This document shows positions 1 to 60,168 of a stretch of DNA of 60,168 nucleotides, piece after piece. The notes beneath the pieces are model-generated. The model saw nothing but the letters and a program-made list of their open reading frames with translations. It had not been told where the DNA came from and ran no database searches. The DNA lies in contig JAUJNT010000002.1 in NCBI GenBank assembly GCA_030448005.1, positions 238,773 through 298,940 of the forward strand, in the 5' to 3' direction. Position 1 is the stretch's first letter, and every line of letters starts with the position of its first letter. Source of the stretch: Thermoleophilaceae bacterium (lineage in GTDB: Bacteria > Actinomycetota > Thermoleophilia > Solirubrobacterales > Thermoleophilaceae). The translations under genes and the position numbers were made by a program.

Positions 1-891
1 AGGCCCGCCACCGGCACCGCGGCGCCAGGCATTCGTATCGCGGGGCTGAGGGACAGCCCTCTGATCGGATTGTCGGACAACCGTCCCGAGACGATCCTGG
101 ACCCCCGTTTCGGGAAATCGGGAATCAAGCGAATCCGGGTTCAGGTGCCCTACGACGACGTCGCCCGCGGCGGGATTCGCGTGCGCTATCTGGACCACTG
201 GTTCGACACGGCGAAGCAGCACGGCATCGAGCCCCTCGTCGCCTTCTACCGCTCCTACCGCTCGAGGCACCTGCTGCCCTCGGGTGCCACCTTCCGGCGA
301 AACTTCCGCCTCTTCCGCAAGCGCTACCCGTGGGTGCGGCACTTCTCGACCTGGGACGAGGCCAACTTTCCGGCCGCGCAGCCGACCGGCGACGAGCCCC
401 GCCGCACCGCCGAGTACTACCGTGCCGCGCGGCGCGAATGCTCGGGTGGCCGGTGCACCGTCCTGACGGTGGGCTTCCGAGCCGACGGCAGCGCCCACTC
501 CGCATGGTGGCTGGCCGAGTTCAAGCGTCACATCGGCCGCGGGCCGCACACCTGGGGGCTCGTGGCGCACCCGGACGTCAACCGCTTCCAGACCCTCTAC
601 ACGCGTGACTTCCTGCGAAGCATCCAAGGTCCGGTCTGGGTCACGGAGATCGGCGCAATCAACTTCTTCGGACGCGGCCTGCCGCCATCGATCTCCCGGC
701 AGACCCGGGCGATGCGCTACATGATGAGCGACTACCCACGCGTCTCGCGCCGGATAAGGCGGATGTACATATACCACTGGCGCGCCGCCCCGGGCAACGA
801 CCTCTTCGACTCCGCCCTGCTCTCGGTCGAGGGCAAGCCGCGGCCAGCCTACCGTATCTTCTTCAAGGCGCTCGGCAGACGGGCGCCGTAG
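1..891 (+). CDS. Clan-A glycoside hydrolase-like protein, 5' end outside window
   Basis: The reading frame is open from base 1, so the N-terminus lies upstream; the first in-window start is a TTG at 70. The protein looks like a TIM-barrel glycosidase of the GH5/GH39 type (PslG-like enzymes found in polysaccharide loci). A Trp-Asp-Glu-Ala-Asn motif carries the likely acid/base Glu at 358-360, and a Val-Thr-Glu-Ile-Gly motif near the C-terminus carries the likely nucleophile at 646-648, the usual two-glutamate arrangement of clan A. A homologue with the same layout lies at 4979-6685. It precedes an O-antigen ligase gene by 31 bp, probably in one operon. A role in trimming or processing exported polysaccharide is inferred; the substrate is unknown. 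Confidence 0.75.
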   Translation, partial: RPATGTAAPGIRIAGLRDSPLIGLSDNRPETILDPRFGKSGIKRIRVQVPYDDVARGGIRVRYLDHWFDTAKQHGIEPLVAFYRSYRSRHLLPSGATFRRNFRLFRKRYPWVRHFSTWDEANFPAAQPTGDEPRRTAEYYRAARRECSGGRCTVLTVGFRADGSAHSAWWLAEFKRHIGRGPHTWGLVAHPDVNRFQTLYTRDFLRSIQGPVWVTEIGAINFFGRGLPPSISRQTRAMRYMMSDYPRVSRRIRRMYIYHWRAAPGNDLFDSALLSVEGKPRPAYRIFFKALGRRAP

Positions 892-922
892 TCGATGACA
901 AGACCGGCCGGGGGGCTGCCTC

Positions 923-2959
923 ATGCCATCGTCACGCGCTTCAGCCGCTAGCGTCGCGCTCGGCGGCGCCATTGCCGCGATCGCGTTCGGGGCGTCGGGC
1001 GGTACCCAGCTGGGACGTACCACCATCGTCGAGCTCGCGATCATCGTCGTGGCTGGACTCGCGCTCGGCGTCGCGGTGCTGCGCCGCGACCGCCCGCTGC
1101 ACGGCGGCGCGGCGGTGGCGCTGTTCGCGGTGCTGGCCATCGTCACGGCGCTCTCGATGTCTTGGTCGATCGCTCCTGACCTCACTCTCCAGGAAGCGGG
1201 GCGGACGCTGGCCTACCTGGCCGTGTTCGCGACGGCGGTGGCGCTCGGCGGGCTCCTGGTCGTCGCGAGCGGCACGGTTCTCGCCGGATTGCTGATCGCG
1301 GGGGTGGCGGTGTGCGGCTGGGCGCTTGCTACCCGGCTGTGGCCGGGAGCCCTGGCGGAGGAAGTCCTCGGCGCGCGGCTTGGCGCGCCCTTCGACTACT
1401 GGAACGCCCTCGGCAGCACCGCCGCGCTGACGATGCCGGCGGCGCTCTGGCTCGGTTCCCGCCGCGACGTCCACCCCCTGACGACGGCGCTTGCCTACCC
1501 GGCCCTCGGCGCGCTGATGCTGACGCTCCTGCTGACCCAGTCGCGCGGTGCGCTGGCCGCGGCGATCGTGGCGGCGCTCCTCTGGCTAGCTCTCGTGCCG
1601 CTGCGGCTGCGCAGCCTCGTGGTCCTCGGCCTGCCCGCGCTTGGCGTGGCGCCGATCGCCGGCTGGGCGCTCTCGAAGAGCGCCTTCACGGAGAGCTTCC
1701 AGCCTCTATCCGCGCGGGAGGCGGTGGCGGGTGACTTCAGGCTGATGGTGCTCGCCCTGTGCGTGGGCCTGCTCATCGCCGGTCTGACGGTCGCCGTGAT
1801 ATCCAGTCGCAGGCAACCGTCCCTGCAGGTTCGACGGCGTGTCGGGCTCGCGGTGGCCGTCGTGGCATGCGCCCTGCCGCTCGCCGGGCTCGCGTCAGTG
1901 ACGGTGAGCGATCGCGGCCTGGCCGGCTCGGTCTCGGACCGCTTCGACGAAGTCACCAACGAAACCGCCGCCCCGCCTCGCGGCTCGGCGCGGCTCGGCT
2001 CCGTGGCCTCATCACGGGGCGAGTACTGGCGCCAGGCCCGCCGAGTCTTCGACGAGCGACCGCTCGTCGGGCAGGGAGCAAACAGCTTCGCCCTGGCCCG
2101 CCTTCCCTATCGCGAGGGCAACACGCGGGTGCGCCACGCCCACAGCTACTTGATGCAGACGCTGGCTGACCTGGGGCTAGCGGGCGGCGCGGTCGCGCTG
2201 GCGCTGCTCGCCGCGTGGCTGGCCGCGGCGGCGCGCGCCACCGCGTTCTTCCCGCGGCGCCGACCAAGCCCCGCCTGGGACGGCGAGCGGGCCGGGCTGG
2301 TGGCTTTGTCCCTGTGCGCGGTGGCCTACGGGCTGCAGTCGGCGATCGACTGGACATGGTTCGTCCCGGGCCCCACCGTGGCCGCGCTCGCCGCGGCCGG
2401 ATACGTGGCTGGGCAGGGACCGCTCCGCGGGCCGGGCGACCCGCCGGCGCGCACCACCGGCCCTACCGCTGGCCGCCTCGGGGGGCTGCTTCCGGCCGCA
2501 CATCCCGGCCGCGCCCGCTTGGTCGGCGCGGCGGCCGTGATGGTCACCGCGCTTCTATGCGCCTGGACCGTATGGCAACCGGAGAGGGCGGCGCGGGCCA
2601 ATGACCGCTCCTTCGAACTCCTTCAGGAGAATCGGCTGCCGGAGGCGCTGCGGGAGGCAGAGCGCGCACGGGAGATCGATCCCTACTCCACCGAGCCGCT
2701 TTACAGACAGGCGGCCGTGCTGAGTGCCGAACGGCGCTTCACCGCCGCCTACCGCACGATGGAGCGGGCCGTGATGGAGCACCCTCGCGACCCGGAGTCC
2801 TGGCTCGCACTGGCTCGGTTCGAGCTCGACACCCTGGACCTGCCGGAGCGGGCGCTCGACACGCTGGGCGGCGCTCTGCGTGTCGACCCCCGCTCACCCC
2901 GCGCGGCGGCGCTCGTCGATTGGGCACGGGCGGCGCTCGGGCCGCCGCCCTCCAGCTGA
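923..2959 (+). CDS. O-antigen ligase/polymerase-like membrane protein with C-terminal TPR region
   Basis: A 678-residue polytopic protein with roughly a dozen hydrophobic segments. It has the Wzy_C-type core: a periplasmic loop with an Arg-Gly-Glu-Tyr-Trp stretch, a Pro-Leu-x-Gly-x-Gly-x-Asn-x-Phe stretch, then His-Ala-His just before the next membrane helix, as in O-antigen ligase/polymerase proteins. Residues from about 560 form TPR-like helices (repeated Ala/Glu/Arg-rich pairs with Tyr-Pro spacing). Such proteins join or polymerise lipid-linked glycans at the outer membrane face. It is a clear paralogue of the gene at 6682-8739: both begin with a Arg-Ala-Ser-Ala-Ala-Ser stretch and share most motifs. 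Ligase versus polymerase cannot be decided from sequence. Confidence 0.85.
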   Translation: MPSSRASAASVALGGAIAAIAFGASGGTQLGRTTIVELAIIVVAGLALGVAVLRRDRPLHGGAAVALFAVLAIVTALSMSWSIAPDLTLQEAGRTLAYLAVFATAVALGGLLVVASGTVLAGLLIAGVAVCGWALATRLWPGALAEEVLGARLGAPFDYWNALGSTAALTMPAALWLGSRRDVHPLTTALAYPALGALMLTLLLTQSRGALAAAIVAALLWLALVPLRLRSLVVLGLPALGVAPIAGWALSKSAFTESFQPLSAREAVAGDFRLMVLALCVGLLIAGLTVAVISSRRQPSLQVRRRVGLAVAVVACALPLAGLASVTVSDRGLAGSVSDRFDEVTNETAAPPRGSARLGSVASSRGEYWRQARRVFDERPLVGQGANSFALARLPYREGNTRVRHAHSYLMQTLADLGLAGGAVALALLAAWLAAAARATAFFPRRRPSPAWDGERAGLVALSLCAVAYGLQSAIDWTWFVPGPTVAALAAAGYVAGQGPLRGPGDPPARTTGPTAGRLGGLLPAAHPGRARLVGAAAVMVTALLCAWTVWQPERAARANDRSFELLQENRLPEALREAERAREIDPYSTEPLYRQAAVLSAERRFTAAYRTMERAVMEHPRDPESWLALARFELDTLDLPERALDTLGGALRVDPRSPRAAALVDWARAALGPPPSS

Positions 2960-2971
2960 GGGCCTGAACGA

Positions 2972-4405
2972 TCAGCCGAGTCGATCGCAGTCGATCACTA
3001 CCGCGAAGGGCGGCTCGGAGATATTCGGCGCAACCGGGATGCGTACCTCTCCGACGTCGCGCCGAAGCGAGGGTATGGAGCCGATGAGCGGCCGCTGCTC
3101 GCCGGGGGCTACGCCGTCGCGCTCCCGACAGAGCTTCCGCGCGGCCACGATGGTGGTGTCCCAGTTGGGGCCTCCCGAGCGCACAGCGGAGATCGAGTAG
3201 TTGGTCAACACCAGGAAGCCGAGGAACACCGTCACGGCGAGCTGCAGGTTGAACCGGCCATCGAAGGACAGGCGAGGCTGGATGCGATCGACGATCACAA
3301 GCAGCGCGGTCAGGAGGAAGAGGACCGGTAGCAGGATGTAGCGGGACCCGTTGAGGTTGAACTCCGCGCGGTCCAGGAAGTTCTCGGTGCCGCGCAGCAT
3401 GAGCGGGACGGCGAGATAGATCACCGAGAGCGCGAGCGCGAGCGCGATGAACCAGCGCCCGTGGCCCCGCACCGCCCGCAGGCCGTAGGCGCAGGCGAGC
3501 GCTACGAGGACGAGGGCGGGGATGGCGAACGCGTAGCCGTAGGGCTTCCAGAGGTTGTCCAGCAACTGGTCGCCGACGAGCGCCGAGCCCGCGACTCGTA
3601 GGGCGTAGATCCCCGGTAGGTCCCCGACATGCGAGGGTGCATAGGGTGCCACCGGATCCTCGAAGACGCCGAGGAGCACCTGGATGGCCAGGCTGACAGC
3701 GAAGATCAGCGGCACCACGCGCTCGAGACCGGTCTTCGCGGTTGCCCCGCGCCACAGCGCCAGAGGCAGCAGAATCCCCGTGAGTGGATCACTGAGCACG
3801 GACACCGCGACGATGACGCCTCCGACGGCTACGGCGCCTCGCGTCCTCGGCCCTTCGATGAAGACCCAGAAGGCCGCGAAGATCAGGTACCAGTGGACGT
3901 TCGCGATGTTGGCGTTCGTCTCATAGCCGGCGGCCGGGACCAGCACGACGAGGGCGGCCAGCAGCAGCCGGGTCCATTGCGTGCGGAGCACCGCGGCGCT
4001 GGCGCTGTACACGTAGATGGAGATGAGGCCCACGACGAGCGCGGCGCTGCCCGAGAGCAAGAGCGGCGCCCACTCCAGCGGCAGTGGGGCGATCCCCGCG
4101 GCCACCAGGCGCGGGACGACGTGGAGATACGCGTTGTAGGGCTCGATGACCGAAGTGATCGGGGCCTCGAGTGCGTCGGTGAGGAAAACCCCGCCGTCCT
4201 CCTGCCAGACGCTGTTCCACGAGGGCTCGCCCGGCTGACGAAAGAGTTGCAGGGCCGTGGCGCCGGCCAGCCAGATCAGGGAGCCGGCCCACATCGCGCG
4301 GCGGCCGAGGGAGGTAGCAGACCGGCCGGCGGGCGGCGGCGCCACGGCGGTCGGCCGGGCCTGGGAGCGCTCGCTGATGGCGAAGGACGGACGTTTCACG
4401 AGCAC
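2972..4405 (-). CDS. Polytopic membrane protein of unknown function, GT-C-like
   Basis: A 477-residue protein with about ten predicted membrane helices and an early extracytoplasmic loop (residues about 65-95) rich in acidic and aromatic residues, including a Trp-Gln-Glu-Asp-Gly-Gly stretch. That layout, helix then acidic loop then many helices, is seen in GT-C type polyprenyl-phosphate-dependent glycosyltransferases, but I see no decisive motif. It starts with GTG and overlaps the upstream PAP2 phosphatase gene by 10 bp, so the two are co-transcribed. It converges on the O-antigen ligase gene, with 12 bp between stops. A role in glycan assembly is inferred from context only. Confidence 0.6.
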   Translation of the reverse strand: MLVKRPSFAISERSQARPTAVAPPPAGRSATSLGRRAMWAGSLIWLAGATALQLFRQPGEPSWNSVWQEDGGVFLTDALEAPITSVIEPYNAYLHVVPRLVAAGIAPLPLEWAPLLLSGSAALVVGLISIYVYSASAAVLRTQWTRLLLAALVVLVPAAGYETNANIANVHWYLIFAAFWVFIEGPRTRGAVAVGGVIVAVSVLSDPLTGILLPLALWRGATAKTGLERVVPLIFAVSLAIQVLLGVFEDPVAPYAPSHVGDLPGIYALRVAGSALVGDQLLDNLWKPYGYAFAIPALVLVALACAYGLRAVRGHGRWFIALALALSVIYLAVPLMLRGTENFLDRAEFNLNGSRYILLPVLFLLTALLVIVDRIQPRLSFDGRFNLQLAVTVFLGFLVLTNYSISAVRSGGPNWDTTIVAARKLCRERDGVAPGEQRPLIGSIPSLRRDVGEVRIPVAPNISEPPFAVVIDCDRLG

Positions 4406-4911
4406 GGGGCTCGGCGTGCTATGACGGCTGCCAGCGTCGTGCCGAGCAGTGCGCCGGCGAGCACGTCCGAGGGGTAGTGGACTCCGAGGAACACGCGCGA
4501 GGCTCCGATTGCCATCGCAGCTACGTGCAAAGGCGCCACGGGCAGGAACTGCGAGTACGCCCGGGCGGCGGCGAACGAGGAGGCGGCGTGCGCGCTCGGA
4601 AAGCTCAACCCGCTCGGCGTGCCGGCGAGTGCAGGCAGCCCGTCGAGGATGGGCCGGCGCCGGCGCACCACGCGCTTGACGGCGATGTTGGTGGCATGAG
4701 CGCTCGCTACGACAGCCGTCGCCTCGAGCCAGGGGCGACGGCGAGCGGTGTCGATCGCGGCGCCGGTCACGCCCAGCATGAGCCAGCCGCCCGCGTGCTC
4801 GCCGAACAGCGAGAGCGCGCGCGCCGCCCCGATCGCTCTAGGCCGCACGGCACGTGAACGCACCGCGCGCATGAGCGCGCGGTCGAGAAGTAAGGCCTGA
4901 TGCGCGGGCAC
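4396..4911 (-). CDS. PAP2-family phosphatase (undecaprenyl-diphosphatase-like)
   Basis: A 171-residue membrane phosphatase with all three PAP2 signatures: Lys79-x6-Arg86-Pro87, Pro-Ser-Ala-His at 105-108, and Ser138-Arg139-x5-His145-x3-Asp149. The histidines form the phospho-enzyme and general base known for this superfamily. In surface-glycan loci such enzymes usually recycle undecaprenyl diphosphate or dephosphorylate a lipid carrier; other lipid phosphates remain possible. It is the first gene of a two-gene minus-strand unit with the membrane protein at 2972-4405. A TAAGGT box 8 nt before the GTG start suggests a leaderless transcript. Confidence 0.85.
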   Translation of the reverse strand: MPAHQALLLDRALMRAVRSRAVRPRAIGAARALSLFGEHAGGWLMLGVTGAAIDTARRRPWLEATAVVASAHATNIAVKRVVRRRRPILDGLPALAGTPSGLSFPSAHAASSFAAARAYSQFLPVAPLHVAAMAIGASRVFLGVHYPSDVLAGALLGTTLAAVIARRAPCS

Positions 4912-4919
4912 CCGGCCGG

Positions 4920-4925
4920 ACCTTA
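4920..4925 (-). promoter_or_regulatory. Candidate -10 box (TAAGGT) for PAP2 gene
   Basis: TAAGGT on the minus strand lies 8 nt upstream of the GTG at 4911, fitting the TANNNT -10 consensus with transcription starting at or next to the start codon. No convincing -35 is seen. Confidence 0.4.
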
Positions 4926-4978
4926 CAGGCGGATGCCTCGAGCCCCACGCAAAGCGGCGACAGTGATCTGACGCCGGC

Positions 4979-6685
4979 TCAGCGCCGCCGCGGGGGCACG
5001 GCTCTGACGGCCACGGCGCGCGAGCGCTGCGGTGCCCCGCCGGCCGCCTGGTCGAGCCAGGTCAGCCGCAGCGAACCCGAGCGCATGATCCGCACGCTCG
5101 TCAGCAGGCTGTTGCGGAGGCTTTGCACCGAGAGGCGGCGCACGCGCGTCCACCGGCGGGAGCCCTGGGAGCGGAACTCGACGTCGGCCGTCAGCGACGC
5201 GCCGTTGCGGGCCGGTCGAAGCTGGCCGTAGAGGGCCACCGAGCGGCCCCGGCGTATGCGCGAGTGGCTTGCATGGATGGGGCGGGCATATGAGTCGAAC
5301 GACGGCTTCCTGCGTCCCTCGAGCGAGACCAGTCCCGACTGAAAGGTGCTGCCCCAATAACGTGGGTCGGCCGGCGCCACCTTGCGGTTGGGCCCGTCGT
5401 CCACGAGCAGGAACTGCGCCACGGAGCGCACGCGCCGATAGCGGTGGGCGATGTAGTCGGCCTCGTTGAGCCATGCGGCCTGGCGCGGCCAGGAGACGCC
5501 GATGATCGGGTCGGGCGGGTCGGTCTGGTAGCCGTACTCGGTGAGCCACACCGGCAGGCGGCGGTTCACGCGGTAGCCCCTGAAGATCCGGTCAAGCGCG
5601 CTGGTCAGCCGCGGCAGGACGGCCAGGGTGACCTGGTCGGGCTGGAGGTCGGGCGTGGAAGGGGACACCTCCAGGCCGTAGGGGTGGTGCGCCCAGCCGG
5701 CCGAGCGAAAGAGGCCGGGATGTTCGGAGACGAAGCGCCGCCGGCCGGCGGCGTCCACCGGGCAGCCCCGGGCGCGCGCCGCGCCGCCGGCGTAGGGCCT
5801 GTAGCGCTTGTCCAGGCAGTAGAGCTCCCGTATGAACAGCAGCGGGCGCATCGGCGTGGAGGTGCTCAGCCGTTGGGCGCCCCGCGGGGCGGTCTCGGCA
5901 AGGAGGACCTCGTTGCCACCGTGGCCGCTGGCGGCGAGCCCCGCGAAGCCGGCGTCCTGAAGGCCGCGATACACGCGCGGGGAGGCGGGGATGGTACGGC
6001 CGCCGGCCCGCTGCGCCTGCGGGCGCAGCCAGCCGGGCTGGTTGGGCTCGTTCCAGATCGACCACAGGCTCACGCGCGGGAGCGTGGCCGCGGGTGGCTG
6101 CGGGGGAGGCGGTGGCGGGCCGAGGAAGGGCAGGCCGCCCGGGGGCGGGGCAACGCTCGGGCGCTCGTCCGGGTAGGTGCCCGAGTAGCGCCGGCCGACG
6201 GCGGTCACGAACGCGCCGAAGTCGCTCGCATCGGGGTCGAGCACGGGATCCTCGCGAGCGGGATCCGAGCTCGCCCAGAAGGGGCCCGGGGCCGTGACCG
6301 AGAAGAGGAGCTCGATTCCGTTGCGCCGCGCCGCGCTCACGATCCGGTCATAGCGGTCCCACGCCGCGGCGGGATAGGCCGCAGGATCCGATGGCCCACC
6401 CGCGCCGAACGCGGGGCGCGTCCTGCTCGTGGGCGCCGGCGCGAGGAGGCGCCAGAGAACGGACACGCGCACGCGGTCGACGCCGAGGCCGCGCAAGATC
6501 GAGAAGGTGGCCTCCACCTTCTCGTCGGTGCCGAACACGATCTCGGAGTCGTCCATGAAGATCGACTCCTGGGAGGCGGATGCCGACGCCCCGGCGGGTA
6601 GCGCGAGCAGCGCCGCCGCGGCGAGGGCGATCGCGAATGCGGCGGCCAGGCGCCGCGGGGGCACGTCACAAGGAATCATCGTCAC
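4979..6685 (-). CDS. Secreted clan-A glycoside hydrolase-like protein (PslG-like)
   Basis: A 568-residue protein with an N-terminal signal peptide (hydrophobic Ala/Leu-rich core at about 13-30, Ala-x-Ala-type site near 35). The TIM-barrel core has the acid/base Glu213 in Trp-Asn-Glu-Pro-Asn and the likely nucleophile Glu383 in Leu-Thr-Glu-Tyr-Gly, matching GH5/GH39-type hydrolases. A proline-rich loop lies at about 178-200. The C-terminal 110 residues are Arg-rich and beta-like, perhaps a binding module. The GTG start overlaps the stop of the upstream O-antigen ligase by 4 bp, indicating translational coupling and a shared role in extracellular glycan handling. Substrate unknown. Confidence 0.8.
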   Translation of the reverse strand: MTMIPCDVPPRRLAAAFAIALAAAALLALPAGASASASQESIFMDDSEIVFGTDEKVEATFSILRGLGVDRVRVSVLWRLLAPAPTSRTRPAFGAGGPSDPAAYPAAAWDRYDRIVSAARRNGIELLFSVTAPGPFWASSDPAREDPVLDPDASDFGAFVTAVGRRYSGTYPDERPSVAPPPGGLPFLGPPPPPPQPPAATLPRVSLWSIWNEPNQPGWLRPQAQRAGGRTIPASPRVYRGLQDAGFAGLAASGHGGNEVLLAETAPRGAQRLSTSTPMRPLLFIRELYCLDKRYRPYAGGAARARGCPVDAAGRRRFVSEHPGLFRSAGWAHHPYGLEVSPSTPDLQPDQVTLAVLPRLTSALDRIFRGYRVNRRLPVWLTEYGYQTDPPDPIIGVSWPRQAAWLNEADYIAHRYRRVRSVAQFLLVDDGPNRKVAPADPRYWGSTFQSGLVSLEGRRKPSFDSYARPIHASHSRIRRGRSVALYGQLRPARNGASLTADVEFRSQGSRRWTRVRRLSVQSLRNSLLTSVRIMRSGSLRLTWLDQAAGGAPQRSRAVAVRAVPPRRR

Positions 6686-8739
6686 TCTCTCTCATCACTT
6701 TCGCGGGCACGGGGTTGCGGTACCGGTGGTGGGGCGCCCGCGCCAAGCTCCTGCGTGGCCCGGATCGTGAGGAGGACACCCTGTCGTGAGTAGGGATCCA
6801 GCCGGAACGCGCCCTTGACGGTCTCGAGCGCGCGCTCGGGCAGGTCGAACGTGTCGAGCTCGAAGGTGCCCAGCCGCAACCAGGTCTCCGGGTCGCGTGG
6901 GTGCTCGATCACCGCGCGCTCCAGCGTGTGGTAGGCGGCGATCTCCCTGTCGGCGGCGGCCAGCACCGATGCCTTGGCATACAGGGGCTCGGGTGAGTAC
7001 CGGTTGACCTCTCTTGCGTGATCGGCCGCTCGTGCTGCCGCCCGCAGGTCTCCGGCGCTCAGCCGTTCGAGTGCGCGCTCGTTGGCGCGGGCAGAGGCCT
7101 CGGGCTGCCACACCGCCCACGCACACAGGCCGGCCCCCACGAGGACGCCGGCTGCCGCCACGATCCGCAGCGCCTCCGGGCGCCGCCCGCCAAGGGGCGC
7201 CGATGGCCGCTCCGACGCCGCCCCGACGCCCGGGAGCGGGCCGCGTCCGGCCACGAAGCCCGCTGCCACCAGCGCCATCGCGCTGGGTCCGGGCACGAAC
7301 CAGGTCCAGTCGAAGGCGGATTGCACGCCGAAGGCGAGCGCACAGAGCGCGAGGGCGACGAGCGCCAGCCGTTCGTCCGACCAACCCGGACGCGGAGCCC
7401 GCCCGGGGCGGAGGTCGAAACCGGTCCCCCGTGCCGCCGCCGCCAGCCATGCCGCCGAGAGGGCAAGCACCGCCGCCAGGCCGAGCAGGCCGAGGTCGGC
7501 CATCGTCTGGACGATGAGCCCGTGCGCGTGCTGGGAGATCGACTGGTCCTTGCGATAGGGGAGGCGCGCGATTCCGAACGTGCCGGCGCCGGTGCCCAGC
7601 AAGGGTCGCTCCTCGAACACGTTCGCCGCCTGGCGCCAGTAGCCCCCGCGCGAGGAGGACACCGAGCCGAGCCTGGCGGCGCCCCTCGGCGGGGCCACCG
7701 TGGTGTCGGTGACCTCGTCGACGCGGTCGGAGAGGGTCCCCGAGAGCCCGCGGTCGCTCATCGCCACCGAGGTGAGTCCCAGGAGCGGCACGATGCAGAC
7801 GGCCACCGCGGCGGCCAGGCCGAGACGGCGCCTGAGCCGCAGCGAGGTGGTGCGTCCGCTGCCCACCCTTGCCACGACCAGGCCGGCCGCCAGCAGTAGC
7901 AGGCTCATGAGCAACAAGAGCAATCCGAAGTCACCGGCCACGGCTTCCCGCGCGGACAGCGGTTGCATCGCTTCCGTGAAGGCGTCCTTGGACAGCGCCC
8001 ATGCGGCCACGGGCGCGGCCAGGAGCACCGGAGGGACAAGCACCACGAGGCCGCGCAGGCGAAGCGGGACCGCCGCCATCCAGACGATCACAACGAGCAC
8101 GGCCGCCGCCAGCGCGCCCCGTGACTGGGTGAGCAGGATCGTCAGGACCAGCAACCCGAGCGCGGGGAAGGCAAGCGCCCGTGAAAGGGTCCCGCCCGTC
8201 TCTCGCACACCGAGCCAGAGCGCCGGAACGACGGCGAGCGCGGCGGTGGCTCCGAGTGCGTTCCAGTAGTCGTAGGGCTCACCCAGTCTCGCGCCGAGCT
8301 CCTCTCCGGCCGGCCAGACGCGGGTCCCGAGTGCATAGGCCACCACCGCCACGGCCGCGAGCAGGATTCCGGGGACCACCACGGGAGCCGCTCGCGGTGC
8401 GACGCGCGCGCCTGCCACCGCTGCCGCGAACAAGGCCAGATAGGCGAAGCTGCGCGCCGCCTCCTCGAGCGTGTCGTCCGGCGCGATCGACCAGGTCATC
8501 GAGATGGCCGTTACCGCCGCGAAAGCTCCCAGGCATGCCAGCGCCACCGAGCCGTAGAGCGGCTCGTCGCGTTGCGCGAAGAGCAGCGCGGCCGCAACAC
8601 CCAGGCCCGCGCCGAGCACCAGCGCGATCTCGATGCCGGCCATCCGCCCGACATCGTTGCCTCCTCTGGCCAGGAGCGCGACGGCGCCCAGGACGGCGCC
8701 GAGGGCGGCGCTAGCGGCGGAAGCGCGCAGGTGTGACAC
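6682..8739 (-). CDS. O-antigen ligase/polymerase-like membrane protein with TPR region (paralogue)
   Basis: A 685-residue paralogue of the protein at 923-2959. It has the same order of helices, the Arg-Gly-Gly-Tyr-Trp and Pro-Leu-Leu-Gly-Thr-Gly stretches, a His-Ala-His before the last helices, and a C-terminal TPR-like region. I chose the GTG at 8739 because it aligns with the start of the paralogue and limits overlap with the upstream gene to 29 bp; a longer TTG form from 8799 would overlap by 89 bp. It is translationally coupled to the glycoside hydrolase gene downstream (GTGA overlap). It probably polymerises or ligates lipid-linked glycans outside the membrane. Confidence 0.85.
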   Translation of the reverse strand: MSHLRASAASAALGAVLGAVALLARGGNDVGRMAGIEIALVLGAGLGVAAALLFAQRDEPLYGSVALACLGAFAAVTAISMTWSIAPDDTLEEAARSFAYLALFAAAVAGARVAPRAAPVVVPGILLAAVAVVAYALGTRVWPAGEELGARLGEPYDYWNALGATAALAVVPALWLGVRETGGTLSRALAFPALGLLVLTILLTQSRGALAAAVLVVIVWMAAVPLRLRGLVVLVPPVLLAAPVAAWALSKDAFTEAMQPLSAREAVAGDFGLLLLLMSLLLLAAGLVVARVGSGRTTSLRLRRRLGLAAAVAVCIVPLLGLTSVAMSDRGLSGTLSDRVDEVTDTTVAPPRGAARLGSVSSSRGGYWRQAANVFEERPLLGTGAGTFGIARLPYRKDQSISQHAHGLIVQTMADLGLLGLAAVLALSAAWLAAAARGTGFDLRPGRAPRPGWSDERLALVALALCALAFGVQSAFDWTWFVPGPSAMALVAAGFVAGRGPLPGVGAASERPSAPLGGRRPEALRIVAAAGVLVGAGLCAWAVWQPEASARANERALERLSAGDLRAAARAADHAREVNRYSPEPLYAKASVLAAADREIAAYHTLERAVIEHPRDPETWLRLGTFELDTFDLPERALETVKGAFRLDPYSRQGVLLTIRATQELGAGAPPPVPQPRARESDERE

Positions 8740-9301
8740 GGCGGACGACGCCGGCGAACCGGGGATTGCGGCGCCATAGCGCAAGCGTGCCCCCGGCAAG
8801 GGTCAGGAGAGCGAGCGCGATCACTGCGAGGATGACGGGCAGGGGCATTCCGTTGGCGGTGTTGGCGGCCTTGAAGACCCCGGCGTCGCGGGGGTCGACC
8901 GTGCGCTCGCCCAGCCTGCGCTCGCGCACCTGTCGCGCCTGCTGGCGCTGCGCCGCCCGCGCCAGCAGCTTCTTGCGCGCGGCGGCCTTGCGGGCCTCAG
9001 GTGAATTCGAGCCCTTCGAGCCGCCGCCCACCGGACCGTTCCCCGTCGAGTCCCGGTTCACCCCGGCCTTCTTGCTCCCGATCGAGCCTCCGATCACCGC
9101 GCGGCAGTCCGAGTACTCGTCCTGGTCCGCGGCGAGCTGATCGAGGGCGGCACGCTTGTCAGCATCCGAGAAGCCCTCGAGCGACTCCTCGTTCAGGCAG
9201 GCGCGCACCACCGCATTGGGGCTGGCGCCGGCGGTCGGGGCGAGGGCCAGCACCGCCAAGACGGCGACCGAAGCGATCAGGTGTCGGATGCGACTGTTCA
9301 T
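8711..9301 (-). CDS. Secreted, C-terminally membrane-anchored small protein, unknown function
   Basis: A 196-residue protein starting at the ATG at 9301, directly before a signal peptide (hydrophobic core about 7-20, Ala-Gly-Ala-Ser cleavage region). The mature part has two Cys (Arg-Ala-Cys-Leu-Asn and Asp-Cys-Arg), a Gly/Ser-rich linker, an Arg/Lys/Ala-rich helix (about 100-135), and a single C-terminal membrane helix followed by a basic tail. That is the layout of an extracytoplasmic protein anchored at its C-terminus. I do not recognise the family. It is the first gene of the operon with the O-antigen ligase and glycoside hydrolase, so it may assist polymer assembly at the cell surface. 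Confidence 0.6.
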   Translation of the reverse strand: MNSRIRHLIASVAVLAVLALAPTAGASPNAVVRACLNEESLEGFSDADKRAALDQLAADQDEYSDCRAVIGGSIGSKKAGVNRDSTGNGPVGGGSKGSNSPEARKAAARKKLLARAAQRQQARQVRERRLGERTVDPRDAGVFKAANTANGMPLPVILAVIALALLTLAGGTLALWRRNPRFAGVVRRVTPARFRR

Positions 9302-9400
9302 AAGCAAAGAGACCTGTCCCTGCGGCAGGCCGCGCGGTACCCCCCACTTCGTCTGCCCTCTCCAGGCCAAGGCGAACCCCTCCACCGCGAAGTCAGCAGG

Positions 9401-10510
9401 CTAGCAACTGTCGCCGCCGCCACCGCGGGCCCCCGCTCCGGCTGCTGCTAGCGCTGCTCCGACGCCGGCCGCCCAGGCGGCGGGGGTCAGGCGCAGCGCG
9501 TCCTCGCGCGCATGTGCGCCCAGCTCCTCGCGAAGGTTCGAGTCGGCAGCCAGGGCGCGCAGGCGCGCGGCCAGGGCGCACTCGTCGCCCGCCGGGAACA
9601 CGAGGCCGTTGCGGCCGTCGCGCACCAGGCCGCCGGCGGCGGCTCCGACGGCGTCGCTCACGATGGGTGGTGTGCGCTGGAGCATGGCTTCATTGACAAC
9701 CAACCCCCAGGGCTCCCTGAAAGTTGCGGTTCGAATCGAGGGCAGGACGAGCACGTCGGCGGCGGCGTAGAGGGCGGGGAGGTCCCTCTCGTCCACATGA
9801 CCCATGAGACGCGTGCCGGCGGCGCCCGCCGCGGTCGAGGCCGCGGGGCCTGCGCCTGCGAGGACCAGCAGGGCACGAGGCTCGAGTGCCGCTCGTCGCC
9901 ACGCGTTAAGGAGGACCTCGACCCCCTTCTCGCGTTCGAGCCTGCCGACATAGAGCACGAGCAGCTCGCTCTGCCCGGCTCCGGCCCGCTCCCTCGCCGC
10001 CGCGCGCTCTGGCTCGGACACCGGCGCGCCGAAGTGGGTCACGTCGACGGCCTGCGGAGCCACGAACACGCGCCCACGGCCTCCTCTGTGGGACTCCACG
10101 TATCGGCTCACGTGCTCGCCGTAGGTGATGACTGCGTCAGCGGCGCGGTAGAGATGGCGAGTGGGCAGGTAGGAGAGCGCGTGGGCAGGCGTCCGCGGGT
10201 GCGCCCAGATCGTGGCCCAGAGCACGAACGGCACGCCGCGCGCCCGCGCCGCGAGGTAGCTGCCGGGGAGGGCGAGCCGTCCGCCCAGGCCGCTGATCAC
10301 CGCGCGGTAGCGCCCGGAGGCCACCATGCGCACGGCGCCGGCCTGGGTGGTGCGGTGAACCACGAGGCCCCGAACCGGCGGCCCCGCCTCGGCGAAGGCG
10401 ATCACCTCCACGCGTTCCGCCTCCGCCAGGAGCCGGAACGGCTCCCGGCGGTAGGGCGAGACGATCCCGGTCACGAGGCAGGCGGGGCGCGGGTCCGTCA
10501 CGGCCGGCAT
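9401..10510 (-). CDS. GT4-family glycosyltransferase
   Basis: A 369-residue GT-B enzyme of the GT4 type. The N-terminal half has the start motif Ser-Pro-Tyr-Arg-Arg-Glu-Pro-Phe typical of transferases acting on lipid-linked sugars. The C-terminal half has Tyr-Val-Gly-Arg-Leu-Glu-Arg-Glu-Lys-Gly (phosphate-binding) and a Glu-Pro-Trp-Gly-Leu-Val-Val-Asn-Glu motif (the EX7E nucleotide-sugar site). The ATG at 10510 is preferred over an upstream start at 10666, which would run through the divergent gene's promoter and start. An inverted repeat enclosing a -10-like TAGGGT sits just upstream. The sugar donor is not predictable. Confidence 0.85.
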   Translation of the reverse strand: MPAVTDPRPACLVTGIVSPYRREPFRLLAEAERVEVIAFAEAGPPVRGLVVHRTTQAGAVRMVASGRYRAVISGLGGRLALPGSYLAARARGVPFVLWATIWAHPRTPAHALSYLPTRHLYRAADAVITYGEHVSRYVESHRGGRGRVFVAPQAVDVTHFGAPVSEPERAAARERAGAGQSELLVLYVGRLEREKGVEVLLNAWRRAALEPRALLVLAGAGPAASTAAGAAGTRLMGHVDERDLPALYAAADVLVLPSIRTATFREPWGLVVNEAMLQRTPPIVSDAVGAAAGGLVRDGRNGLVFPAGDECALAARLRALAADSNLREELGAHAREDALRLTPAAWAAGVGAALAAAGAGARGGGGDSC

Positions 10511-10531
10511 GGTGACCCACCCTAGGTCACC
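10511..10531. promoter_or_regulatory. Perfect 7-bp inverted repeat enclosing a -10 box; candidate operator
   Basis: GGTGACC (10511-10517) and GGTCACC (10525-10531) are perfect inverted arms separated by 7 bp. On the minus strand the spacer holds TAGGGT (10519-10524), 8 nt from the ATG at 10510. A dimeric regulator bound here would cover the promoter of the GT4 gene at 9401-10510 and could also affect the divergent gene starting at 10564. Confidence 0.45.
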
Positions 10532-10551
10532 TTTGCCCGCGTCCCGGACGG

Positions 10552-10557
10552 GATACT
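10552..10557 (+). promoter_or_regulatory. Candidate -10 box (GATACT), leaderless geometry
   Basis: GATACT ends 6 nt before the GTG at 10564, placing the expected transcription start at the start codon. There is no Shine-Dalgarno sequence. Confidence 0.35.
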
Positions 10558-10563
10558 TGCCCG

Positions 10564-11718
10564 GTGCCGGAGCGGCTCGACATCGCGATCGTGTCGCTTG
10601 GCACCACGATGGGGTGGCGCCGCGCCGACGCGGCGCTGGTCGAGCAGATAAGGGCGGCGGGGGCAAGTTGCCGCGTCGTGCCGGTCGCGATGGGGCGCAC
10701 CGGCTCGCTGCGACGCACGATGGCGCTCACCGACGTGGTCGAGGGGCTGGCCGCACGGCGCGCGGCCCGCGGCGTGAGCGCGCGCGCCATGATCTTCTCG
10801 AGCGTCACCGCTGCCCTGCTCCAGCGCCCCGCCGGACCGCACGCCGTCCGCTTCGACACGATCGCGGCGCTCAGCCGCCCGGGGGCCGGCGGCGCGTGGC
10901 AGCGCCGACGCGAGCGAAGCGTGCTGGCGGGCGCCGATCTGCTGCTGCCGTGGAGCGAGGCCGCCGCGGCGGCTGCCAGAGCGGCGCTGGGAGCAGTCGA
11001 AGTCGACGGCGCCTCCGGGCGCTTGCAGGGCGGCGCGGGGCGTCGCGAGGGCGGGGCCGGGCATCCCGACGAGCGCGCCGGGCGCTCCGGCGGCCCCGGC
11101 GCGCCGCGGACGGTGGTCGTTCCGCCGCCGGTCGAGCGCCCCGGCACGCCGGCGCCGGACGCGCCGGAGGCGATCGCGTACGCGGCCAACCCCGACAAGC
11201 GCGGGCTCGACCTGCTGTGCATGGCCTGGGAGGCCGCGCGGCCGGCCGGCTCGCGGCTGCTGGTGGGGGGGATCGGCCGCCCGGACGCGGTGGCTTGGCT
11301 CGGGCGCCGCGGCGTGCGCGAGCCCGAGGGGGTGGAGTGGGCGGGTGCCCTCGGGCGTGAGCGGTGGCTGTCGCTGGTGGCGGGGGCGCGGGTCTTCGTC
11401 AGCGCCGCCCGCTTCGAGGACTGGGGGTTGGCGCAGATGGAGGCGCTGGCCGCCGGGACCCCGCTCGTCACCGTGCCGACCCCCGGCCCGAACGTGGCGC
11501 TGGCGCTCGCGCGGGCGCTGGCACCGGCGCTCGTTGCCCCGGCCGCGGAGGCGGGCGCCCTGGCGGTCGCCCTGCGCGCGGGACTCGCGATGGACGAGGC
11601 GGCGCGCGCGGCCTTCGCGGCCGAGGCCGGGCGCCTGCTCGCCCCCTACCGGGAGGAGTCCTCGCGGGCGTTGGTGGCCGCGGAGGTGGTGCCCTTCCTG
11701 CTCAACAGCTCCTCGTAG
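10564..11718 (+). CDS. GT4-like glycosyltransferase
   Basis: A 384-residue GT-B type protein. The N-terminal domain (about 1-140) is Rossmann-like and begins with a hydrophobic strand after the GTG start. A low-complexity Gly/Arg-rich linker spans about 155-185. The C-terminal domain contains a Pro-Asp-Lys-Arg-Gly-Leu-Asp motif and Glu-Asp-Trp-Gly-Leu-Ala-Gln-Met-Glu-Ala-Leu, a form of the GT4 EX7E motif. It is divergent from the preceding GT4 gene, with a 53-bp shared promoter region, and its 3' end overlaps the convergent gene at 11646-12830 by 73 bp. Role in surface glycan assembly inferred; donor and acceptor unknown. Confidence 0.75.
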   Translation: MPERLDIAIVSLGTTMGWRRADAALVEQIRAAGASCRVVPVAMGRTGSLRRTMALTDVVEGLAARRAARGVSARAMIFSSVTAALLQRPAGPHAVRFDTIAALSRPGAGGAWQRRRERSVLAGADLLLPWSEAAAAAARAALGAVEVDGASGRLQGGAGRREGGAGHPDERAGRSGGPGAPRTVVVPPPVERPGTPAPDAPEAIAYAANPDKRGLDLLCMAWEAARPAGSRLLVGGIGRPDAVAWLGRRGVREPEGVEWAGALGRERWLSLVAGARVFVSAARFEDWGLAQMEALAAGTPLVTVPTPGPNVALALARALAPALVAPAAEAGALAVALRAGLAMDEAARAAFAAEAGRLLAPYREESSRALVAAEVVPFLLNSSS

Positions 11719-12830
11719 AGCGCCGTCCAGCGCCGTTCGATCGCCTCGTAGCCGTAGCGCTCGGCCGCCCGGCTCGCAAGCGCCTGCCAGTCGAGCTCGC
11801 CCCGGCGGGCGAGGGAGCGTGCGATGGCCTCCGCGAGGGCGGCCGGGTCGCCCGGCTCCACGAGCTCGCCGGCCTCCGGGTCGATCAGCTCGGGCACTCC
11901 GCCGACGCGGGTGGCCACCGCGGGCAGGCCGCTCGCCTGGGCCTCGATCAGCACCACCGGCAGGTTCTCGTGAAGGCTCGAGAGTACGAACAGGTCTGCC
12001 TCGCGCATCATCTCGGCCACCTCTTCCTTCGGCCGCGGCCCGAGGAGGTACACCCGCTCTCCGAGGCCGAGCGCATCCACCCTTCGCTCGAGGTGCCCGT
12101 GCAGCTCTCCCTCGCCGACGATGGCGAGCGTCTCCCCTCCCGGCAGCATCGCGAGCGCCTCGAGCAGGTGCTCGTGGCCCTTCTTCTCGGAGAGGGTGCC
12201 CACGTTGAGCAGCCGCGGCGGCCCGGCGTGCCGCCGTGCCCCGGACGGCGGGCGGAAGGTGTCGGTGTCCACCACGTTCGGCACCGGCTCGACGCGCGCC
12301 CCGGGTGCAACCGAGCGCAGCTGCCCGGCCAGCTCCCGGCTCACGGGCGCCACCAGGTCGGCCTGCTGGAAGGAGATCCGGGCGAGGGCGCGGTCATAGC
12401 CGGAGACCAGCCCGCGCGCAAAGCCCGTGTAGTGCTCGGTGACCACCACGATCGCCCGGGACAGGCGACCGAGGATCAGCGCCGGCGGGGCGGCCTGGTA
12501 GACGTGGGCGTGCACCACGTCCGGGCGAAAGCCCTCCCGCCTCAGGCGGCGCAGCGCGGCGAGCATGCCGAGCAGCTGGAAGCCCATGGCGGCGGGACGC
12601 AGGAACGGTCGCCGGTAGCGCACGCGGATCGTGCGTATGCCGTCCTCGACCCCGCCGGTCAGCTCGTAGGCCCGGAAGGGCGGCGAGGGGGTGGCGAGCG
12701 ATGCAAGCACCACCACCTCGTGGCGGTGGGCGAGCGCCCGTGCGTGCTCCCTGCAGAAGAGCCCGAAGAATGGCCGCTCGGGCCAGGGGTACCACTTGGG
12801 CACCACCAGGATCCTCAGCGGGGCGCTCAA
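11646..12830 (-). CDS. GT4-family glycosyltransferase
   Basis: A 394-residue GT4 enzyme. The N-terminus has the Pro-Lys-Trp-Tyr-Pro-Trp-Pro motif common in this family, then His-Ala-His-Val-Tyr in the first Rossmann domain. The second domain has Leu-Ser-Glu-Lys-Lys-Gly-His-Glu and a Glu-Asn-Leu-Pro-Val-Val-Leu-Ile-Glu-Ala motif (EX7E). The TTG start overlaps the stop of the upstream GT2-like gene by 4 bp, so it is the last gene of a minus-strand operon 14541 to 11646. Its 3' end overlaps the convergent GT4 gene by 73 bp. Confidence 0.88.
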   Translation of the reverse strand: MSAPLRILVVPKWYPWPERPFFGLFCREHARALAHRHEVVVLASLATPSPPFRAYELTGGVEDGIRTIRVRYRRPFLRPAAMGFQLLGMLAALRRLRREGFRPDVVHAHVYQAAPPALILGRLSRAIVVVTEHYTGFARGLVSGYDRALARISFQQADLVAPVSRELAGQLRSVAPGARVEPVPNVVDTDTFRPPSGARRHAGPPRLLNVGTLSEKKGHEHLLEALAMLPGGETLAIVGEGELHGHLERRVDALGLGERVYLLGPRPKEEVAEMMREADLFVLSSLHENLPVVLIEAQASGLPAVATRVGGVPELIDPEAGELVEPGDPAALAEAIARSLARRGELDWQALASRAAERYGYEAIERRWTALYEELLSRKGTTSAATNAREDSSR

Positions 12831-13702
12831 GCGGGCACGCGCCTGTGGACGGCCATGGTGCGCCTTCCCTCGGCGGTGCTCACGTACGGGCGCTCCGCGA
12901 GAAAGCGCCGGGCCTCCTCGATCGCCGCCGCGCGCGGGTAGGTAGCGGCCACGGCGCGGCCCTCATGCCGGACGGGGAGCGAGTCCACCACGCCCATCCG
13001 CCAGCCGCGGTCGCGCACGTGGGCGGCCCAGTGCGCGTCGAGGCCCCAGCCCATCCGCAGGTCGGGGAAGGGCAGCAGCTCCGCTGCGGCGCGGCGGCTG
13101 AAGGCAGTGACGGGCCCGATCTCCACGAAGTTGGTCTCGCGGGCCACGGCGCCCGGGCGGCGGCGAAGCAGCCGCCAGGCCGCGTGGCTCATGTGGGTCT
13201 GTGCGGGCTGGGCCAGGTCGAACCCGAGCGCCTCGCAGAGCGCCAGGAAGCGCTCGAGGAACCGCGGGGCAAGCACCACGTCGTCGTCCACGACGAACGT
13301 CCAGTCCACCTCGCCGGGCGCGACCCCGGACGCCTCGATCGCCTTGTTCACGTTCTGGAGCTTGCCCCCGGTCAGCTCTCCGAGGACGGTCTCGCCCGCA
13401 ACTGCCGGCTCCGGGCGGCCGGTCGAGCCAAATGCAAAGCGCACCCCGTGGCGCCCCGAGCGCAGCTCGGGCATGGCCGCTGCAATCCGGTTGGCGGGGC
13501 CCGGCACGTAGCAGCCGGTTACGAGCACAGATCGCGGCGCGGCGCGGTCGGCCAGGCGGTCCAACCTGCGTTCGGTGCGAGCCAGGGCCTGGGCCAGATC
13601 GAGTGCGAGATCGCGCGCGGTGCCGACCGCACGGGCGCGGTGGCCCGCCACCGTGCCCGACTCGCCCGAAAGGAAGGTCTCCGGGTCTGGTAGCCCGGTC
13701 AC
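12827..13702 (-). CDS. GT-A type glycosyltransferase (GT2-like)
   Basis: A 291-residue protein from the GTG at 13702, which overlaps the upstream stop by 4 bp (GTGA). The longer open frame upstream is an alternative-frame read of the preceding gene. It carries a Val-Val-Asp-Asp-Asp-Val-Val metal/nucleotide-binding motif and, further on, Met-Gly-Trp-Gly-Leu-Asp-Ala-His-Trp, resembling the acceptor-site region of GT-A transferases. An N-terminal extension of about 55 residues precedes the fold and contains a heptad-like segment of regularly spaced leucines. It is the middle gene of a three-gene glycosyltransferase operon. Confidence 0.7.
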   Translation of the reverse strand: MTGLPDPETFLSGESGTVAGHRARAVGTARDLALDLAQALARTERRLDRLADRAAPRSVLVTGCYVPGPANRIAAAMPELRSGRHGVRFAFGSTGRPEPAVAGETVLGELTGGKLQNVNKAIEASGVAPGEVDWTFVVDDDVVLAPRFLERFLALCEALGFDLAQPAQTHMSHAAWRLLRRRPGAVARETNFVEIGPVTAFSRRAAAELLPFPDLRMGWGLDAHWAAHVRDRGWRMGVVDSLPVRHEGRAVAATYPRAAAIEEARRFLAERPYVSTAEGRRTMAVHRRVPA

Positions 13703-14541
13703 GACCGGCGCACCGCCTCGGCCAGGCGGCCAGCCGAGTGCGCTCCCATGACGATCCCCTGTGGGCAGGCGCGCCTGATCGCGTGCCAGCCGGCGCCCGC
13801 CACGTTGCGTGCCTCGCGTGCGGTGCTCGGGGCCACCCCACGGCGGGCGTCGGTGCGCCGGGCCGCGCGGCCGCGGTGATAGGCGGCGCGTGTGAGGGAC
13901 CGCAGGCGCGAGTCCTCTCCCGTGCGGCGGTGGTCGAGGCCGGCGGCTGCCAGGTAGACGATACGGCCCCCCGCCGCGCGCAGCCCAAGCAGCCACTCCT
14001 CCTCGTCGCCGTGACCCGCCAGGCGCTCATCGAAGGGGCCGTGGCGCTCGAATGCCTCCCGCCTCACGGCGAAGTTGGCACCCCACACCATCGCCGCCTC
14101 CACGTCCGCCTCGCCCAGATCGAGCGTGGTGATCGGCGGCTTCTCCCGGCCGCAGGCGCGCGGGGCCGGACCATCGATACGGGCGTGGATCGGCCCCCCG
14201 AAGGCGTCGGCCTCGGGGTGGCGCGCCGCACCCTCGGCCACCGCGCTAAGCCAGCCCGGTGGCGCCCACACGTCGTCGTCCACGAAGGCGACGATCGAGC
14301 CGCGCGTCTCGCGCACGCCGATGTTGCGCGCGGCGTTGAGCCCGCCCGGAGGGCCCAGGCGGACATGTCGTGCACCGGCCCGGTGAACCACATCGGGAGT
14401 GGCGTCGGTAGAGCCATCATCCACCACGACGATCTCACTCTCCTCAGCGAGGTCCTGCGCCCGGAGGGAGGCAAGCGCCACCTCCAGGTAGCCGGCCCGG
14501 TTACGGGTCGGGACGACCACTGAGACCGTTGGCGCTCGCAT
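13699..14541 (-). CDS. GT2-family glycosyltransferase
   Basis: A 280-residue GT-A enzyme. The fold starts at once after the ATG at 14541 with a Ser-Val-Val-Val-Pro-Thr-Arg-Asn strand, followed by Val-Val-Asp-Asp-Gly-Ser-Thr-Asp and the DXD-type Val-Asp-Asp-Asp-Val. Later Gly-His-Gly-Asp-Glu-Glu-Trp is the usual ED/acceptor-loop region of GT2. First gene of the operon with 12827-13702 and 11646-12830, and divergent from the GT4 gene at 14566. A TAGGCT box 10 nt before the start overlaps the other gene's -10 box. Confidence 0.85.
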   Translation of the reverse strand: MRAPTVSVVVPTRNRAGYLEVALASLRAQDLAEESEIVVVDDGSTDATPDVVHRAGARHVRLGPPGGLNAARNIGVRETRGSIVAFVDDDVWAPPGWLSAVAEGAARHPEADAFGGPIHARIDGPAPRACGREKPPITTLDLGEADVEAAMVWGANFAVRREAFERHGPFDERLAGHGDEEEWLLGLRAAGGRIVYLAAAGLDHRRTGEDSRLRSLTRAAYHRGRAARRTDARRGVAPSTAREARNVAGAGWHAIRRACPQGIVMGAHSAGRLAEAVRRS

Positions 14542-14550
14542 GGATCGGAA

Positions 14551-14557
14551 TAGCCTA
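14551..14557. promoter_or_regulatory. Symmetric bidirectional -10 element (TAGCCTA)
   Basis: The near-palindrome TAGCCTA reads TAGCCT on the plus strand (9 nt from the GTG at 14566) and TAGGCT on the minus strand (10 nt from the ATG at 14541). One element can therefore serve as the -10 box for both divergent genes, which are only 24 bp apart. Confidence 0.45.
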
Positions 14558-14565
14558 GATCCACC

Positions 14566-15729
14566 GTGACCGCCACCGCCCAGCCCCGCGTGCTCGTGCT
14601 GCACAACCGCTACCGGATCGAGGGCGGCGAGGAGCGCTCGGTGGACCTGCAGCTACGGGGGCTGCGGGAGGCGGGAATCGAGCACCGGCTCTTCGAGCGC
14701 CGCTCGGGAGATGTTTCGCGCGCGCGAGCGGCGGGGGCCCTACTGCGTGGCGGCGTCGCGCCCGAGGAGGTGGCGCAGGCCGTGCGCGACCTGCGCGCCG
14801 ACGTGGTGCACGCACACAACACGCTGCCGCTGATCGGTCCGCGGGCGCTGGCGGCGGCGCGCGGGGCCGGCGCGCGGGTCGTGCTCCACCTGCACAACGT
14901 CAGGCTGTTCTGCGCCACCGGCTTCGGGGAGCGCGACGGCGGTCCGTGTTACCGCTGCCATCACCGGCGGACCGTTCCGGGACTGGTGCTCGACTGCCGC
15001 CGCTCCCTGCCGGAGGCGATCACCTACGCTGCGGCGCTGTCACTGCACCAGCCCGCAATGGTCGCGGCGGTCGACCGCTTCGTGGCCCCGAGCGCCTGGG
15101 CGGCGGGCCAGGTGGCGCAGCTCGGCCTGCCGGCCGAGCGGGTGGAGGCGCTTCTCCACTACCTGCCGGACGAGGCGTTTGCCGAGCGCTCACGGGCGGG
15201 TGAGGGCGAGTACGCGCTCGTGGCCTCGCGCCTGTCCCCCGAGAAGGGAATCGACGATGCGATCCTCGCCGCCGCGGCGGCCGGGGTCCCGTTGAGGGTG
15301 GCGGGCGAGGGCCCCGAGCGCGAGCGGCTCGAGCGGCTCGCGGCGCAGGAGGGGGCCGCCGCGTGCTTTCTCGGGCGCATCGCGCCGGCGGAGGTGCGCT
15401 CCCAGCTCGAGGGCGCCGCGATGGTGCTGATGCCCTCCCACTACCACGAGTTCTCTCCCTTCTCGGCACTGGAGGCGATGGCGCAGGGCGTGCCGGTGGC
15501 GGCCACCGCGATGGGCGGGCTGCCCGAGCTGCTCGGCCACGGCGCCACCGTGCCCCGGCGTGACCCGCCGGCCCTCCTGGCGCGCGTGCGATCGCTGTGG
15601 CAGCGCCCCGAGGCGAGGGCGGCCGAGGGGGACGCGCTCATAGCCCGCGCTCGCGAGCGCCACTCGCAGGAGGGTCACCTGAGCGCCCTGACTGATCTCT
15701 ACTCCCGGGTTCTCGGCGCGGGCGGCTGA
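14566..15729 (+). CDS. GT4-family glycosyltransferase
   Basis: A 387-residue GT4 enzyme. The N-terminus has Gly-Gly-Glu-Glu just after the first strand (the acceptor-site loop of many GT4 proteins) and a Val-His-Ala-His-Asn motif. Between about 118 and 148 there is a four-cysteine stretch (Phe-Cys, Pro-Cys-Tyr-Arg-Cys, Asp-Cys-Arg) known from one GT4 subgroup, perhaps a metal or disulfide site. The second domain has Leu-Ser-Pro-Glu-Lys-Gly and Glu-Phe-Ser-Pro-Phe-Ser-Ala-Leu-Glu-Ala (EX7E). Monocistronic on the plus strand, likely leaderless, and followed by two hairpins before a convergent gene. Confidence 0.88.
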   Translation: MTATAQPRVLVLHNRYRIEGGEERSVDLQLRGLREAGIEHRLFERRSGDVSRARAAGALLRGGVAPEEVAQAVRDLRADVVHAHNTLPLIGPRALAAARGAGARVVLHLHNVRLFCATGFGERDGGPCYRCHHRRTVPGLVLDCRRSLPEAITYAAALSLHQPAMVAAVDRFVAPSAWAAGQVAQLGLPAERVEALLHYLPDEAFAERSRAGEGEYALVASRLSPEKGIDDAILAAAAAGVPLRVAGEGPERERLERLAAQEGAAACFLGRIAPAEVRSQLEGAAMVLMPSHYHEFSPFSALEAMAQGVPVAATAMGGLPELLGHGATVPRRDPPALLARVRSLWQRPEARAAEGDALIARARERHSQEGHLSALTDLYSRVLGAGG

Positions 15730-15741
15730 CACGGTTGGGGC

Positions 15742-15803
15742 GGGAGCCACCGAGGCGGCGGGCGCCGCACGGCTCCCCGCTCACCTCCGCGCCGCCGGCG
15801 CGG
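15742..15803. terminator. Two strong hairpins between convergent genes
   Basis: Hairpin 1 pairs GGGAGCC (15742-15748) with GGCTCCC (15771-15777) and holds a nested 5-bp stem (15755-15759 with 15764-15768). Hairpin 2 is CCGCGCC-GCC-GGCGCGG (15787-15803), a 7-bp stem with a 3-nt loop. There is no U-tract, as is common in GC-rich actinobacteria. The position between two convergent genes fits a bidirectional terminator. Confidence 0.5.
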
Positions 15804-15834
15804 TCACCGTGCGCCGTGTCCCGCGGTGCCCTCC

Positions 15835-16791
15835 TCACGGCCGGGCTGCGACCGCGGCCACCGTGCCGCCCTGCCGCGCCGCGGCGGCGGCGAGCTCGAG
15901 GGCCACCGCCACCGGCGCGAGCGGCACGCCCGCCGCCAGCAGCGCCAGGTCGCGCGGGCGTGGCCGCGCGTTGCGCTTGAGCATGTGGAAGGGCAGGCCC
16001 GGGGCCATTCCGGTGCACGTGAGCAGGGCCATCCACATGCCGGCGGGGTTGTGCTCCCACACCGCGTGGTGGGTGTGCACCGGCTCAAGCCCACCCTGTC
16101 GCAGCAGCTCCTCGAGCCCGGCCGGGGTGAGGTGCACCCGGTGCCGGGGCGCGTCTAGGTGCAGCCAGCCGGCGCCGCCGATCCGCGCCTGCGCCGAGGC
16201 GATGTTGGGCACGCCCACCAGCAGGAGCCCGCCCGGTCGCAGCCAGCGTAGGACTTGCTCGAGCACGGCGCGCGGCTCCTCGAGGTGCTCGAGCACGTGC
16301 CACAGCACCACCGCGTCGAGTCCCTCGTCACGGTGGTCCTCGATGCGCTCCGGCCGCACGGCCCGTCCCGCTGCCTGCGCCAGCGCTGCGCTTCGTGCCG
16401 AGGGCTCGATGCCCTCGGCGGCGTACCCGGCGCTCGCCAGCGCCTCGACGAGGCGCCCCGCGCCCGCACCGGCGTCGAGCACGCGCGAGCCCCGTCGCAT
16501 TCCGGCGCGGCGAAGCATGCGGATCGGCTGTCCGACGGTCGCGCGCTGCAGCGCCCGCACGAATGGGAGCGCCCGTGGCGGCCGAGGCGCGTAGACGCCG
16601 GTCTCGTATGCCGCCGCGTCCGGCGGCTCTCCCGCCGTGAGGGCGCTCCCGCAGCTCGCGCAACGCAGCAGCGAGAACCGCCGCGGGTCGGCGGGCTCGC
16701 CCGCCGCGACCTCTCGCCACGGCGCCAGCTCGCCGCCGCAGGCGCGGCAGGCGGGGACCGCTAGCCCAGCCGGGGAAGTCGCGCGCGCCAC
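15835..16791 (-). CDS. Class I SAM-dependent methyltransferase with N-terminal zinc-ribbon
   Basis: A 318-residue protein. The N-terminus has Cys-x-x-Cys and a second Cys-x-x-Cys about 30 residues later, the putative zinc-binding part of sugar C-methyltransferase-like proteins. The SAM domain shows Val-Leu-Asp-Ala-Gly-Ala-Gly-Ala-Gly (motif I), an acidic Gly-Ile-Glu-Pro strand end, and His-Val-Leu-Glu-His-Leu. The C-terminus has hydrophobic segments. I prefer the GTG at 16791 (31-bp overlap with the upstream rmd gene); a longer start at 16842 is possible. As rmd is directly upstream, methylation of a deoxysugar or a glycan is likely. Confidence 0.75.
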   Translation of the reverse strand: MARATSPAGLAVPACRACGGELAPWREVAAGEPADPRRFSLLRCASCGSALTAGEPPDAAAYETGVYAPRPPRALPFVRALQRATVGQPIRMLRRAGMRRGSRVLDAGAGAGRLVEALASAGYAAEGIEPSARSAALAQAAGRAVRPERIEDHRDEGLDAVVLWHVLEHLEEPRAVLEQVLRWLRPGGLLLVGVPNIASAQARIGGAGWLHLDAPRHRVHLTPAGLEELLRQGGLEPVHTHHAVWEHNPAGMWMALLTCTGMAPGLPFHMLKRNARPRPRDLALLAAGVPLAPVAVALELAAAAARQGGTVAAVAARP

Positions 16792-17729
16792 CAGTCGAGC
16801 GTGTCGCGCACCGTTTGCGCGAGCGGGATCTCGGGCCTCCACCCACAGGCCGCCGTGAGCCGGTCGTGCGAGCCGCGCAGCGCCGGGGGCTCGTGCGGGC
16901 GCATCCGCGCGGGGTCGTCCTCCTGGCGTACCTCCACCCTTGCCTCCTCGCCGAGCACGTCGATCAGCTCCGCGATCGCCGTGCAGCGGCCGCTGCAGAC
17001 GTTGTAGGCGCCGGGCTCGAGCGATGCCGCCAGCAGGTAGGCGCGCACCACGTCACGCACGTCGGTGAAGTCGCGCTTGACCCGGACGTCGCCGGTATGC
17101 AGCACGGCCGTGCGCCCGCCGAGCTCCGCCTCGGCCACCTGGCGCGCCAGGGTGCTCACCACGTATTCGTCGGGCTGGCCCGGCCCTGCGTGGTTGAACG
17201 GCCGCAGCCGCACCACGTGCATCCCGTGAGCCCGCGCGTACTGCTGGCCGAGCATGTCGCAGGCGGCCTTCGACACCGCATACGGGTTGCCCGGCTCGAG
17301 CCGCGCGTCCTCGGTGACGGGCATCGACTCGGGCTCGCCGTAGACCTGACCCGACGCCACGATCACCACGCTTGCCCCGGGCGCCGCCGCGCGCGCCGAC
17401 TCGAGCACGTTGAGCGTCATCTCGAGGTTGGTCAGAAGCGCCCGCCTCGGCTGCTCCCAGGAGTGAAGCGGCGAGCTGAAGGCCGCCAGGTGAAAGACGG
17501 CCGCCGGAGCGGCGGCCTGCAGGGCTCGCTCCACGGCCGGGCGGTCGAGCAGGTCGAGCTCGGCGCTGGACGGCGCCGCGGGCTCGTGCCCGTCGGCCCT
17601 GAGCACCTCCACGAGATGGCGCCCGGCGAAGCCGTTGCCTCCCGTTACGAAGGGAACGCCGCTCAGAGCCCCCGCACCACCGGTGCGGCCCGCGACCGTG
17701 CCCGATCGCACCGTGGCACCTTGAGACAT
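16761..17729 (-). CDS. rmd: GDP-4-dehydro-6-deoxy-D-mannose reductase
   Basis: A 322-residue extended SDR. It has the Thr-Gly-Gly-Asn-Gly-Phe-Ala-Gly NAD(P) motif, the catalytic Ser-Gly-Gln-Val-Tyr-Gly serine region and Tyr-Ala-Val-Ser-Lys. The stretch Arg-Pro-Phe-Asn-His-Ala-Gly-Pro-Gly-Gln is the hallmark of Rmd enzymes, which reduce GDP-4-keto-6-deoxymannose (made by Gmd) to GDP-D-rhamnose. The matching gmd lies 28 kb away at 45513-46505. The first about 24 residues before the glycine motif are an unstructured extension. TAGACT lies 6 nt before the ATG. It forms an operon with the methyltransferase downstream. Other GDP-sugar SDR activities are possible but less likely. Confidence 0.8.
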   Translation of the reverse strand: MSQGATVRSGTVAGRTGGAGALSGVPFVTGGNGFAGRHLVEVLRADGHEPAAPSSAELDLLDRPAVERALQAAAPAAVFHLAAFSSPLHSWEQPRRALLTNLEMTLNVLESARAAAPGASVVIVASGQVYGEPESMPVTEDARLEPGNPYAVSKAACDMLGQQYARAHGMHVVRLRPFNHAGPGQPDEYVVSTLARQVAEAELGGRTAVLHTGDVRVKRDFTDVRDVVRAYLLAASLEPGAYNVCSGRCTAIAELIDVLGEEARVEVRQEDDPARMRPHEPPALRGSHDRLTAACGWRPEIPLAQTVRDTLDWWRARLPRLG

Positions 17730-17735
17730 CGGGGC

Positions 17736-17741
17736 AGTCTA
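17736..17741 (-). promoter_or_regulatory. Candidate -10 box (TAGACT) for rmd
   Basis: TAGACT on the minus strand ends 6 nt before the ATG at 17729, a leaderless arrangement. No clear -35 is seen. Confidence 0.4.
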
Positions 17742-18003
17742 CCGGTGAGGAACGACCACCATCGCTTTCCGGCGCCGCCACCATCGGTAGCTCGGGGCTA
17801 CATCGATGTCGTCCGTCGTCTATGGGGCACAACGGCTCGGCGCCGTCCTGTCGAAGGGTCGCAGTGCCACCACTGGGCAGGATGGTGGAGCGGTGCGGCG
17901 ACCCTATCGGGGGCGGTGTCCCGCTTTGGGGTTGCAGAGCGACCCGAGGGCAGGACGGCGAGGGGTGCGGCGACCTATCGAGAGCGCTCGCCCGCTGTCG
18001 TTC

Positions 18004-18045
18004 GCCGGCCCGGCGAGCGGCTCATTCCACTCGCTCGCCACCGGC
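18004..18045 (-). terminator. Hairpin downstream of WecG/TagA/CpsF gene
   Basis: GGCGAGCG (18012-18019) pairs with CGCTCGCC (18032-18039); five more outer pairs form across an internal loop (18004-18008 with 18041-18045). It lies 71 bp past the stop of the minus-strand gene at 18116. No U-tract. Confidence 0.35.
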
Positions 18046-18115
18046 GCTGTTGCAGCCCTCGCCAGTACCGATCCGTCGAAGGTCGGGGAGGTGGTGTTCG
18101 CGGCCCCCGAACGCC

Positions 18116-18949
18116 CTAATCCGACGCCGCGCGCCGCTCGCGCGCGTACTGGCGCGCCGACTCGAGCATGAAGCGGGGATTGGTGTAGAGGTAGCGCGGC
18201 AGCAGCCGGCGTGGCTCCTGGGCGATCCGATAGGTCCACTCGAGCCCGCGCTCCTGCATCCAGTGTGGCGCCTGGGAGACCCGACCGGCGTGAAAGTCGA
18301 AGGCCGCGCCCACCGCGCACATCACCGGGACGTCGAGCCGGCTTCGCATCCTCACCATCCACTTCTCCTGCTTCGGCACGCCGATGCCCACCCACAGCAC
18401 GTCCGGCTGCGCGCCGTTGATCTGCTCCGCGATTGCGTCGTCCTCCTCGGCGGTCAGCGATCGGAACGGCGGCGAGTAGCCGCCGACGATCCGGATGCCC
18501 GGATGCTTGCGGCGGAGGTTCAGCGCAAGCTGCACGAGCGCGCCCTGGTCGCGCCCGCCGTAGAGCCAGACCCGGTGACCACGCTCGACCGAGCGGTTGC
18601 AGTACCGGCGCATGAGCTCGGGTCCGTAGACGCGGTTTGGCAGATGCTCGCCGAGCCTGTTGGCCGCCCACACGATCGGCATGCCGTCCGGGACCGTGAT
18701 CACGGAGTCGGTGAGGGCCCGCTTCATCAGCGCGTCCTCCTGGGCCACCATCACCGAGTGCACCGCCGCGGCGCACACCCACCCGCGATGGCGGTCGTCC
18801 ACCATCCGGTCCATCACGTCCATCGCGCGCTCGTAGTCGATCATCGCGATCGGGATGCCGAGGATCTCGCGCCTGTGGACATCGGCGCCCGGGGCGCTGC
18901 GCGGCTGCGGGGCAGCCGCGGTCAGGTGCTTGGCGGGGGCGGGGCTCAT
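18116..18949 (-). CDS. WecG/TagA/CpsF-family glycosyltransferase
   Basis: A 277-residue GT26-family protein. From about residue 70 it shows Ala-Ala-Val-His-Ser-Val in place of the usual Asn-rich strand, then Pro-Asp-Gly-Met-Pro-Ile-Val-Trp (the conserved DG catalytic region), Leu-Tyr-Gly-Gly-Arg, and Val-Gly-Ile-Gly-Val-Pro-Lys-Gln-Glu-Lys-Trp. The C-terminal Pro-x-Trp-Met-Gln-x-x-Gly-Leu-Glu-Trp motif is also family-typical. These enzymes add the second sugar (for example ManNAc or glucose) to undecaprenyl-diphosphate-linked GlcNAc at the inner membrane face, so this gene may start repeat-unit assembly. The ATG at 18949 is chosen; a longer upstream frame is not supported by the family. Confidence 0.88.
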   Translation of the reverse strand: MSPAPAKHLTAAAPQPRSAPGADVHRREILGIPIAMIDYERAMDVMDRMVDDRHRGWVCAAAVHSVMVAQEDALMKRALTDSVITVPDGMPIVWAANRLGEHLPNRVYGPELMRRYCNRSVERGHRVWLYGGRDQGALVQLALNLRRKHPGIRIVGGYSPPFRSLTAEEDDAIAEQINGAQPDVLWVGIGVPKQEKWMVRMRSRLDVPVMCAVGAAFDFHAGRVSQAPHWMQERGLEWTYRIAQEPRRLLPRYLYTNPRFMLESARQYARERRAASD

Positions 18950-19031
18950 CGGAGATCGAGGGTCAAGTCGTTGTACCCCAAATGTACTGTCCCTACCCGC
19001 TGAATCTTTCTCTGGGCTCCGGGCGCAGTAC

Positions 19032-19436
19032 TCAAGGGAGTGTTTGCCCGGACCGCTCGAGCGCGGGCTTGGCCCCGGCCTCACCCGCCGCTTCCTCCAC
19101 GCGGCGCTGGCGCTCCTCGAGCAGCGCCACTCGCTGCGCGAGCACCTTCGACTGATCGGCCAGCCTCGACACCGCTATAGAGAAGTGGAGCAGCAGCAGC
19201 ATGACGAACCCGAACGCGATCAGGAACAGCGCGTTGGGCGGGTAGATGATCCCGATCGTCTCCGCGATGATCTCCAGGAAGTCGCTCCAGACCGCGAGGG
19301 CCAGCAGCGCCAGCGCGCTGAACAGCCACACGAGCGCGTAGCGCTCGAGCAGCTTGCGCTGGCGGACCAGCTCGAGGATCCCCAGCAGGAGCCCCGCGCT
19401 GGCCACGATGGCCACTATCTGTATCCGCAGCTCCAT
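19032..19436 (-). CDS. DUF2304-family membrane protein
   Basis: A 134-residue protein with three hydrophobic helices (about 5-22, 33-52, 62-88), followed by a charged coiled-coil tail with Leu/Val/Glu heptads and a disordered end. This is the DUF2304 layout. Such proteins are commonly encoded next to dolichyl-phosphate-mannose-synthase-like GT2 enzymes, as here: the ATG shares one base with the stop of the GT2 gene at 19436-20194. It is likely the membrane partner of that transferase. Function of the family is not established. Confidence 0.8.
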   Translation of the reverse strand: MELRIQIVAIVASAGLLLGILELVRQRKLLERYALVWLFSALALLALAVWSDFLEIIAETIGIIYPPNALFLIAFGFVMLLLLHFSIAVSRLADQSKVLAQRVALLEERQRRVEEAAGEAGAKPALERSGQTLP

Positions 19437-20194
19437 CAGATCCCGTGGGTGGCCGTCACCGGCGCCTCGTCGCCCGGCTCGACCACCGGCCGGCGGCGCA
19501 CCAGTCCGATGAAGATCGCAAGCAGCACCTTGATCATGTAGTAGACCGACTTGCCCGACCGGATCGAGGACTGCCCTCCGCCCCGCTCGAGCATCCGCAC
19601 GGGGACCTCGCGCATCCGCAGTCGGTGGAAGTGCACCATCAGCACGGCCTCCACCTCGGGATAGTCGTGCGGATAGTCGCGCGCGAAGAGAGCTATGCCG
19701 CGGCGGTTGTACAGGCGGAAGCCCGAGGTTGGGTCGCTCACGGGCTGGCCTACGAGGCGCGAGAGCAGGAAGGCGAAGATGTGGATGCCCGTGCGGCGGC
19801 TGATGGGAGCGGGGTAGCCGTGGTCGGTGAGGAAGCGCGAGCCGCACACCATGTCCACGTGGGGGTCCCCGTCCATCGTGTCGCACAGCGCGCCGATCTC
19901 GCCGGCCATGTGCTGGCCGTCCCCGTCCACCTGCACCATCCGGTCGTAGTCGTTCTCGAGCGCGAAGGAGAAACCCGACTGGACCGCACCCCCGATGCCG
20001 AGGTTGAACGGATGGCGCACCACGCGCGCGCCGGCCTCGCGCGCCAGCGCTCCCGTCCCGTCAGTCGAGCCGTCGTCCACGACGAGCACGTCGAAGCTCG
20101 GCACGTGCTCGCGCAGCGAGTCCAGCACTCCGAGGATCGTGGCCGACTCGTTGTAAGCCGGGACCACCGCCAGGTTTGAAGGGCTTGCGTGCAT
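19436..20194 (-). CDS. DPM-type GT2 glycosyltransferase (polyprenyl-phosphate sugar synthase-like)
   Basis: A 252-residue GT2 enzyme with Val-Pro-Ala-Tyr-Asn-Glu at the N-terminus, Val-Asp-Asp-Gly-Ser-Thr-Asp, and the Asp-Gly-Asp-Gly-Gln-His metal site. Then come Gly-Ser-Arg-Phe and the Asp-Pro-Thr-Ser-Gly-Phe-Arg motif, as in dolichyl-phosphate mannose/glucose synthase homologues. A C-terminal hydrophobic stretch (about 215-235) may touch the membrane. It probably loads a hexose onto polyprenyl phosphate for GT-C enzymes such as the GT39-like protein at 31719-33185. Paired with the DUF2304 gene downstream. Confidence 0.85.
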   Translation of the reverse strand: MHASPSNLAVVPAYNESATILGVLDSLREHVPSFDVLVVDDGSTDGTGALAREAGARVVRHPFNLGIGGAVQSGFSFALENDYDRMVQVDGDGQHMAGEIGALCDTMDGDPHVDMVCGSRFLTDHGYPAPISRRTGIHIFAFLLSRLVGQPVSDPTSGFRLYNRRGIALFARDYPHDYPEVEAVLMVHFHRLRMREVPVRMLERGGGQSSIRSGKSVYYMIKVLLAIFIGLVRRRPVVEPGDEAPVTATHGI

Positions 20195-20353
20195 GCCTAC
20201 GGAGCCCGCCGCGAAGGGTGAAGTTGCGGCCGCCGCTCATATAGTGACCGGTGCCGGGTAGCGGCGGGGTCCCGCGAGAACCCGCTTGCACGCAGGAGAC
20301 CGTTCGCGCGCGCCCCACGGACGCGGATGGTACGTGCAAGACTCGCCGCGCCC

Positions 20354-20416
20354 GTGGCCGAGCTTCCGTCGATCAGCATCGTCACGCCGTGCCTGAGCGC
20401 CGTGCGAGTGCCGTGA
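20354..20416 (+). pseudogene. 20-codon remnant of a GT2 N-terminus (or leader peptide)
   Basis: From GTG 20354 the frame reads about 20 residues, including Pro-Ser-Ile-Ser-Ile-Val-Thr-Pro-Cys-Leu, the first beta-strand of GT2 transferases, and then stops at TGA 20414-20416. That stop overlaps the GTG of the flippase (GTGA at 20413-20416). The likely history is a deletion that removed the rest of a glycosyltransferase and joined its start to wzx. A coupling leader peptide is the alternative. Confidence 0.4.
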
Positions 20417-21909
20417 AGGCCGGCGCCGGGGAGGGCCGGCGACTCGCCGTCGGCTCGCTCGTCCAGCAGGCCTCCCAGGTCACGGGGCTCCTTGCGATGC
20501 TCGCGATCATCACCGTTCTGGCGCGGGAGCTCTCGCTCGCGGAGTTGGGGGCCTATGGTCTGCTCACCTCGCTGCTCGGATACCTGTTGATCGTCCAGAA
20601 CGCGGCCGCGAGCGCCGCGGTGCGCACGATCGCGGCCAGCCCGGACCGCGCCGAGGCGGGCCGCGCGTTCTCCAGTGCCGCGGCCCTCTATGCCGCTGCC
20701 GGCTTCGTCACCGCGCTGCTGCTGGCGGGCGTCGGCTGGGTGCTCGGTCCCGCGCTCGGGCTGGAGGCGGAGCTGGCGCGGCAGGTCCGGCTCGGAGGCT
20801 TCCTGCTTGCGGCCGTGACGGTGGTGGGATGGCCGCTGACCATCTACCGCGACGCGCTGCGCGCCGAGGGACTGTTCGTGCGAGCCGCCGTCACCGAGAT
20901 GCTGGCGGTCGGCGCCTTCGGGGCGCTGGTAATCGGACTGGCGCTCGGGGGTGCGCAGCTGGCTCTCGTGATCGGCGCCAGCGGCACGATTCCGCTGCTG
21001 GCCGGGGTAGGATGCGCCGTGGCCGCGCGCGGGCTGGGGTTCCGCTTCCGCAGGGGCGGCGCCACGGGGAGCGCGATGCGCGAGCTGCTCGGCCTGGCCG
21101 GATACGTCTCGCTCACCGAGGTCGCGGCGGCGGGAATCTATGCGGCGGACCGCTTGATTCTGGGCGTGTTCTCCTCGGCCGCCACGGTCGCGCTGTTCGA
21201 GGGCCCGGTGCGGGCGCACAACCTGGTTCGATCGCTGAACGCCGCGGTTACCGTCACGGTGCTGCCCACCGCAACGCGCTATCACCGGGAGGGCGACGAG
21301 CGGCGGCTCCACGAGCTGCTCGTACGCGGCATGCGCTACACCCTTGCGCTGATCGTTCCGCTGGCCGTGGTCGGGATGGTGATGTCCGCGCCGCTGCTCG
21401 ATGTCTGGCTCGGCGATCGCTACCGCGATGGCGCGGTCGCGATGACGATCCTGATGGCGCACTGGCTGGTCAACGGATGCAGTGGCGTCCTGGCCGCGAT
21501 CCTCGTGGCCACCGGTAGGGCACGGGAGCTCGCCGGGTATGCGGCGCTGGTGGCAGCGGGCAACGTGACGCTGGCCCTGGTCCTCGCGCCGAGCCTCGGC
21601 CTGGAGGGGGTGGCGATCGCGACCACGGTCCCCTACGCACTGCTCTTTCCGATGCTGCTGCGCCGGACGCTCGCCGCGGTCCCCGTCGGGCTGGGAGAGC
21701 TCTCTCGCCGGTGCCTTGCCCCCTGCCTCGGTACAGGAGTGGCCGTGGCGGGCGCGCTGGGCCTCGCACGCGCGGCGCTCTCGCCCGGCTCGCTGCTCGC
21801 GGTCGGTGCCCTCGCGGCGGGGGCGCTCGTCGCCTACTGGGTCGGCTTCTACCTCCTGCTGATGGACGGGGACGAGCGGCGTCTGGTTCGCGGCCTCCTC
21901 GGCGCCTAG
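20413..21909 (+). CDS. Wzx-type polysaccharide flippase (MOP superfamily)
   Basis: A 498-residue protein with 12-14 hydrophobic helices and the opening motif of the family (Ser-Leu-Val-Gln-Gln-Ala-Ser-Gln, then a helix and an Arg-Glu-Leu-Ser turn). Its length matches Wzx proteins of about 480-500 residues. It moves undecaprenyl-diphosphate-linked repeat units across the inner membrane. I chose the GTG at 20413 because the family's amphipathic N-terminus starts there and it overlaps a short upstream frame by 4 bp; GTG at 20389 is an alternative. A second flippase of the same superfamily is at 30242-31726. Confidence 0.87.
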   Translation: MKAGAGEGRRLAVGSLVQQASQVTGLLAMLAIITVLARELSLAELGAYGLLTSLLGYLLIVQNAAASAAVRTIAASPDRAEAGRAFSSAAALYAAAGFVTALLLAGVGWVLGPALGLEAELARQVRLGGFLLAAVTVVGWPLTIYRDALRAEGLFVRAAVTEMLAVGAFGALVIGLALGGAQLALVIGASGTIPLLAGVGCAVAARGLGFRFRRGGATGSAMRELLGLAGYVSLTEVAAAGIYAADRLILGVFSSAATVALFEGPVRAHNLVRSLNAAVTVTVLPTATRYHREGDERRLHELLVRGMRYTLALIVPLAVVGMVMSAPLLDVWLGDRYRDGAVAMTILMAHWLVNGCSGVLAAILVATGRARELAGYAALVAAGNVTLALVLAPSLGLEGVAIATTVPYALLFPMLLRRTLAAVPVGLGELSRRCLAPCLGTGVAVAGALGLARAALSPGSLLAVGALAAGALVAYWVGFYLLLMDGDERRLVRGLLGA

Positions 21910-21922
21910 GGCCAGAGGCCGC

Positions 21923-23128
21923 TCACCGCAACTCTGCGTCGGCACGTTCGGCGATCACCCGGGCGATCGCCAGCGAGGAGGTGGCTGCCGGGGAGGGAGC
22001 GTTTCGCAGGTGCATCGCCCGCTCGGTTCCTTGGATCACAAAGTCATCCACGAGGCTCCCGTCCCGCGCCACCGCCTGGGCGCGCACTCCGGCGAAGGCG
22101 AACTCCACGTCCGCCGCTCCCAGCTCGGGCACGTAGGCCGCGGCGGCGGCCACGAAGGCGCGCCGGCTGGCTGCATGCGCGATCTCCCTCAGCCCTGCAC
22201 GCCAGTGCCGTCCGAACATGCGCCAGGTGCCCGGCCAGCTCAGCGTGGCGAGAAGGTCGCGCGGGCGCAGCCGGGCCGGCGAGGAGGCCTCGCGCGCGAG
22301 CGCCAGGAGGGCCGTCGGGCCGATGAGCACCTCTCCACCGACGTCCCGGGTCAGGTGCACCCCGAGAAAGGGCAGACCGGGATCGGGCACCGGGTAGATC
22401 AGCGAGTTGACCAGCCCGCGCCGGTCGGGGCGCAGACGCAGGTATGCGCCGCGAAACGGAACGATGCGTGGCTCCGCCGAGGCCCCGGCCAGGACCGCGA
22501 GGCGATCGGACCACGCACCCGCGCAGAAGATCGCAAAGCGGGCCCGCAGCTCGCCGCGCGCATGGCGCAGGAAGATGCGCGAGCGCTTCAGGGTCACCCC
22601 GGTGACCCCCGCGCCGGTGGCCACCTCCACGCCCCGCTCGCCCAGCCGGCGCGCGAGCGCCCGCGCCACGGCCGCGAAATCGGCGACCCCCGTGTCGGGC
22701 GAGTGAAGCGCCGCCACGCCGCGACAGTGGGGCTCGAGATCCCTCAGCCCGGAGGCGTCCAGGCGCCGCAGGCCCTGGACGCCGTTTGCCCTCCCTCGAC
22801 GCTCGAGCTCCTCCAGGCCGGGAAGCTCGGAGGCCCCCCGCGCCACGATCACCTTGCCGCAGCGCTCATGGGGCACGGCGTGCTCCTCGCAGAGCTCGTA
22901 CATCCTGCGCGCACCCTCCACGCACAGCCGCGCCTTGAGCGATCCGGCGGCGTAGTAGATGCCCGCGTGGATCACCCCGCTGTTGTGAGAGGTCTGGTGA
23001 AGGCCCACCTCCTCCTCATGCTCGAGCACCGTCACCGACAGCTCCGGCCGGCGCCCGTTCACCTCAGCTGCCACCGCGAGGCCGAGGATGCCGGCCCCGA
23101 CGATCGCCAGATCGCACTCTTCGGTCAC
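21923..23128 (-). CDS. lhgO: L-2-hydroxyglutarate oxidase-like FAD enzyme
   Basis: A 401-residue FAD-dependent oxidoreductase of the DAO/GlpD superfamily. It has the dinucleotide motif Gly-Ala-Gly-Ile-Leu-Gly at the N-terminus, Glu at the end of the second strand, and the His-Asn-Ser-Gly-Val-Ile-His-Ala-Gly-Ile-Tyr-Tyr stretch diagnostic of LhgO/L2HGDH proteins. It oxidises L-2-hydroxyglutarate to 2-oxoglutarate, passing electrons to oxygen or quinones. Length fits the family (about 400). The GTG at 23128 is supported by a TACTCT -10 box 9 nt upstream. It is an odd metabolic gene inside a glycan locus and converges on wzx. Confidence 0.8.
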   Translation of the reverse strand: MTEECDLAIVGAGILGLAVAAEVNGRRPELSVTVLEHEEEVGLHQTSHNSGVIHAGIYYAAGSLKARLCVEGARRMYELCEEHAVPHERCGKVIVARGASELPGLEELERRGRANGVQGLRRLDASGLRDLEPHCRGVAALHSPDTGVADFAAVARALARRLGERGVEVATGAGVTGVTLKRSRIFLRHARGELRARFAIFCAGAWSDRLAVLAGASAEPRIVPFRGAYLRLRPDRRGLVNSLIYPVPDPGLPFLGVHLTRDVGGEVLIGPTALLALAREASSPARLRPRDLLATLSWPGTWRMFGRHWRAGLREIAHAASRRAFVAAAAAYVPELGAADVEFAFAGVRAQAVARDGSLVDDFVIQGTERAMHLRNAPSPAATSSLAIARVIAERADAELR

Positions 23129-23137
23129 CGGCGCATA

Positions 23138-23143
23138 AGAGTA
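23138..23143 (-). promoter_or_regulatory. Candidate -10 box (TACTCT) for lhgO-like gene
   Basis: TACTCT on the minus strand lies 9 nt from the GTG at 23128, supporting that start and a leaderless transcript. Confidence 0.4.
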
Positions 23144-23196
23144 CGGGCGCGTTGCGCCCGTCTGCGACGAACCACCGGGAGGAAAAGGCAGAGGAC

Positions 23197-23202
23197 TAGA
23201 GT
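23197..23202 (+). promoter_or_regulatory. Candidate -10 box (TAGAGT) for GT2 gene
   Basis: TAGAGT ends 11 nt before the ATG at 23214. The gene has no Shine-Dalgarno sequence, so a very short leader or leaderless mRNA is expected. Confidence 0.35.
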
Positions 23203-23213
23203 GACCGCGGGCT

Positions 23214-24278
23214 ATGGGGCGCGCCGGAGCGGATTCGACCATCGCGACTCAGGTCCAACCTGGGATCGCTGCGGTGATCGTCACCTACAGGGAGGTCGGC
23301 CTGACGCTCGAGGCGGTCACGAGCCTCAAGGCCCAGACCCGCCCGCCGGCGGAGATCGTGGTGATCGACAACGATCCCGAGGGCTCGCTCGAGGAGCCGC
23401 TGCGCTCCGCCCATCCGGACGTTCGCCTGCTCAGGGCCGACAACATCGGCTATGCGCCCGCATGCAACAAGGCAGTTGCAGCCACCACCCAGGACTGGAT
23501 CTTCTTCCTGAATCCCGACGCGTGGGCAGAGCCAAGCTGCCTCGAGCGACTGGCGGAGGTGGCCATCGCGGACCCGAGGATCGCCATCGTGACTCCCCAG
23601 GTCACCTTTCCCGACGGCGCGCGGGTCAACGCGGGCGAGAACCCCATCCACCTGACTGGCATCGCATGGTGCGGGCGGTTTGAAGAGCCGGTCGAGCAGG
23701 GGCCGGAACGCCAGGCGTTCGTGACCACCGGGGCCGCCATGCTCGTACGGGCCGATGCCTACCGGCGCGTCGAGGGCTACTGCGAGCAGTTCTTTCTCTT
23801 CTATGAGGATCCGGATCTGTGTTGGCGAACGTGGTTGGCCGGCTCTGAGGTCTGGTTCGTGCCGCGAGCTCGAGTGCGCCACCACTACAGCTGGGGAGCG
23901 AGCGCCGGCAAGTGGTTTCACCTGGAGCGCAATCGGTTGCTCAGCGTGCTCACCAATTACCGCCTGTCCACGCTGGCCGTCCTCTTCCCCCTGCTGGCGG
24001 CCACCGAAGCCGCGCTGCTGGCGGTGGCCTACCGGGAGGGATGGCACAAGGAGAAGCTTGCCGCGTACCGATCGGTCTGGGGCGCGCGCGACTGGATCCG
24101 AGGACGGAGGCAGCGTTTTGCCGCGACTCGCAGCGTTCCCGACGCCGAGGTCATCGGCCGCTTCGAGGCTCGGGTCGACACCCCGCAGCTCGAGAGCGGC
24201 CTAGCCCGGCGCGTCGGCCCGCTCCTCGAGCTCTACCACCGCATCGCCGTCGCCGCCGTACGGCGGATCGGCCGCTGA
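23214..24278 (+). CDS. GT2 glycosyltransferase, rhamnosyltransferase-like (WbbL type)
   Basis: A 354-residue GT2 enzyme. It has Val-Ile-Val-Thr-Tyr-Arg near the start, Val-Ile-Asp-Asn-Asp, a Phe-Leu-Asn-Pro-Asp-Ala metal-binding motif typical of rhamnosyltransferases, and Phe-Tyr-Glu-Asp-Pro-Asp-Leu-Cys-Trp-Arg in the acceptor region. C-terminal hydrophobic segments at about 250-275 suggest membrane association. With GDP-D-rhamnose predicted in this locus a rhamnosyl role is tempting, but the donor is not proven. Its 3' end overlaps the convergent GT2 gene by 78 bp. Confidence 0.8.
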   Translation: MGRAGADSTIATQVQPGIAAVIVTYREVGLTLEAVTSLKAQTRPPAEIVVIDNDPEGSLEEPLRSAHPDVRLLRADNIGYAPACNKAVAATTQDWIFFLNPDAWAEPSCLERLAEVAIADPRIAIVTPQVTFPDGARVNAGENPIHLTGIAWCGRFEEPVEQGPERQAFVTTGAAMLVRADAYRRVEGYCEQFFLFYEDPDLCWRTWLAGSEVWFVPRARVRHHYSWGASAGKWFHLERNRLLSVLTNYRLSTLAVLFPLLAATEAALLAVAYREGWHKEKLAAYRSVWGARDWIRGRRQRFAATRSVPDAEVIGRFEARVDTPQLESGLARRVGPLLELYHRIAVAAVRRIGR

Positions 24279-25367
24279 GCCCAGGCGCCGGACGGCGCCG
24301 GCCACGTCGACGTCATAACGGAGCGCGTGCTCGGAGATGTAGCGCAGCGGGTCTCGAGCGTCAGCCAGGCCCGGCCACGCCTCGGGCGGGACGTTTCGAA
24401 AGACGCCGCGCCATCCGTCGTAGGCATACAGACAGGCCAGGAAGAACTGCCGCAGGCGGTGCTCGCCGAAGGCGAGAACTCGTACGGTCTGAGCGAAGGC
24501 GTAGGCAAACGCCTGACTCCCGGTCATGAGCCCGTGGCGGCGGCCGAGGAAGATGGTGTTGCGAACCCCGAAGAGGTGCTTCCACTCCGCCGCGAATGTA
24601 GTTCGCCGCACGTAGTCGCGCCAGCGCGCGAGGGACCTCGCGCTCGTGATCGGCCGCGGATCCTTGTGCAGCACGACGCTGCTTCCGACCGCCCACTGCC
24701 GCTCGCGGCCGCGCATGCGCAGCATGTACTCGATGTCCTCCAGGCGGATGAACGCCTGACGCAGCGGAAGCCCCGCCGCTCGGGCGGCGTCCGCGCGGAC
24801 GAGCGGTCCGACGAACGAGCAGAACTCGATCTCGACGGCGTCCTCCTCGTAGCGCTCGGGCGCGAGCGCCACGAACGGTGCGAGAAACCAGCTCGAGCGC
24901 AGCGAGCCGCAGTTGAGCGGGAGCAGCTCGCGGTCGGCGGAGAGGACCTTGGGCGCTAGGACGGCGCAGCCCGGGTTCCTCGCGGGACCGGAGGCGAGAA
25001 GCTCGGCGAGGGCCGGCGCCTCGGGCTCGCAGTCATCGTCCATCAGCCAGATCCAGTCGGCGCGGGACTGCTCGAGCGCTGTCCGGATTCCGTAGTGAAA
25101 GCCCTCTGCACCGCCGCCGTTGCGCGCCAGGCGCAGGTAGAGAAGCGGCAGCCGGGCGCCGATACCGGAGCCCTCGAGCAGCTCTTCGGTCCCGTCTGTA
25201 GAGGCATTGTCGACCACCACCACCTCAGCGAGGGGATGCGTCTGGCGCACCAGCGCCTCGAGGCACTCGAGCAGCATCGCCTTGCGGTTGTAGGTGACCA
25301 CCACGGCCACGACCCACGGAGCCCGAGGCGGTGCTTGGTCTCTGTGCGGGCCGGGCTCGGAAGACAT
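24201..25367 (-). CDS. GlfT-like GT2 glycosyltransferase (galactofuranosyltransferase-like)
   Basis: A 388-residue GT2 enzyme from the ATG at 25367. Motifs: Val-Val-Thr-Tyr-Asn-Arg, Val-Asp-Asn-Ala-Ser-Thr-Asp, Trp-Leu-Met-Asp-Asp-Asp-Cys (DDD), Arg-Leu-Glu-Asp-Ile-Glu-Tyr, and Val-Leu-His-Lys. The DDD, acidic ED and C-terminal His set is shared with the genes at 25480 and 29373 and resembles galactofuranosyltransferases such as GlfT1/GlfT2. glf lies 1.1 kb away. It is divergent from 25480-26463 across a 112-bp region with a GATATCGTAT pocket, and its 3' end overlaps the convergent GT2 gene. Confidence 0.75.
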   Translation of the reverse strand: MSSEPGPHRDQAPPRAPWVVAVVVTYNRKAMLLECLEALVRQTHPLAEVVVVDNASTDGTEELLEGSGIGARLPLLYLRLARNGGGAEGFHYGIRTALEQSRADWIWLMDDDCEPEAPALAELLASGPARNPGCAVLAPKVLSADRELLPLNCGSLRSSWFLAPFVALAPERYEEDAVEIEFCSFVGPLVRADAARAAGLPLRQAFIRLEDIEYMLRMRGRERQWAVGSSVVLHKDPRPITSARSLARWRDYVRRTTFAAEWKHLFGVRNTIFLGRRHGLMTGSQAFAYAFAQTVRVLAFGEHRLRQFFLACLYAYDGWRGVFRNVPPEAWPGLADARDPLRYISEHALRYDVDVAGAVRRLGSAADPPYGGDGDAVVELEERADAPG

Positions 25368-25479
25368 GTACGGGCGGACGGACGGGTTCCCGCTACCCGG
25401 CGGACCACGCCCCGGGTGGGGTCTCCGCCGCGGCGGATATCGTATTCGCCTGGGCGCACCGGACCCGCCCTGAGCGCCC

Positions 25480-26463
25480 ATGCGAGTCTGCGCCACCGTC
25501 GTCACACACAACCGAAAGGCGCTTCTGGCGGAGTGCCTCGGGGCGATTCTCGCGCAGACCAGTCCCGTCGAGCGCGTCTACGTGATCGACAACGCCTCGA
25601 CGGATGGGACGCGCGAGTTCCTTGCCGACCGCGGGCTGCTTGCCCGGGAGGAGATCGTCCTTCAGCGACTTGACCAGAACGCCGGCAGCTCGGGTGGCTT
25701 CGCGCGCGGCATCGCGATCGCCCGCGAGGATGACTGCGACTGGATCTGGGTGATGGATGACGACGCCGAGCCCCGAGCCGACGCCCTCGAGCGTCTGCTC
25801 GCCTCACCGGCCGCGCAGGACCGCTCGACTGCCGTGTTGTGCTCAGCCGTCGTCAGCGCCTCCGGCGCGATCCAGCCCCTTCACCGCGGGCATGTCCGCG
25901 GTCGTCCCCGTCCCTTGCCACTGTTGGCCTACGGAGCCGGTGCGCCCACGCTCGGCTTTGCCACCTGGGTTGGAATGCTGATCCGGAAGGAGGCGGCACG
26001 GGCCATCGAGCCGCCGCGGGAGGACTTCTTCATCTGGGCCGACGACTACGAGTACTCCTACCGCCTGCTCACGCAGGGGTCCATACGGCTCGTCTCCGAC
26101 AGCGTCATCGTTCACAAGGACGAGGGCTTCGGCGGCGCCTACACCAACCGGCGCAGCCGATGGTGGAACCGCCTCTTCGGCTGGGACTTCGAACCGACCC
26201 CATACTCGGGTGCGTGGCGGAACCTCTGCGGGATCCGCAACTGGGTGTGGATCAAACGGCACTACGAGGGCGAGTCCGCGGCCGGGTTCGTCGGCACGAC
26301 GGCCCAGTTCGTGCTGAAGGCCCTGCTCTATGACGAGCGCCCCTTCCGCCGCATACCCTGGCTCATCCGCTTCGCCGTCGACGGGCGGCGCGGCGTGTTC
26401 CGCAATATCTCCCCCCAGGAATGGGGCAGACGAACCGGCAGCGGGGCGACCCGACTACCATGA
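25480..26463 (+). CDS. GlfT-like GT2 glycosyltransferase
   Basis: A 327-residue GT2 enzyme. Motifs: Val-Val-Thr-His-Asn-Arg-Lys at the N-terminus, Ile-Asp-Asn-Ala-Ser-Thr-Asp-Gly, Trp-Val-Met-Asp-Asp-Asp-Ala, Trp-Ala-Asp-Asp-Tyr-Glu-Tyr and Val-Ile-Val-His-Lys. These match the galactofuranosyltransferase-like pattern seen also in the flanking paralogues. It is the first gene of a plus-strand operon with glf, a GT2-methyltransferase fusion, another GlfT-like enzyme and a flippase (to 31726). Galactofuranose transfer is inferred from motif set and linkage to glf. Confidence 0.78.
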   Translation: MRVCATVVTHNRKALLAECLGAILAQTSPVERVYVIDNASTDGTREFLADRGLLAREEIVLQRLDQNAGSSGGFARGIAIAREDDCDWIWVMDDDAEPRADALERLLASPAAQDRSTAVLCSAVVSASGAIQPLHRGHVRGRPRPLPLLAYGAGAPTLGFATWVGMLIRKEAARAIEPPREDFFIWADDYEYSYRLLTQGSIRLVSDSVIVHKDEGFGGAYTNRRSRWWNRLFGWDFEPTPYSGAWRNLCGIRNWVWIKRHYEGESAAGFVGTTAQFVLKALLYDERPFRRIPWLIRFAVDGRRGVFRNISPQEWGRRTGSGATRLP

Positions 26464-26514
26464 TGCGACTTCGCCGACCTCCGTGACGCTCGGCGGGGGC
26501 CAGTGCACGCTCCC

Positions 26515-27666
26515 ATGTCTGACTCGGAACACTTCGACACCCTGATCGTCGGTGCCGGCTTCGCCGGCTCGGTCATGGCCGAGCGTCTGGCCGCGCGCCT
26601 AGGACAGCGGGTGCTCGTCGTCGACCGGCGCCCGCACATCGCCGGCAACGCCTATGACGAGGCCGACGAGCACGGGGTGCTGGTCCACCGCTACGGCCCC
26701 CACATCTTCCACACGCAGTCCGCGAAGGTCGTGGACTACCTGTCTCGCTTCACCGGGTGGCGAACCTACGAGCACCGCGTGCTCGCACAGCTCGAGGGGG
26801 GCCTGCGCGTGCCGATGCCGATCAACCGCACGACGATCAACCTCCTGTACGGGCTCGATCTGCGCACGGAGGAGGACGTCGTGGCCTTCCTCGCCGACCG
26901 CGCCGAGCCCGTGGAGTACGTGCGCACCAGCGAGGACGCGGTGGTCTCGAAGGTGGGACGCGAGCTCTACGAGACCTTCTTCCGCGGCTACACCCGCAAG
27001 CAGTGGCAGCGGGACCCCTCGGAGCTGCACGCGTCGGTGTGCGGACGCCTTCCGACTCGCACCAACACCGACGACCGCTACTTCACCGATGACTTCCAGC
27101 AGATGCCGCTGGCCGGCTACACGCGAATGTTCGAGCGCATCCTCGACCACCCGAGAATCGAGGTTCGCCTGTCGACCGACCTCGAGGACGTGCGGGGCGA
27201 GGTGGCCTACGACCACCTGGTCTACACCGGACCGATCGACGCGTTCTTCGGCTACCGGTTCGGGGCGCTCCCATACCGATCGCTCGAGTGGGAGCTCGAG
27301 ACCGTCGAGACCCCCGACCGCGGTCTGGTGCAGCCGTGCGCGTCGATCAACTTTCCCTCCGAGAATGTGGCACACACCCGCATCACCGAGTACCGCTGGC
27401 TCACCGGCCAGACGCACACCGCATCGACGCTCGCGGTGGAGTACCCCCGCACGGAGGGCGATCCCTACTACCCGATTCCCAACCAAGAGACGCGCGGGCT
27501 CTACAAGCGATACGCGGCGCTGGCTGCCGAGCTGCCTGAGGTCACCTTCGTCGGGCGCCTGGCGCGCTACCAGTACCTCAACATGGACCAGGTGGTCGGG
27601 CAGGCGCTGGCGACGTTCGAGGGCCTGGTCGACTCGGGGGCCGTGGCGGAAGTGCCGGTGGCGTGA
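26515..27666 (+). CDS. glf: UDP-galactopyranose mutase
   Basis: A 383-residue flavoenzyme. It begins with the FAD motif Gly-Ala-Gly-Phe-Ala-Gly and has Ile-Ala-Gly-Asn-Ala-Tyr, His-Arg-Tyr-Gly-Pro-His-Ile-Phe-His-Thr, Phe-Phe-Arg-Gly-Tyr-Thr-Arg-Lys-Gln-Trp, and the C-terminal Gly-Arg-Leu-Ala-x-Tyr-x-Tyr-Leu-Asn-Met-Asp-Gln, all diagnostic of Glf. It interconverts UDP-galactopyranose and UDP-galactofuranose in the cytoplasm, supplying the donor for galactofuranosyltransferases. The ATG at 26515 is preferred; a GTG 12 bp upstream is possible. Its stop overlaps the GTG of the next gene by 4 bp. Confidence 0.96.
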   Translation: MSDSEHFDTLIVGAGFAGSVMAERLAARLGQRVLVVDRRPHIAGNAYDEADEHGVLVHRYGPHIFHTQSAKVVDYLSRFTGWRTYEHRVLAQLEGGLRVPMPINRTTINLLYGLDLRTEEDVVAFLADRAEPVEYVRTSEDAVVSKVGRELYETFFRGYTRKQWQRDPSELHASVCGRLPTRTNTDDRYFTDDFQQMPLAGYTRMFERILDHPRIEVRLSTDLEDVRGEVAYDHLVYTGPIDAFFGYRFGALPYRSLEWELETVETPDRGLVQPCASINFPSENVAHTRITEYRWLTGQTHTASTLAVEYPRTEGDPYYPIPNQETRGLYKRYAALAAELPEVTFVGRLARYQYLNMDQVVGQALATFEGLVDSGAVAEVPVA

Positions 27667-29372
27667 CGGCGGGCGGCGCGATCGGCCGCAAGGTCTCGCT
27701 GCTGATGCCCAACCGCGACGGCGCGGCGACCCTCGACCTGGTCCTCGGCCGGCTCGCCGCCCACACGACCTACCCGAAGGCGGAGCTGATCGTGGTGGAC
27801 GACGGCTCCGTCGACGACAGCCGTCCGATGCTCCGGCGCTGGCGCGACTCGGGCCGCTTCGGCGACTTCAACCTGATCGAGAAGGAAGCGAGCGGCGTGG
27901 TCGACACCCTCAACGCCGGCCTCGCGGCCGCGACGGGGGAGATCGTCGTCCAGCTGGATGCCGACGCCTCGATCGAGACGCCTGGCTGGCTCGAGACGAT
28001 GCTCGCGTTCTTCCTGAGCGACGAGCGCATCGGCGTGCTCTCGCCGAAGGTCATCATCGATACGGGCGTCGTTCACGCCTACGGCGTCACGCTCGTCGAT
28101 CCCGCGGGCATGCACGACCGCGGCGCCCGACCCACCGAGCCGGTCGGGCGCCGCTCGCTTCACTCGCGCGTGGAGCGCTTCCCCGAGGCGCCCGGTGACG
28201 TCGGGTCACAGGCCGCCGAGGTGGACGCGGGGATCGGGTGCTGCATGATGTACCGGCGCGAGGTAGCCCTCGCGGTCGGCGGCTACGACCCCGGTTTTCA
28301 GCCTGTCTGGTTCGACGACCTGGATCTGGCGCTGTCGATCCGCCGGGCCGGCTACAAGGCCTTCTTCGTGCCGGACGTCCGCGTGGTGCACCACCTCGGA
28401 CGCCGGGCTGCAGCCGAACGGGCCGGCTCGATCAGGCAGCGCGCCATGGCCGCGGCGCGCGTTCGCGGGGGAGCGCTGCTGTCGCCCGGGGTGCGGTCGG
28501 CCGTCGTACGGCGTCTTGGCCTTGACGACCCGCCGCCCGAGCACCTCGCGCGACTACGTCATCACTACTCCTATTGGCAGACGAAGTGGGGGTGGGATCC
28601 GCTGAATCCGGACATGGAGGAGATCCGGCGCCGCTGGGGCGACACGGAGGTGTGCTGGTCGCTTGAGCCGGAGCGCCGCCAGGCGGGCGCCGAGATCGTG
28701 AGCGCCTACCACTCCGAGCGCGGCGGCACGACCACTCAGGCGGGCGATCTCGCGTATCACCGCCGCCACGGCTTCCTGCCTCCGCCCGCGTGGAGCTCAC
28801 TGACGCGGTACGACCACATCCTGGACGTCATCCGCACACGCGGTCTCTGCGACCTCGACGCGGATTTCCTCGAGATCGGCGTGCTGCTGGGCGGAGGCGT
28901 CTTTCAGCTGGCCAAGCTTCTCGAGCGCGGCGCCCCGGGGCACAAGGTGATCGCCGTGGACATCTTCGAGCCCGGCGTCGACGCGACCACATGCACCACG
29001 GGGAACGACATGGCCTCGATCTACCGGTCGGTGCTGGAGGACAGGGATCAGTACGAGATCTACACGGCGGTCGTCGGCGAGCTCTCGAACGTGGAGACGG
29101 TGGTCGGAGACTCGACGCAGGTGGAGCTGCCGACCGAGCGCATCGCCTTCGCCCACATCGACGGGAACCACGATCCCGTTTACGTGCGCTCTGACTTCGA
29201 GAACGTGTGGCGCAAGCTCGTGCCGGGAGGCGTAGTGGCCTTCGACGACTATGGCTTCGACCTCCCGGAGGTCACTGAGACGGTGGACGCCCTGCGGGCC
29301 GAGCACGCCTCGGAGATCGTCGACTTCTGGGTCGCGGGGCTAAAGACGGCCTTCGTGCAGAAGGCGTCCTAG
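27663..29372 (+). CDS. Fusion of GT2 glycosyltransferase and class I SAM methyltransferase
   Basis: A 569-residue two-domain protein. Residues 1 to about 290 are a GT2 domain: Leu-Leu-Met-Pro-Asn-Arg-Asp, Val-Val-Asp-Asp-Gly-Ser-Val-Asp, Gln-Leu-Asp-Ala-Asp-Ala (metal site) and Trp-Phe-Asp-Asp-Leu-Asp-Leu. A linker of about 80 residues follows. Residues about 370-569 are a methyltransferase-like domain of the CmcI/Methyltransf_24 kind: Leu-Glu-Ile-Gly-Val-Leu-Leu-Gly-Gly-Gly, Ala-Val-Asp-Ile-Phe, and Ala-His-Ile-Asp-Gly-Asn-His. Fusion suggests that a sugar is added and then O-methylated by one polypeptide. Translationally coupled to glf. Confidence 0.8.
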   Translation: MTAGGAIGRKVSLLMPNRDGAATLDLVLGRLAAHTTYPKAELIVVDDGSVDDSRPMLRRWRDSGRFGDFNLIEKEASGVVDTLNAGLAAATGEIVVQLDADASIETPGWLETMLAFFLSDERIGVLSPKVIIDTGVVHAYGVTLVDPAGMHDRGARPTEPVGRRSLHSRVERFPEAPGDVGSQAAEVDAGIGCCMMYRREVALAVGGYDPGFQPVWFDDLDLALSIRRAGYKAFFVPDVRVVHHLGRRAAAERAGSIRQRAMAAARVRGGALLSPGVRSAVVRRLGLDDPPPEHLARLRHHYSYWQTKWGWDPLNPDMEEIRRRWGDTEVCWSLEPERRQAGAEIVSAYHSERGGTTTQAGDLAYHRRHGFLPPPAWSSLTRYDHILDVIRTRGLCDLDADFLEIGVLLGGGVFQLAKLLERGAPGHKVIAVDIFEPGVDATTCTTGNDMASIYRSVLEDRDQYEIYTAVVGELSNVETVVGDSTQVELPTERIAFAHIDGNHDPVYVRSDFENVWRKLVPGGVVAFDDYGFDLPEVTETVDALRAEHASEIVDFWVAGLKTAFVQKAS

Positions 29373-30245
29373 ATGGCCGTGGACGACCGGGTGTGCGCGG
29401 TAGTGGTTACCTACAACCGTCGTGCTCTGCTGAGCGAGTGCCTGACGGCGGTCAGGGCGCAGACTCGGGGCGTCGACGCGCTGGTGGTAGTCGACAACGC
29501 GAGCACCGATGGGACCGCCCAGATGGTGGCCGAGGAATTCCAAGACGCGATCCTCGTGAAGCTCGCTCAAAACGAGGGCAGCGCAGGAGGCTTTCACGAG
29601 GGCATGCGCGCGGCGTTGGGTAGCGGCCTTCGCTGGCAGTGGGTAATGGATGACGACACGATGCCCAGGCCCGACGCGCTCGAGCGCCTCTTCGCCGCGC
29701 GCGAGCGCCTCGACGGCTTGCCAGAACCGGTCATGCTCTACAGCAAGGTCTTGTGGACCGACGGGCGCATGCATCCGATGAACTTCCCCGGCTTTCGGAT
29801 GAGCGATCCCCACCTGTTCATCTCCGGCGTCGAGCAGGGACTGCCGCCGCTGCGCTGGGCGACCTTTCCTTCCCTGCTCCTGCGTAGCGACGCGGTAGAG
29901 CGCTACGGGCCGCCCCGCAAGGGCTACTTCCTGTGGTCGGATGACATCGACTTCACCGCGCGAATCTTGCGCTCGGAGGCCGGCTACTTCGTCCCCGACA
30001 GCGTCGCGATCCACAAGACCGCCACCGCGCACTGGCCGTGGGAAGGCGGCGACCGGTTCTACTTCGCGGTGCGCAACGGCCTCTGGACCCTGCGCGGAGA
30101 CGCGCTGGCGGGTCACGAGAAGATCGGCCACGCGCTGCTGATCGCCGGGCAGATCCGCCGCTTCCTGCCCCACGAGCGATTCCGGCCCTCGGCGCTGGGA
30201 ATAGCCGCGCGCGGTCTGCGGGACGGCCTGCTGCGCCGCCCGTGA
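29373..30245 (+). CDS. GlfT-like GT2 glycosyltransferase
   Basis: A 290-residue GT2 enzyme starting directly after the previous stop. Motifs: Val-Val-Val-Thr-Tyr-Asn-Arg-Arg, Val-Asp-Asn-Ala-Ser-Thr-Asp-Gly, Trp-Val-Met-Asp-Asp-Asp-Thr, Trp-Ser-Asp-Asp-Ile-Asp-Phe and Val-Ala-Ile-His-Lys. It is the third member of the galactofuranosyltransferase-like set in this locus. Its stop overlaps the flippase GTG by 4 bp (GTGA at 30242-30245). Acceptor unknown; rhamnosyltransferases share part of this motif set and remain possible. Confidence 0.78.
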   Translation: MAVDDRVCAVVVTYNRRALLSECLTAVRAQTRGVDALVVVDNASTDGTAQMVAEEFQDAILVKLAQNEGSAGGFHEGMRAALGSGLRWQWVMDDDTMPRPDALERLFAARERLDGLPEPVMLYSKVLWTDGRMHPMNFPGFRMSDPHLFISGVEQGLPPLRWATFPSLLLRSDAVERYGPPRKGYFLWSDDIDFTARILRSEAGYFVPDSVAIHKTATAHWPWEGGDRFYFAVRNGLWTLRGDALAGHEKIGHALLIAGQIRRFLPHERFRPSALGIAARGLRDGLLRRP

Positions 30246-31726
30246 GCCGGGTCCCTCCGCTCGAGGCCGGGGCCGTCTCCCCTGCCCCCGGCTTGCAGCG
30301 GATGGCCGGTGGCTTCGTGGCGCTTGGTGCCGCGACGGCCCTGACCCAGGTCCTCGGGTTCGTTCTGCTCGCCGTCGCGGCCCGACGCCTGGGGCCCGCC
30401 CACCTCGGCGCCTTCGCATTCGCCCTCAGCGTGGTGGGCTACTTCTCGATTCCGGCGAACTTCGGCGTGACGGCGTACGCTGTGCGCGACGTGGCGCGGG
30501 AGCCCGAGCGCGTCCGCGAGATCATGGGCGAGGTCGTACTCCTCCTCGGAGCGCTCGTACTCGTTCCCTTTCTCGCCGTCGTGCTGCTGGCTCCCGTGGT
30601 GGCAGCCGACGCAGTCTCGCGCTCGCTCCTGCCCATCGTAGGGCTCACGTTCGTGATCGACGCGGCGTCGCTCGCGTGGGTCCTGTATGGAACCCATCGG
30701 TTTGCCTGGGTAGCGCTCGCGCGTGTGCTCGGAAGCATCGTCAACGTCGCGCTGGTCCTCCTCCTCGTCCACGGCGGCCCGGAAGGACCGCGGACGCTGG
30801 CCTGGTGCGCCGTGGCCGGGGTCGTGATCACGACGCTCGCCACGCTCATCCCGGTTCTCCGGGTGATGGGAGCTCCGGCACTGGCGTGGAACTGGCGGCG
30901 CTCCCTCGCGCGCTTTCGAGCCGGGCTGCCGTTCGGCATCGCCGGGGTGATGATCTCGATCTACTACGCGATCGACTCCGTCATGCTCGGGTACCTCCGC
31001 GGCACCGACGAGGTCGGACAGTACGCGGTTGCCTACAAGGTTCCCCTCGCGGTCATCGCGCTCGCCGCCCTGTGGGCGTCAGTCCTCTTTCCGTACGCCA
31101 GCGCGCTCGGCCTCTCCGATCCAGGCCGCCTTCGCCACGAGGTCGGCGAGTTCGCCTCGCTCTTCGCGGTGGCGGCGCTGCCGATCGGGCTGGGATCGGC
31201 CCTGGTCGGCACCGGCCTCATGCGTGACCTGTTCGGGGATCAGTACGGGCCGGCCGGAACGCCGTTCGTCCTCCTGATGTTCGCCGCTGCCCTGGTCGTC
31301 GTGACGATCAACTACGGAACCGTCGCCCAGGCCATAGGAGAGGAACGGCACTTCGCGGTGGCCGTCACCGCCGCAGCGGCGCTCAATCTCGGGCTGAACC
31401 TGATCGTGATCCCCCCGTTCGGGATGACCGGCGCGGCGGCGGCCACGATCGCGGCCGAGGTGCTCGTCTTCGCGCTCGTCTGGATGCGCCTGCGCAGCCG
31501 GCTCGGCCCCATGCCCCTGCAATGGGCTCGACTCGTGCGTGTCGCGTGCGCCACCGCGGTCATGGCGCTCGTCATGGTGCTGCTAGGCCCGTTGCCGGCG
31601 CTCGTGAAGGTGTCGATCGGCGCAGCGGTCTACGTGGGCGCCGCCGCGGCGCTCGGGGTGGTGTCCGTGGCGGAGCTGCGAGCGCTCACGTCGGGCGCGC
31701 GGCCCAGCGGCAGCCGGATCACTTGA
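30242..31726 (+). CDS. Wzx-type polysaccharide flippase (second copy)
   Basis: A 494-residue MOP-superfamily protein with about 14 hydrophobic helices. Residues from about 20 (Met-Ala-Gly-Gly-Phe-Val-Ala-Leu-Gly-Ala) open the first helix, followed by Arg-Arg-Leu-Gly-Pro-Ala-His-Leu-Gly, the typical first loop. The GTG at 30242 overlaps the upstream GT2 stop by 4 bp, so it closes the galactofuranose operon and probably exports that operon's repeat unit. Its 3' end overlaps the convergent GT39-like gene by 8 bp. Only distantly similar to the flippase at 20413-21909. Confidence 0.87.
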   Translation: MSRVPPLEAGAVSPAPGLQRMAGGFVALGAATALTQVLGFVLLAVAARRLGPAHLGAFAFALSVVGYFSIPANFGVTAYAVRDVAREPERVREIMGEVVLLLGALVLVPFLAVVLLAPVVAADAVSRSLLPIVGLTFVIDAASLAWVLYGTHRFAWVALARVLGSIVNVALVLLLVHGGPEGPRTLAWCAVAGVVITTLATLIPVLRVMGAPALAWNWRRSLARFRAGLPFGIAGVMISIYYAIDSVMLGYLRGTDEVGQYAVAYKVPLAVIALAALWASVLFPYASALGLSDPGRLRHEVGEFASLFAVAALPIGLGSALVGTGLMRDLFGDQYGPAGTPFVLLMFAAALVVVTINYGTVAQAIGEERHFAVAVTAAAALNLGLNLIVIPPFGMTGAAAATIAAEVLVFALVWMRLRSRLGPMPLQWARLVRVACATAVMALVMVLLGPLPALVKVSIGAAVYVGAAAALGVVSVAELRALTSGARPSGSRIT

Positions 31727-33185
31727 CGCCGGGCGCCGGCTGGAAGAATGGGCGCGCGCCGTTCTGGCCGGGGCCAGACAGCGCCTGGGGAGGGACCGTG
31801 ACCGGCTTCGGCGCGGCGTACTCGGTCACGGTAAGGCGTTGGATCCGGTGGGCGGCGGTCTGCACGAACGGCGGTGCGGGAGGGACGGGCGCCACCGGGT
31901 CGCCGTGCGGGACAAAGCCCCCGAGCGTGACCGTCACGATCTTCGCGACGCGCTTGGGTCGTGGCATCACGGCCATCCGCGGCATGTAGAGGGCAAGCGT
32001 CCGCGCGTGCCAGTGGGGCGAGACCTCCACGATCCGCCCCTTCCTCGCCGGCCCGAGTCGCTCGGCCACCGCGCGCCAGTCGTCGCGCTGGACCCGCTCC
32101 TCGCTGGGGACCTTGACGACGATGTACGCGAAGGCCACGCACGCGATCGCCACCGCGGCGGGGCCGATGCGCCGCAGCTGGGGCGAAGAGAGCCCAACCG
32201 CCATGACGATTGCCAGCGGCAGCCACGCCGGGAGGAGGTTGCGGTCGAGCACGTAGTCCTTGCCGACCGCCGCGGCCGCGAGCGGCAGGCCGATGGCGGC
32301 CGCAGCCAGCGCGAGCATGAGCAGGATCCCCGCTCGGGTGCGGCCGTCTGACCAGCGCAGCGCCGCGCCGATCCCAAGCAGGGCGACCAGCGCGCCCACT
32401 GCGATAACTGCGCGCGGGTGATCGGCGAGCGGGCCGGCGCCAGAGGGGCCGGCGATGAACAAGAGGACCGCGTCGCCCACCCGCGGGTACAGCGGGATCT
32501 CGCCGATCCACTCGACGCCGGTGTGCTCCTGCTGGTAGAGGAGCATCGGAGCGATCGCCACCAGCCCGGCGCCGAGGCCCGCGCTTGCGACTAGCGCGCG
32601 GCGCCGGTCGACGCCGCGCAGCACAAGCCACGCCGCCTGCGGCACGACGAAGAAGAGCGCGAAGTAGTGAGACGCCACGGCGAGCGCCGACACGAGCGCC
32701 CAGACCGCCAGGTCGCGGCGGGCGGGCTGCTCGAGCGAGCGCAGGAAGAAGAGCAGCGACAGCGCGCAGAGGAACATGAGCAGCGCGTACGCACGCGCCT
32801 CCTGCGAGTACCACACCAGCGGCGGGCTCAGCGCGGTCAGCAGCCCGGCCACGAGCGCAACGCGCCGCCCCGCGAGCCTTCGCGCAGCGGCGTAAGCGAT
32901 CGGGACCGTGAGCGTGCCCAGCAGCGCCGAGAGCGAGCGCAGCCCGACCTCACCGGCGCCGAAGACCTTCGTCCACAGCCAGGCGAGGATGAAGTACGGC
33001 GGCGGCTGGGCCTCGTGGGAGAGCGCGCCGTCGATCATTGCGCCGAAGGACGCGCTGACGAGCTCGTGGGTGAGCGCCTCGTCGTACCAGAAGCTCTGCG
33101 CGTCGAGGGTGACAAAGCGGACCACCGCGCCCAGCGCGGTCACGATCACGACGGGAAGCCACGGCACGAACGCCCGGTGGCGCAT
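31719..33185 (-). CDS. GT39/ArnT-like polyprenyl-phosphate-dependent glycosyltransferase
   Basis: A 488-residue GT-C membrane protein. The first helix is followed by Phe-Trp-Tyr-Asp-Glu-Ala-Leu, the Asp-Glu catalytic/metal motif of PMT/ArnT enzymes, and then Gln-Pro-Pro-Pro-Tyr in the first extracytoplasmic loop. About ten further helices and a C-terminal extracytoplasmic domain (from about 370) follow. It would transfer a sugar from polyprenyl phosphate to a glycan or protein outside the membrane; DPM-type GT2 genes at 19436 and 34348 could supply the donor. The ATG at 33185 has an AAGGTGG Shine-Dalgarno 6 nt upstream. Last gene of a minus-strand operon. Confidence 0.82.
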   Translation of the reverse strand: MRHRAFVPWLPVVIVTALGAVVRFVTLDAQSFWYDEALTHELVSASFGAMIDGALSHEAQPPPYFILAWLWTKVFGAGEVGLRSLSALLGTLTVPIAYAAARRLAGRRVALVAGLLTALSPPLVWYSQEARAYALLMFLCALSLLFFLRSLEQPARRDLAVWALVSALAVASHYFALFFVVPQAAWLVLRGVDRRRALVASAGLGAGLVAIAPMLLYQQEHTGVEWIGEIPLYPRVGDAVLLFIAGPSGAGPLADHPRAVIAVGALVALLGIGAALRWSDGRTRAGILLMLALAAAAIGLPLAAAAVGKDYVLDRNLLPAWLPLAIVMAVGLSSPQLRRIGPAAVAIACVAFAYIVVKVPSEERVQRDDWRAVAERLGPARKGRIVEVSPHWHARTLALYMPRMAVMPRPKRVAKIVTVTLGGFVPHGDPVAPVPPAPPFVQTAAHRIQRLTVTEYAAPKPVTVPPQALSGPGQNGARPFFQPAPGVK

Positions 33186-33202
33186 GCGGTCCCACCTTGC
33201 GC

Positions 33203-34273
33203 TCAGACGGCCGCCGTCCACAGCTCGACGTTGTGCTCGAATATCTCCGTGAGGATCCCCTCGATGTCGTAGGAGAGCATCCAGTCCGGATAGTCGCGCC
33301 GGAACTCCGCTAGATCCGAGACCCACCAGCGGTGGTCGCCGATTCGCGGCTCCGGTCCGAGGTCCCAGTGCAGCGTCCTTCCCGTGATCTGCTCGCAGAG
33401 CCCGATGGCCTCCATCATCGAGCAGTTCGATTCCCGTCCACCGCCGATGTTGTATACGGCTCCTGCGCGGGGGCGCTCGTGGAACGCGGCGAAGGCCCGG
33501 ACGAGGTCGGCGGAGTGGATGTTGTCACGCACCTGCTTGCCCCCGTAGCCGTAGACGATGTAGGGGTCTCCGGTCACCGCACAGCGCATGAGGTAGCTCA
33601 GGAAGCCGTGGAGCTTTGCCCCGGCGTGGCTCGGACCCGTCAGGCATCCGCCCCGCAAGCACACGGTCGGCATGTCAAAGTAGCGGCCGTACTCCTGCAC
33701 CATCAGGTCGGCGGCCGCCTTTGATACGCCGAACAGGGAGTGAAGGCATTTGTCGATCGACATGCTCGTATCGATTCCGGGGAAGTAGCGGTGGTCCTCC
33801 GGCAGCTCGAGCCGACCCCCGAGGTCGAGAAGGGGGAGGTCGTTGGGCCGCGCGCCGTAGACCTTGTTGGTCGAGCAGAAGACGAAGGGCGCGTCGGCGG
33901 CGTGACGCCGGGTGGCCTCGAGGAGGTTCAGGGTGCCGGTCGCGTTCACGGCGAAGTCCGTGTGAGGATCGCCGGCGGCCCAGTCGTGAGAGGGCTGCGC
34001 CGCCGCGTGGACGACCAGCTCGATCCTCCCCGCATGCTGGGCGAACAGCCGATCGACCCCTTCGCCGTCGCGGATGTCCATGTCCTGTGAGCGAAAGCCA
34101 GGGACCGCTTCCAGGAGCCGATCGGTCGTGCGTGCGGTCGAGGCCGACGGTCCGAAGAAGACCGCCCGCATGTCGTTTTCGATGCCGATGACATCGAACC
34201 CGGCAGATGCGAAATGCCGGACCGACTCCGAGCCGATCAGCCCTCCCGATCCGGTGATGATGGCGATGGCCAT
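33203..34273 (-). CDS. NAD-dependent sugar epimerase, CDP-paratose 2-epimerase-like
   Basis: A 356-residue extended SDR. The dinucleotide motif is Gly-Ser-Gly-Gly-Leu-Ile-Gly. Ala-Ala-Gln-Pro-Ser-His-Asp, Ser-Thr-Asn-Lys-Val-Tyr-Gly and Gly-Gly-Lys-Gln-Val-Arg-Asp are features of the CDP-tyvelose (CDP-paratose 2-) epimerase branch. The active-site Tyr-x3-Lys is not in plain form: Phe-Gly-Val-Ser-Lys is where Tyr-Gly-x-Ser-Lys is expected, so the catalytic Tyr may be replaced or shifted. No CDP-hexose 4,6-dehydratase is seen in the window, so the substrate is uncertain. In an operon with a second, divergent homologue at 35154-36215. Confidence 0.75.
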
Positions 34274-34347
34274 CGTGGGAGCTTATGGCGTGGGCGCCCC
34301 GGACCGGTGACCCCCGGCCGGCGCGCCCGGGCGTGGCGAGCGTCGCG

Positions 34348-35157
34348 TCAGCCCGAGTCGAGCCCCCGGCGATCGGGGCGCAGGCGGGCAACCATGGCGG
34401 GACCGCGGGGGCGCTCGACGTAGTCCGCCCGGTGGTAGTCGCCCCTCGTCAGGTGGTGCTCCAGAAATACGTAGAGGACGATGAAGAGGTAGCGGCTGCC
34501 CATCTCCTGGAGCGAGAGCTTCGATTCGCCCTCACTGCGGCCACGCCACGAGATCGGGACGACCGCGTAGCTGAACCCACGGACCGTCGCCTTCAGCGGC
34601 AGCTCCACCGTGAGGTTGAAGTGGTTGGCCAGAAGGGGACGGACGTTCTCGATGACGTCGCGGTGGTAGGCCTTGAAGGCGTTGGTCGTGTCGTTGTAGC
34701 CATGCCGGAACAGCGACTGGATGCCGCGGTTGACCAGTCGGTTGAGCACGAGCTTCAGCCGCGGATAGCCGCTGACCTTGGAGCCGGGCATGAACCGGCT
34801 TCCGAACGCACAGTCATAGCCCTCGAGCAGCAGGCGGTGGTAGCTGACGAGATCCTCGGGGTCATCAGATCCGTCGGCCATGTAGATGGCGACGGCGTCT
34901 CCCTCGAAGCGGTCCAGTCCCGCGCGGACGGTAAAGCCGAAGCCCCGGCTGTAGTGCGATTGCAGGCACCGCACACGGTCGCCATGCCTGGCCGCGGCCG
35001 CCTCGACGACCCCGCTCGTCCCGTCGGTGCTTCCATCGTCGATCACGAGCACCTCGTGGTCGATCTCCTCCCGCGCCAGCACACCCGCCACCTGGAGCAC
35101 GGTCTGCTCGATGGACGCGGCCTCATTGTGAGCGGGGATGACGACCGAGAGCTTCAT
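34348..35157 (-). CDS. DPM-type GT2 glycosyltransferase
   Basis: A 269-residue GT2 enzyme with Val-Val-Ile-Pro-Ala-His-Asn-Glu, Val-Ile-Asp-Asp-Gly-Ser-Thr-Asp, Met-Ala-Asp-Gly-Ser-Asp-Asp (metal site) and Gly-Ser-Arg-Phe, as in polyprenyl-phosphate mannose/glucose synthase-like proteins. Later Thr-Thr-Asn-Ala-Phe-Lys-Ala-Tyr replaces the usual Thr-Ser-Gly-Phe-Arg. The ATG overlaps the upstream epimerase stop by 4 bp (ATGA). It may prepare the lipid-linked sugar donor for the GT39-like enzyme at the end of the same operon. Confidence 0.83.
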   Translation of the reverse strand: MKLSVVIPAHNEAASIEQTVLQVAGVLAREEIDHEVLVIDDGSTDGTSGVVEAAAARHGDRVRCLQSHYSRGFGFTVRAGLDRFEGDAVAIYMADGSDDPEDLVSYHRLLLEGYDCAFGSRFMPGSKVSGYPRLKLVLNRLVNRGIQSLFRHGYNDTTNAFKAYHRDVIENVRPLLANHFNLTVELPLKATVRGFSYAVVPISWRGRSEGESKLSLQEMGSRYLFIVLYVFLEHHLTRGDYHRADYVERPRGPAMVARLRPDRRGLDSG

Positions 35158-36215
35158 AGAGCCTCACGAAGCGTGCCTTCGTGCCGGGAGGCCCAGGTTA
35201 CGATGTCGGCCACGATGTCGCGCGGAGTGCGCGACGGGCGCCAGTCCGTGCGGGCGAAGAGCTCCGTGCAATCGGACAGGTAGATCGGCACGTCCGCGGG
35301 CCGGTCGGTGAGCTCGGCGCTCACCGGCACCTGCCGGCCGGTCAACTCCCGGCACAGCTCCGTCGTCTCGCGCAGGGACAGGCTGCCGGGGCGGCCGCCC
35401 CCGACATTGAGCACGCAGCCCGCCCACTGCGCCGGGTCAGACAGCTGTAGTTCGAGGAGATCGGCCAGATCGGCCACGTGCAGGAGGTCGCGCACCTGCC
35501 GTCCCTCCCCGCCGAATCCGATGTAGGACAGCTCACGCCCGAAGAGATGGCTGAGCACCCAGTGCGTGAAGACCCCCTGGTCCACCTTGCCCATCTGCCA
35601 TGGGCCCGCGATCACCCCGCAGCGGTCGACGACGGTCTCGAGCCCGTAGGCGGCTGCGTACTCGGTGATCAAGAGCTCTGCGCTCAATTTCGTGGCCCCG
35701 TAGATCGAGCGGGCGCCCGCGAGCGGGAACCGTTCGCTGATGCCGCGCTGTGAGGCGCCCTCCACCGGCTGCTCCTCCTCCAGCTCGAAGCGGCTCTCCT
35801 CCGAGCGCAGCCGCAGCTCGAGCAGCGGGTCGATCGGGTACACGCGGCTCGTCGAGAGAAAGATGAACTGGGCATCGTCACGGCGCGCGAGCTCGAGGCA
35901 GTGGAAGGCGCCGAGGAGGTTGGTGCGCACCGCGTAGTCCGGACTCGAGCCGTATCCCGCGAGCACCGACGGCTCGGCGGAGCACTCGAGTATCGCGTCG
36001 ACGGGCTCGAGCGCCCGCAGATCCTCAGGTTCGCGGACGTCCCCATGCACGAACCGCACGCCCGCCTCGCGCAGCCTCCGGAGGTTCAGCTCGGATCCAC
36101 GGCGGCGGAGGCTGTCGAAGGCGATCAGCTGCCAGTCCGGCCGGCGCTCGGCGAGCGCGAGCGTGACGCTCGAGCCGACGAACCCGCATCCGCCTACGAC
36201 TAGGACCCGACGCAT
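35154..36215 (-). CDS. NAD-dependent sugar epimerase, CDP-paratose 2-epimerase-like
   Basis: A 353-residue extended SDR from the ATG at 36215; the longer open frame upstream is an alternative-frame read through the methyltransferase gene. It has Gly-Gly-Cys-Gly-Phe-Val-Gly at the N-terminus, a Ser-Leu-Arg-Arg-Arg-Gly segment after the second strand (as in CDP-tyvelose epimerases), Ser-Thr-Ser-Arg-Val-Tyr, Tyr-Gly-Ala-Thr-Lys (catalytic Tyr and Lys) and Gly-Gly-Glu-Gly-Arg-Gln-Val-Arg-Asp. The complete catalytic set contrasts with the homologue at 33203. It overlaps the upstream methyltransferase by 16 bp and the downstream GT2 by 4 bp. Confidence 0.78.
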   Translation of the reverse strand: MRRVLVVGGCGFVGSSVTLALAERRPDWQLIAFDSLRRRGSELNLRRLREAGVRFVHGDVREPEDLRALEPVDAILECSAEPSVLAGYGSSPDYAVRTNLLGAFHCLELARRDDAQFIFLSTSRVYPIDPLLELRLRSEESRFELEEEQPVEGASQRGISERFPLAGARSIYGATKLSAELLITEYAAAYGLETVVDRCGVIAGPWQMGKVDQGVFTHWVLSHLFGRELSYIGFGGEGRQVRDLLHVADLADLLELQLSDPAQWAGCVLNVGGGRPGSLSLRETTELCRELTGRQVPVSAELTDRPADVPIYLSDCTELFARTDWRPSRTPRDIVADIVTWASRHEGTLREAL

Positions 36216-36859
36216 GGGCGCTCGGCCACGAGCAGGAACTGCTTGCCGAGGAGGCGCCAGCTCGGACGAAGCCGCAGGTACATCTCCGTCATCAGCGGCG
36301 ACGGCGGCAGTAGCCCCGTGAACGAGTACGGGAGGAACTGGGGCGCAGTCTCCAGTGGGGTGAAGCCCGCCGTGTAGAGGTGCTCCTCGACCGCGAGGTG
36401 CGTGAGCGCAACGATGTGATCGGCGAAGTCCCAGTACTGCTTGGCGCAGTGGCGATAGTTGGGGCCCATCACGGCTATCCGCCCGCCCGGACGCAGGCAG
36501 GCGAGCATCTTGACGAGGAAGGCGTTGACCGCCTCCTGACCGGGCAGGTGCTCGAGGAAGTTCGAGACGAAGATGCCGTCGAAGTAGTCCTGAGGCAGGT
36601 CCGCCTCGAGCGTATCCGCGACGATGATCTTGATGTTCGGGTCGGCGATGCGCTCGTCGTACTCGGCCATGTCGATGCCCCACCGCTCGCCTGACGGCAC
36701 GGCGTTGAGGAACTCGCAGCGACCGGCAGCCGGGTCGAGCATCCGCTCCGGCCTTCCGAGGCGCTCGTACAGAAACGCGGCGATCGGCTTCCAGACGGCG
36801 TCGCGCGCGCTCTGATCGACGTTGCGGAAACGGTACTCGTACAGGCGCTGGTAGTCCAT
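36200..36859 (-). CDS. Class I SAM-dependent methyltransferase
   Basis: A 219-residue protein from the ATG at 36859. It shows Met-Leu-Asp-Pro-Ala-Ala-Gly-Arg-Cys-Glu-Phe (a motif I variant), Gly-Ile-Asp-Met at the end of strand 2, and Val-Ser-Asn-Phe-Leu-Glu-His-Leu (motif II/III region, SxFLEH), then Leu-Arg-Pro-Gly-Gly. These fit methyltransferases of surface-glycan loci. It opens the minus-strand operon that runs through two epimerases, a GT2 and a GT39-like enzyme, so the target is probably a sugar made or transferred by these. No clear -10 or Shine-Dalgarno was seen. Confidence 0.8.
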   Translation of the reverse strand: MDYQRLYEYRFRNVDQSARDAVWKPIAAFLYERLGRPERMLDPAAGRCEFLNAVPSGERWGIDMAEYDERIADPNIKIIVADTLEADLPQDYFDGIFVSNFLEHLPGQEAVNAFLVKMLACLRPGGRIAVMGPNYRHCAKQYWDFADHIVALTHLAVEEHLYTAGFTPLETAPQFLPYSFTGLLPPSPLMTEMYLRLRPSWRLLGKQFLLVAERPCVGS

Positions 36860-36898
36860 CGGCTGGGCATGCTCGCAGGAAGCGCGGTTGGGCGGTGG

Positions 36899-36904
36899 TA
36901 CGTT
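36899..36904 (+). promoter_or_regulatory. Candidate -10 box (TACGTT)
   Basis: TACGTT ends 6 nt before the GTG at 36911, the same leaderless geometry as other genes in this window. It is kept although the gene behind it is frameshifted. Confidence 0.35.
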
Positions 36905-36910
36905 TGATGC

Positions 36911-37909
36911 GTGCGCTTGCTGCCGTGGCTGGGTTCGGTTGTGGCGCTCCTCCTTGTTCTCGCGGGGCCGGCGGCGGCCGAGGTGCGCGTCGAGAGCGCC
37001 GGGCAGCCGGAATGATCTCGACCGCTCCCCAGCCGCCGCTCGTGGTGTCGGGGCGCGGGTTGTGCGCCGACATCTATGACGCTCCCGAGGCAAACGGCGA
37101 GGGCGGGACGTGCGGCTTTGGCGCCTGGCCGGGCCCGGGCGGCGACTGGCGACCCGGACTCGAGGTCGCGACCGGCGACCGGCTGCTCTTTCACTCCGGC
37201 GTGGCGGTGGAGTCGGTCGAGGTGGCCTCGACGACCAACTTCCCCCTGGGCTGAGGACGTCGGTGCCGCCGCCACCGCCGGGCGGTGCGCCTGCGCCGCC
37301 GCCGGGGCCGAACGACGGCCAGCTCGTGCGCAACGAGACGGAGTTCGGCCCGACGCTCGGCGAGCCCGCAGACGCGACGCGGATGACCCACGCGGTCACG
37401 CTCCCGCCGCTGCTTCCGCGGGCCGGAGGACCCGGGCTGGCGTTCGCGATCGTCACGACAGCAGCCGACGGGAGCCACCGCCACTACGCCTGTCGATCCG
37501 CACGCCGCGCAAGGACCGCTACGGCGACCCGTGCGGCATCGCCTGGTTGGCCCCCGACTGGCGAATCAACGGCTGCGATTTCAAGGCCCCGCCTCTGCCT
37601 CCGCGGATGATGGGGCCTGCGCCGCTCGCCGCGGCGCCGCCCGCTCCGGCGCGCACCGCGACCGCCCGGCGGGTCGGGCGTAGGCTGCGCCTGCGGGTGC
37701 GCGCCGCCCACGACGGCTCGGTGCGGGCAGTGTTCGGCGGGCGTCGGTCGGCGTGGACGGCGGTGCGGGCGGGGCGCTGGAGGGTCGTGCGGGTGCCGCT
37801 GCGTGCGGGGCGGCGGCTGCCGCGCCGGGTGACCGTGCGCGTCACCCTGCGCACGGCGACCGGCACCGTGGCGGTGCGGCGGCGTCTGGTCGTGCGCGGG
37901 GCGCGCTAA
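36911..37909 (+). pseudogene. Secreted protein gene broken by three frameshifts
   Basis: The coding signal moves through three frames. GTG 36911 starts a clear signal peptide (Leu/Val-rich core, Ala-Ala-Ala-Glu end) that stops at TGA 37013. The signal continues in the next frame to TGA 37252 (Gly-Arg-Gly-Leu-Cys-Ala-Asp-Ile-Tyr, Gly-Thr-Cys-Gly-Phe-Gly). A third frame carries it to about 37490, and the first frame resumes to 37909 (Asp-Arg-Tyr-Gly-Asp-Pro-Cys-Gly-Ile-Ala-Trp-Leu). Every shift is in the same sense, equal to one lost base. The product would be an extracellular protein with paired Cys and an Arg-rich beta-type C-terminal domain. True decay or assembly indels are both possible. 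Confidence 0.6.
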
Positions 37910-38150
37910 CACCGACCGGTGCTCGCGGCGCGACTCGACGCCTCTAGGTTCCGTATCTCGTCGCCGGACCCGCAGTCCGCTGATAGCTGCTCCGATGCCT
38001 GCAGCGCTCGGCCTCATAGGAGCACCGAAGCCCACACCCTGGTGAGATCGAGAGCTGAGGCCTCGGTGTCGACGCGAGCTGATCGGGTCTGAGAGCGGTA
38101 AGCCCGGAATACTCCCTTGCCTAGAGGCAGAGCGACCGCAGCGGCGGAGA

Positions 38151-38954
38151 CTACGTAGAGAAGATTTCCTGGCCAAGCACGATCTCGCCCGGGCGGAGCT
38201 TTCGTCCGGCCGGCATCTGAGAGATGGGGTGGAGACGGACCTCGGCGCGAGGGTCCGAGCAGTCCTTCATGATCAACGCCACCCAGCCGTCCAGCTCGGT
38301 ATGGGGCACGGCCGGCTTCCGAACGACCGCGACAAAGCGCTCGCCCATCACAGACCCGTCCTCGGAGTCCTCCCAGCGATATACCGCTCCGACGCTCTCG
38401 CGTCTCCCGTCAGGGCGCGTGATCTCGGCCTCGATCCATTCGTCCTGCCGAGACAGTGCCTTCTCGGCAGCGCGCTGGATCTCTCCGAGCACGAGGTCGC
38501 GATACTGGATCGCGGCGGCGAGCTTTCGTTCCCCCTCGCTCGGAAGGATGCGCAGAGGATCGGTCCTGTAGTCGGACCCGTAGGCCTCGTACAGCGCCTC
38601 CTCGGAGCTGTAGTCGGAGATCCTCCGGCAGCGGCAGAGCCAGACGACGTTGTGCTCACGGTCGTGCCAGACGGCTGAGCGCCAAGCACCGGACTTGCCG
38701 TCGAAGCGTATTCGGACGATCATCTGGTCCGGCAGAGGAGTCGCGCCGCCCTTGCTCTTGGTGATCTCCGCTCGGATCTCCCGGATCGGGCTCTCGCCGC
38801 TTTGTTGCGCACCGGACTTGTAGGCATCAACGAAGTCGTCGATGACCTCGTAGTCCTTGGCCAGGGCAGCCAGATCACCGCGCTTCCCTAGGTTGATGTC
38901 CAGGTCATCGCACGCCATCTCGGTCAGACGAAGCAGGCGCCCAGGGGGCACCAC
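38151..38954 (-). CDS. Hypothetical protein
   Basis: A 267-residue soluble protein of a family I do not recognise. It is charged, with no membrane helix or signal peptide. A central stretch (about 90-110) has Trp-His-Asp-Arg-Glu-His-Asn and Cys-Arg-Cys-Arg-Arg, and the C-terminal third looks beta-rich. Start uncertain: two adjacent GTG codons (38954, 38951) or the ATG at 38918. It follows the small acidic gene at 38993 by 38 bp on the same strand. GC bias and codon use look less extreme than in the glycan genes, consistent with an accessory island. Confidence 0.6.
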   Translation of the reverse strand: MVPPGRLLRLTEMACDDLDINLGKRGDLAALAKDYEVIDDFVDAYKSGAQQSGESPIREIRAEITKSKGGATPLPDQMIVRIRFDGKSGAWRSAVWHDREHNVVWLCRCRRISDYSSEEALYEAYGSDYRTDPLRILPSEGERKLAAAIQYRDLVLGEIQRAAEKALSRQDEWIEAEITRPDGRRESVGAVYRWEDSEDGSVMGERFVAVVRKPAVPHTELDGWVALIMKDCSDPRAEVRLHPISQMPAGRKLRPGEIVLGQEIFST

Positions 38955-38992
38955 CTGCTGCGCCGGCGAGCCCGCGCTCGCCCTCTGAGCGC

Positions 38993-39247
38993 TCAGCCTG
39001 CCGTCGGCCGGTCGGAGCCGCCGAAGCGGCGAGCGTCTTCGACGCTTACGCCAACAACGTGGGCGAGCATGGCCTCATCACCATGAGCCTGTTCGATCTC
39101 GCTCAGTTCGTCGGCGGTGTGATCAGCCGCCTCGAAGTCGATGCCGTCGTAGATCGACTGATCGACTTCGACGTACTCGGCTTCACGCTGGCGACGACGC
39201 TCGCGCAGCGGAGGTACTGATGTGGTCATGAAACGAAGGATATTCAT
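38993..39247 (-). CDS. Small acidic hypothetical protein
   Basis: An 84-residue protein from the ATG at 39247 (ATG 39229 also possible). The N-terminus is basic (Arg-Glu-Arg-Arg-Arg-Gln-Arg), the rest acidic and helical (Glu/Asp-rich, Ala/His). It precedes the hypothetical gene at 38151-38954 by 38 bp. A small acidic first gene followed by a larger second gene resembles toxin-antitoxin or effector-immunity layouts, but there is no recognised domain. A TATACT box 81 nt upstream could be its promoter. Confidence 0.5.
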   Translation of the reverse strand: MNILRFMTTSVPPLRERRRQREAEYVEVDQSIYDGIDFEAADHTADELSEIEQAHGDEAMLAHVVGVSVEDARRFGGSDRPTAG

Positions 39248-39328
39248 AGTCTCAAGGGATCTGTCGGCCGTCTCCCACCGCGACCTTACCCCCGACCGCG
39301 GTTGGTAGCCAGCTTTTCGCCAAGACCC

Positions 39329-39334
39329 AGTATA
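39329..39334 (-). promoter_or_regulatory. Candidate -10 box (TATACT)
   Basis: TATACT on the minus strand, one of the strongest -10-like hexamers in the window, lies 81 nt upstream of the ATG at 39247 in a locally AT-richer stretch. A GAATTT 16 bp further upstream could be a weak -35. Confidence 0.35.
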
Positions 39335-39385
39335 GGGGCCAACCATCGCAAAATTCGAGGGATAGGTCGAGACCCGCCTCCGCCC

Positions 39386-39659
39386 TCACCGCAGCCAGTC
39401 CGAGGCCGCAGCAAGTCCTATCCCGCCGTTCTGCGCCCGCTCGACCAGGGCCTTACAACAGCCTTCGATGTCGAACGAGGCGCCCTCGTCGGTCCGCTTC
39501 ATCGTGACCTTTGGTCGTTTGGCCGTGCTCGGGGCACGTGACGCTCTCGCGCTTCGTCTGCACCCTCCAGGAGGGCACCCGCGACAGCCTCCTCGTGCAG
39601 ACCACCGAAGACTCCTCCCGAGACACCTTGCGGCCGCCGAGGCGATACTCGAGCGACAT
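39386..39659 (-). pseudogene. Small Cys/His-motif protein gene, frameshifted
   Basis: ATG 39659 starts Met-Ser-Leu-Glu-Tyr-Arg-Leu-Gly-Gly-Arg-Lys-Val-Ser-Arg-Glu, a well-formed N-terminus. The coding signal then jumps frame (Phe-Gly-Gly-Leu-His-Glu-Glu, a helical segment), returns for Val-Thr-Cys-Pro-Glu-His-Gly-Gln, and jumps again to Phe-Asp-Ile-Glu-Gly-Cys-Cys-Lys-Ala-Leu-Val-Glu-Arg-Ala before TGA 39386-39388. The pieces join into one roughly 90-residue protein with a Cys-Pro-x-His and a Cys-Cys, a possible metal site. It is directly downstream of the SIR2-like gene, so likely a member of the same operon. Indel errors or decay. Confidence 0.45.
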
Positions 39660-39711
39660 CAGCTCGGCTCCACAGCTCTAGGTACCGGGGGCTCGCGCGG
39701 CAGCGTTGGCT

Positions 39712-40704
39712 CTACGCCGCTCGGCCGCTGCCCGGGCGCAGGTGCTTGCGCCAGGGGGCCTCGTGAAGTGCCAGCTCGCTCCTGCCGCGCGGATAGGTGG
39801 TCGAGTCGTAGAAGTGGATGCGCTCGGCGTCGCGCAGGCTGGCGATACGGTGCTTCTCGCGGCGATTGCTCTTCGCGCCATGGTCCCGCAGCCCGATGGC
39901 CAGCGGGCGCTCCGGGTGCTCGTTCAGGGCCTCGATCAGGTGGCTGTCCTGATCGCGCAAGCTATGGCCGAAGACGACCAGCGGCGCCTCACGCCGTTTG
40001 AGCTGCTCCCAGCAGTAGGTCAAGTAGTCGTTCTCGGCGATCGAGCGCTTCTTCTCAGAGGCCTGCCCTTCGCTGACGATCAAGGGCCGTGCCGTCGCGT
40101 CGGCGCCACACGGGCGACCGAACTGGTCGAGGAGGGTCTGGCCGGTCGTCGTGCGCTTGCGGGTTAGGCCCGAGCCGAGGACGACCAGATGCAGGGCGCC
40201 GTGGAGGAAGCAGAGACGGGTGCAGATTGCCGCGTCGTGGAGCCAGATCGTGCTCTCGTCGAAGGCGTTGCAGTCGCGGGCCCAGAAGTAGTCCTTGAAG
40301 CCGTCGAAGGGCTGCTCGCCGCTGGCGGCCGACCAGTAGAGGAGGAGGTCGTAGGAGGTCGAGAAGACCCAGCGGTACATGCGCAGCTCCTCGCGGATCG
40401 CCGCGAAGGTTCTCTTCGGGATCTCGCCGCCGGTGCTATGGACCCCCTGGACCGCCTTGGCCAAGGCCTCTTGGATGCTGCGGTGGCGCTTGAGTTCGGT
40501 CGGGCGCTCCTGCCCGAAGGCGGCGCCGATCCGGATCGACTCGGAGAGCGAGTACAGGACCGTCTCGAAGTTCGCCACCCCGAGGGTCTTGAACAGCGCC
40601 TCGTCCTGGTTGGTGAAGAGCCCCATCCGACGCGCCTGGTCGAAGAGCGAGTCGTACCCGAAGTTCGGCCAGATGTTGATCGAGAGGCCATTCCCAATCA
40701 CCAA
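39712..40704 (-). CDS. SIR2-like DUF4917-family protein, N-terminus probably frameshifted
   Basis: A 330-residue open frame from TTG 40704. It has the marks of SIR2-like nucleotide-binding folds: Val-Ile-Gly-Asn-Gly-Leu-Ser at 2-8, Phe-Ser-Thr-Ser-Tyr-Asp at 114-119, Leu-His-Gly at 167-169 and Val-Phe-Gly-His-Ser-Leu-Arg-Asp-x-Asp at 244-253. These match DUF4917, often seen in defence islands, where SIR2-like proteins can act as NADases. The same frame is open upstream to 40809 and encodes a plausible N-terminus (Asn-Pro-Ile-Lys-Ser-Tyr-Asp) without a start codon; an ATG at 40784 would join it if one base were missing near 40780. It lies downstream of the nuclease and GHKL ATPase genes. Confidence 0.65.
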   Translation of the reverse strand: MVIGNGLSINIWPNFGYDSLFDQARRMGLFTNQDEALFKTLGVANFETVLYSLSESIRIGAAFGQERPTELKRHRSIQEALAKAVQGVHSTGGEIPKRTFAAIREELRMYRWVFSTSYDLLLYWSAASGEQPFDGFKDYFWARDCNAFDESTIWLHDAAICTRLCFLHGALHLVVLGSGLTRKRTTTGQTLLDQFGRPCGADATARPLIVSEGQASEKKRSIAENDYLTYCWEQLKRREAPLVVFGHSLRDQDSHLIEALNEHPERPLAIGLRDHGAKSNRREKHRIASLRDAERIHFYDSTTYPRGRSELALHEAPWRKHLRPGSGRAA

Positions 40705-40887
40705 TCCCTCCCAGACCTGGGCGTCCTGGACCTCCTCCCACGAGTTCAGGTGCCCGTCGTAGGACTTGATCGGGTTCGTGCCATTGCCACATAAAGGGTA
40801 CCGGCCTCCTCATCCCGCTCAGGGTCGCTCCCCGCCCCGTGCCTTGGGTCCTCCCGGGGCCATCGCGAACGACCGGTACGGGAACAG

Positions 40888-41742
40888 CTACTGCGTGACG
40901 TACACCCGCACCTGCAGTCCGTCGTGCTTCTTACTGAGGTCCTGCTCGAGCGCCCGGCGGTTGGTGATCCGCTTCTCGGGGTCGTAGACCAAGGCCACAA
41001 GGGCGCCGCAGTCGGGGTGCGCTTGGTAGCGCTTGATGTCGATGATCAGCTCCTCCCCTGCCTCCTTCGCACCCAGGCCCGAGCGGGTCATCTTCGTCTC
41101 GACGACGATCCGCTCGCTCTTGAGCAAGAAGTCGAGGCGAGACCGAGCGCCCGCATGCTCGGGCACATAATCCTCGGGGCGCACGTCATCGAAGAAGAGG
41201 CGCAGGAGCCCATGTACGAAGTCCTGCACGTCGTACTCGTCCTCGAGAACGATCGGATCACGGCCGCGGCTTCGGTTCGCGAGGGGCACGAGGAACTCCG
41301 AGAAGTTCCGACAGATCCGCTCGATCAGCAGGAGATCCTGACTTGCGGTCCCGGCGCCCTCCAGCTGCTGCCTGGCTTCGGTCAAGATCTGGCGCTGCTC
41401 GAGCAGAGGTCCGCGGAAGGCGATGTCGAAGGGGTTCGACCAGTAGGTGACGAGCGGGTTGTCCGGCAGATCCGGGTCGTATAGGGGGCTGACGTCTCCG
41501 GGAGCCTGGAGGAAGGCCTTGATCTTCGCGCTGAAGATGCCGCCTTCAAACTCGCCCTGGAACCGCTCCTCGTAACCCTCTGGCAGGGTGTCGAGACAGC
41601 GCGCGAACCATTCGTGGTAGCGAGAGACGAGGTCGTCGATCTGGGCATCGTCGGCCACCAGCTGCCTCTCGCCCTGGATCTGGCTGGCCAGCCGCTCCAA
41701 GTGACGACTCTCCTCGATCAGCGATCCGATGCCGCTGCTCAT
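40888..41742 (-). CDS. PD-(D/E)XK nuclease-like protein
   Basis: A 284-residue protein from ATG 41742. The N-terminal 170 residues are helical and unrecognised. The C-terminal domain fits a restriction-endonuclease fold: Ser-Arg-Leu-Asp204-Phe-Leu-Leu, a short beta turn, then Ile-Val-Val-Glu215-Thr-Lys217, the D...ExK catalytic core, followed by helix and a Val-Ala-Leu-Val-Tyr-Asp-Pro strand. Nuclease activity is inferred from this motif. The gene starts 10 bp after the GHKL ATPase stop, so the two are co-transcribed, which supports a joint restriction-like role. Confidence 0.7.
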   Translation of the reverse strand: MSSGIGSLIEESRHLERLASQIQGERQLVADDAQIDDLVSRYHEWFARCLDTLPEGYEERFQGEFEGGIFSAKIKAFLQAPGDVSPLYDPDLPDNPLVTYWSNPFDIAFRGPLLEQRQILTEARQQLEGAGTASQDLLLIERICRNFSEFLVPLANRSRGRDPIVLEDEYDVQDFVHGLLRLFFDDVRPEDYVPEHAGARSRLDFLLKSERIVVETKMTRSGLGAKEAGEELIIDIKRYQAHPDCGALVALVYDPEKRITNRRALEQDLSKKHDGLQVRVYVTQ

Positions 41743-41752
41743 CCCTGTACCG

Positions 41753-43615
41753 TCACGCCCCGGCCGCTGCTGCTTCTTCCTCGGCAGGCTCGGACGGGGC
41801 GCCGCCGCCCTGCTCGTTCGGCGAGCCCATCTTCGAGCGCACGCTGCGCCGGATCGCATTGGCCACGTGGTAGCGCTGCATGACCGCGGCCGTCAGCGCC
41901 TCCTCGGACAGGGCCGCCTCGACCTGATCCGGCGGCCAGCGCTTCTCGCCCTGAAGCGCCTGGCAGCCAATCACCGTCTCAACCAGCGCCTGCTCGAACC
42001 ACTCGTGGACGATGTCGACGACGAACTGGTTGCTGCGCTCGACGTGCTGCTCGTCGCAGAAGAAGTCGATCACGTCGGTAAAAACCCGGAAGTCGGCATT
42101 GGCGTGGATCTGGTTGACCTCGGACAGGTACTTGGCTGCGCGGTCGTCGAGGACCTCCGGGGTCCGCAGGCCGTTCTCGAGCGAGACCCACTTGACCTTC
42201 GGCAGGTCCTGCTCGGCTGGCGGGTTGGGCTCGGCCGGATCGCCTTCGTCGGCGAGCATCGCCGCGAGCAACCGGCCCGTGCGCTCCTGCTTGCGTGCCC
42301 GGCGCTCCTGCGCCTGGCTGATCTGCGGCACCCGCTCTTCTTCCGGTCGCCGCCGCCGCGGCAACACGGGGTCGGTCACGCGCATGCGCCCGTCAGGCTT
42401 CATGCGGTAGCGCGAGAGGTCGTAGAGCCGCCGGTAGCGGCGGATCCGCTCCTGGATCGCGTCGTGGTGGTCGGAGGCCTCGGCCCCGGAGATCACCGCG
42501 TCCATGTAGTCACGCAGCTCCTGCGGCATCTGCTCGCGGAAGTCCGCCGCCCAGTCGGCGTACGGCAGCGTCTGTCCGTCGATCAGCAACTGGGTCCGGG
42601 CGGTATTGGAAGTGATCTTCTTCCTGCCGTTCTTCGGCTCGATGTAGAGCACGACGCGGTCGTAGCCGAAGATCACGCCGAACTGGTGCAGGCGCGCGAC
42701 GCCGGCCCGCTGCAGGCGCATCTCGTACAGCTCGCCGTCCCACAGCGTCGCGACGTGGCCGGTATTGACCAACTCCGACGCGTTGCGCCGCTTGTCGCTG
42801 TCCTCCAGCAGCCACCAGTGCACCGTGCACTCCGGAAGTTCGGCCTTGCCGGCCTGCTCACTGAACTCGGCGAGGAAGCGACCCTGACCACGGACCGTCC
42901 GCAACAGGTTGCGCTTCTCGTCAGGGGCGGCGTCCCAACCCTCGCGGGCCTTAACCTCAACCTGGTCGAAGCTCAGGTAGCGGGCGTTCAGGTAGCGCGA
43001 GAGCCAGCGCGAGGGCGTTGGGACGCCGTCCGGGGGCATGATCGTGTTGTGGTCGTCGTCCCGCCCGAGCAAGATCACCTTGGTCCCGTGCTCGCCGACC
43101 TCAGCTGGCTTGTGCTGCTCGGCAATCGGAATCCAATAATTCCAGCGGCCGTCCTTCAGCGGGAAGCGGCGCAGCCCGTACTGCTCGGTAATCGGGTCGC
43201 GCCAGAGCTGGATCATGGCGCCCTTGCCGTCCTTCCAGGACTGATAGATGAGGCCCGCGGGGTTGCGCGTCGCCGCGGCGACCTTGGCACCCACGCCGTA
43301 GTTGCCGTCGATCGCCTGCTCATGGATGGAGGAGGAGAGGCGGTTGATATACATGCGCATCTCGTCAGGCGTCATCCCGAGGCCGTTGTCGATGCAGCAC
43401 AACTTCTGGACACCGTCGATCTGGAACGTCGGCCAGTCGACGTCCCAGACGATCTTCGTAGCGCCGGCCTGGAGGGCGTTCTCGGTGAGCTCGCGGATGA
43501 ACTGCAAGTCGTCGCAGTCGCGGCCGAGCCGCTCGAGCATGAAGCCGATGTTGGCGACCTCCATCGGCATGGTCTCGTCAAAGCCCGTGACGGGCTCGCT
43601 GTAGGGGTCGTCCAC
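41753..43615 (-). CDS. GHKL-family ATPase (HSP90/MutL/MORC-like)
   Basis: A 620-residue protein with a complete Bergerat ATP-binding fold at the N-terminus: Glu42-Leu-Thr-Glu-Asn46-Ala (N box), Ile-Asp76-Asn-Gly78-Leu-Gly80-Met (G1) and Gly104-Asn-Tyr-Gly-Val-Gly109 (G2). The middle part (about 180-400) is beta-rich with several Arg/Lys, then a charged Arg/Glu linker (about 400-450) and a helical C-terminal domain ending in an Ala/Glu tail. GHKL ATPases of the MutL/MORC type are known partners in bacterial restriction-modification clusters. GTG start with a strong AGGAGG 7 nt upstream. First gene of the operon with the nuclease and SIR2-like genes. Confidence 0.82.
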   Translation of the reverse strand: MDDPYSEPVTGFDETMPMEVANIGFMLERLGRDCDDLQFIRELTENALQAGATKIVWDVDWPTFQIDGVQKLCCIDNGLGMTPDEMRMYINRLSSSIHEQAIDGNYGVGAKVAAATRNPAGLIYQSWKDGKGAMIQLWRDPITEQYGLRRFPLKDGRWNYWIPIAEQHKPAEVGEHGTKVILLGRDDDHNTIMPPDGVPTPSRWLSRYLNARYLSFDQVEVKAREGWDAAPDEKRNLLRTVRGQGRFLAEFSEQAGKAELPECTVHWWLLEDSDKRRNASELVNTGHVATLWDGELYEMRLQRAGVARLHQFGVIFGYDRVVLYIEPKNGRKKITSNTARTQLLIDGQTLPYADWAADFREQMPQELRDYMDAVISGAEASDHHDAIQERIRRYRRLYDLSRYRMKPDGRMRVTDPVLPRRRRPEEERVPQISQAQERRARKQERTGRLLAAMLADEGDPAEPNPPAEQDLPKVKWVSLENGLRTPEVLDDRAAKYLSEVNQIHANADFRVFTDVIDFFCDEQHVERSNQFVVDIVHEWFEQALVETVIGCQALQGEKRWPPDQVEAALSEEALTAAVMQRYHVANAIRRSVRSKMGSPNEQGGGAPSEPAEEEAAAAGA

Positions 43616-43622
43616 TGAAGGA

Positions 43623-43628
43623 ACCTCC
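43623..43628 (-). promoter_or_regulatory. Strong Shine-Dalgarno (AGGAGG) fixing the GHKL start
   Basis: AGGAGG on the minus strand lies 7 nt before the GTG at 43615, the best ribosome-binding site in the window. It decides the GTG start and contrasts with the leaderless pattern of the divergent methyltransferase gene. Confidence 0.7.
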
Positions 43629-43692
43629 TAGTCGGTGCGGGGCAACCCGCCTGGACAGGGCGGCCGACTTCGTCTGGTGAGGTGGCGGTGGG

Positions 43693-43705
43693 ACGACTGA
43701 GTCGT
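43693..43705. promoter_or_regulatory. 13-bp perfect palindrome in divergent promoter
   Basis: ACGACT-G-AGTCGT is a perfect inverted repeat with a 1-bp centre, 77 bp from the GHKL start and 97 bp from the methyltransferase start. It could be an operator for the divergent pair or a recognition site of the methyltransferase. Confidence 0.35.
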
Positions 43706-43790
43706 GCGACCACCAACTCACGCGGCGAGCTGGCCTATGTGAGAAACGACGATACAGCACCCCCACGGCGGTCAGGTCCTACCGCTGCAG

Positions 43791-43796
43791 TAGCGT
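43791..43796 (+). promoter_or_regulatory. Candidate -10 box (TAGCGT) for methyltransferase gene
   Basis: TAGCGT ends 6 nt before the GTG at 43803; no Shine-Dalgarno is present, so a leaderless mRNA is likely. Confidence 0.4.
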
Positions 43797-43802
43797 GAAC
43801 GT

Positions 43803-45077
43803 GTGACCGCCGGTGTAGATCACAACGCACCTAGCCACTTCGCGGGTTACGTCGATGAGCTGGCCGAGCTGCTCGTCGAAGCGCGACGCGAGAGCGCTCG
43901 TGCGCGAGTTACAGCCGCTCTCGACGGCGGTGCGGCACGGGCGTTCCGGGAGCGAGTAGCGCTCGACATTCGCCGCCAGGCCGGCGCCTTCTTCACAGGT
44001 CGCCAACTCGCCGATCGTCTGCTCGCTGGCGATCTGCCCACACCGCGACCTCTGACGGATCCGGCGGCCGGCGCCGGCGATCTGCTCCTGGCCGGCGCGC
44101 GCCAGCTGCCGCTCGAGAAAAACCTCTCAGCGACTCTGCGCGCCTGGGGCAGCGTGCTGCAGGGGCGCGAGCTGGAGCCCACCCTGGTGCGGGCGACGCG
44201 CTTGCGTCTGGCGCTGCTGGCGGGCGCGCGCCTCAACAAGCCGGTCCGGATCGACGAGGCTGGGCTGGCCGAGCTGTTGCCGGAGATCACTGTCGGCGAC
44301 GGGCTCCAGCTCGAGCACGAGCGGCCGATCACGCTCCTCGTGAACCCACCCTTCGGCTCGGTCACCGAGAAGCTCGAGTGGGGCGAGGGCCGCCTCGGCC
44401 GCGCAGCTGTATTCATGGCCAAGTGTCTCGAGGCCTCGCCGGTGGGGTCACCGGTGCGGGCAATTCTGCCGGACGTGTTACGCAGCGGAAGCAACTACGC
44501 CCGCTGGCGCACACACATCGAGTCGGTCGTGGCCGGCGCCACGGTCGAGCCCTACGGCCAGTTCGACGCGTGGACCGACGTCGATGTCTTCACGCTCAAA
44601 GCCACGCGCGCCGAGGGCGGCCCCGCGATCGCCTGGTGGCGCAAGGACGAGGCCGAGCGCCGTGTCGAGGACCGCTTCGAGGTCAGCGTCGGCGCGGTCG
44701 TCCCGCACCGGGATCCTGAGGAGGGCAAGGAGAGCCCCTACATCTGCGCCAGGGACCTCGCTGGCCAGGACGAACACTGGGCGGGCACGATCCGCCGACG
44801 CCACCCGGGCCGAGTCTTCCGCGCACCCTTCGTAGCGGTGCGCCGCACGTCACGGCCGGCGGCGGGTGGGCGCCGCGTCCCGGCGACGATCGTGCGCTGC
44901 AAGGACCCAGTGCTGGCGGAGAACCACCTGCTGATCTGCCGCCCGCGGGACGGGTCGCTGCGAACGTGCGCTGAACTCGTCGCCGTGCTGGCTAGCGCAG
45001 AGGCCGGCGCTTGGCTCGACGCGCGCATCCGCTGCCGCCATCTGACTGTGACTGCGCTGCGTGAGCTTCCGCTGTAG
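43803..45077 (+). CDS. N6-adenine DNA methyltransferase
   Basis: A 424-residue class I methyltransferase of the gamma type. Gly-Ala-Phe-Phe-Thr-Gly-Arg-Gln-Leu-Ala (61-70) is the usual lead-in of N6-adenine methylases. Motif I is Asp-Pro-Ala-Ala-Gly-Ala-Gly-Asp (86-93) and motif IV is Asn-Pro-Pro-Phe-Gly (181-185), the catalytic NPPF/Y. The remainder (about 230-424) may be a target-recognition part; no helicase or nuclease domain is fused. It would methylate adenines in a specific sequence and protect the host, with the divergent GHKL ATPase/PD-(D/E)XK genes as candidate restriction arm. A solitary regulatory methylase is the alternative. Confidence 0.82.
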   Translation: MTAGVDHNAPSHFAGYVDELAELLVEARRESARARVTAALDGGAARAFRERVALDIRRQAGAFFTGRQLADRLLAGDLPTPRPLTDPAAGAGDLLLAGARQLPLEKNLSATLRAWGSVLQGRELEPTLVRATRLRLALLAGARLNKPVRIDEAGLAELLPEITVGDGLQLEHERPITLLVNPPFGSVTEKLEWGEGRLGRAAVFMAKCLEASPVGSPVRAILPDVLRSGSNYARWRTHIESVVAGATVEPYGQFDAWTDVDVFTLKATRAEGGPAIAWWRKDEAERRVEDRFEVSVGAVVPHRDPEEGKESPYICARDLAGQDEHWAGTIRRRHPGRVFRAPFVAVRRTSRPAAGGRRVPATIVRCKDPVLAENHLLICRPRDGSLRTCAELVAVLASAEAGAWLDARIRCRHLTVTALRELPL

Positions 45078-45512
45078 GCCGAAGCGAAGTCGCCCGTGGG
45101 CGGCGGTAACATCAACCCTTCATAGGCCTGACCGCAGCGCGAGGAGGGCAGCCCCACGTCCAAGTGGAAGTCGCGAGGCCGAAACGCCCATGCCGCACGC
45201 CGTGTAGGGCAGCAGCCTCAACGACGCCGCCCTTGAGCCACTGACAACTGGAGGGGCGGCGGGAGCCGGCCTTCGCGCGAGGGCATCCGCGGTTCAGCTA
45301 TGAGCAGTCGCCACGCCCGGTGACGCTCGTTCCTAGAGCGCGGGCCCTCACGACGAAACCCGGTCCTGCGGCCCCAGGATCCGCGCATATCAGCCTGACC
45401 CCGCGTCGCGCAATATCGCCGGACCCGCCGCCCCCCGAGTCGAACGAGCCCGCCTTGCGGCGGGCCTTCAGTGGTTGCGGCTTGACAAATTGGGGTCCAT
45501 ATCAGCCGTAGC
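45078..45512. other. 435-bp region without a gene; hairpins only
   Basis: No coding signal is seen in any frame. GCCGCCC (45226-45232) can pair with GGGCGGC (45254-45260) around a 21-nt loop, perhaps ending the methyltransferase transcript. A 10-bp direct repeat CATATCAGCC occurs at 45386-45395 and 45498-45507, bracketing about 100 bp before the 3' end of gmd. The second copy runs into a sequence resembling a tRNA D-arm. This is the right edge of the accessory island. Confidence 0.4.
45448..45465 (-). terminator. Compact GC-rich hairpin downstream of gmd
   Basis: GCCCGCC-TTGC-GGCGGGC forms a 7-bp stem with a 4-nt loop, 48 bp past the gmd stop at 45513. It can act in either direction, so it could also stop plus-strand reading from the methyltransferase gene. 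No long U-tract. Confidence 0.45.
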
Positions 45513-49740
<4,228 letters not shown>

Positions 49741-49745
49741 TCGAC

Positions 49746-52097
49746 TCAGCCGCGTCGGGTTGGGCGGCGCGCGTCGAGCGTGTACCAGTCCACGTATCGC
49801 CCGCAGGCCTCACGCAGAGGCACCAGCTCGCGCGGGGTGTCTACTCGCACCACGCTCAGCTCGTCGATCCGCAGCTTCTGAGCGGTAGCCCCGAATGGAA
49901 GTGAAGCGGCCTTCGTGGAGAGTCGCAGGCGTCCGCCCGGGTGGCGGATCTCGGCGACTCGCCAGCGGTTGCCAAATCGGTCGAGGATCGGTGCGAACGG
50001 GGCCCGGGTGCCGTGCGCGCCGAGCTCTCCGTCTCGGAGGGTCAGGTAGTCCATCGAGACCTCATAGGTTCCCGGCCCGGCATGGAGCGACCACGGCTTG
50101 GATGTGCCGGGATGGACCGACCGGCTGCCCAAGGCCCCACCTTCCGGCTGAGCGGCGATCGGCTTGGGCGCCAGCCGCGCCCAGCCGACCCGCTCCGCAA
50201 GACCACGCCCGGCCCTGGAGCCACAGTCGAGCACGGCACCGCTCGAGGAGCCCTCGTTCGGGAGGACGTACCTCGTCGGGGTCGGCCCGCTCCGGCGCCA
50301 CAGCTCGTAGAAGCGCCCTCGTCGCTCCAGATGGAAGTTGGGGGGCGGCTCGCTCCGGTTCGCGGTCCTGGTGGAGATGGCGAAGTCAACCTGGTCGAGT
50401 GTGCCGGGAAGGAAGAGGTCGAAGTCGCCGGGATCGCTCGGATCCCCGCGCTTTTCGGGCCGGAGCCCGTCGGCGCTGCCCACCGCCGGGCCCTTCAGGG
50501 GCGAGCGCGGGAGCTCCCAGCGGGCGAAGTCGTCGTAGGGCAGCATGAGCACCTTGCGCCCGTCCACGATCGGCCGCAGCGACACGAGCTCGGCGCGACG
50601 CTCCTCGGGCCCCACGCGTCCGGATCGAAGGGCGACGAAGCTCGAGACCGCCGCCAGCGTCACGAAGGCGATGGCCAACGCCGCGTGCGCGAGGCGCCCG
50701 CCCTGCGTGCTGGAGCTCCATGGAGCGAGCAGCGCCCGCAGCGTGAACAGCATCGCCACCGGCGCGCCTACGGCGAGCGCCTTGGCGGCGAGGTAGGGCG
50801 ACTCGCCGCGCAGCCGCACGGCCGCGTAGATCCCCGCTGCGGTCAGCGCCGCCGCGGGGATGGCCAAGTCCTCGCGCCGGCGCCACCAGAGGGCGGCGGC
50901 GGCCAGGCCCGCGAGAGCCACGGCACCGCCCATTCCAGCCTGATATGCATCGTCCGTGTGCAGGAAGTAGTAGCGAAAGTCGTCGGCCGGCCAGATTCCC
51001 AACACGGTCAGAGGCGAGACCTGACCGGGCAGGTTGCCCAGGTTCGTGACGGCGATGACCCCCGTGGCCGCGGGCGACACTCCGACGGTGCGAAAGAAGT
51101 GCACTGCGCTCCCCAGCTCCGGACCGATCAGGGCCGCGGCCAGCAGCAGGACGGCGGCCGAGCCGGCAAGCGTTCCACGCGATCGGCGGATCGCACGTAC
51201 GGCGTCTCGCGCCCCCGCGATCGGGTGGGGCAAGCGATCGAGCAGCACCGCCTCGAGCGCGAGCGCGGCGATTGCCGTTCCGAGTGGCCAGAGCAGCCCG
51301 ACGTAGCTGTAGTTGTGAAGAAAGCCCGCGGCGAGGACTGCGAAAAGCGCCCAGGCGCCGCGGTCCGGCGAGCGCGTGGCGAGGACCTCGCGCAGCACCG
51401 CCACGAAGACCAGCAGGAACAGAGCCTGCAGCGTCTCCTTGAATGCCCCCTGGGCGTAGTAGGCGGCCCCGAGGTAGGGCAGCGCGACCAGGACCGCGGC
51501 CAGTCCCCGGCGGGGCCCGGGAACGCCGGCCAGCAGTGACCACGCGGCCGCCACGGCCAGCATTGGGATCACGAGCGTGACGGCCGTGGCGGCGTCTGCG
51601 ACGTCCACCCCGATGGCCTCGCTCACGCTCGCCATGACGGCGTGGGGACCGACTGGGTAGCCCGGCGGGATCTCGATCGGGCGCTCGGCGGGCTCGAGCT
51701 TGAGGCCATCGGCCCAGCCGAGGTGGATCGCCATGTCGTTGTTGACGCTGACTCCGGGCACGCCCACGTTTCCCGCCACGACGAAGGGGACGGCTGTGGC
51801 CAGCAGCGCTGCCACCAGCGCAAGCGCGAGGGGGCCCGCCGCCGGCGGTCTGCGAGCCCGCAGAGCCGGGACCGCGATCACCGCTCCCACGAGGGCCAGC
51901 ACCGCCATCACCGCGCCACCCGTGACCGCCTTTCCGGGGAGGCCGATCGTGACCGCGGCGACCGAGATGAGCAGGGAGAACCCCACCGCGGGCCCGTAGC
52001 CGAGCCAGGGATCGCGCCGCGCCAGCCTGAGGATCCCGGCACCCACCGCAGCGGAGGCGACGATTATGAGGATCGCCGCTGCGTACGTCTGCCACAC
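49746..52097 (-). CDS. Large polytopic membrane protein, GT-C-like
   Basis: A 783-residue protein with about 13 hydrophobic helices in the first 500 residues and a soluble, probably extracytoplasmic, C-terminal domain (about 540-783) with a beta-sandwich look. After the early helices an acidic loop reads Val-Asn-Asn-Asp-Met-Ala-Ile-His, where GT-C enzymes carry their catalytic Asp. A GT-C glycosyltransferase or polymerase acting on lipid-linked sugars outside the membrane is inferred; no family-specific motif proves it. GTG start with a TAGACT box 9 nt upstream. First gene of the operon with the multidomain glycosyltransferase and gmd, and divergent from wzt. Confidence 0.7.
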   Translation of the reverse strand: MWQTYAAAILIIVASAAVGAGILRLARRDPWLGYGPAVGFSLLISVAAVTIGLPGKAVTGGAVMAVLALVGAVIAVPALRARRPPAAGPLALALVAALLATAVPFVVAGNVGVPGVSVNNDMAIHLGWADGLKLEPAERPIEIPPGYPVGPHAVMASVSEAIGVDVADAATAVTLVIPMLAVAAAWSLLAGVPGPRRGLAAVLVALPYLGAAYYAQGAFKETLQALFLLVFVAVLREVLATRSPDRGAWALFAVLAAGFLHNYSYVGLLWPLGTAIAALALEAVLLDRLPHPIAGARDAVRAIRRSRGTLAGSAAVLLLAAALIGPELGSAVHFFRTVGVSPAATGVIAVTNLGNLPGQVSPLTVLGIWPADDFRYYFLHTDDAYQAGMGGAVALAGLAAAALWWRRREDLAIPAAALTAAGIYAAVRLRGESPYLAAKALAVGAPVAMLFTLRALLAPWSSSTQGGRLAHAALAIAFVTLAAVSSFVALRSGRVGPEERRAELVSLRPIVDGRKVLMLPYDDFARWELPRSPLKGPAVGSADGLRPEKRGDPSDPGDFDLFLPGTLDQVDFAISTRTANRSEPPPNFHLERRGRFYELWRRSGPTPTRYVLPNEGSSSGAVLDCGSRAGRGLAERVGWARLAPKPIAAQPEGGALGSRSVHPGTSKPWSLHAGPGTYEVSMDYLTLRDGELGAHGTRAPFAPILDRFGNRWRVAEIRHPGGRLRLSTKAASLPFGATAQKLRIDELSVVRVDTPRELVPLREACGRYVDWYTLDARRPTRRG

Positions 52098-52106
52098 GGG
52101 GCGGGA

Positions 52107-52112
52107 AGTCTA
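52107..52112 (-). promoter_or_regulatory. Candidate -10 box (TAGACT)
   Basis: TAGACT on the minus strand lies 9 nt from the GTG at 52097. The hexamer is the same as the one before rmd (17736-17741), so the GDP-rhamnose operons may share promoter type. Confidence 0.4.
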
Positions 52113-52210
52113 GGGGGATCACCGGTCCCGGCCCGCAGGTGCCGGACGGCGGATAGATCCGAAGGATTCGAGCGATTCGGCATCCTCGCCGGATCGTTCC
52201 CGTCCCTCTG

Positions 52211-52216
52211 TACCGT
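52211..52216 (+). promoter_or_regulatory. Candidate -10 box (TACCGT) for wzt
   Basis: TACCGT ends 8 nt before the ATG at 52225, another leaderless-type arrangement. Confidence 0.38.
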
Positions 52217-52224
52217 GTCCGGGC

Positions 52225-53469
52225 ATGTTGCCGGCGGCCCCAGACTCCGCGACGGTGGTGGTCGAGAGCGTCTCGAAGGCGTTTCGGCTCCCGCACGAGC
52301 GCGTGCACACGCTCAAGGAGCGTGCTCTGCACCCCTTCAACAGGAACCGCTACGAGGACCTGGTCGCCCTCGAGGATGTGACATTCACCGTTGAGAAGGG
52401 CGAGTTCTTCGGCATCGTCGGGCGAAACGGCAGCGGCAAGAGCACGCTGCTGAAATGCGTCGCCGGCATCTACGCCACCGACGCCGGAAGGATCTTCCTG
52501 CGCGGGCGGATGGCCACCTTCATCGAGCTGGGGGTGGGCTTCAACCCGGATCTCACGGCGCGGGACAACGTGATCATCAACGCGGTCATGCTCGGCCTCA
52601 CCCCGGACGAGGCCAGGCGTCGCTACGACGCCGTGATCGACTACTCCGAGCTGCGCGAGTTCGAGGACCTGAAGCTCAAGAACTACTCGTCGGGGATGTA
52701 CGTGCGCCTGGCGTTCGCCACGATGATCCAGGTTGATGCCGACATCCTGGTGATCGACGAGGTGCTAGCGGTCGGCGACGCGAGCTTCCAGGCCAAGTGC
52801 CACGAGACGCTGCGGGAGATCCGCTCCCGGGGCCGCACGATCCTGTTCGTCACCCATGACATGGCCTCGGTCGAGAACGAGTGCGACCGGGCGATGCTCA
52901 TCGAGCGCGGTCAGATGGTCGAGATCGGCGATCCCGACCGCGTGGCGCGGTCCTATGACCAGCTCAACTTCGCCCGCGGCGTGGAGGCGAACAGGGAGGA
53001 CAAGGACCGTCACGGCGACGGCTGCGCCACGATCGTCGACGCGTGGTTCGCCGACGAGAACGGCGAGCGCACGTCGATGATCGAACGCAACGGCGGCTGC
53101 TCGATGCACGTGGTGGTCGAGCTGCACCAGCGGGTCGAGGACCCGGTGGTCGGCCTGGCGGTCGGTGGTCAGCACGTGCGCTGGCTCTTCAACACCTCCT
53201 CGCTCGAGGCCGCCGAACGCTCGGGCATCTACGAGGCCGGCGACCGGGTGGAGCTCTCGGTGCGGTTTCGCGTCCCCTTCGCGCCCGGTCGCTACGACAT
53301 GAGCCCATGGGTGGGGTACAGCACCGGCGACCGCCAGCTGATGGATCGGCGCGAGGCATTCGTGCCGGTCACGGTGGTCGGGGACCGCTACGACGCCGGC
53401 CTGGTCCAGATCGAGCACGAGGCCACCTTCGGGCGCCTGGGCTCCTCGATTGCCGAGGTAGCCGAATGA
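52225..53469 (+). CDS. wzt: Polysaccharide ABC exporter, ATP-binding subunit with C-terminal Wzt domain
   Basis: A 414-residue protein. The ATPase domain (about 10-250) has Walker A Gly66-Arg-Asn-Gly-Ser-Gly-Lys72-Ser, Tyr-Ser-Ser-Gly-Met as signature motif (the form usual in polysaccharide exporters), Walker B Ile-Leu-Val-Ile-Asp-Glu and a Thr-His-Asp switch. Residues about 265-405 form a Wzt_C-like beta-sandwich, which in other systems recognises the capped end of the glycan before export. It works with the permease gene that overlaps by 4 bp (ATGA). It drives export of an undecaprenyl-linked polymer made fully in the cytoplasm. Confidence 0.92.
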   Translation: MLPAAPDSATVVVESVSKAFRLPHERVHTLKERALHPFNRNRYEDLVALEDVTFTVEKGEFFGIVGRNGSGKSTLLKCVAGIYATDAGRIFLRGRMATFIELGVGFNPDLTARDNVIINAVMLGLTPDEARRRYDAVIDYSELREFEDLKLKNYSSGMYVRLAFATMIQVDADILVIDEVLAVGDASFQAKCHETLREIRSRGRTILFVTHDMASVENECDRAMLIERGQMVEIGDPDRVARSYDQLNFARGVEANREDKDRHGDGCATIVDAWFADENGERTSMIERNGGCSMHVVVELHQRVEDPVVGLAVGGQHVRWLFNTSSLEAAERSGIYEAGDRVELSVRFRVPFAPGRYDMSPWVGYSTGDRQLMDRREAFVPVTVVGDRYDAGLVQIEHEATFGRLGSSIAEVAE

Positions 53470-54338
53470 GCGCGCACGGAGCCGCCGCCTCGCGGGAGCA
53501 CGCGCTGGTGGAGATGACGGGTCCGTCCGCCACGGCGGGTAGCTGGCCGCGCTTCTACCACATCACCCGCGCCCTGGCGGTGATGGACTTCAAGGTGCGC
53601 TTCTACGACTCGGCGCTCGGTTACCTGTGGACGCTGATGAAGCCCCTGCTCTCCTTCGGCGTGCTCTACGTGGTGTTCAGCGTGATCGTCCGGATCGGGG
53701 AGGGGGAGAGGTTCTACGCATCCAGCCTGATCTCGGGCATCGTCCTGTTCTTCTTCTTCGGTGATGCCACCAACAAGGGCGTTACGTGCGTGCTGGACAA
53801 CGAGACCCTGGTGCGCAAGATCCACTTCCCGCGCATGGTGATCCCGCTCTCGGTCGTGCTCACCAATGGGTTCTTCCTACTGCTCAACTTCATCGCCGTC
53901 TTCGTCTTCTTCTGGATCGACGGGGTGGAAGGGGTCCGGCTCACATGGCTCGAGCTGCCGATCCTCCTGGTGCTGCTGTTCCTCTTCACCGTGGGGGTGA
54001 CCATGATCCTCTCGGTGCTCTACGTGGTGGCACGGGATCTCAAGCCGATCTGGGAGGTCGTGAGCCAGGCGCTGTTCTATCTCACCCCGGTCCTCTTCCC
54101 GATCTCGCTCGTGGCAGAGCAGGACGAGCGGATCGCCCACGTCGTGATGTGCAACCCCCTGGCGGCGATCATCCAGCAGGCACGCCACGCTCTGATCGAC
54201 CCCGAGCAGCCATCCGCGGCGGCTGCCATCGGCGGCGCCCCATGGCTGTTGATCCCGTTCGGCATCCTCTTCGGCACGTTCTTCTTCGGCCTCTGGCTCT
54301 TCAACCGGATGGCGCCGCGGATCGCGGAGGAGCTGTAG
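53466..54338 (+). CDS. wzm: Polysaccharide ABC exporter, permease subunit
   Basis: A 290-residue ABC-2 type permease from ATG 53466. After a cytoplasmic N-terminus comes the family motif Asp-Phe-Lys-Val-Arg-Phe-x-Asp-Ser-x-Leu-Gly-Tyr-Leu-Trp, then six hydrophobic helices and a late amphipathic segment (Asp-Leu-Lys-Pro-Ile-Trp-Glu-Val-Val). It forms the membrane channel of the Wzm/Wzt exporter. Start and stop of the pair overlap (ATGA at 53466-53469). The 3' end overlaps the convergent histidine kinase gene by 38 bp. Confidence 0.92.
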   Translation: MSAHGAAASREHALVEMTGPSATAGSWPRFYHITRALAVMDFKVRFYDSALGYLWTLMKPLLSFGVLYVVFSVIVRIGEGERFYASSLISGIVLFFFFGDATNKGVTCVLDNETLVRKIHFPRMVIPLSVVLTNGFFLLLNFIAVFVFFWIDGVEGVRLTWLELPILLVLLFLFTVGVTMILSVLYVVARDLKPIWEVVSQALFYLTPVLFPISLVAEQDERIAHVVMCNPLAAIIQQARHALIDPEQPSAAAAIGGAPWLLIPFGILFGTFFFGLWLFNRMAPRIAEEL

Positions 54339-55878
54339 CCGGACGGGACGGGAGCGGCTGGGAGCTCAGCCGCATCCTGGCCCCGCCGCCCTCCGCCCGC
54401 TCGGCGGTCGCGCCCCCGCCGTGGCTCTCCGCCACCTGCCGGACGATGGCCAGCCCGAGCCCCGAGCCGGGCAGCCCGCGCGCTGAGGCCGCGCGGTAGA
54501 AGCGGTCGAACACGAACGGAAGGTCCTCGTCGGCGATGCCGGGCCCGTGGTCTCGCACCACGACCTCACCGGCTGCCACCTGCACCTCGACCGGCGCGTC
54601 CGGGGGGCTCCACTTCTGCGCGTTGTCGAGCAGGTTCCCGACCGCCCGGTCGAGCCTTGCCGGCACTCCTCGCACGGTCGTCGGCTCGGCCTCGAGCCGA
54701 AACTCACGCTCGGGGTGCCGGCGTCGCGCGCGCTCGACCACGTCCGCCACCAGCTCATCGAGGCGCAGCTCCTCCGGGGGGTCCTCATCGGCGCGGTCAC
54801 GCGCGAGATCCATGAGGTCGCCCACCAGCAGGGTCATCTCCTCGAGCTGTGAGACCACGTCGCGCAGGAGGCGCTCGCGGTCGGCTGCCGGCATCCCGCC
54901 CCGCGCGGCAAGCACCTCGATGTTCGTGCGCAGGCTCGTCAGCGGAGTGCGCAGCTCGTGCGAGGCGTCGGCAACCAGCTGGCGCTGCTGTCCCATCGAG
55001 CGCTCGAGCGCGGCGAGCATGGTGTTGTAGGAGCTCGCCAGGCGCCCCAGCTCGTCGGGTGAGGACGCGTCGATCCGCCGGCTCAGGTCACGCGTCCGCG
55101 CCACGTGCTCGGCCGCGTCGCTCAGGTCGGCGACCGGCTTGAGGGCGGTGCGGGCAACCAGCGGCGCGAGGCCCGCGGCCAGGCCGATGCCTCCGAGCGC
55201 CACCGCGCCGAGCACCCACCCGAGCCGCCGCAGCACGCCGTCGAGCTCCTCGACGGGCCGCGCCACCTGCAGGGCGGCGCCGGGGCCGAGCGCCTTCGTG
55301 TACACCCGGACGTGGCCGCCGCGAACCTCGCCGTCCGAGAAGTACGCGCCGCCTCCGCGCCGGGCGAGCCGGGCGGCGCGCCCCTTTCCGGGCAGCTCGA
55401 CCCTGAGCTGGGGCGAGCGGATGACCCGACCGCTCGACTGCACGAGCTGGGCAAAGCGCCTGCTGCCCGCAAGCGGAGGGGCGGGGAGCACGAGCCGCCG
55501 CTCGACGCCCGGGGCGGGCACCAGCTCCTTCGCCTTCTCGCCACCGCGAGGACGGGGGAGGGGCACGGCCGCCGGACCCGGCCCGGCCGGCGCGGCCGGC
55601 AGGCCACCTTCCACGGGCCCCTGAAGCGGTGGCCGCACCTGGCGCTCGTGCCTGCCGGGCGCCTTCGTGGGAGCCGACCGGAAGAAGACCTGGTCGCCCG
55701 CCAGTTCCCCGGCGGCCTCCTTCAGCGAGTCGTCGACCTGACCGCGCAGCTCGCCGCGGACGATCACGAAGGTGATCGCCGACGCCAGGGCGATCGCCAC
55801 CGCCACCGCGGCCGAGGCCACCAGGATCAGCCGACGCCGGAAGGACAGGCCGCCGCGGATGGCGCGCGGGACCTTCAT
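54301..55878 (-). CDS. Membrane sensor histidine kinase (HAMP, HisKA, HATPase)
   Basis: A 525-residue kinase. Helix 1 at about 15-40, a Pro/Arg-rich extracytoplasmic sensor region of about 150 residues, helix 2 at about 215-240, then HAMP. The H box is Asp-Ala-Ser-His-Glu-Leu-Arg-Thr-Pro-Leu. The ATPase shows Asn-Leu-Leu-Asp-Asn-Ala (N), Asp-His-Gly-Pro-Gly-Ile (G1), Phe-Asp-Arg-Phe-Tyr-Arg (F) and Gly-Ser-Gly-Leu-Gly-Leu (G2), all intact. Its gene follows the response regulator by 3 bp, so they form a pair. The signal is unknown; the adjacent MacAB-like genes are possible targets. Confidence 0.93.
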   Translation of the reverse strand: MKVPRAIRGGLSFRRRLILVASAAVAVAIALASAITFVIVRGELRGQVDDSLKEAAGELAGDQVFFRSAPTKAPGRHERQVRPPLQGPVEGGLPAAPAGPGPAAVPLPRPRGGEKAKELVPAPGVERRLVLPAPPLAGSRRFAQLVQSSGRVIRSPQLRVELPGKGRAARLARRGGGAYFSDGEVRGGHVRVYTKALGPGAALQVARPVEELDGVLRRLGWVLGAVALGGIGLAAGLAPLVARTALKPVADLSDAAEHVARTRDLSRRIDASSPDELGRLASSYNTMLAALERSMGQQRQLVADASHELRTPLTSLRTNIEVLAARGGMPAADRERLLRDVVSQLEEMTLLVGDLMDLARDRADEDPPEELRLDELVADVVERARRRHPEREFRLEAEPTTVRGVPARLDRAVGNLLDNAQKWSPPDAPVEVQVAAGEVVVRDHGPGIADEDLPFVFDRFYRAASARGLPGSGLGLAIVRQVAESHGGGATAERAEGGGARMRLSSQPLPSRPATAPPRSAAPSG

Positions 55879-55881
55879 CGC

Positions 55882-56568
55882 CTAGTCCCGAAGCACGTAG
55901 CCGACGCCCCGCACGGTCTGAAGCAGCCGCGCCTCTCCACCCGCCTCCGTCTTGCGACGCAGGTAGCTCATGTAGACCTCGAGCGAGTTGCTGGTGGCGC
56001 CGAAGTCATACCCCCAGACGTGCTCGAAGATCGTAGACCTCGGCAGGACCTGGCGCGGGTGGCGCATGAACAGCTCGAGCAGCAGGAACTCCGTCCGGGT
56101 GAGCTCGATCCGGCGACCCCCGCGCCGCACCTCGTGCGCCGGCGGGTCCAGTGACAGGTCGCCAAAGCGCAGCTCGCCGCGCTCGTCGGGATGCGAGCGG
56201 CGCAGCAGCGCCCGCAGCCGCGCGAGCAGCTCGTCGAGGGCGAAGGGCTTGACGAGGTAGTCGTCGGCACCGGCGTCGAGGCCTCCCACGCGATCGCCGA
56301 TCGCATCGCGGGCGGTCAGCATCAGGATCGGCACCCGCTCGCCCGTGCCGCGCAGGCGCCGGCACACCTGCAGCCCGTCGACCCGCGGCATGAGCACGTC
56401 CAGCACCATTGCGTCCGGCGTTCGTGCCCCCACCGCGCTCAGCGCCTCGGCGCCGTCCTTAGCCAGCTCCACCTCGTAGCTGTCGAGGTGAAGCGCGCGC
56501 TCGATGGCCTCCCGGACCGCCGGCTCGTCGTCGACAACGAGGATGCGCATTGGCTCCATGGTGGACAT
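55882..56568 (-). CDS. OmpR/PhoB-family response regulator
   Basis: A 228-residue regulator. The receiver has Asp13-Asp14 and the phosphoacceptor Asp57 in Val-Leu-Asp-Val-Leu-Met-Pro, plus the conserved Lys in Leu-Val-Lys-Pro-Phe. The C-terminal winged helix has Leu-Thr-Arg-Thr-Glu-Phe-Leu-Leu-Leu and Val-Arg-Gly-Val-Gly-Tyr. It resembles MprA/PrrA-like actinobacterial regulators. Direct repeats just upstream of its own -10 suggest autoregulation. Cognate kinase is the next gene. Confidence 0.94.
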
Positions 56569-56582
56569 CCAACCTGAGAGCC

Positions 56583-56588
56583 ACCTTA
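56583..56588 (-). promoter_or_regulatory. Candidate -10 box (TAAGGT) of the two-component operon
   Basis: TAAGGT on the minus strand lies 14 nt before the ATG at 56568. The direct repeats at 56597-56626 cover the expected -35 region. Confidence 0.4.
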
Positions 56589-56596
56589 ACCCGGAA

Positions 56597-56626
56597 GCGT
56601 CAGCGTTCCGGCATCCGCGTCAGCGT
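56597..56626 (-). promoter_or_regulatory. Direct repeat ACGCTGACGC x2, candidate response-regulator site
   Basis: ACGCTGACGC occurs twice on the minus strand (56617-56626 and 56597-56606), with exactly 20 bp from repeat to repeat, two helical turns. OmpR-family regulators bind such direct repeats as head-to-tail dimers. The position next to the -10 box fits activation or autoregulation. Confidence 0.5.
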
Positions 56627-56671
56627 GGAGACCGATGCCCCGTAGCCCCGGGAGCCACCCTCGCCACGCGC

Positions 56672-57292
56672 TCACTGTTGGCATGCGCTCATCCCGGCAT
56701 TCCGCCCAGCGCGTCCCGAACGACGTGCCCAATCGGCCTCGGGCACGTGCGACTGGTCACGGCTGAGGTGCGCGACCAGCGAGCGGACCCGCCGATCGAC
56801 CTCGAGGGGATCCAGACGGAGGGCGCCGCTGATCTCGTGGGAAGGCACGTCGTGCATGCGCATCCCGAAGACGGACAAGTCGATTGGCTCGAGCCGCCGC
56901 CCGGCGGCGCGCACGGCAGGGATGGCCGGGCGTGGCAACGTCCGGCGACCGGCCGCGGCAAGGCGAACGATCTCGGTGAGTCGCGATGGAGGTGTGCCCG
57001 CGCCGGCGAGGCCCTCGGCGCCGGCTACCCACGCCGCCACGAGCAGCTGAGGTGTGCGGTGCGCCACATGCAGCACCACCCGCTGCCGGCGCGCGAGCTG
57101 CTTGAGCTCGTGGCATAGGAGGAAGCCCCCGGGACTGTCGACGACGATGACCTCGGGGTGCAGCTCGGTCGTAAGCAGCAGCGCGTCAGGCGGCGCACCG
57201 TCAACCACGGCGAGCGCGCCCCCGTGCGCGAGATGGCTGCCGAGCCCGGCGAGCACGACCGGCCGGTCTCCCACGAGCAGTACGCGCGTCAC
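56672..57292 (-). CDS. Degenerate receiver-like protein (NarL-type layout)
   Basis: A 206-residue protein. The N-terminus resembles a receiver domain (Val-Leu-Leu-Val-Gly-Asp-Arg-Pro-Val-Val-Leu-Ala-Gly-Leu), with Val-Ile-Val-Val-Asp-Ser-Pro at the phosphoacceptor position, but the paired acidic residues at the start are reduced to one Asp and the late Lys is not clear. The C-terminus (about 130-190) has helices that could be a decayed helix-turn-helix. It lies 1 bp after the permease gene stop, so it belongs to the MacAB-like operon. A phosphorylation-independent regulator is likely; other functions are possible. Confidence 0.55.
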   Translation of the reverse strand: MTRVLLVGDRPVVLAGLGSHLAHGGALAVVDGAPPDALLLTTELHPEVIVVDSPGGFLLCHELKQLARRQRVVLHVAHRTPQLLVAAWVAGAEGLAGAGTPPSRLTEIVRLAAAGRRTLPRPAIPAVRAAGRRLEPIDLSVFGMRMHDVPSHEISGALRLDPLEVDRRVRSLVAHLSRDQSHVPEADWARRSGRAGRNAGMSACQQ

Positions 57293-57293
57293 C

Positions 57294-58484
57294 TCAGACC
57301 GTCCTCAGCGCCTCGGTCGGCGACAGCCGCGCCGCACGCGCCGCGGGATAGAGGCCGGCGATCGCGCCGATCGCGATCGCGGCCACGACCCCGCCCGCGA
57401 TCGCGTAGGGGGGCACGACCGCGCTCCATCCGCGGCTCGACGCGTAGATCGCGGTCACGAGCGCCCCGAGCGACGTGCCGGCGATGCCCCCGCAGGCGGC
57501 CAGCAGGAGCGACTCCGAGAGGAACTGCGTGGAGATGTGACGCCGGGTGGCGCCGAGCGCGCGCCGCAGCCCGATCTCCGAGCGTCGCTCGAGCACGGAG
57601 ATCACCATCACGTTGGCGATTCCCACTCCGCCCACCAGCAGCGCCACGGCTCCGAGGCCGAGGAAGAGCGAGGTGAAGGCGCTCTTTGCCGCGGCGCGGG
57701 CGGCGAGCGCGTCGGAGGGCCTGCTGACCTGCACCTCCTCCGGATGCTCGGGATTCGCGGTGGCGCCCAGCAGCCGCCGCACGGCCTCGACCTGCTCCTC
57801 GTCGGTCCTAACGTAGACCTTGGTGGGGGAGGAGTCCGTCCCGAAGAGCTTGGATGCGATCGGGAAGCCGATCAGCGCCGCGCGGTCGAGGTCGGAGTCG
57901 AGCGTGACCGGGTCGAGGATCCCCACGACCGTGAACCACCGCCCGCCGAGGTAGACGTTCACGCCGGTGCGCGTGATGCCGAGCCGTTTGGCGGCCACCG
58001 ACCCGAGCACGGTGGCGGGGTAGCGGGCGGTGGCGGCGTCGAGGAACCGGCCGGAGCTCATGCTCGCACCGAGCGTGGCACGCAGCTTCGGGCTGGCGGC
58101 AAGGACGGAGATCCCGCCGGTCTCCTCCTCGGGGATCTTGTCGGTGCGCCTGACCGTCTCCTCCGTCGTCTTGACCTGCGCCGCGCCCTGCACGGCACGC
58201 ATGCGCCCGATCATCGAGGTCGCCATCGCGGGCAGCTCTGCGTCCTCACCCGTGAAGGTCTGTCCGGGGGCCACCGTCAGGAGGTTCGTGCCGAGCCGAT
58301 CGAGCGTTGCCAGCAGCCCGGCCTTGCTCGACTCGGAGATTCCGAGCACCGCCACCATCGAGGCGATGCCAATGGCGATGCCAAGGCCCGACAGCGCGGC
58401 GCGCAGACGGCGCGTGCGCAGGCCGACGCTTCCCACCCGCAGGATGTCCGCCGGCAGCAGGCGGCTGGGTGCCGGCTCGGCCAC
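57294..58484 (-). CDS. MacB-like ABC transporter permease
   Basis: A 396-residue permease: one N-terminal helix after an Arg-rich segment (Arg-Thr-Arg-Arg-Leu-Arg-Ala-Ala-Leu), a large extracytoplasmic domain (about 60-260, MacB_PCD type), and three C-terminal helices of the FtsX type with Leu-Glu-Arg-Arg-Ser-Glu-Ile-Gly-Leu-Arg-Arg-Ala-Leu-Gly-Ala-Thr. GTG 58484 follows the ATPase stop by 2 bp. It couples ATP binding in the cytoplasm to substrate movement or signalling outside the membrane. The substrate (peptide, lipid or glycan-related) is unknown. Confidence 0.9.
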   Translation of the reverse strand: MAEPAPSRLLPADILRVGSVGLRTRRLRAALSGLGIAIGIASMVAVLGISESSKAGLLATLDRLGTNLLTVAPGQTFTGEDAELPAMATSMIGRMRAVQGAAQVKTTEETVRRTDKIPEEETGGISVLAASPKLRATLGASMSSGRFLDAATARYPATVLGSVAAKRLGITRTGVNVYLGGRWFTVVGILDPVTLDSDLDRAALIGFPIASKLFGTDSSPTKVYVRTDEEQVEAVRRLLGATANPEHPEEVQVSRPSDALAARAAAKSAFTSLFLGLGAVALLVGGVGIANVMVISVLERRSEIGLRRALGATRRHISTQFLSESLLLAACGGIAGTSLGALVTAIYASSRGWSAVVPPYAIAGGVVAAIAIGAIAGLYPAARAARLSPTEALRTV

Positions 58485-58486
58485 GT

Positions 58487-59224
58487 TCAGGCGCCTCCGC
58501 TGTCGTGCACGATGGCGCCGTCTCTGATCTCGACCTGGCGCGGCAGCCCTTCGGCCATGTCGCGGTCGTGGGTGATCACGACGATCGTGTGCCCCTCGGC
58601 GTGAAGGTCGTGCAGCAGCGCCATGATCTGCTCGCTCGACTGGCTGTCGAGGTTTCCGGTGGGCTCGTCGGCGAAGACGATCGCCGGGCGGGCCACCAGG
58701 GCCCGTGCGATCGCCACCCGCTGGCGCTCGCCACCGGAGAGCTTTGCCGGCTGATGCTCCAGGCGGTGCGCGAGCCCAACTCGCTCCAGCACCTCCGCAG
58801 CCTGCGCGTGGCGCCGCGGGGCCGGGACCCCCGCGTAGAGGAGCCCGTGAGCCACGTTCTCCACCGCGCTCATCCCGTCGAGCAGGAAGAACTGCTGGAA
58901 GACGAAACCGATCGTGCGCGCCCGAACGCTCGCCAGCCGGCGGTCCGAGAGCGCTGCCGTGTCGTGGCCCGCGACCCGGACCTCGCCGGAGCTGGGGCGC
59001 TCGAGGGTGCCCATGATGTGAAGGAGAGTCGACTTGCCCGAGCCAGACGGGCCGACGATCGCGAGCAGCTCGCCACGCGGAACGCTCAGGTCGACGCCTC
59101 GCAGCACCTCGACCGGACCCGGGTAGGACTTGCGAACGTCGCACAGCTCGAGCACCGCGGGGGCGCGGGGCAGCTGACCGGTCGCGTGCGCCTGGTGCAC
59201 GCTTGTCTCGGCGCGCTCGATCAT
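58487..59224 (-). CDS. MacB-like ABC transporter ATP-binding protein
   Basis: A 245-residue ATPase of the LolD/MacB type. Walker A is Gly-Pro-Ser-Gly-Ser-Gly-Lys-Ser, then Gln-Gln-Phe-Phe-Leu-Leu (Q loop), Leu-Ser-Gly-Gly-Glu-Arg-Gln-Arg (signature), [11 protein letters not shown] (Walker B and D loop) and Thr-His-Asp. The start overlaps the membrane-fusion gene by 4 bp (ATGA), and it ends 2 bp before the permease start. Full set for a tripartite or periplasmic-loop ABC system. Confidence 0.94.
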
Positions 59225-60168
59225 GTCTCGTCCGGTACGACTACCTTGGTGCCCACGCGGATCCCCTTGCCCGAGATCTCGACCAGCCCGCTCGCGAACA
59301 GGCCGGTCTGGACGGCCACGACTCGCCGCCGCCCGCCGCGCACGACCTCCACGCCGTAGCCGCCACCGGGACGAGCCACGAGCGCAGTGACCGGCACGGC
59401 AAGCACCCTGCGCCGGGTCTCCTGCGCGATCCCGACCGTGACCGGTGCCCTATCCAGCCGGGACACTCCGCGCCGCGAGTGCAGGACGATCGACAGGTCG
59501 ATCACCAGCTCGCCACCGTCCGAGCCTGATCCTCCACCCGGAGCGCCGCCCCCGCCCTGGCCGCCACCCTCGTCCTTTTCGCGCGCCACCCTGCCGACGC
59601 GCACGATCCGCCCCGTCACCGTCGTCCCGTCCGGGAGGGTCACCGTGACCTTGTCGCCGCGGTGGACGAGGCTCTGCTTGGCCACGTCGAGCTCCACGGT
59701 CACGACGCGCTTGACGGAGGTGGTCTCGAGGACCTCGGCCCCGGTGGCCAGCACGCTGCCGACCTTGGCCTTGTGGCTTCCTACCCGGCGGGCGCCCGGC
59801 AGGAAGACGACCCGGCCGAGCTCCACCTCACCGGTCTGAGGCAGGCCCAGGGAGCGCTGCCAGCGCTTGACGGCCGCCGCCGTGGCCGCGGTGAAGTGCT
59901 CGTCCACGGTCACGCCACTGCCGAAGCCGAGCGCGACGAGGTTCTGCTCCAGCTGTCGGACGTCGGGTCCATCGGTGGTCGCCGTGCTCAGCTTGCGATA
60001 GGCGGGCAGCGAGCCGTACATGAGCAGCACCGGCCGGTTGTCGAGCTCGTAGAGCTCCTCGCCGCGATCGACGATCGAGCCCTCGCGCGCCAGACGTGTC
60101 AGCGTGCCCGAGCCCTGGGATGCGCTGCGGCCGCCCCTCGAGCCGCCGCCACCGCTCGAGCGACCGCC
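59221..60168 (-). CDS. MacA-like membrane-fusion protein with peptidoglycan-binding domain, 5' end outside window
   Basis: The frame is open to base 60168, so the N-terminus is missing. The visible part holds a peptidoglycan-binding_1-like helical module (Asp-Val-Arg-Gln-Leu-Glu-Gln-Asn-Leu-Val-Ala-Leu-Gly-Phe and Ala-Val-Lys-Arg-Trp-Gln), a barrel-sandwich/lipoyl-like part with Gly-Ser-Val-Leu-Ala-Thr-Gly, a Gly-rich low-complexity linker and a C-terminal beta-barrel (Val-Pro-Val-Thr-Ala-Leu-Val). A Gly/Ser/Arg-rich stretch lies at the window edge. Such adaptors link MacB-type permeases to the cell wall. First visible gene of the operon. Confidence 0.85.
   Translation of the reverse strand, partial: GGRSSGGGGSRGGRSASQGSGTLTRLAREGSIVDRGEELYELDNRPVLLMYGSLPAYRKLSTATTDGPDVRQLEQNLVALGFGSGVTVDEHFTAATAAAVKRWQRSLGLPQTGEVELGRVVFLPGARRVGSHKAKVGSVLATGAEVLETTSVKRVVTVELDVAKQSLVHRGDKVTVTLPDGTTVTGRIVRVGRVAREKDEGGGQGGGGAPGGGSGSDGGELVIDLSIVLHSRRGVSRLDRAPVTVGIAQETRRRVLAVPVTALVARPGGGYGVEVVRGGRRRVVAVQTGLFASGLVEISGKGIRVGTKVVVPDET

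Follow-up and report, generated by a model that had tools for sequence, protein, structure and literature searches.

A candidate mosaic defence island with a MORC-like GHKL ATPase, a PD-(D/E)XK nuclease, an N6-adenine methyltransferase and a DUF4917 gene in a Thermoleophilaceae bacterium

Restriction-modification (R-M) operons containing paraMORC or MORC ATPases were predicted in 2008 by Iyer, Abhiman and Aravind (PMC2292703), and an SFII helicase is present in about 70% of the MORC cases, being frequent but not obligatory (PMC2292703). Kinase-like paraMORCs are also known to accompany R-M systems, mainly of the C5 type (PMC8011034), and in the anti-phage protein VcSduA, a Shedu protein with a GHKL domain (paraMORC3), the GHKL and PD-(D/E)XK domains exist in one protein (PMC12137116). 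HEPN proteins of the MAE_28990 type have been reported with ParB nuclease and DNA methylase genes (PMC3710099), and EcbAgaN is an unspecific PD-(D/E)XK DNase that is activated by Argonaute and also degrades E. coli genomic DNA (PMC10620215). How methylation is coupled to a nuclease is a general question for MORC proteins.

In the window (the whole stretch of 60,168 nucleotides from a Thermoleophilaceae bacterium analysed here), four enzyme genes of defence type are found side by side (Table 1). Profile matches and homologue alignments indicated that all four are genuine and have conserved catalytic motifs, as the original prediction had it, and PADLOC gave no system match, in agreement with the claim that the set fits no named system. 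Judged by gene make-up, Thoeris is ruled out by the missing TIR partner, Detocs because the window encodes neither a kinase nor a receiver, and Gabija because its genes adjoin a nuclease homologue in another locus (L018, where the homologue lies outside the Gabija pair) and not in the window.

Table 1 Features of the island (window coordinates)
Feature	Coordinates	Strand	Size	Remarks
N6-adenine DNA methyltransferase (MTase) gene	43803..45077	+	424 aa	DPAAGAGD, NPPF
Intergenic MTase/ATPase region	43616..43802		187 bp	Divergent; likely promoters in both directions
MORC-like GHKL ATPase gene	41753..43615	-	620 aa	HATPase_c_3, E = 3e-9 (Pfam)
PD-(D/E)XK nuclease gene, DpnII-MboI / Argonaute-associated-nuclease (AgaN) type	40888..41742	-	284 aa	
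DUF4917 gene, SIR2-like, PADLOC PDC-S21	39712..40806	-		Frame open up to 40806
Small orphan ORF	38993..39247	-	84 aa	Counted from second ATG; coding-like codon use
Orphan ORF	38151..38954	-	267 aa	Coding-like codon use

The gap between the ATPase and nuclease genes, which lie on the same strand, is exactly 10 bp, as stated in the original prediction, and suggests that they are cotranscribed. The GC content of the 38.0-43.6 kb segment is 61-67% versus a window mean of 71%, and this low value, together with the rarity of all four families in related genomes, is consistent with gene acquisition. The MTase gene may have arrived separately from its neighbours, because its GC content is 71% versus 64-67% for them and its codon score is the lowest there. 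As comparison with sister species showed nothing in the genus that closely matches the sugar genes around the island, an empty site could not be compared. No helicase, Argonaute, integrase, relaxase or phage gene was recognized among the island ORFs examined.

Codon scores were read against a range of 0.23 to 0.54 bits/codon for real genes and a mean of -0.39 (95% point, 0.14) for spurious ORFs. A small Cys/His protein (39453-39659), previously proposed as a further product of the locus, scored -0.07 bits/codon and was dropped because this falls below the real-gene range; a still shorter ORF at 39386-39502, a possible gene, scored 0.23. The two orphan ORFs of Table 1, which had been omitted before, make up the rest of the low-GC island; the small one has no family match, and no relatives of the other were found in 101 related genomes or the plasmid collection.

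The reading that we favour, though tentatively, is that of a mosaic defence island consisting of a three-gene, R-M-like module with the MORC-like ATPase and an independent DUF4917 gene. Such an island would have been assembled horizontally from at least two units. In the first, the N6-MTase would methylate an adenine motif in host DNA, and the ATPase would close in an ATP-dependent manner on unmodified DNA, like MutL and MORC, and then recruit or license the nuclease encoded immediately downstream to cut the DNA; in the second, the DUF4917 gene would act alone, and its 5' end may be damaged here. The cooperation of the three proteins, methylation as the mark of self and the order of events are all inferred, and methylation-guided cleavage, already put forward in the original prediction, is suggested by the precedents of the paraMORC R-M operons and VcSduA. 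The three-gene module would probably be a rare variant of R-M, of a class (paraMORC R-M) predicted since 2008 (PMC2292703). If the three genes do cooperate, they would offer a small, helicase-free test case for a MORC-type ATPase that links DNA methylation status to a nuclease.

The ATPase consists of a GHKL plus S5-type module (~19-381), a low-confidence linker (400-468) and a C-terminal alpha/beta domain (~470-600). No variation was seen across an 11-member alignment in the N box (E42xxxN46), in G1 (D76xGxG80), in G2 (N105xGxG109AK) or in the GT of G3, so the N, G1 and G2 boxes are intact, as had been noted earlier. The model (mean pLDDT, 75) aligned best with MORC2 and MORC3 (Z 19.5 over ~300 residues), followed by closed-state Hsp90 (Z 18.2), and Foldseek placed MutL first, all in keeping with the MutL/MORC-like character predicted for it. 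Inspection of the alignment by eye did not reveal the MORC-specific S5 motif GhXhhpXXRhl, the corresponding G313-VIFGYDRVVL having no arginine at position 9, and because of this absence the protein, as modelled, is classed as MORC-like and not as MORC proper. The locus thus resembles the paraMORC/MORC R-M operons in having a GHKL plus S5 ATPase with intact motifs beside a DNA MTase and a restriction-fold nuclease, and a helicase is likewise missing in a minority of those operons. It differs from them in that the ATPase lacks the MORC-specific S5 motif and comes from a family for which PADLOC has no model and Pfam no specific one, the nuclease belongs to the DpnII-MboI/AgaN type, and the MTase is a member of the N6 family discussed below.

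A scan of genome contigs with the single ATPase sequence yielded nothing, and an alignment query recovered nine relatives. In several loci unrelated to one another, the homologues adjoin DNA MTases of the C5, N6 or N4/N6 type, namely a C5-MTase with Vsr in two Acidobacteria (L020 and L021), an MTase with the NPPF motif in a genome of the Hyphomicrobiales (L026) and an N6/N4 MTase in a phage (L048); adjacency of ATPase and MTase recurs with other MTase families, whereas the exact set of the window does not. Other neighbours are RNase H and, ahead of the ATPase homologue, a relaxase-like gene (both L019), SEC-C (L022), SMC and NACHT proteins (L023), Schlafen (L024) and, in a group of marine phages (L049 to L054), a downstream PD-(D/E)XK-like nuclease, for which a Pfam check, confined to L049, gave a match below the cut-off. 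Some of these neighbourhoods raise the alternative that proteins of the ATPase family process DNA for mobile elements, in recombination, replication or transfer, instead of acting in immunity, and that the window copy marks a decayed element. Phage homologues lie near YqaJ-like and ERF-like recombination genes and terminase (names by sequence inspection), and on a Dinoroseobacter plasmid the homologue adjoins relaxase and type IV coupling protein genes, which, like the relaxase-like gene in L019, would suit this idea. It is nonetheless improbable, as further homologues have flanking genes of the kind expected in defence islands (for DNA MTases, Vsr, Schlafen and SMC/NACHT), and neither an integrase nor a relaxase nor a phage gene exists among the island ORFs examined.

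The residues D204, E215 and K217 that had been named as catalytic in the nuclease are invariant in nine homologues. The protein has a helical N-terminal part followed by a nuclease domain (~132-284), and it matched Pfam DpnII-MboI (E = 2e-43) and PADLOC Aga_Helical-REase (E = 2e-26), with EcbAgaN as the nearest solved chain (profile E = 3e-9). A Foldseek search with the predicted structure had no match within E <= 0.001, and the hits of a second structural comparison were for the most part restriction folds, at Z < 8; the model supports a restriction fold without pointing to a specific family. The nuclease domain is homologous to that of EcBPAN/SPARDA (PMC10620215, PMC12205087), but the island has no Argonaute, and the sensor would have to be the GHKL ATPase, or none. 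VcSduA is similar in that a PD-(D/E)XK nuclease is under the control of a GHKL ATPase, but there both domains form one polypeptide, the nuclease is of the DUF4263 kind and an MTase is lacking, whereas the window has two genes and a DpnII-MboI nuclease. Because EcbAgaN is an unspecific DNase, a collateral effector would by analogy fit the nuclease better than would a restriction enzyme blocked by methylation, a point against the three-gene module.

Elsewhere, homologues of the nuclease are lone genes, found on IncX4 plasmids, on filamentous-phage-like and other viral contigs and in prophages (for the plasmid matches, the neighbourhoods of a few were opened), and so the nuclease may need no ATPase. 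Unlike the nuclease of a type II R-M system, the family also goes without a cognate MTase: none of the 15 homologue loci has the window MTase family, and no MTase gene was apparent beside the homologues listed. The three-gene module is weakened mainly by this lone occurrence of the nuclease and by the lack of a second example of the exact set in the loci examined. On the IncX4 plasmids the homologue is misnamed malate dehydrogenase.

In the MTase, the key residues of motifs I and IV, both recognized in the original prediction, are invariant in five full-length homologues, and the C-terminal region is conserved as well (RRTSxP / ENHL / RCRHLT). Full-length homologues, 32-39% identical to the window protein, exist on plasmids (of Hymenobacter, Burkholderia, Klebsiella and Rhizobium) and 15 viral contigs; the MTase was not found in phage records, among 396 genomes sampled from the phylum, the host genome apart, or in E. 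coli with the Klebsiella gene as DNA query. Wherever the flanks of a homologue locus are intact (15 loci, 13 of them independent), a putative restriction half adjoins the MTase; the count leaves out L067, L068 and L077, which are cut, and L076, which lies at a contig end and could be another HEPN case. Ten of the 15 contain a GHKL kinase-like protein and a receiver-like protein, together with either HNH (L046, L047, L064-L066, L069 and L070) or an MBL-fold protein (L044, L045 and L072), and the other five (L071, L073-L075 and L078) contain convergent GmrSD_N and HEPN_MAE_28990 genes. A literature search on PF18742 and 6A-MBL found no paper.

It seems that the MTase family moves together with partners that can be exchanged, and the pair of GHKL ATPase and nuclease beside it in the window fits this rule, although with a different GHKL family. 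The N-terminal half of the kinase-like partner showed a weak match to the BbrUII/HgiDII restriction enzymes (78 bits versus a cut-off of 550), and the comparison of the Hymenobacter kinase-like protein with the window GHKL protein gave only E = 0.33, the two belonging to different families. An N6-MTase of this family beside a GHKL ATPase is a recurrent arrangement, in support of the original prediction, though the GHKL protein of those loci comes from another family. The plasmid and viral relatives resemble the HEF_HK / Response_reg_2 paraMORC-related R-M neighbourhoods (PMC8011034) in having a GHKL ATPase and a receiver-like protein downstream of the MTase, but those neighbourhoods mostly have C5-MTases, and genes for a kinase core, a receiver, HNH or MBL are missing from the window. 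That one N6-MTase family repeatedly pairs with at least three putative restriction halves unrelated to one another provides a testable rule by which more systems could be found. A bolder proposal, for which the probability is low, is that this family is the constant half of a plug-in immunity in which GHKL-kinase/receiver/HNH, GHKL-kinase/receiver/MBL, GmrSD/HEPN and the MORC-like ATPase plus DNase of the window would be exchanged; on this view the window would represent a fourth, hitherto undescribed type, where DNA that has lost its methylation would set off a MORC clamp and, through an AgaN-type DNase, collateral DNA destruction.

The constancy of the MTase pairing also bears on the possibility that only the ATPase and the nuclease belong together, as an anti-phage or anti-plasmid pair in which the ATPase would sense DNA structure and the nuclease would be the effector, possibly by collateral DNA damage, with the MTase a separate acquisition unneeded for self-protection. 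The common strand and short gap of the two genes, the opposite strand and different composition of the MTase gene, the relationship of the nuclease domain to the effector DNase EcbAgaN and the example of VcSduA, a GHKL-controlled nuclease without an MTase, would all agree with such a pair. It is unlikely all the same, because the ATPase-nuclease pair was not found elsewhere and the MTase family is solitary in none of the 15 loci with intact flanks, and the three-gene module is preferred to it.

Four enzymes of defence lying side by side, as here, are no evidence of a single system. Profiles of the four families were compared with every collected locus: about 28 for the ATPase, 15 for the nuclease, 20 for the methyltransferase and 10 for DUF4917, drawn from whole genomes, plasmids and viral contigs, with short flanks in some. 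No two of the families share any of these loci outside the host genome; in particular, no other locus joins the MTase family to the ATPase family or the ATPase family to the nuclease family, and the exact four-gene set exists in no other genome examined. Among 151 related genomes (the host included), the GHKL family is present in four, the nuclease in three, the MTase in two and DUF4917 in seven, and two genomes (G113 and G087) have two families each, but on separate contigs. The original prediction of a single four-part system was to fall if the families never occurred together elsewhere, and within this sample that is the case.

Such a complete lack of pairwise co-occurrence would be expected of plain accumulation, in which a solo nuclease, a solo DUF4917 gene, an MTase remnant and a mobile-element ATPase came together at a hotspot without cooperating. 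The great variety of genes that flank the ATPase homologues (RNase H, SEC-C, SMC, Schlafen), the lone occurrence of the nuclease and DUF4917 genes elsewhere and the possible damage to the DUF4917 copy point the same way. Accumulation is nevertheless rather improbable, since the ATPase and nuclease genes nearly abut and the MTase-GHKL adjacency recurs with other GHKL families; here, too, the three-gene module is favoured.

DUF4917 homologues are solitary genes, and in none of the 10 loci is the ATPase, nuclease or MTase family represented. DUF3265 genes adjoin the homologue of a Vibrio plasmid, which suggests an integron cassette, and in Roseomonas a different GHKL ATPase lies near a DUF4917 gene. 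DUF4917 is thus probably self-sufficient, an independent candidate for single-gene defence. A two-tier system of all four parts, with methylation-guided cleavage backed by NAD depletion through the SIR2-like protein, could appeal to the placing of four genes inside 5.7 kb, to the position of the DUF4917 gene downstream of the nuclease gene on the same strand and to the Roseomonas case. Its probability is very slight: the DUF4917 loci lack the other families, the window copy has no normal start, and, since both DUF4917 and nuclease homologues occur singly elsewhere, NAD depletion as a back-up found no support.

The DUF4917 assignment itself was confirmed (Pfam E = 9e-41), and the similarity to PADLOC PDC-S21 is strong (E = 3.6e-88 over residues 19-345, full length), although the window copy lacks a normal in-frame start. 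For the SIR2-like label that went with it, profile comparison gave weak backing, a match to SIR2-like chains of the PDB (E = 0.002) that supports a putative SIR2-like protein. No ATG, GTG or TTG exists in the frame upstream of the conserved N-terminal DGHLNSW, and the first usual start is a TTG at 40704, within the conserved N-terminus; the 5' end may accordingly be broken, the start may be unusual, or the assembly may be in error. A literature search on DUF4917 returned an unrelated mention only. In the TxxYD motif of the window protein Ser replaces Asn, and the same is seen in some of its relatives.

A single family of N6-methyltransferases, to which that of the window belongs, was found with three differing partner modules (Table), often in plasmid defence regions or in prophage-like settings. 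On the Klebsiella plasmid pBM374-1 (L046), the anti-phage gene ppl lies a few kb away from the methyltransferase and kinase module, the kinase gene being broken into pieces in this record.

In five viral contigs (L049-L052 and L054), the gene of a PD-(D/E)XK-like nuclease comes directly after that of a distant MORC-like ATPase, and this phage pair may serve counter-defence or phage recombination. A second, diverged relative of the ATPase exists in the genome carrying the window (G000), where a stop codon interrupts it; it is apparently a decayed copy. On the E. coli IncX4 plasmid, an Abi family gene sits between two paralogues of the window-family nuclease, the first of which carries a malate dehydrogenase annotation, a misannotation common to many plasmids.

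Downstream of the SIR2-like DUF4917 gene, on its strand and within its low-GC segment, are two ORFs whose codon use is coding-like; both are orphans for which no relatives could be detected. On the Roseomonas plasmid, a GHKL ATPase of 617 aa, different from that of the window, is encoded upstream of a DUF4917 gene, at a distance of two genes, and a cytosine methyltransferase gene is located about 3 kb beyond.

Table. Partner modules and positions of the features described
Feature	Locus	Coordinates
N6-methyltransferase partner module 1: GHKL kinase, receiver-like, HNH	L046, L047, L064-L066, L069, L070	
N6-methyltransferase partner module 2: GHKL kinase, receiver-like, MBL	L044, L045, L072	
N6-methyltransferase partner module 3: GmrSD_N, HEPN	L071, L073-L075, L078	
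Diverged ATPase relative	L002, L010	G000:C1:441841-442497
Abi family gene and nuclease paralogues	L016 (E. coli IncX4 plasmid)	5998-9505
Orphan ORF	window	38151-38954
Orphan ORF	window	38993-39247
GHKL ATPase	L109 (Roseomonas plasmid)	2432-4285
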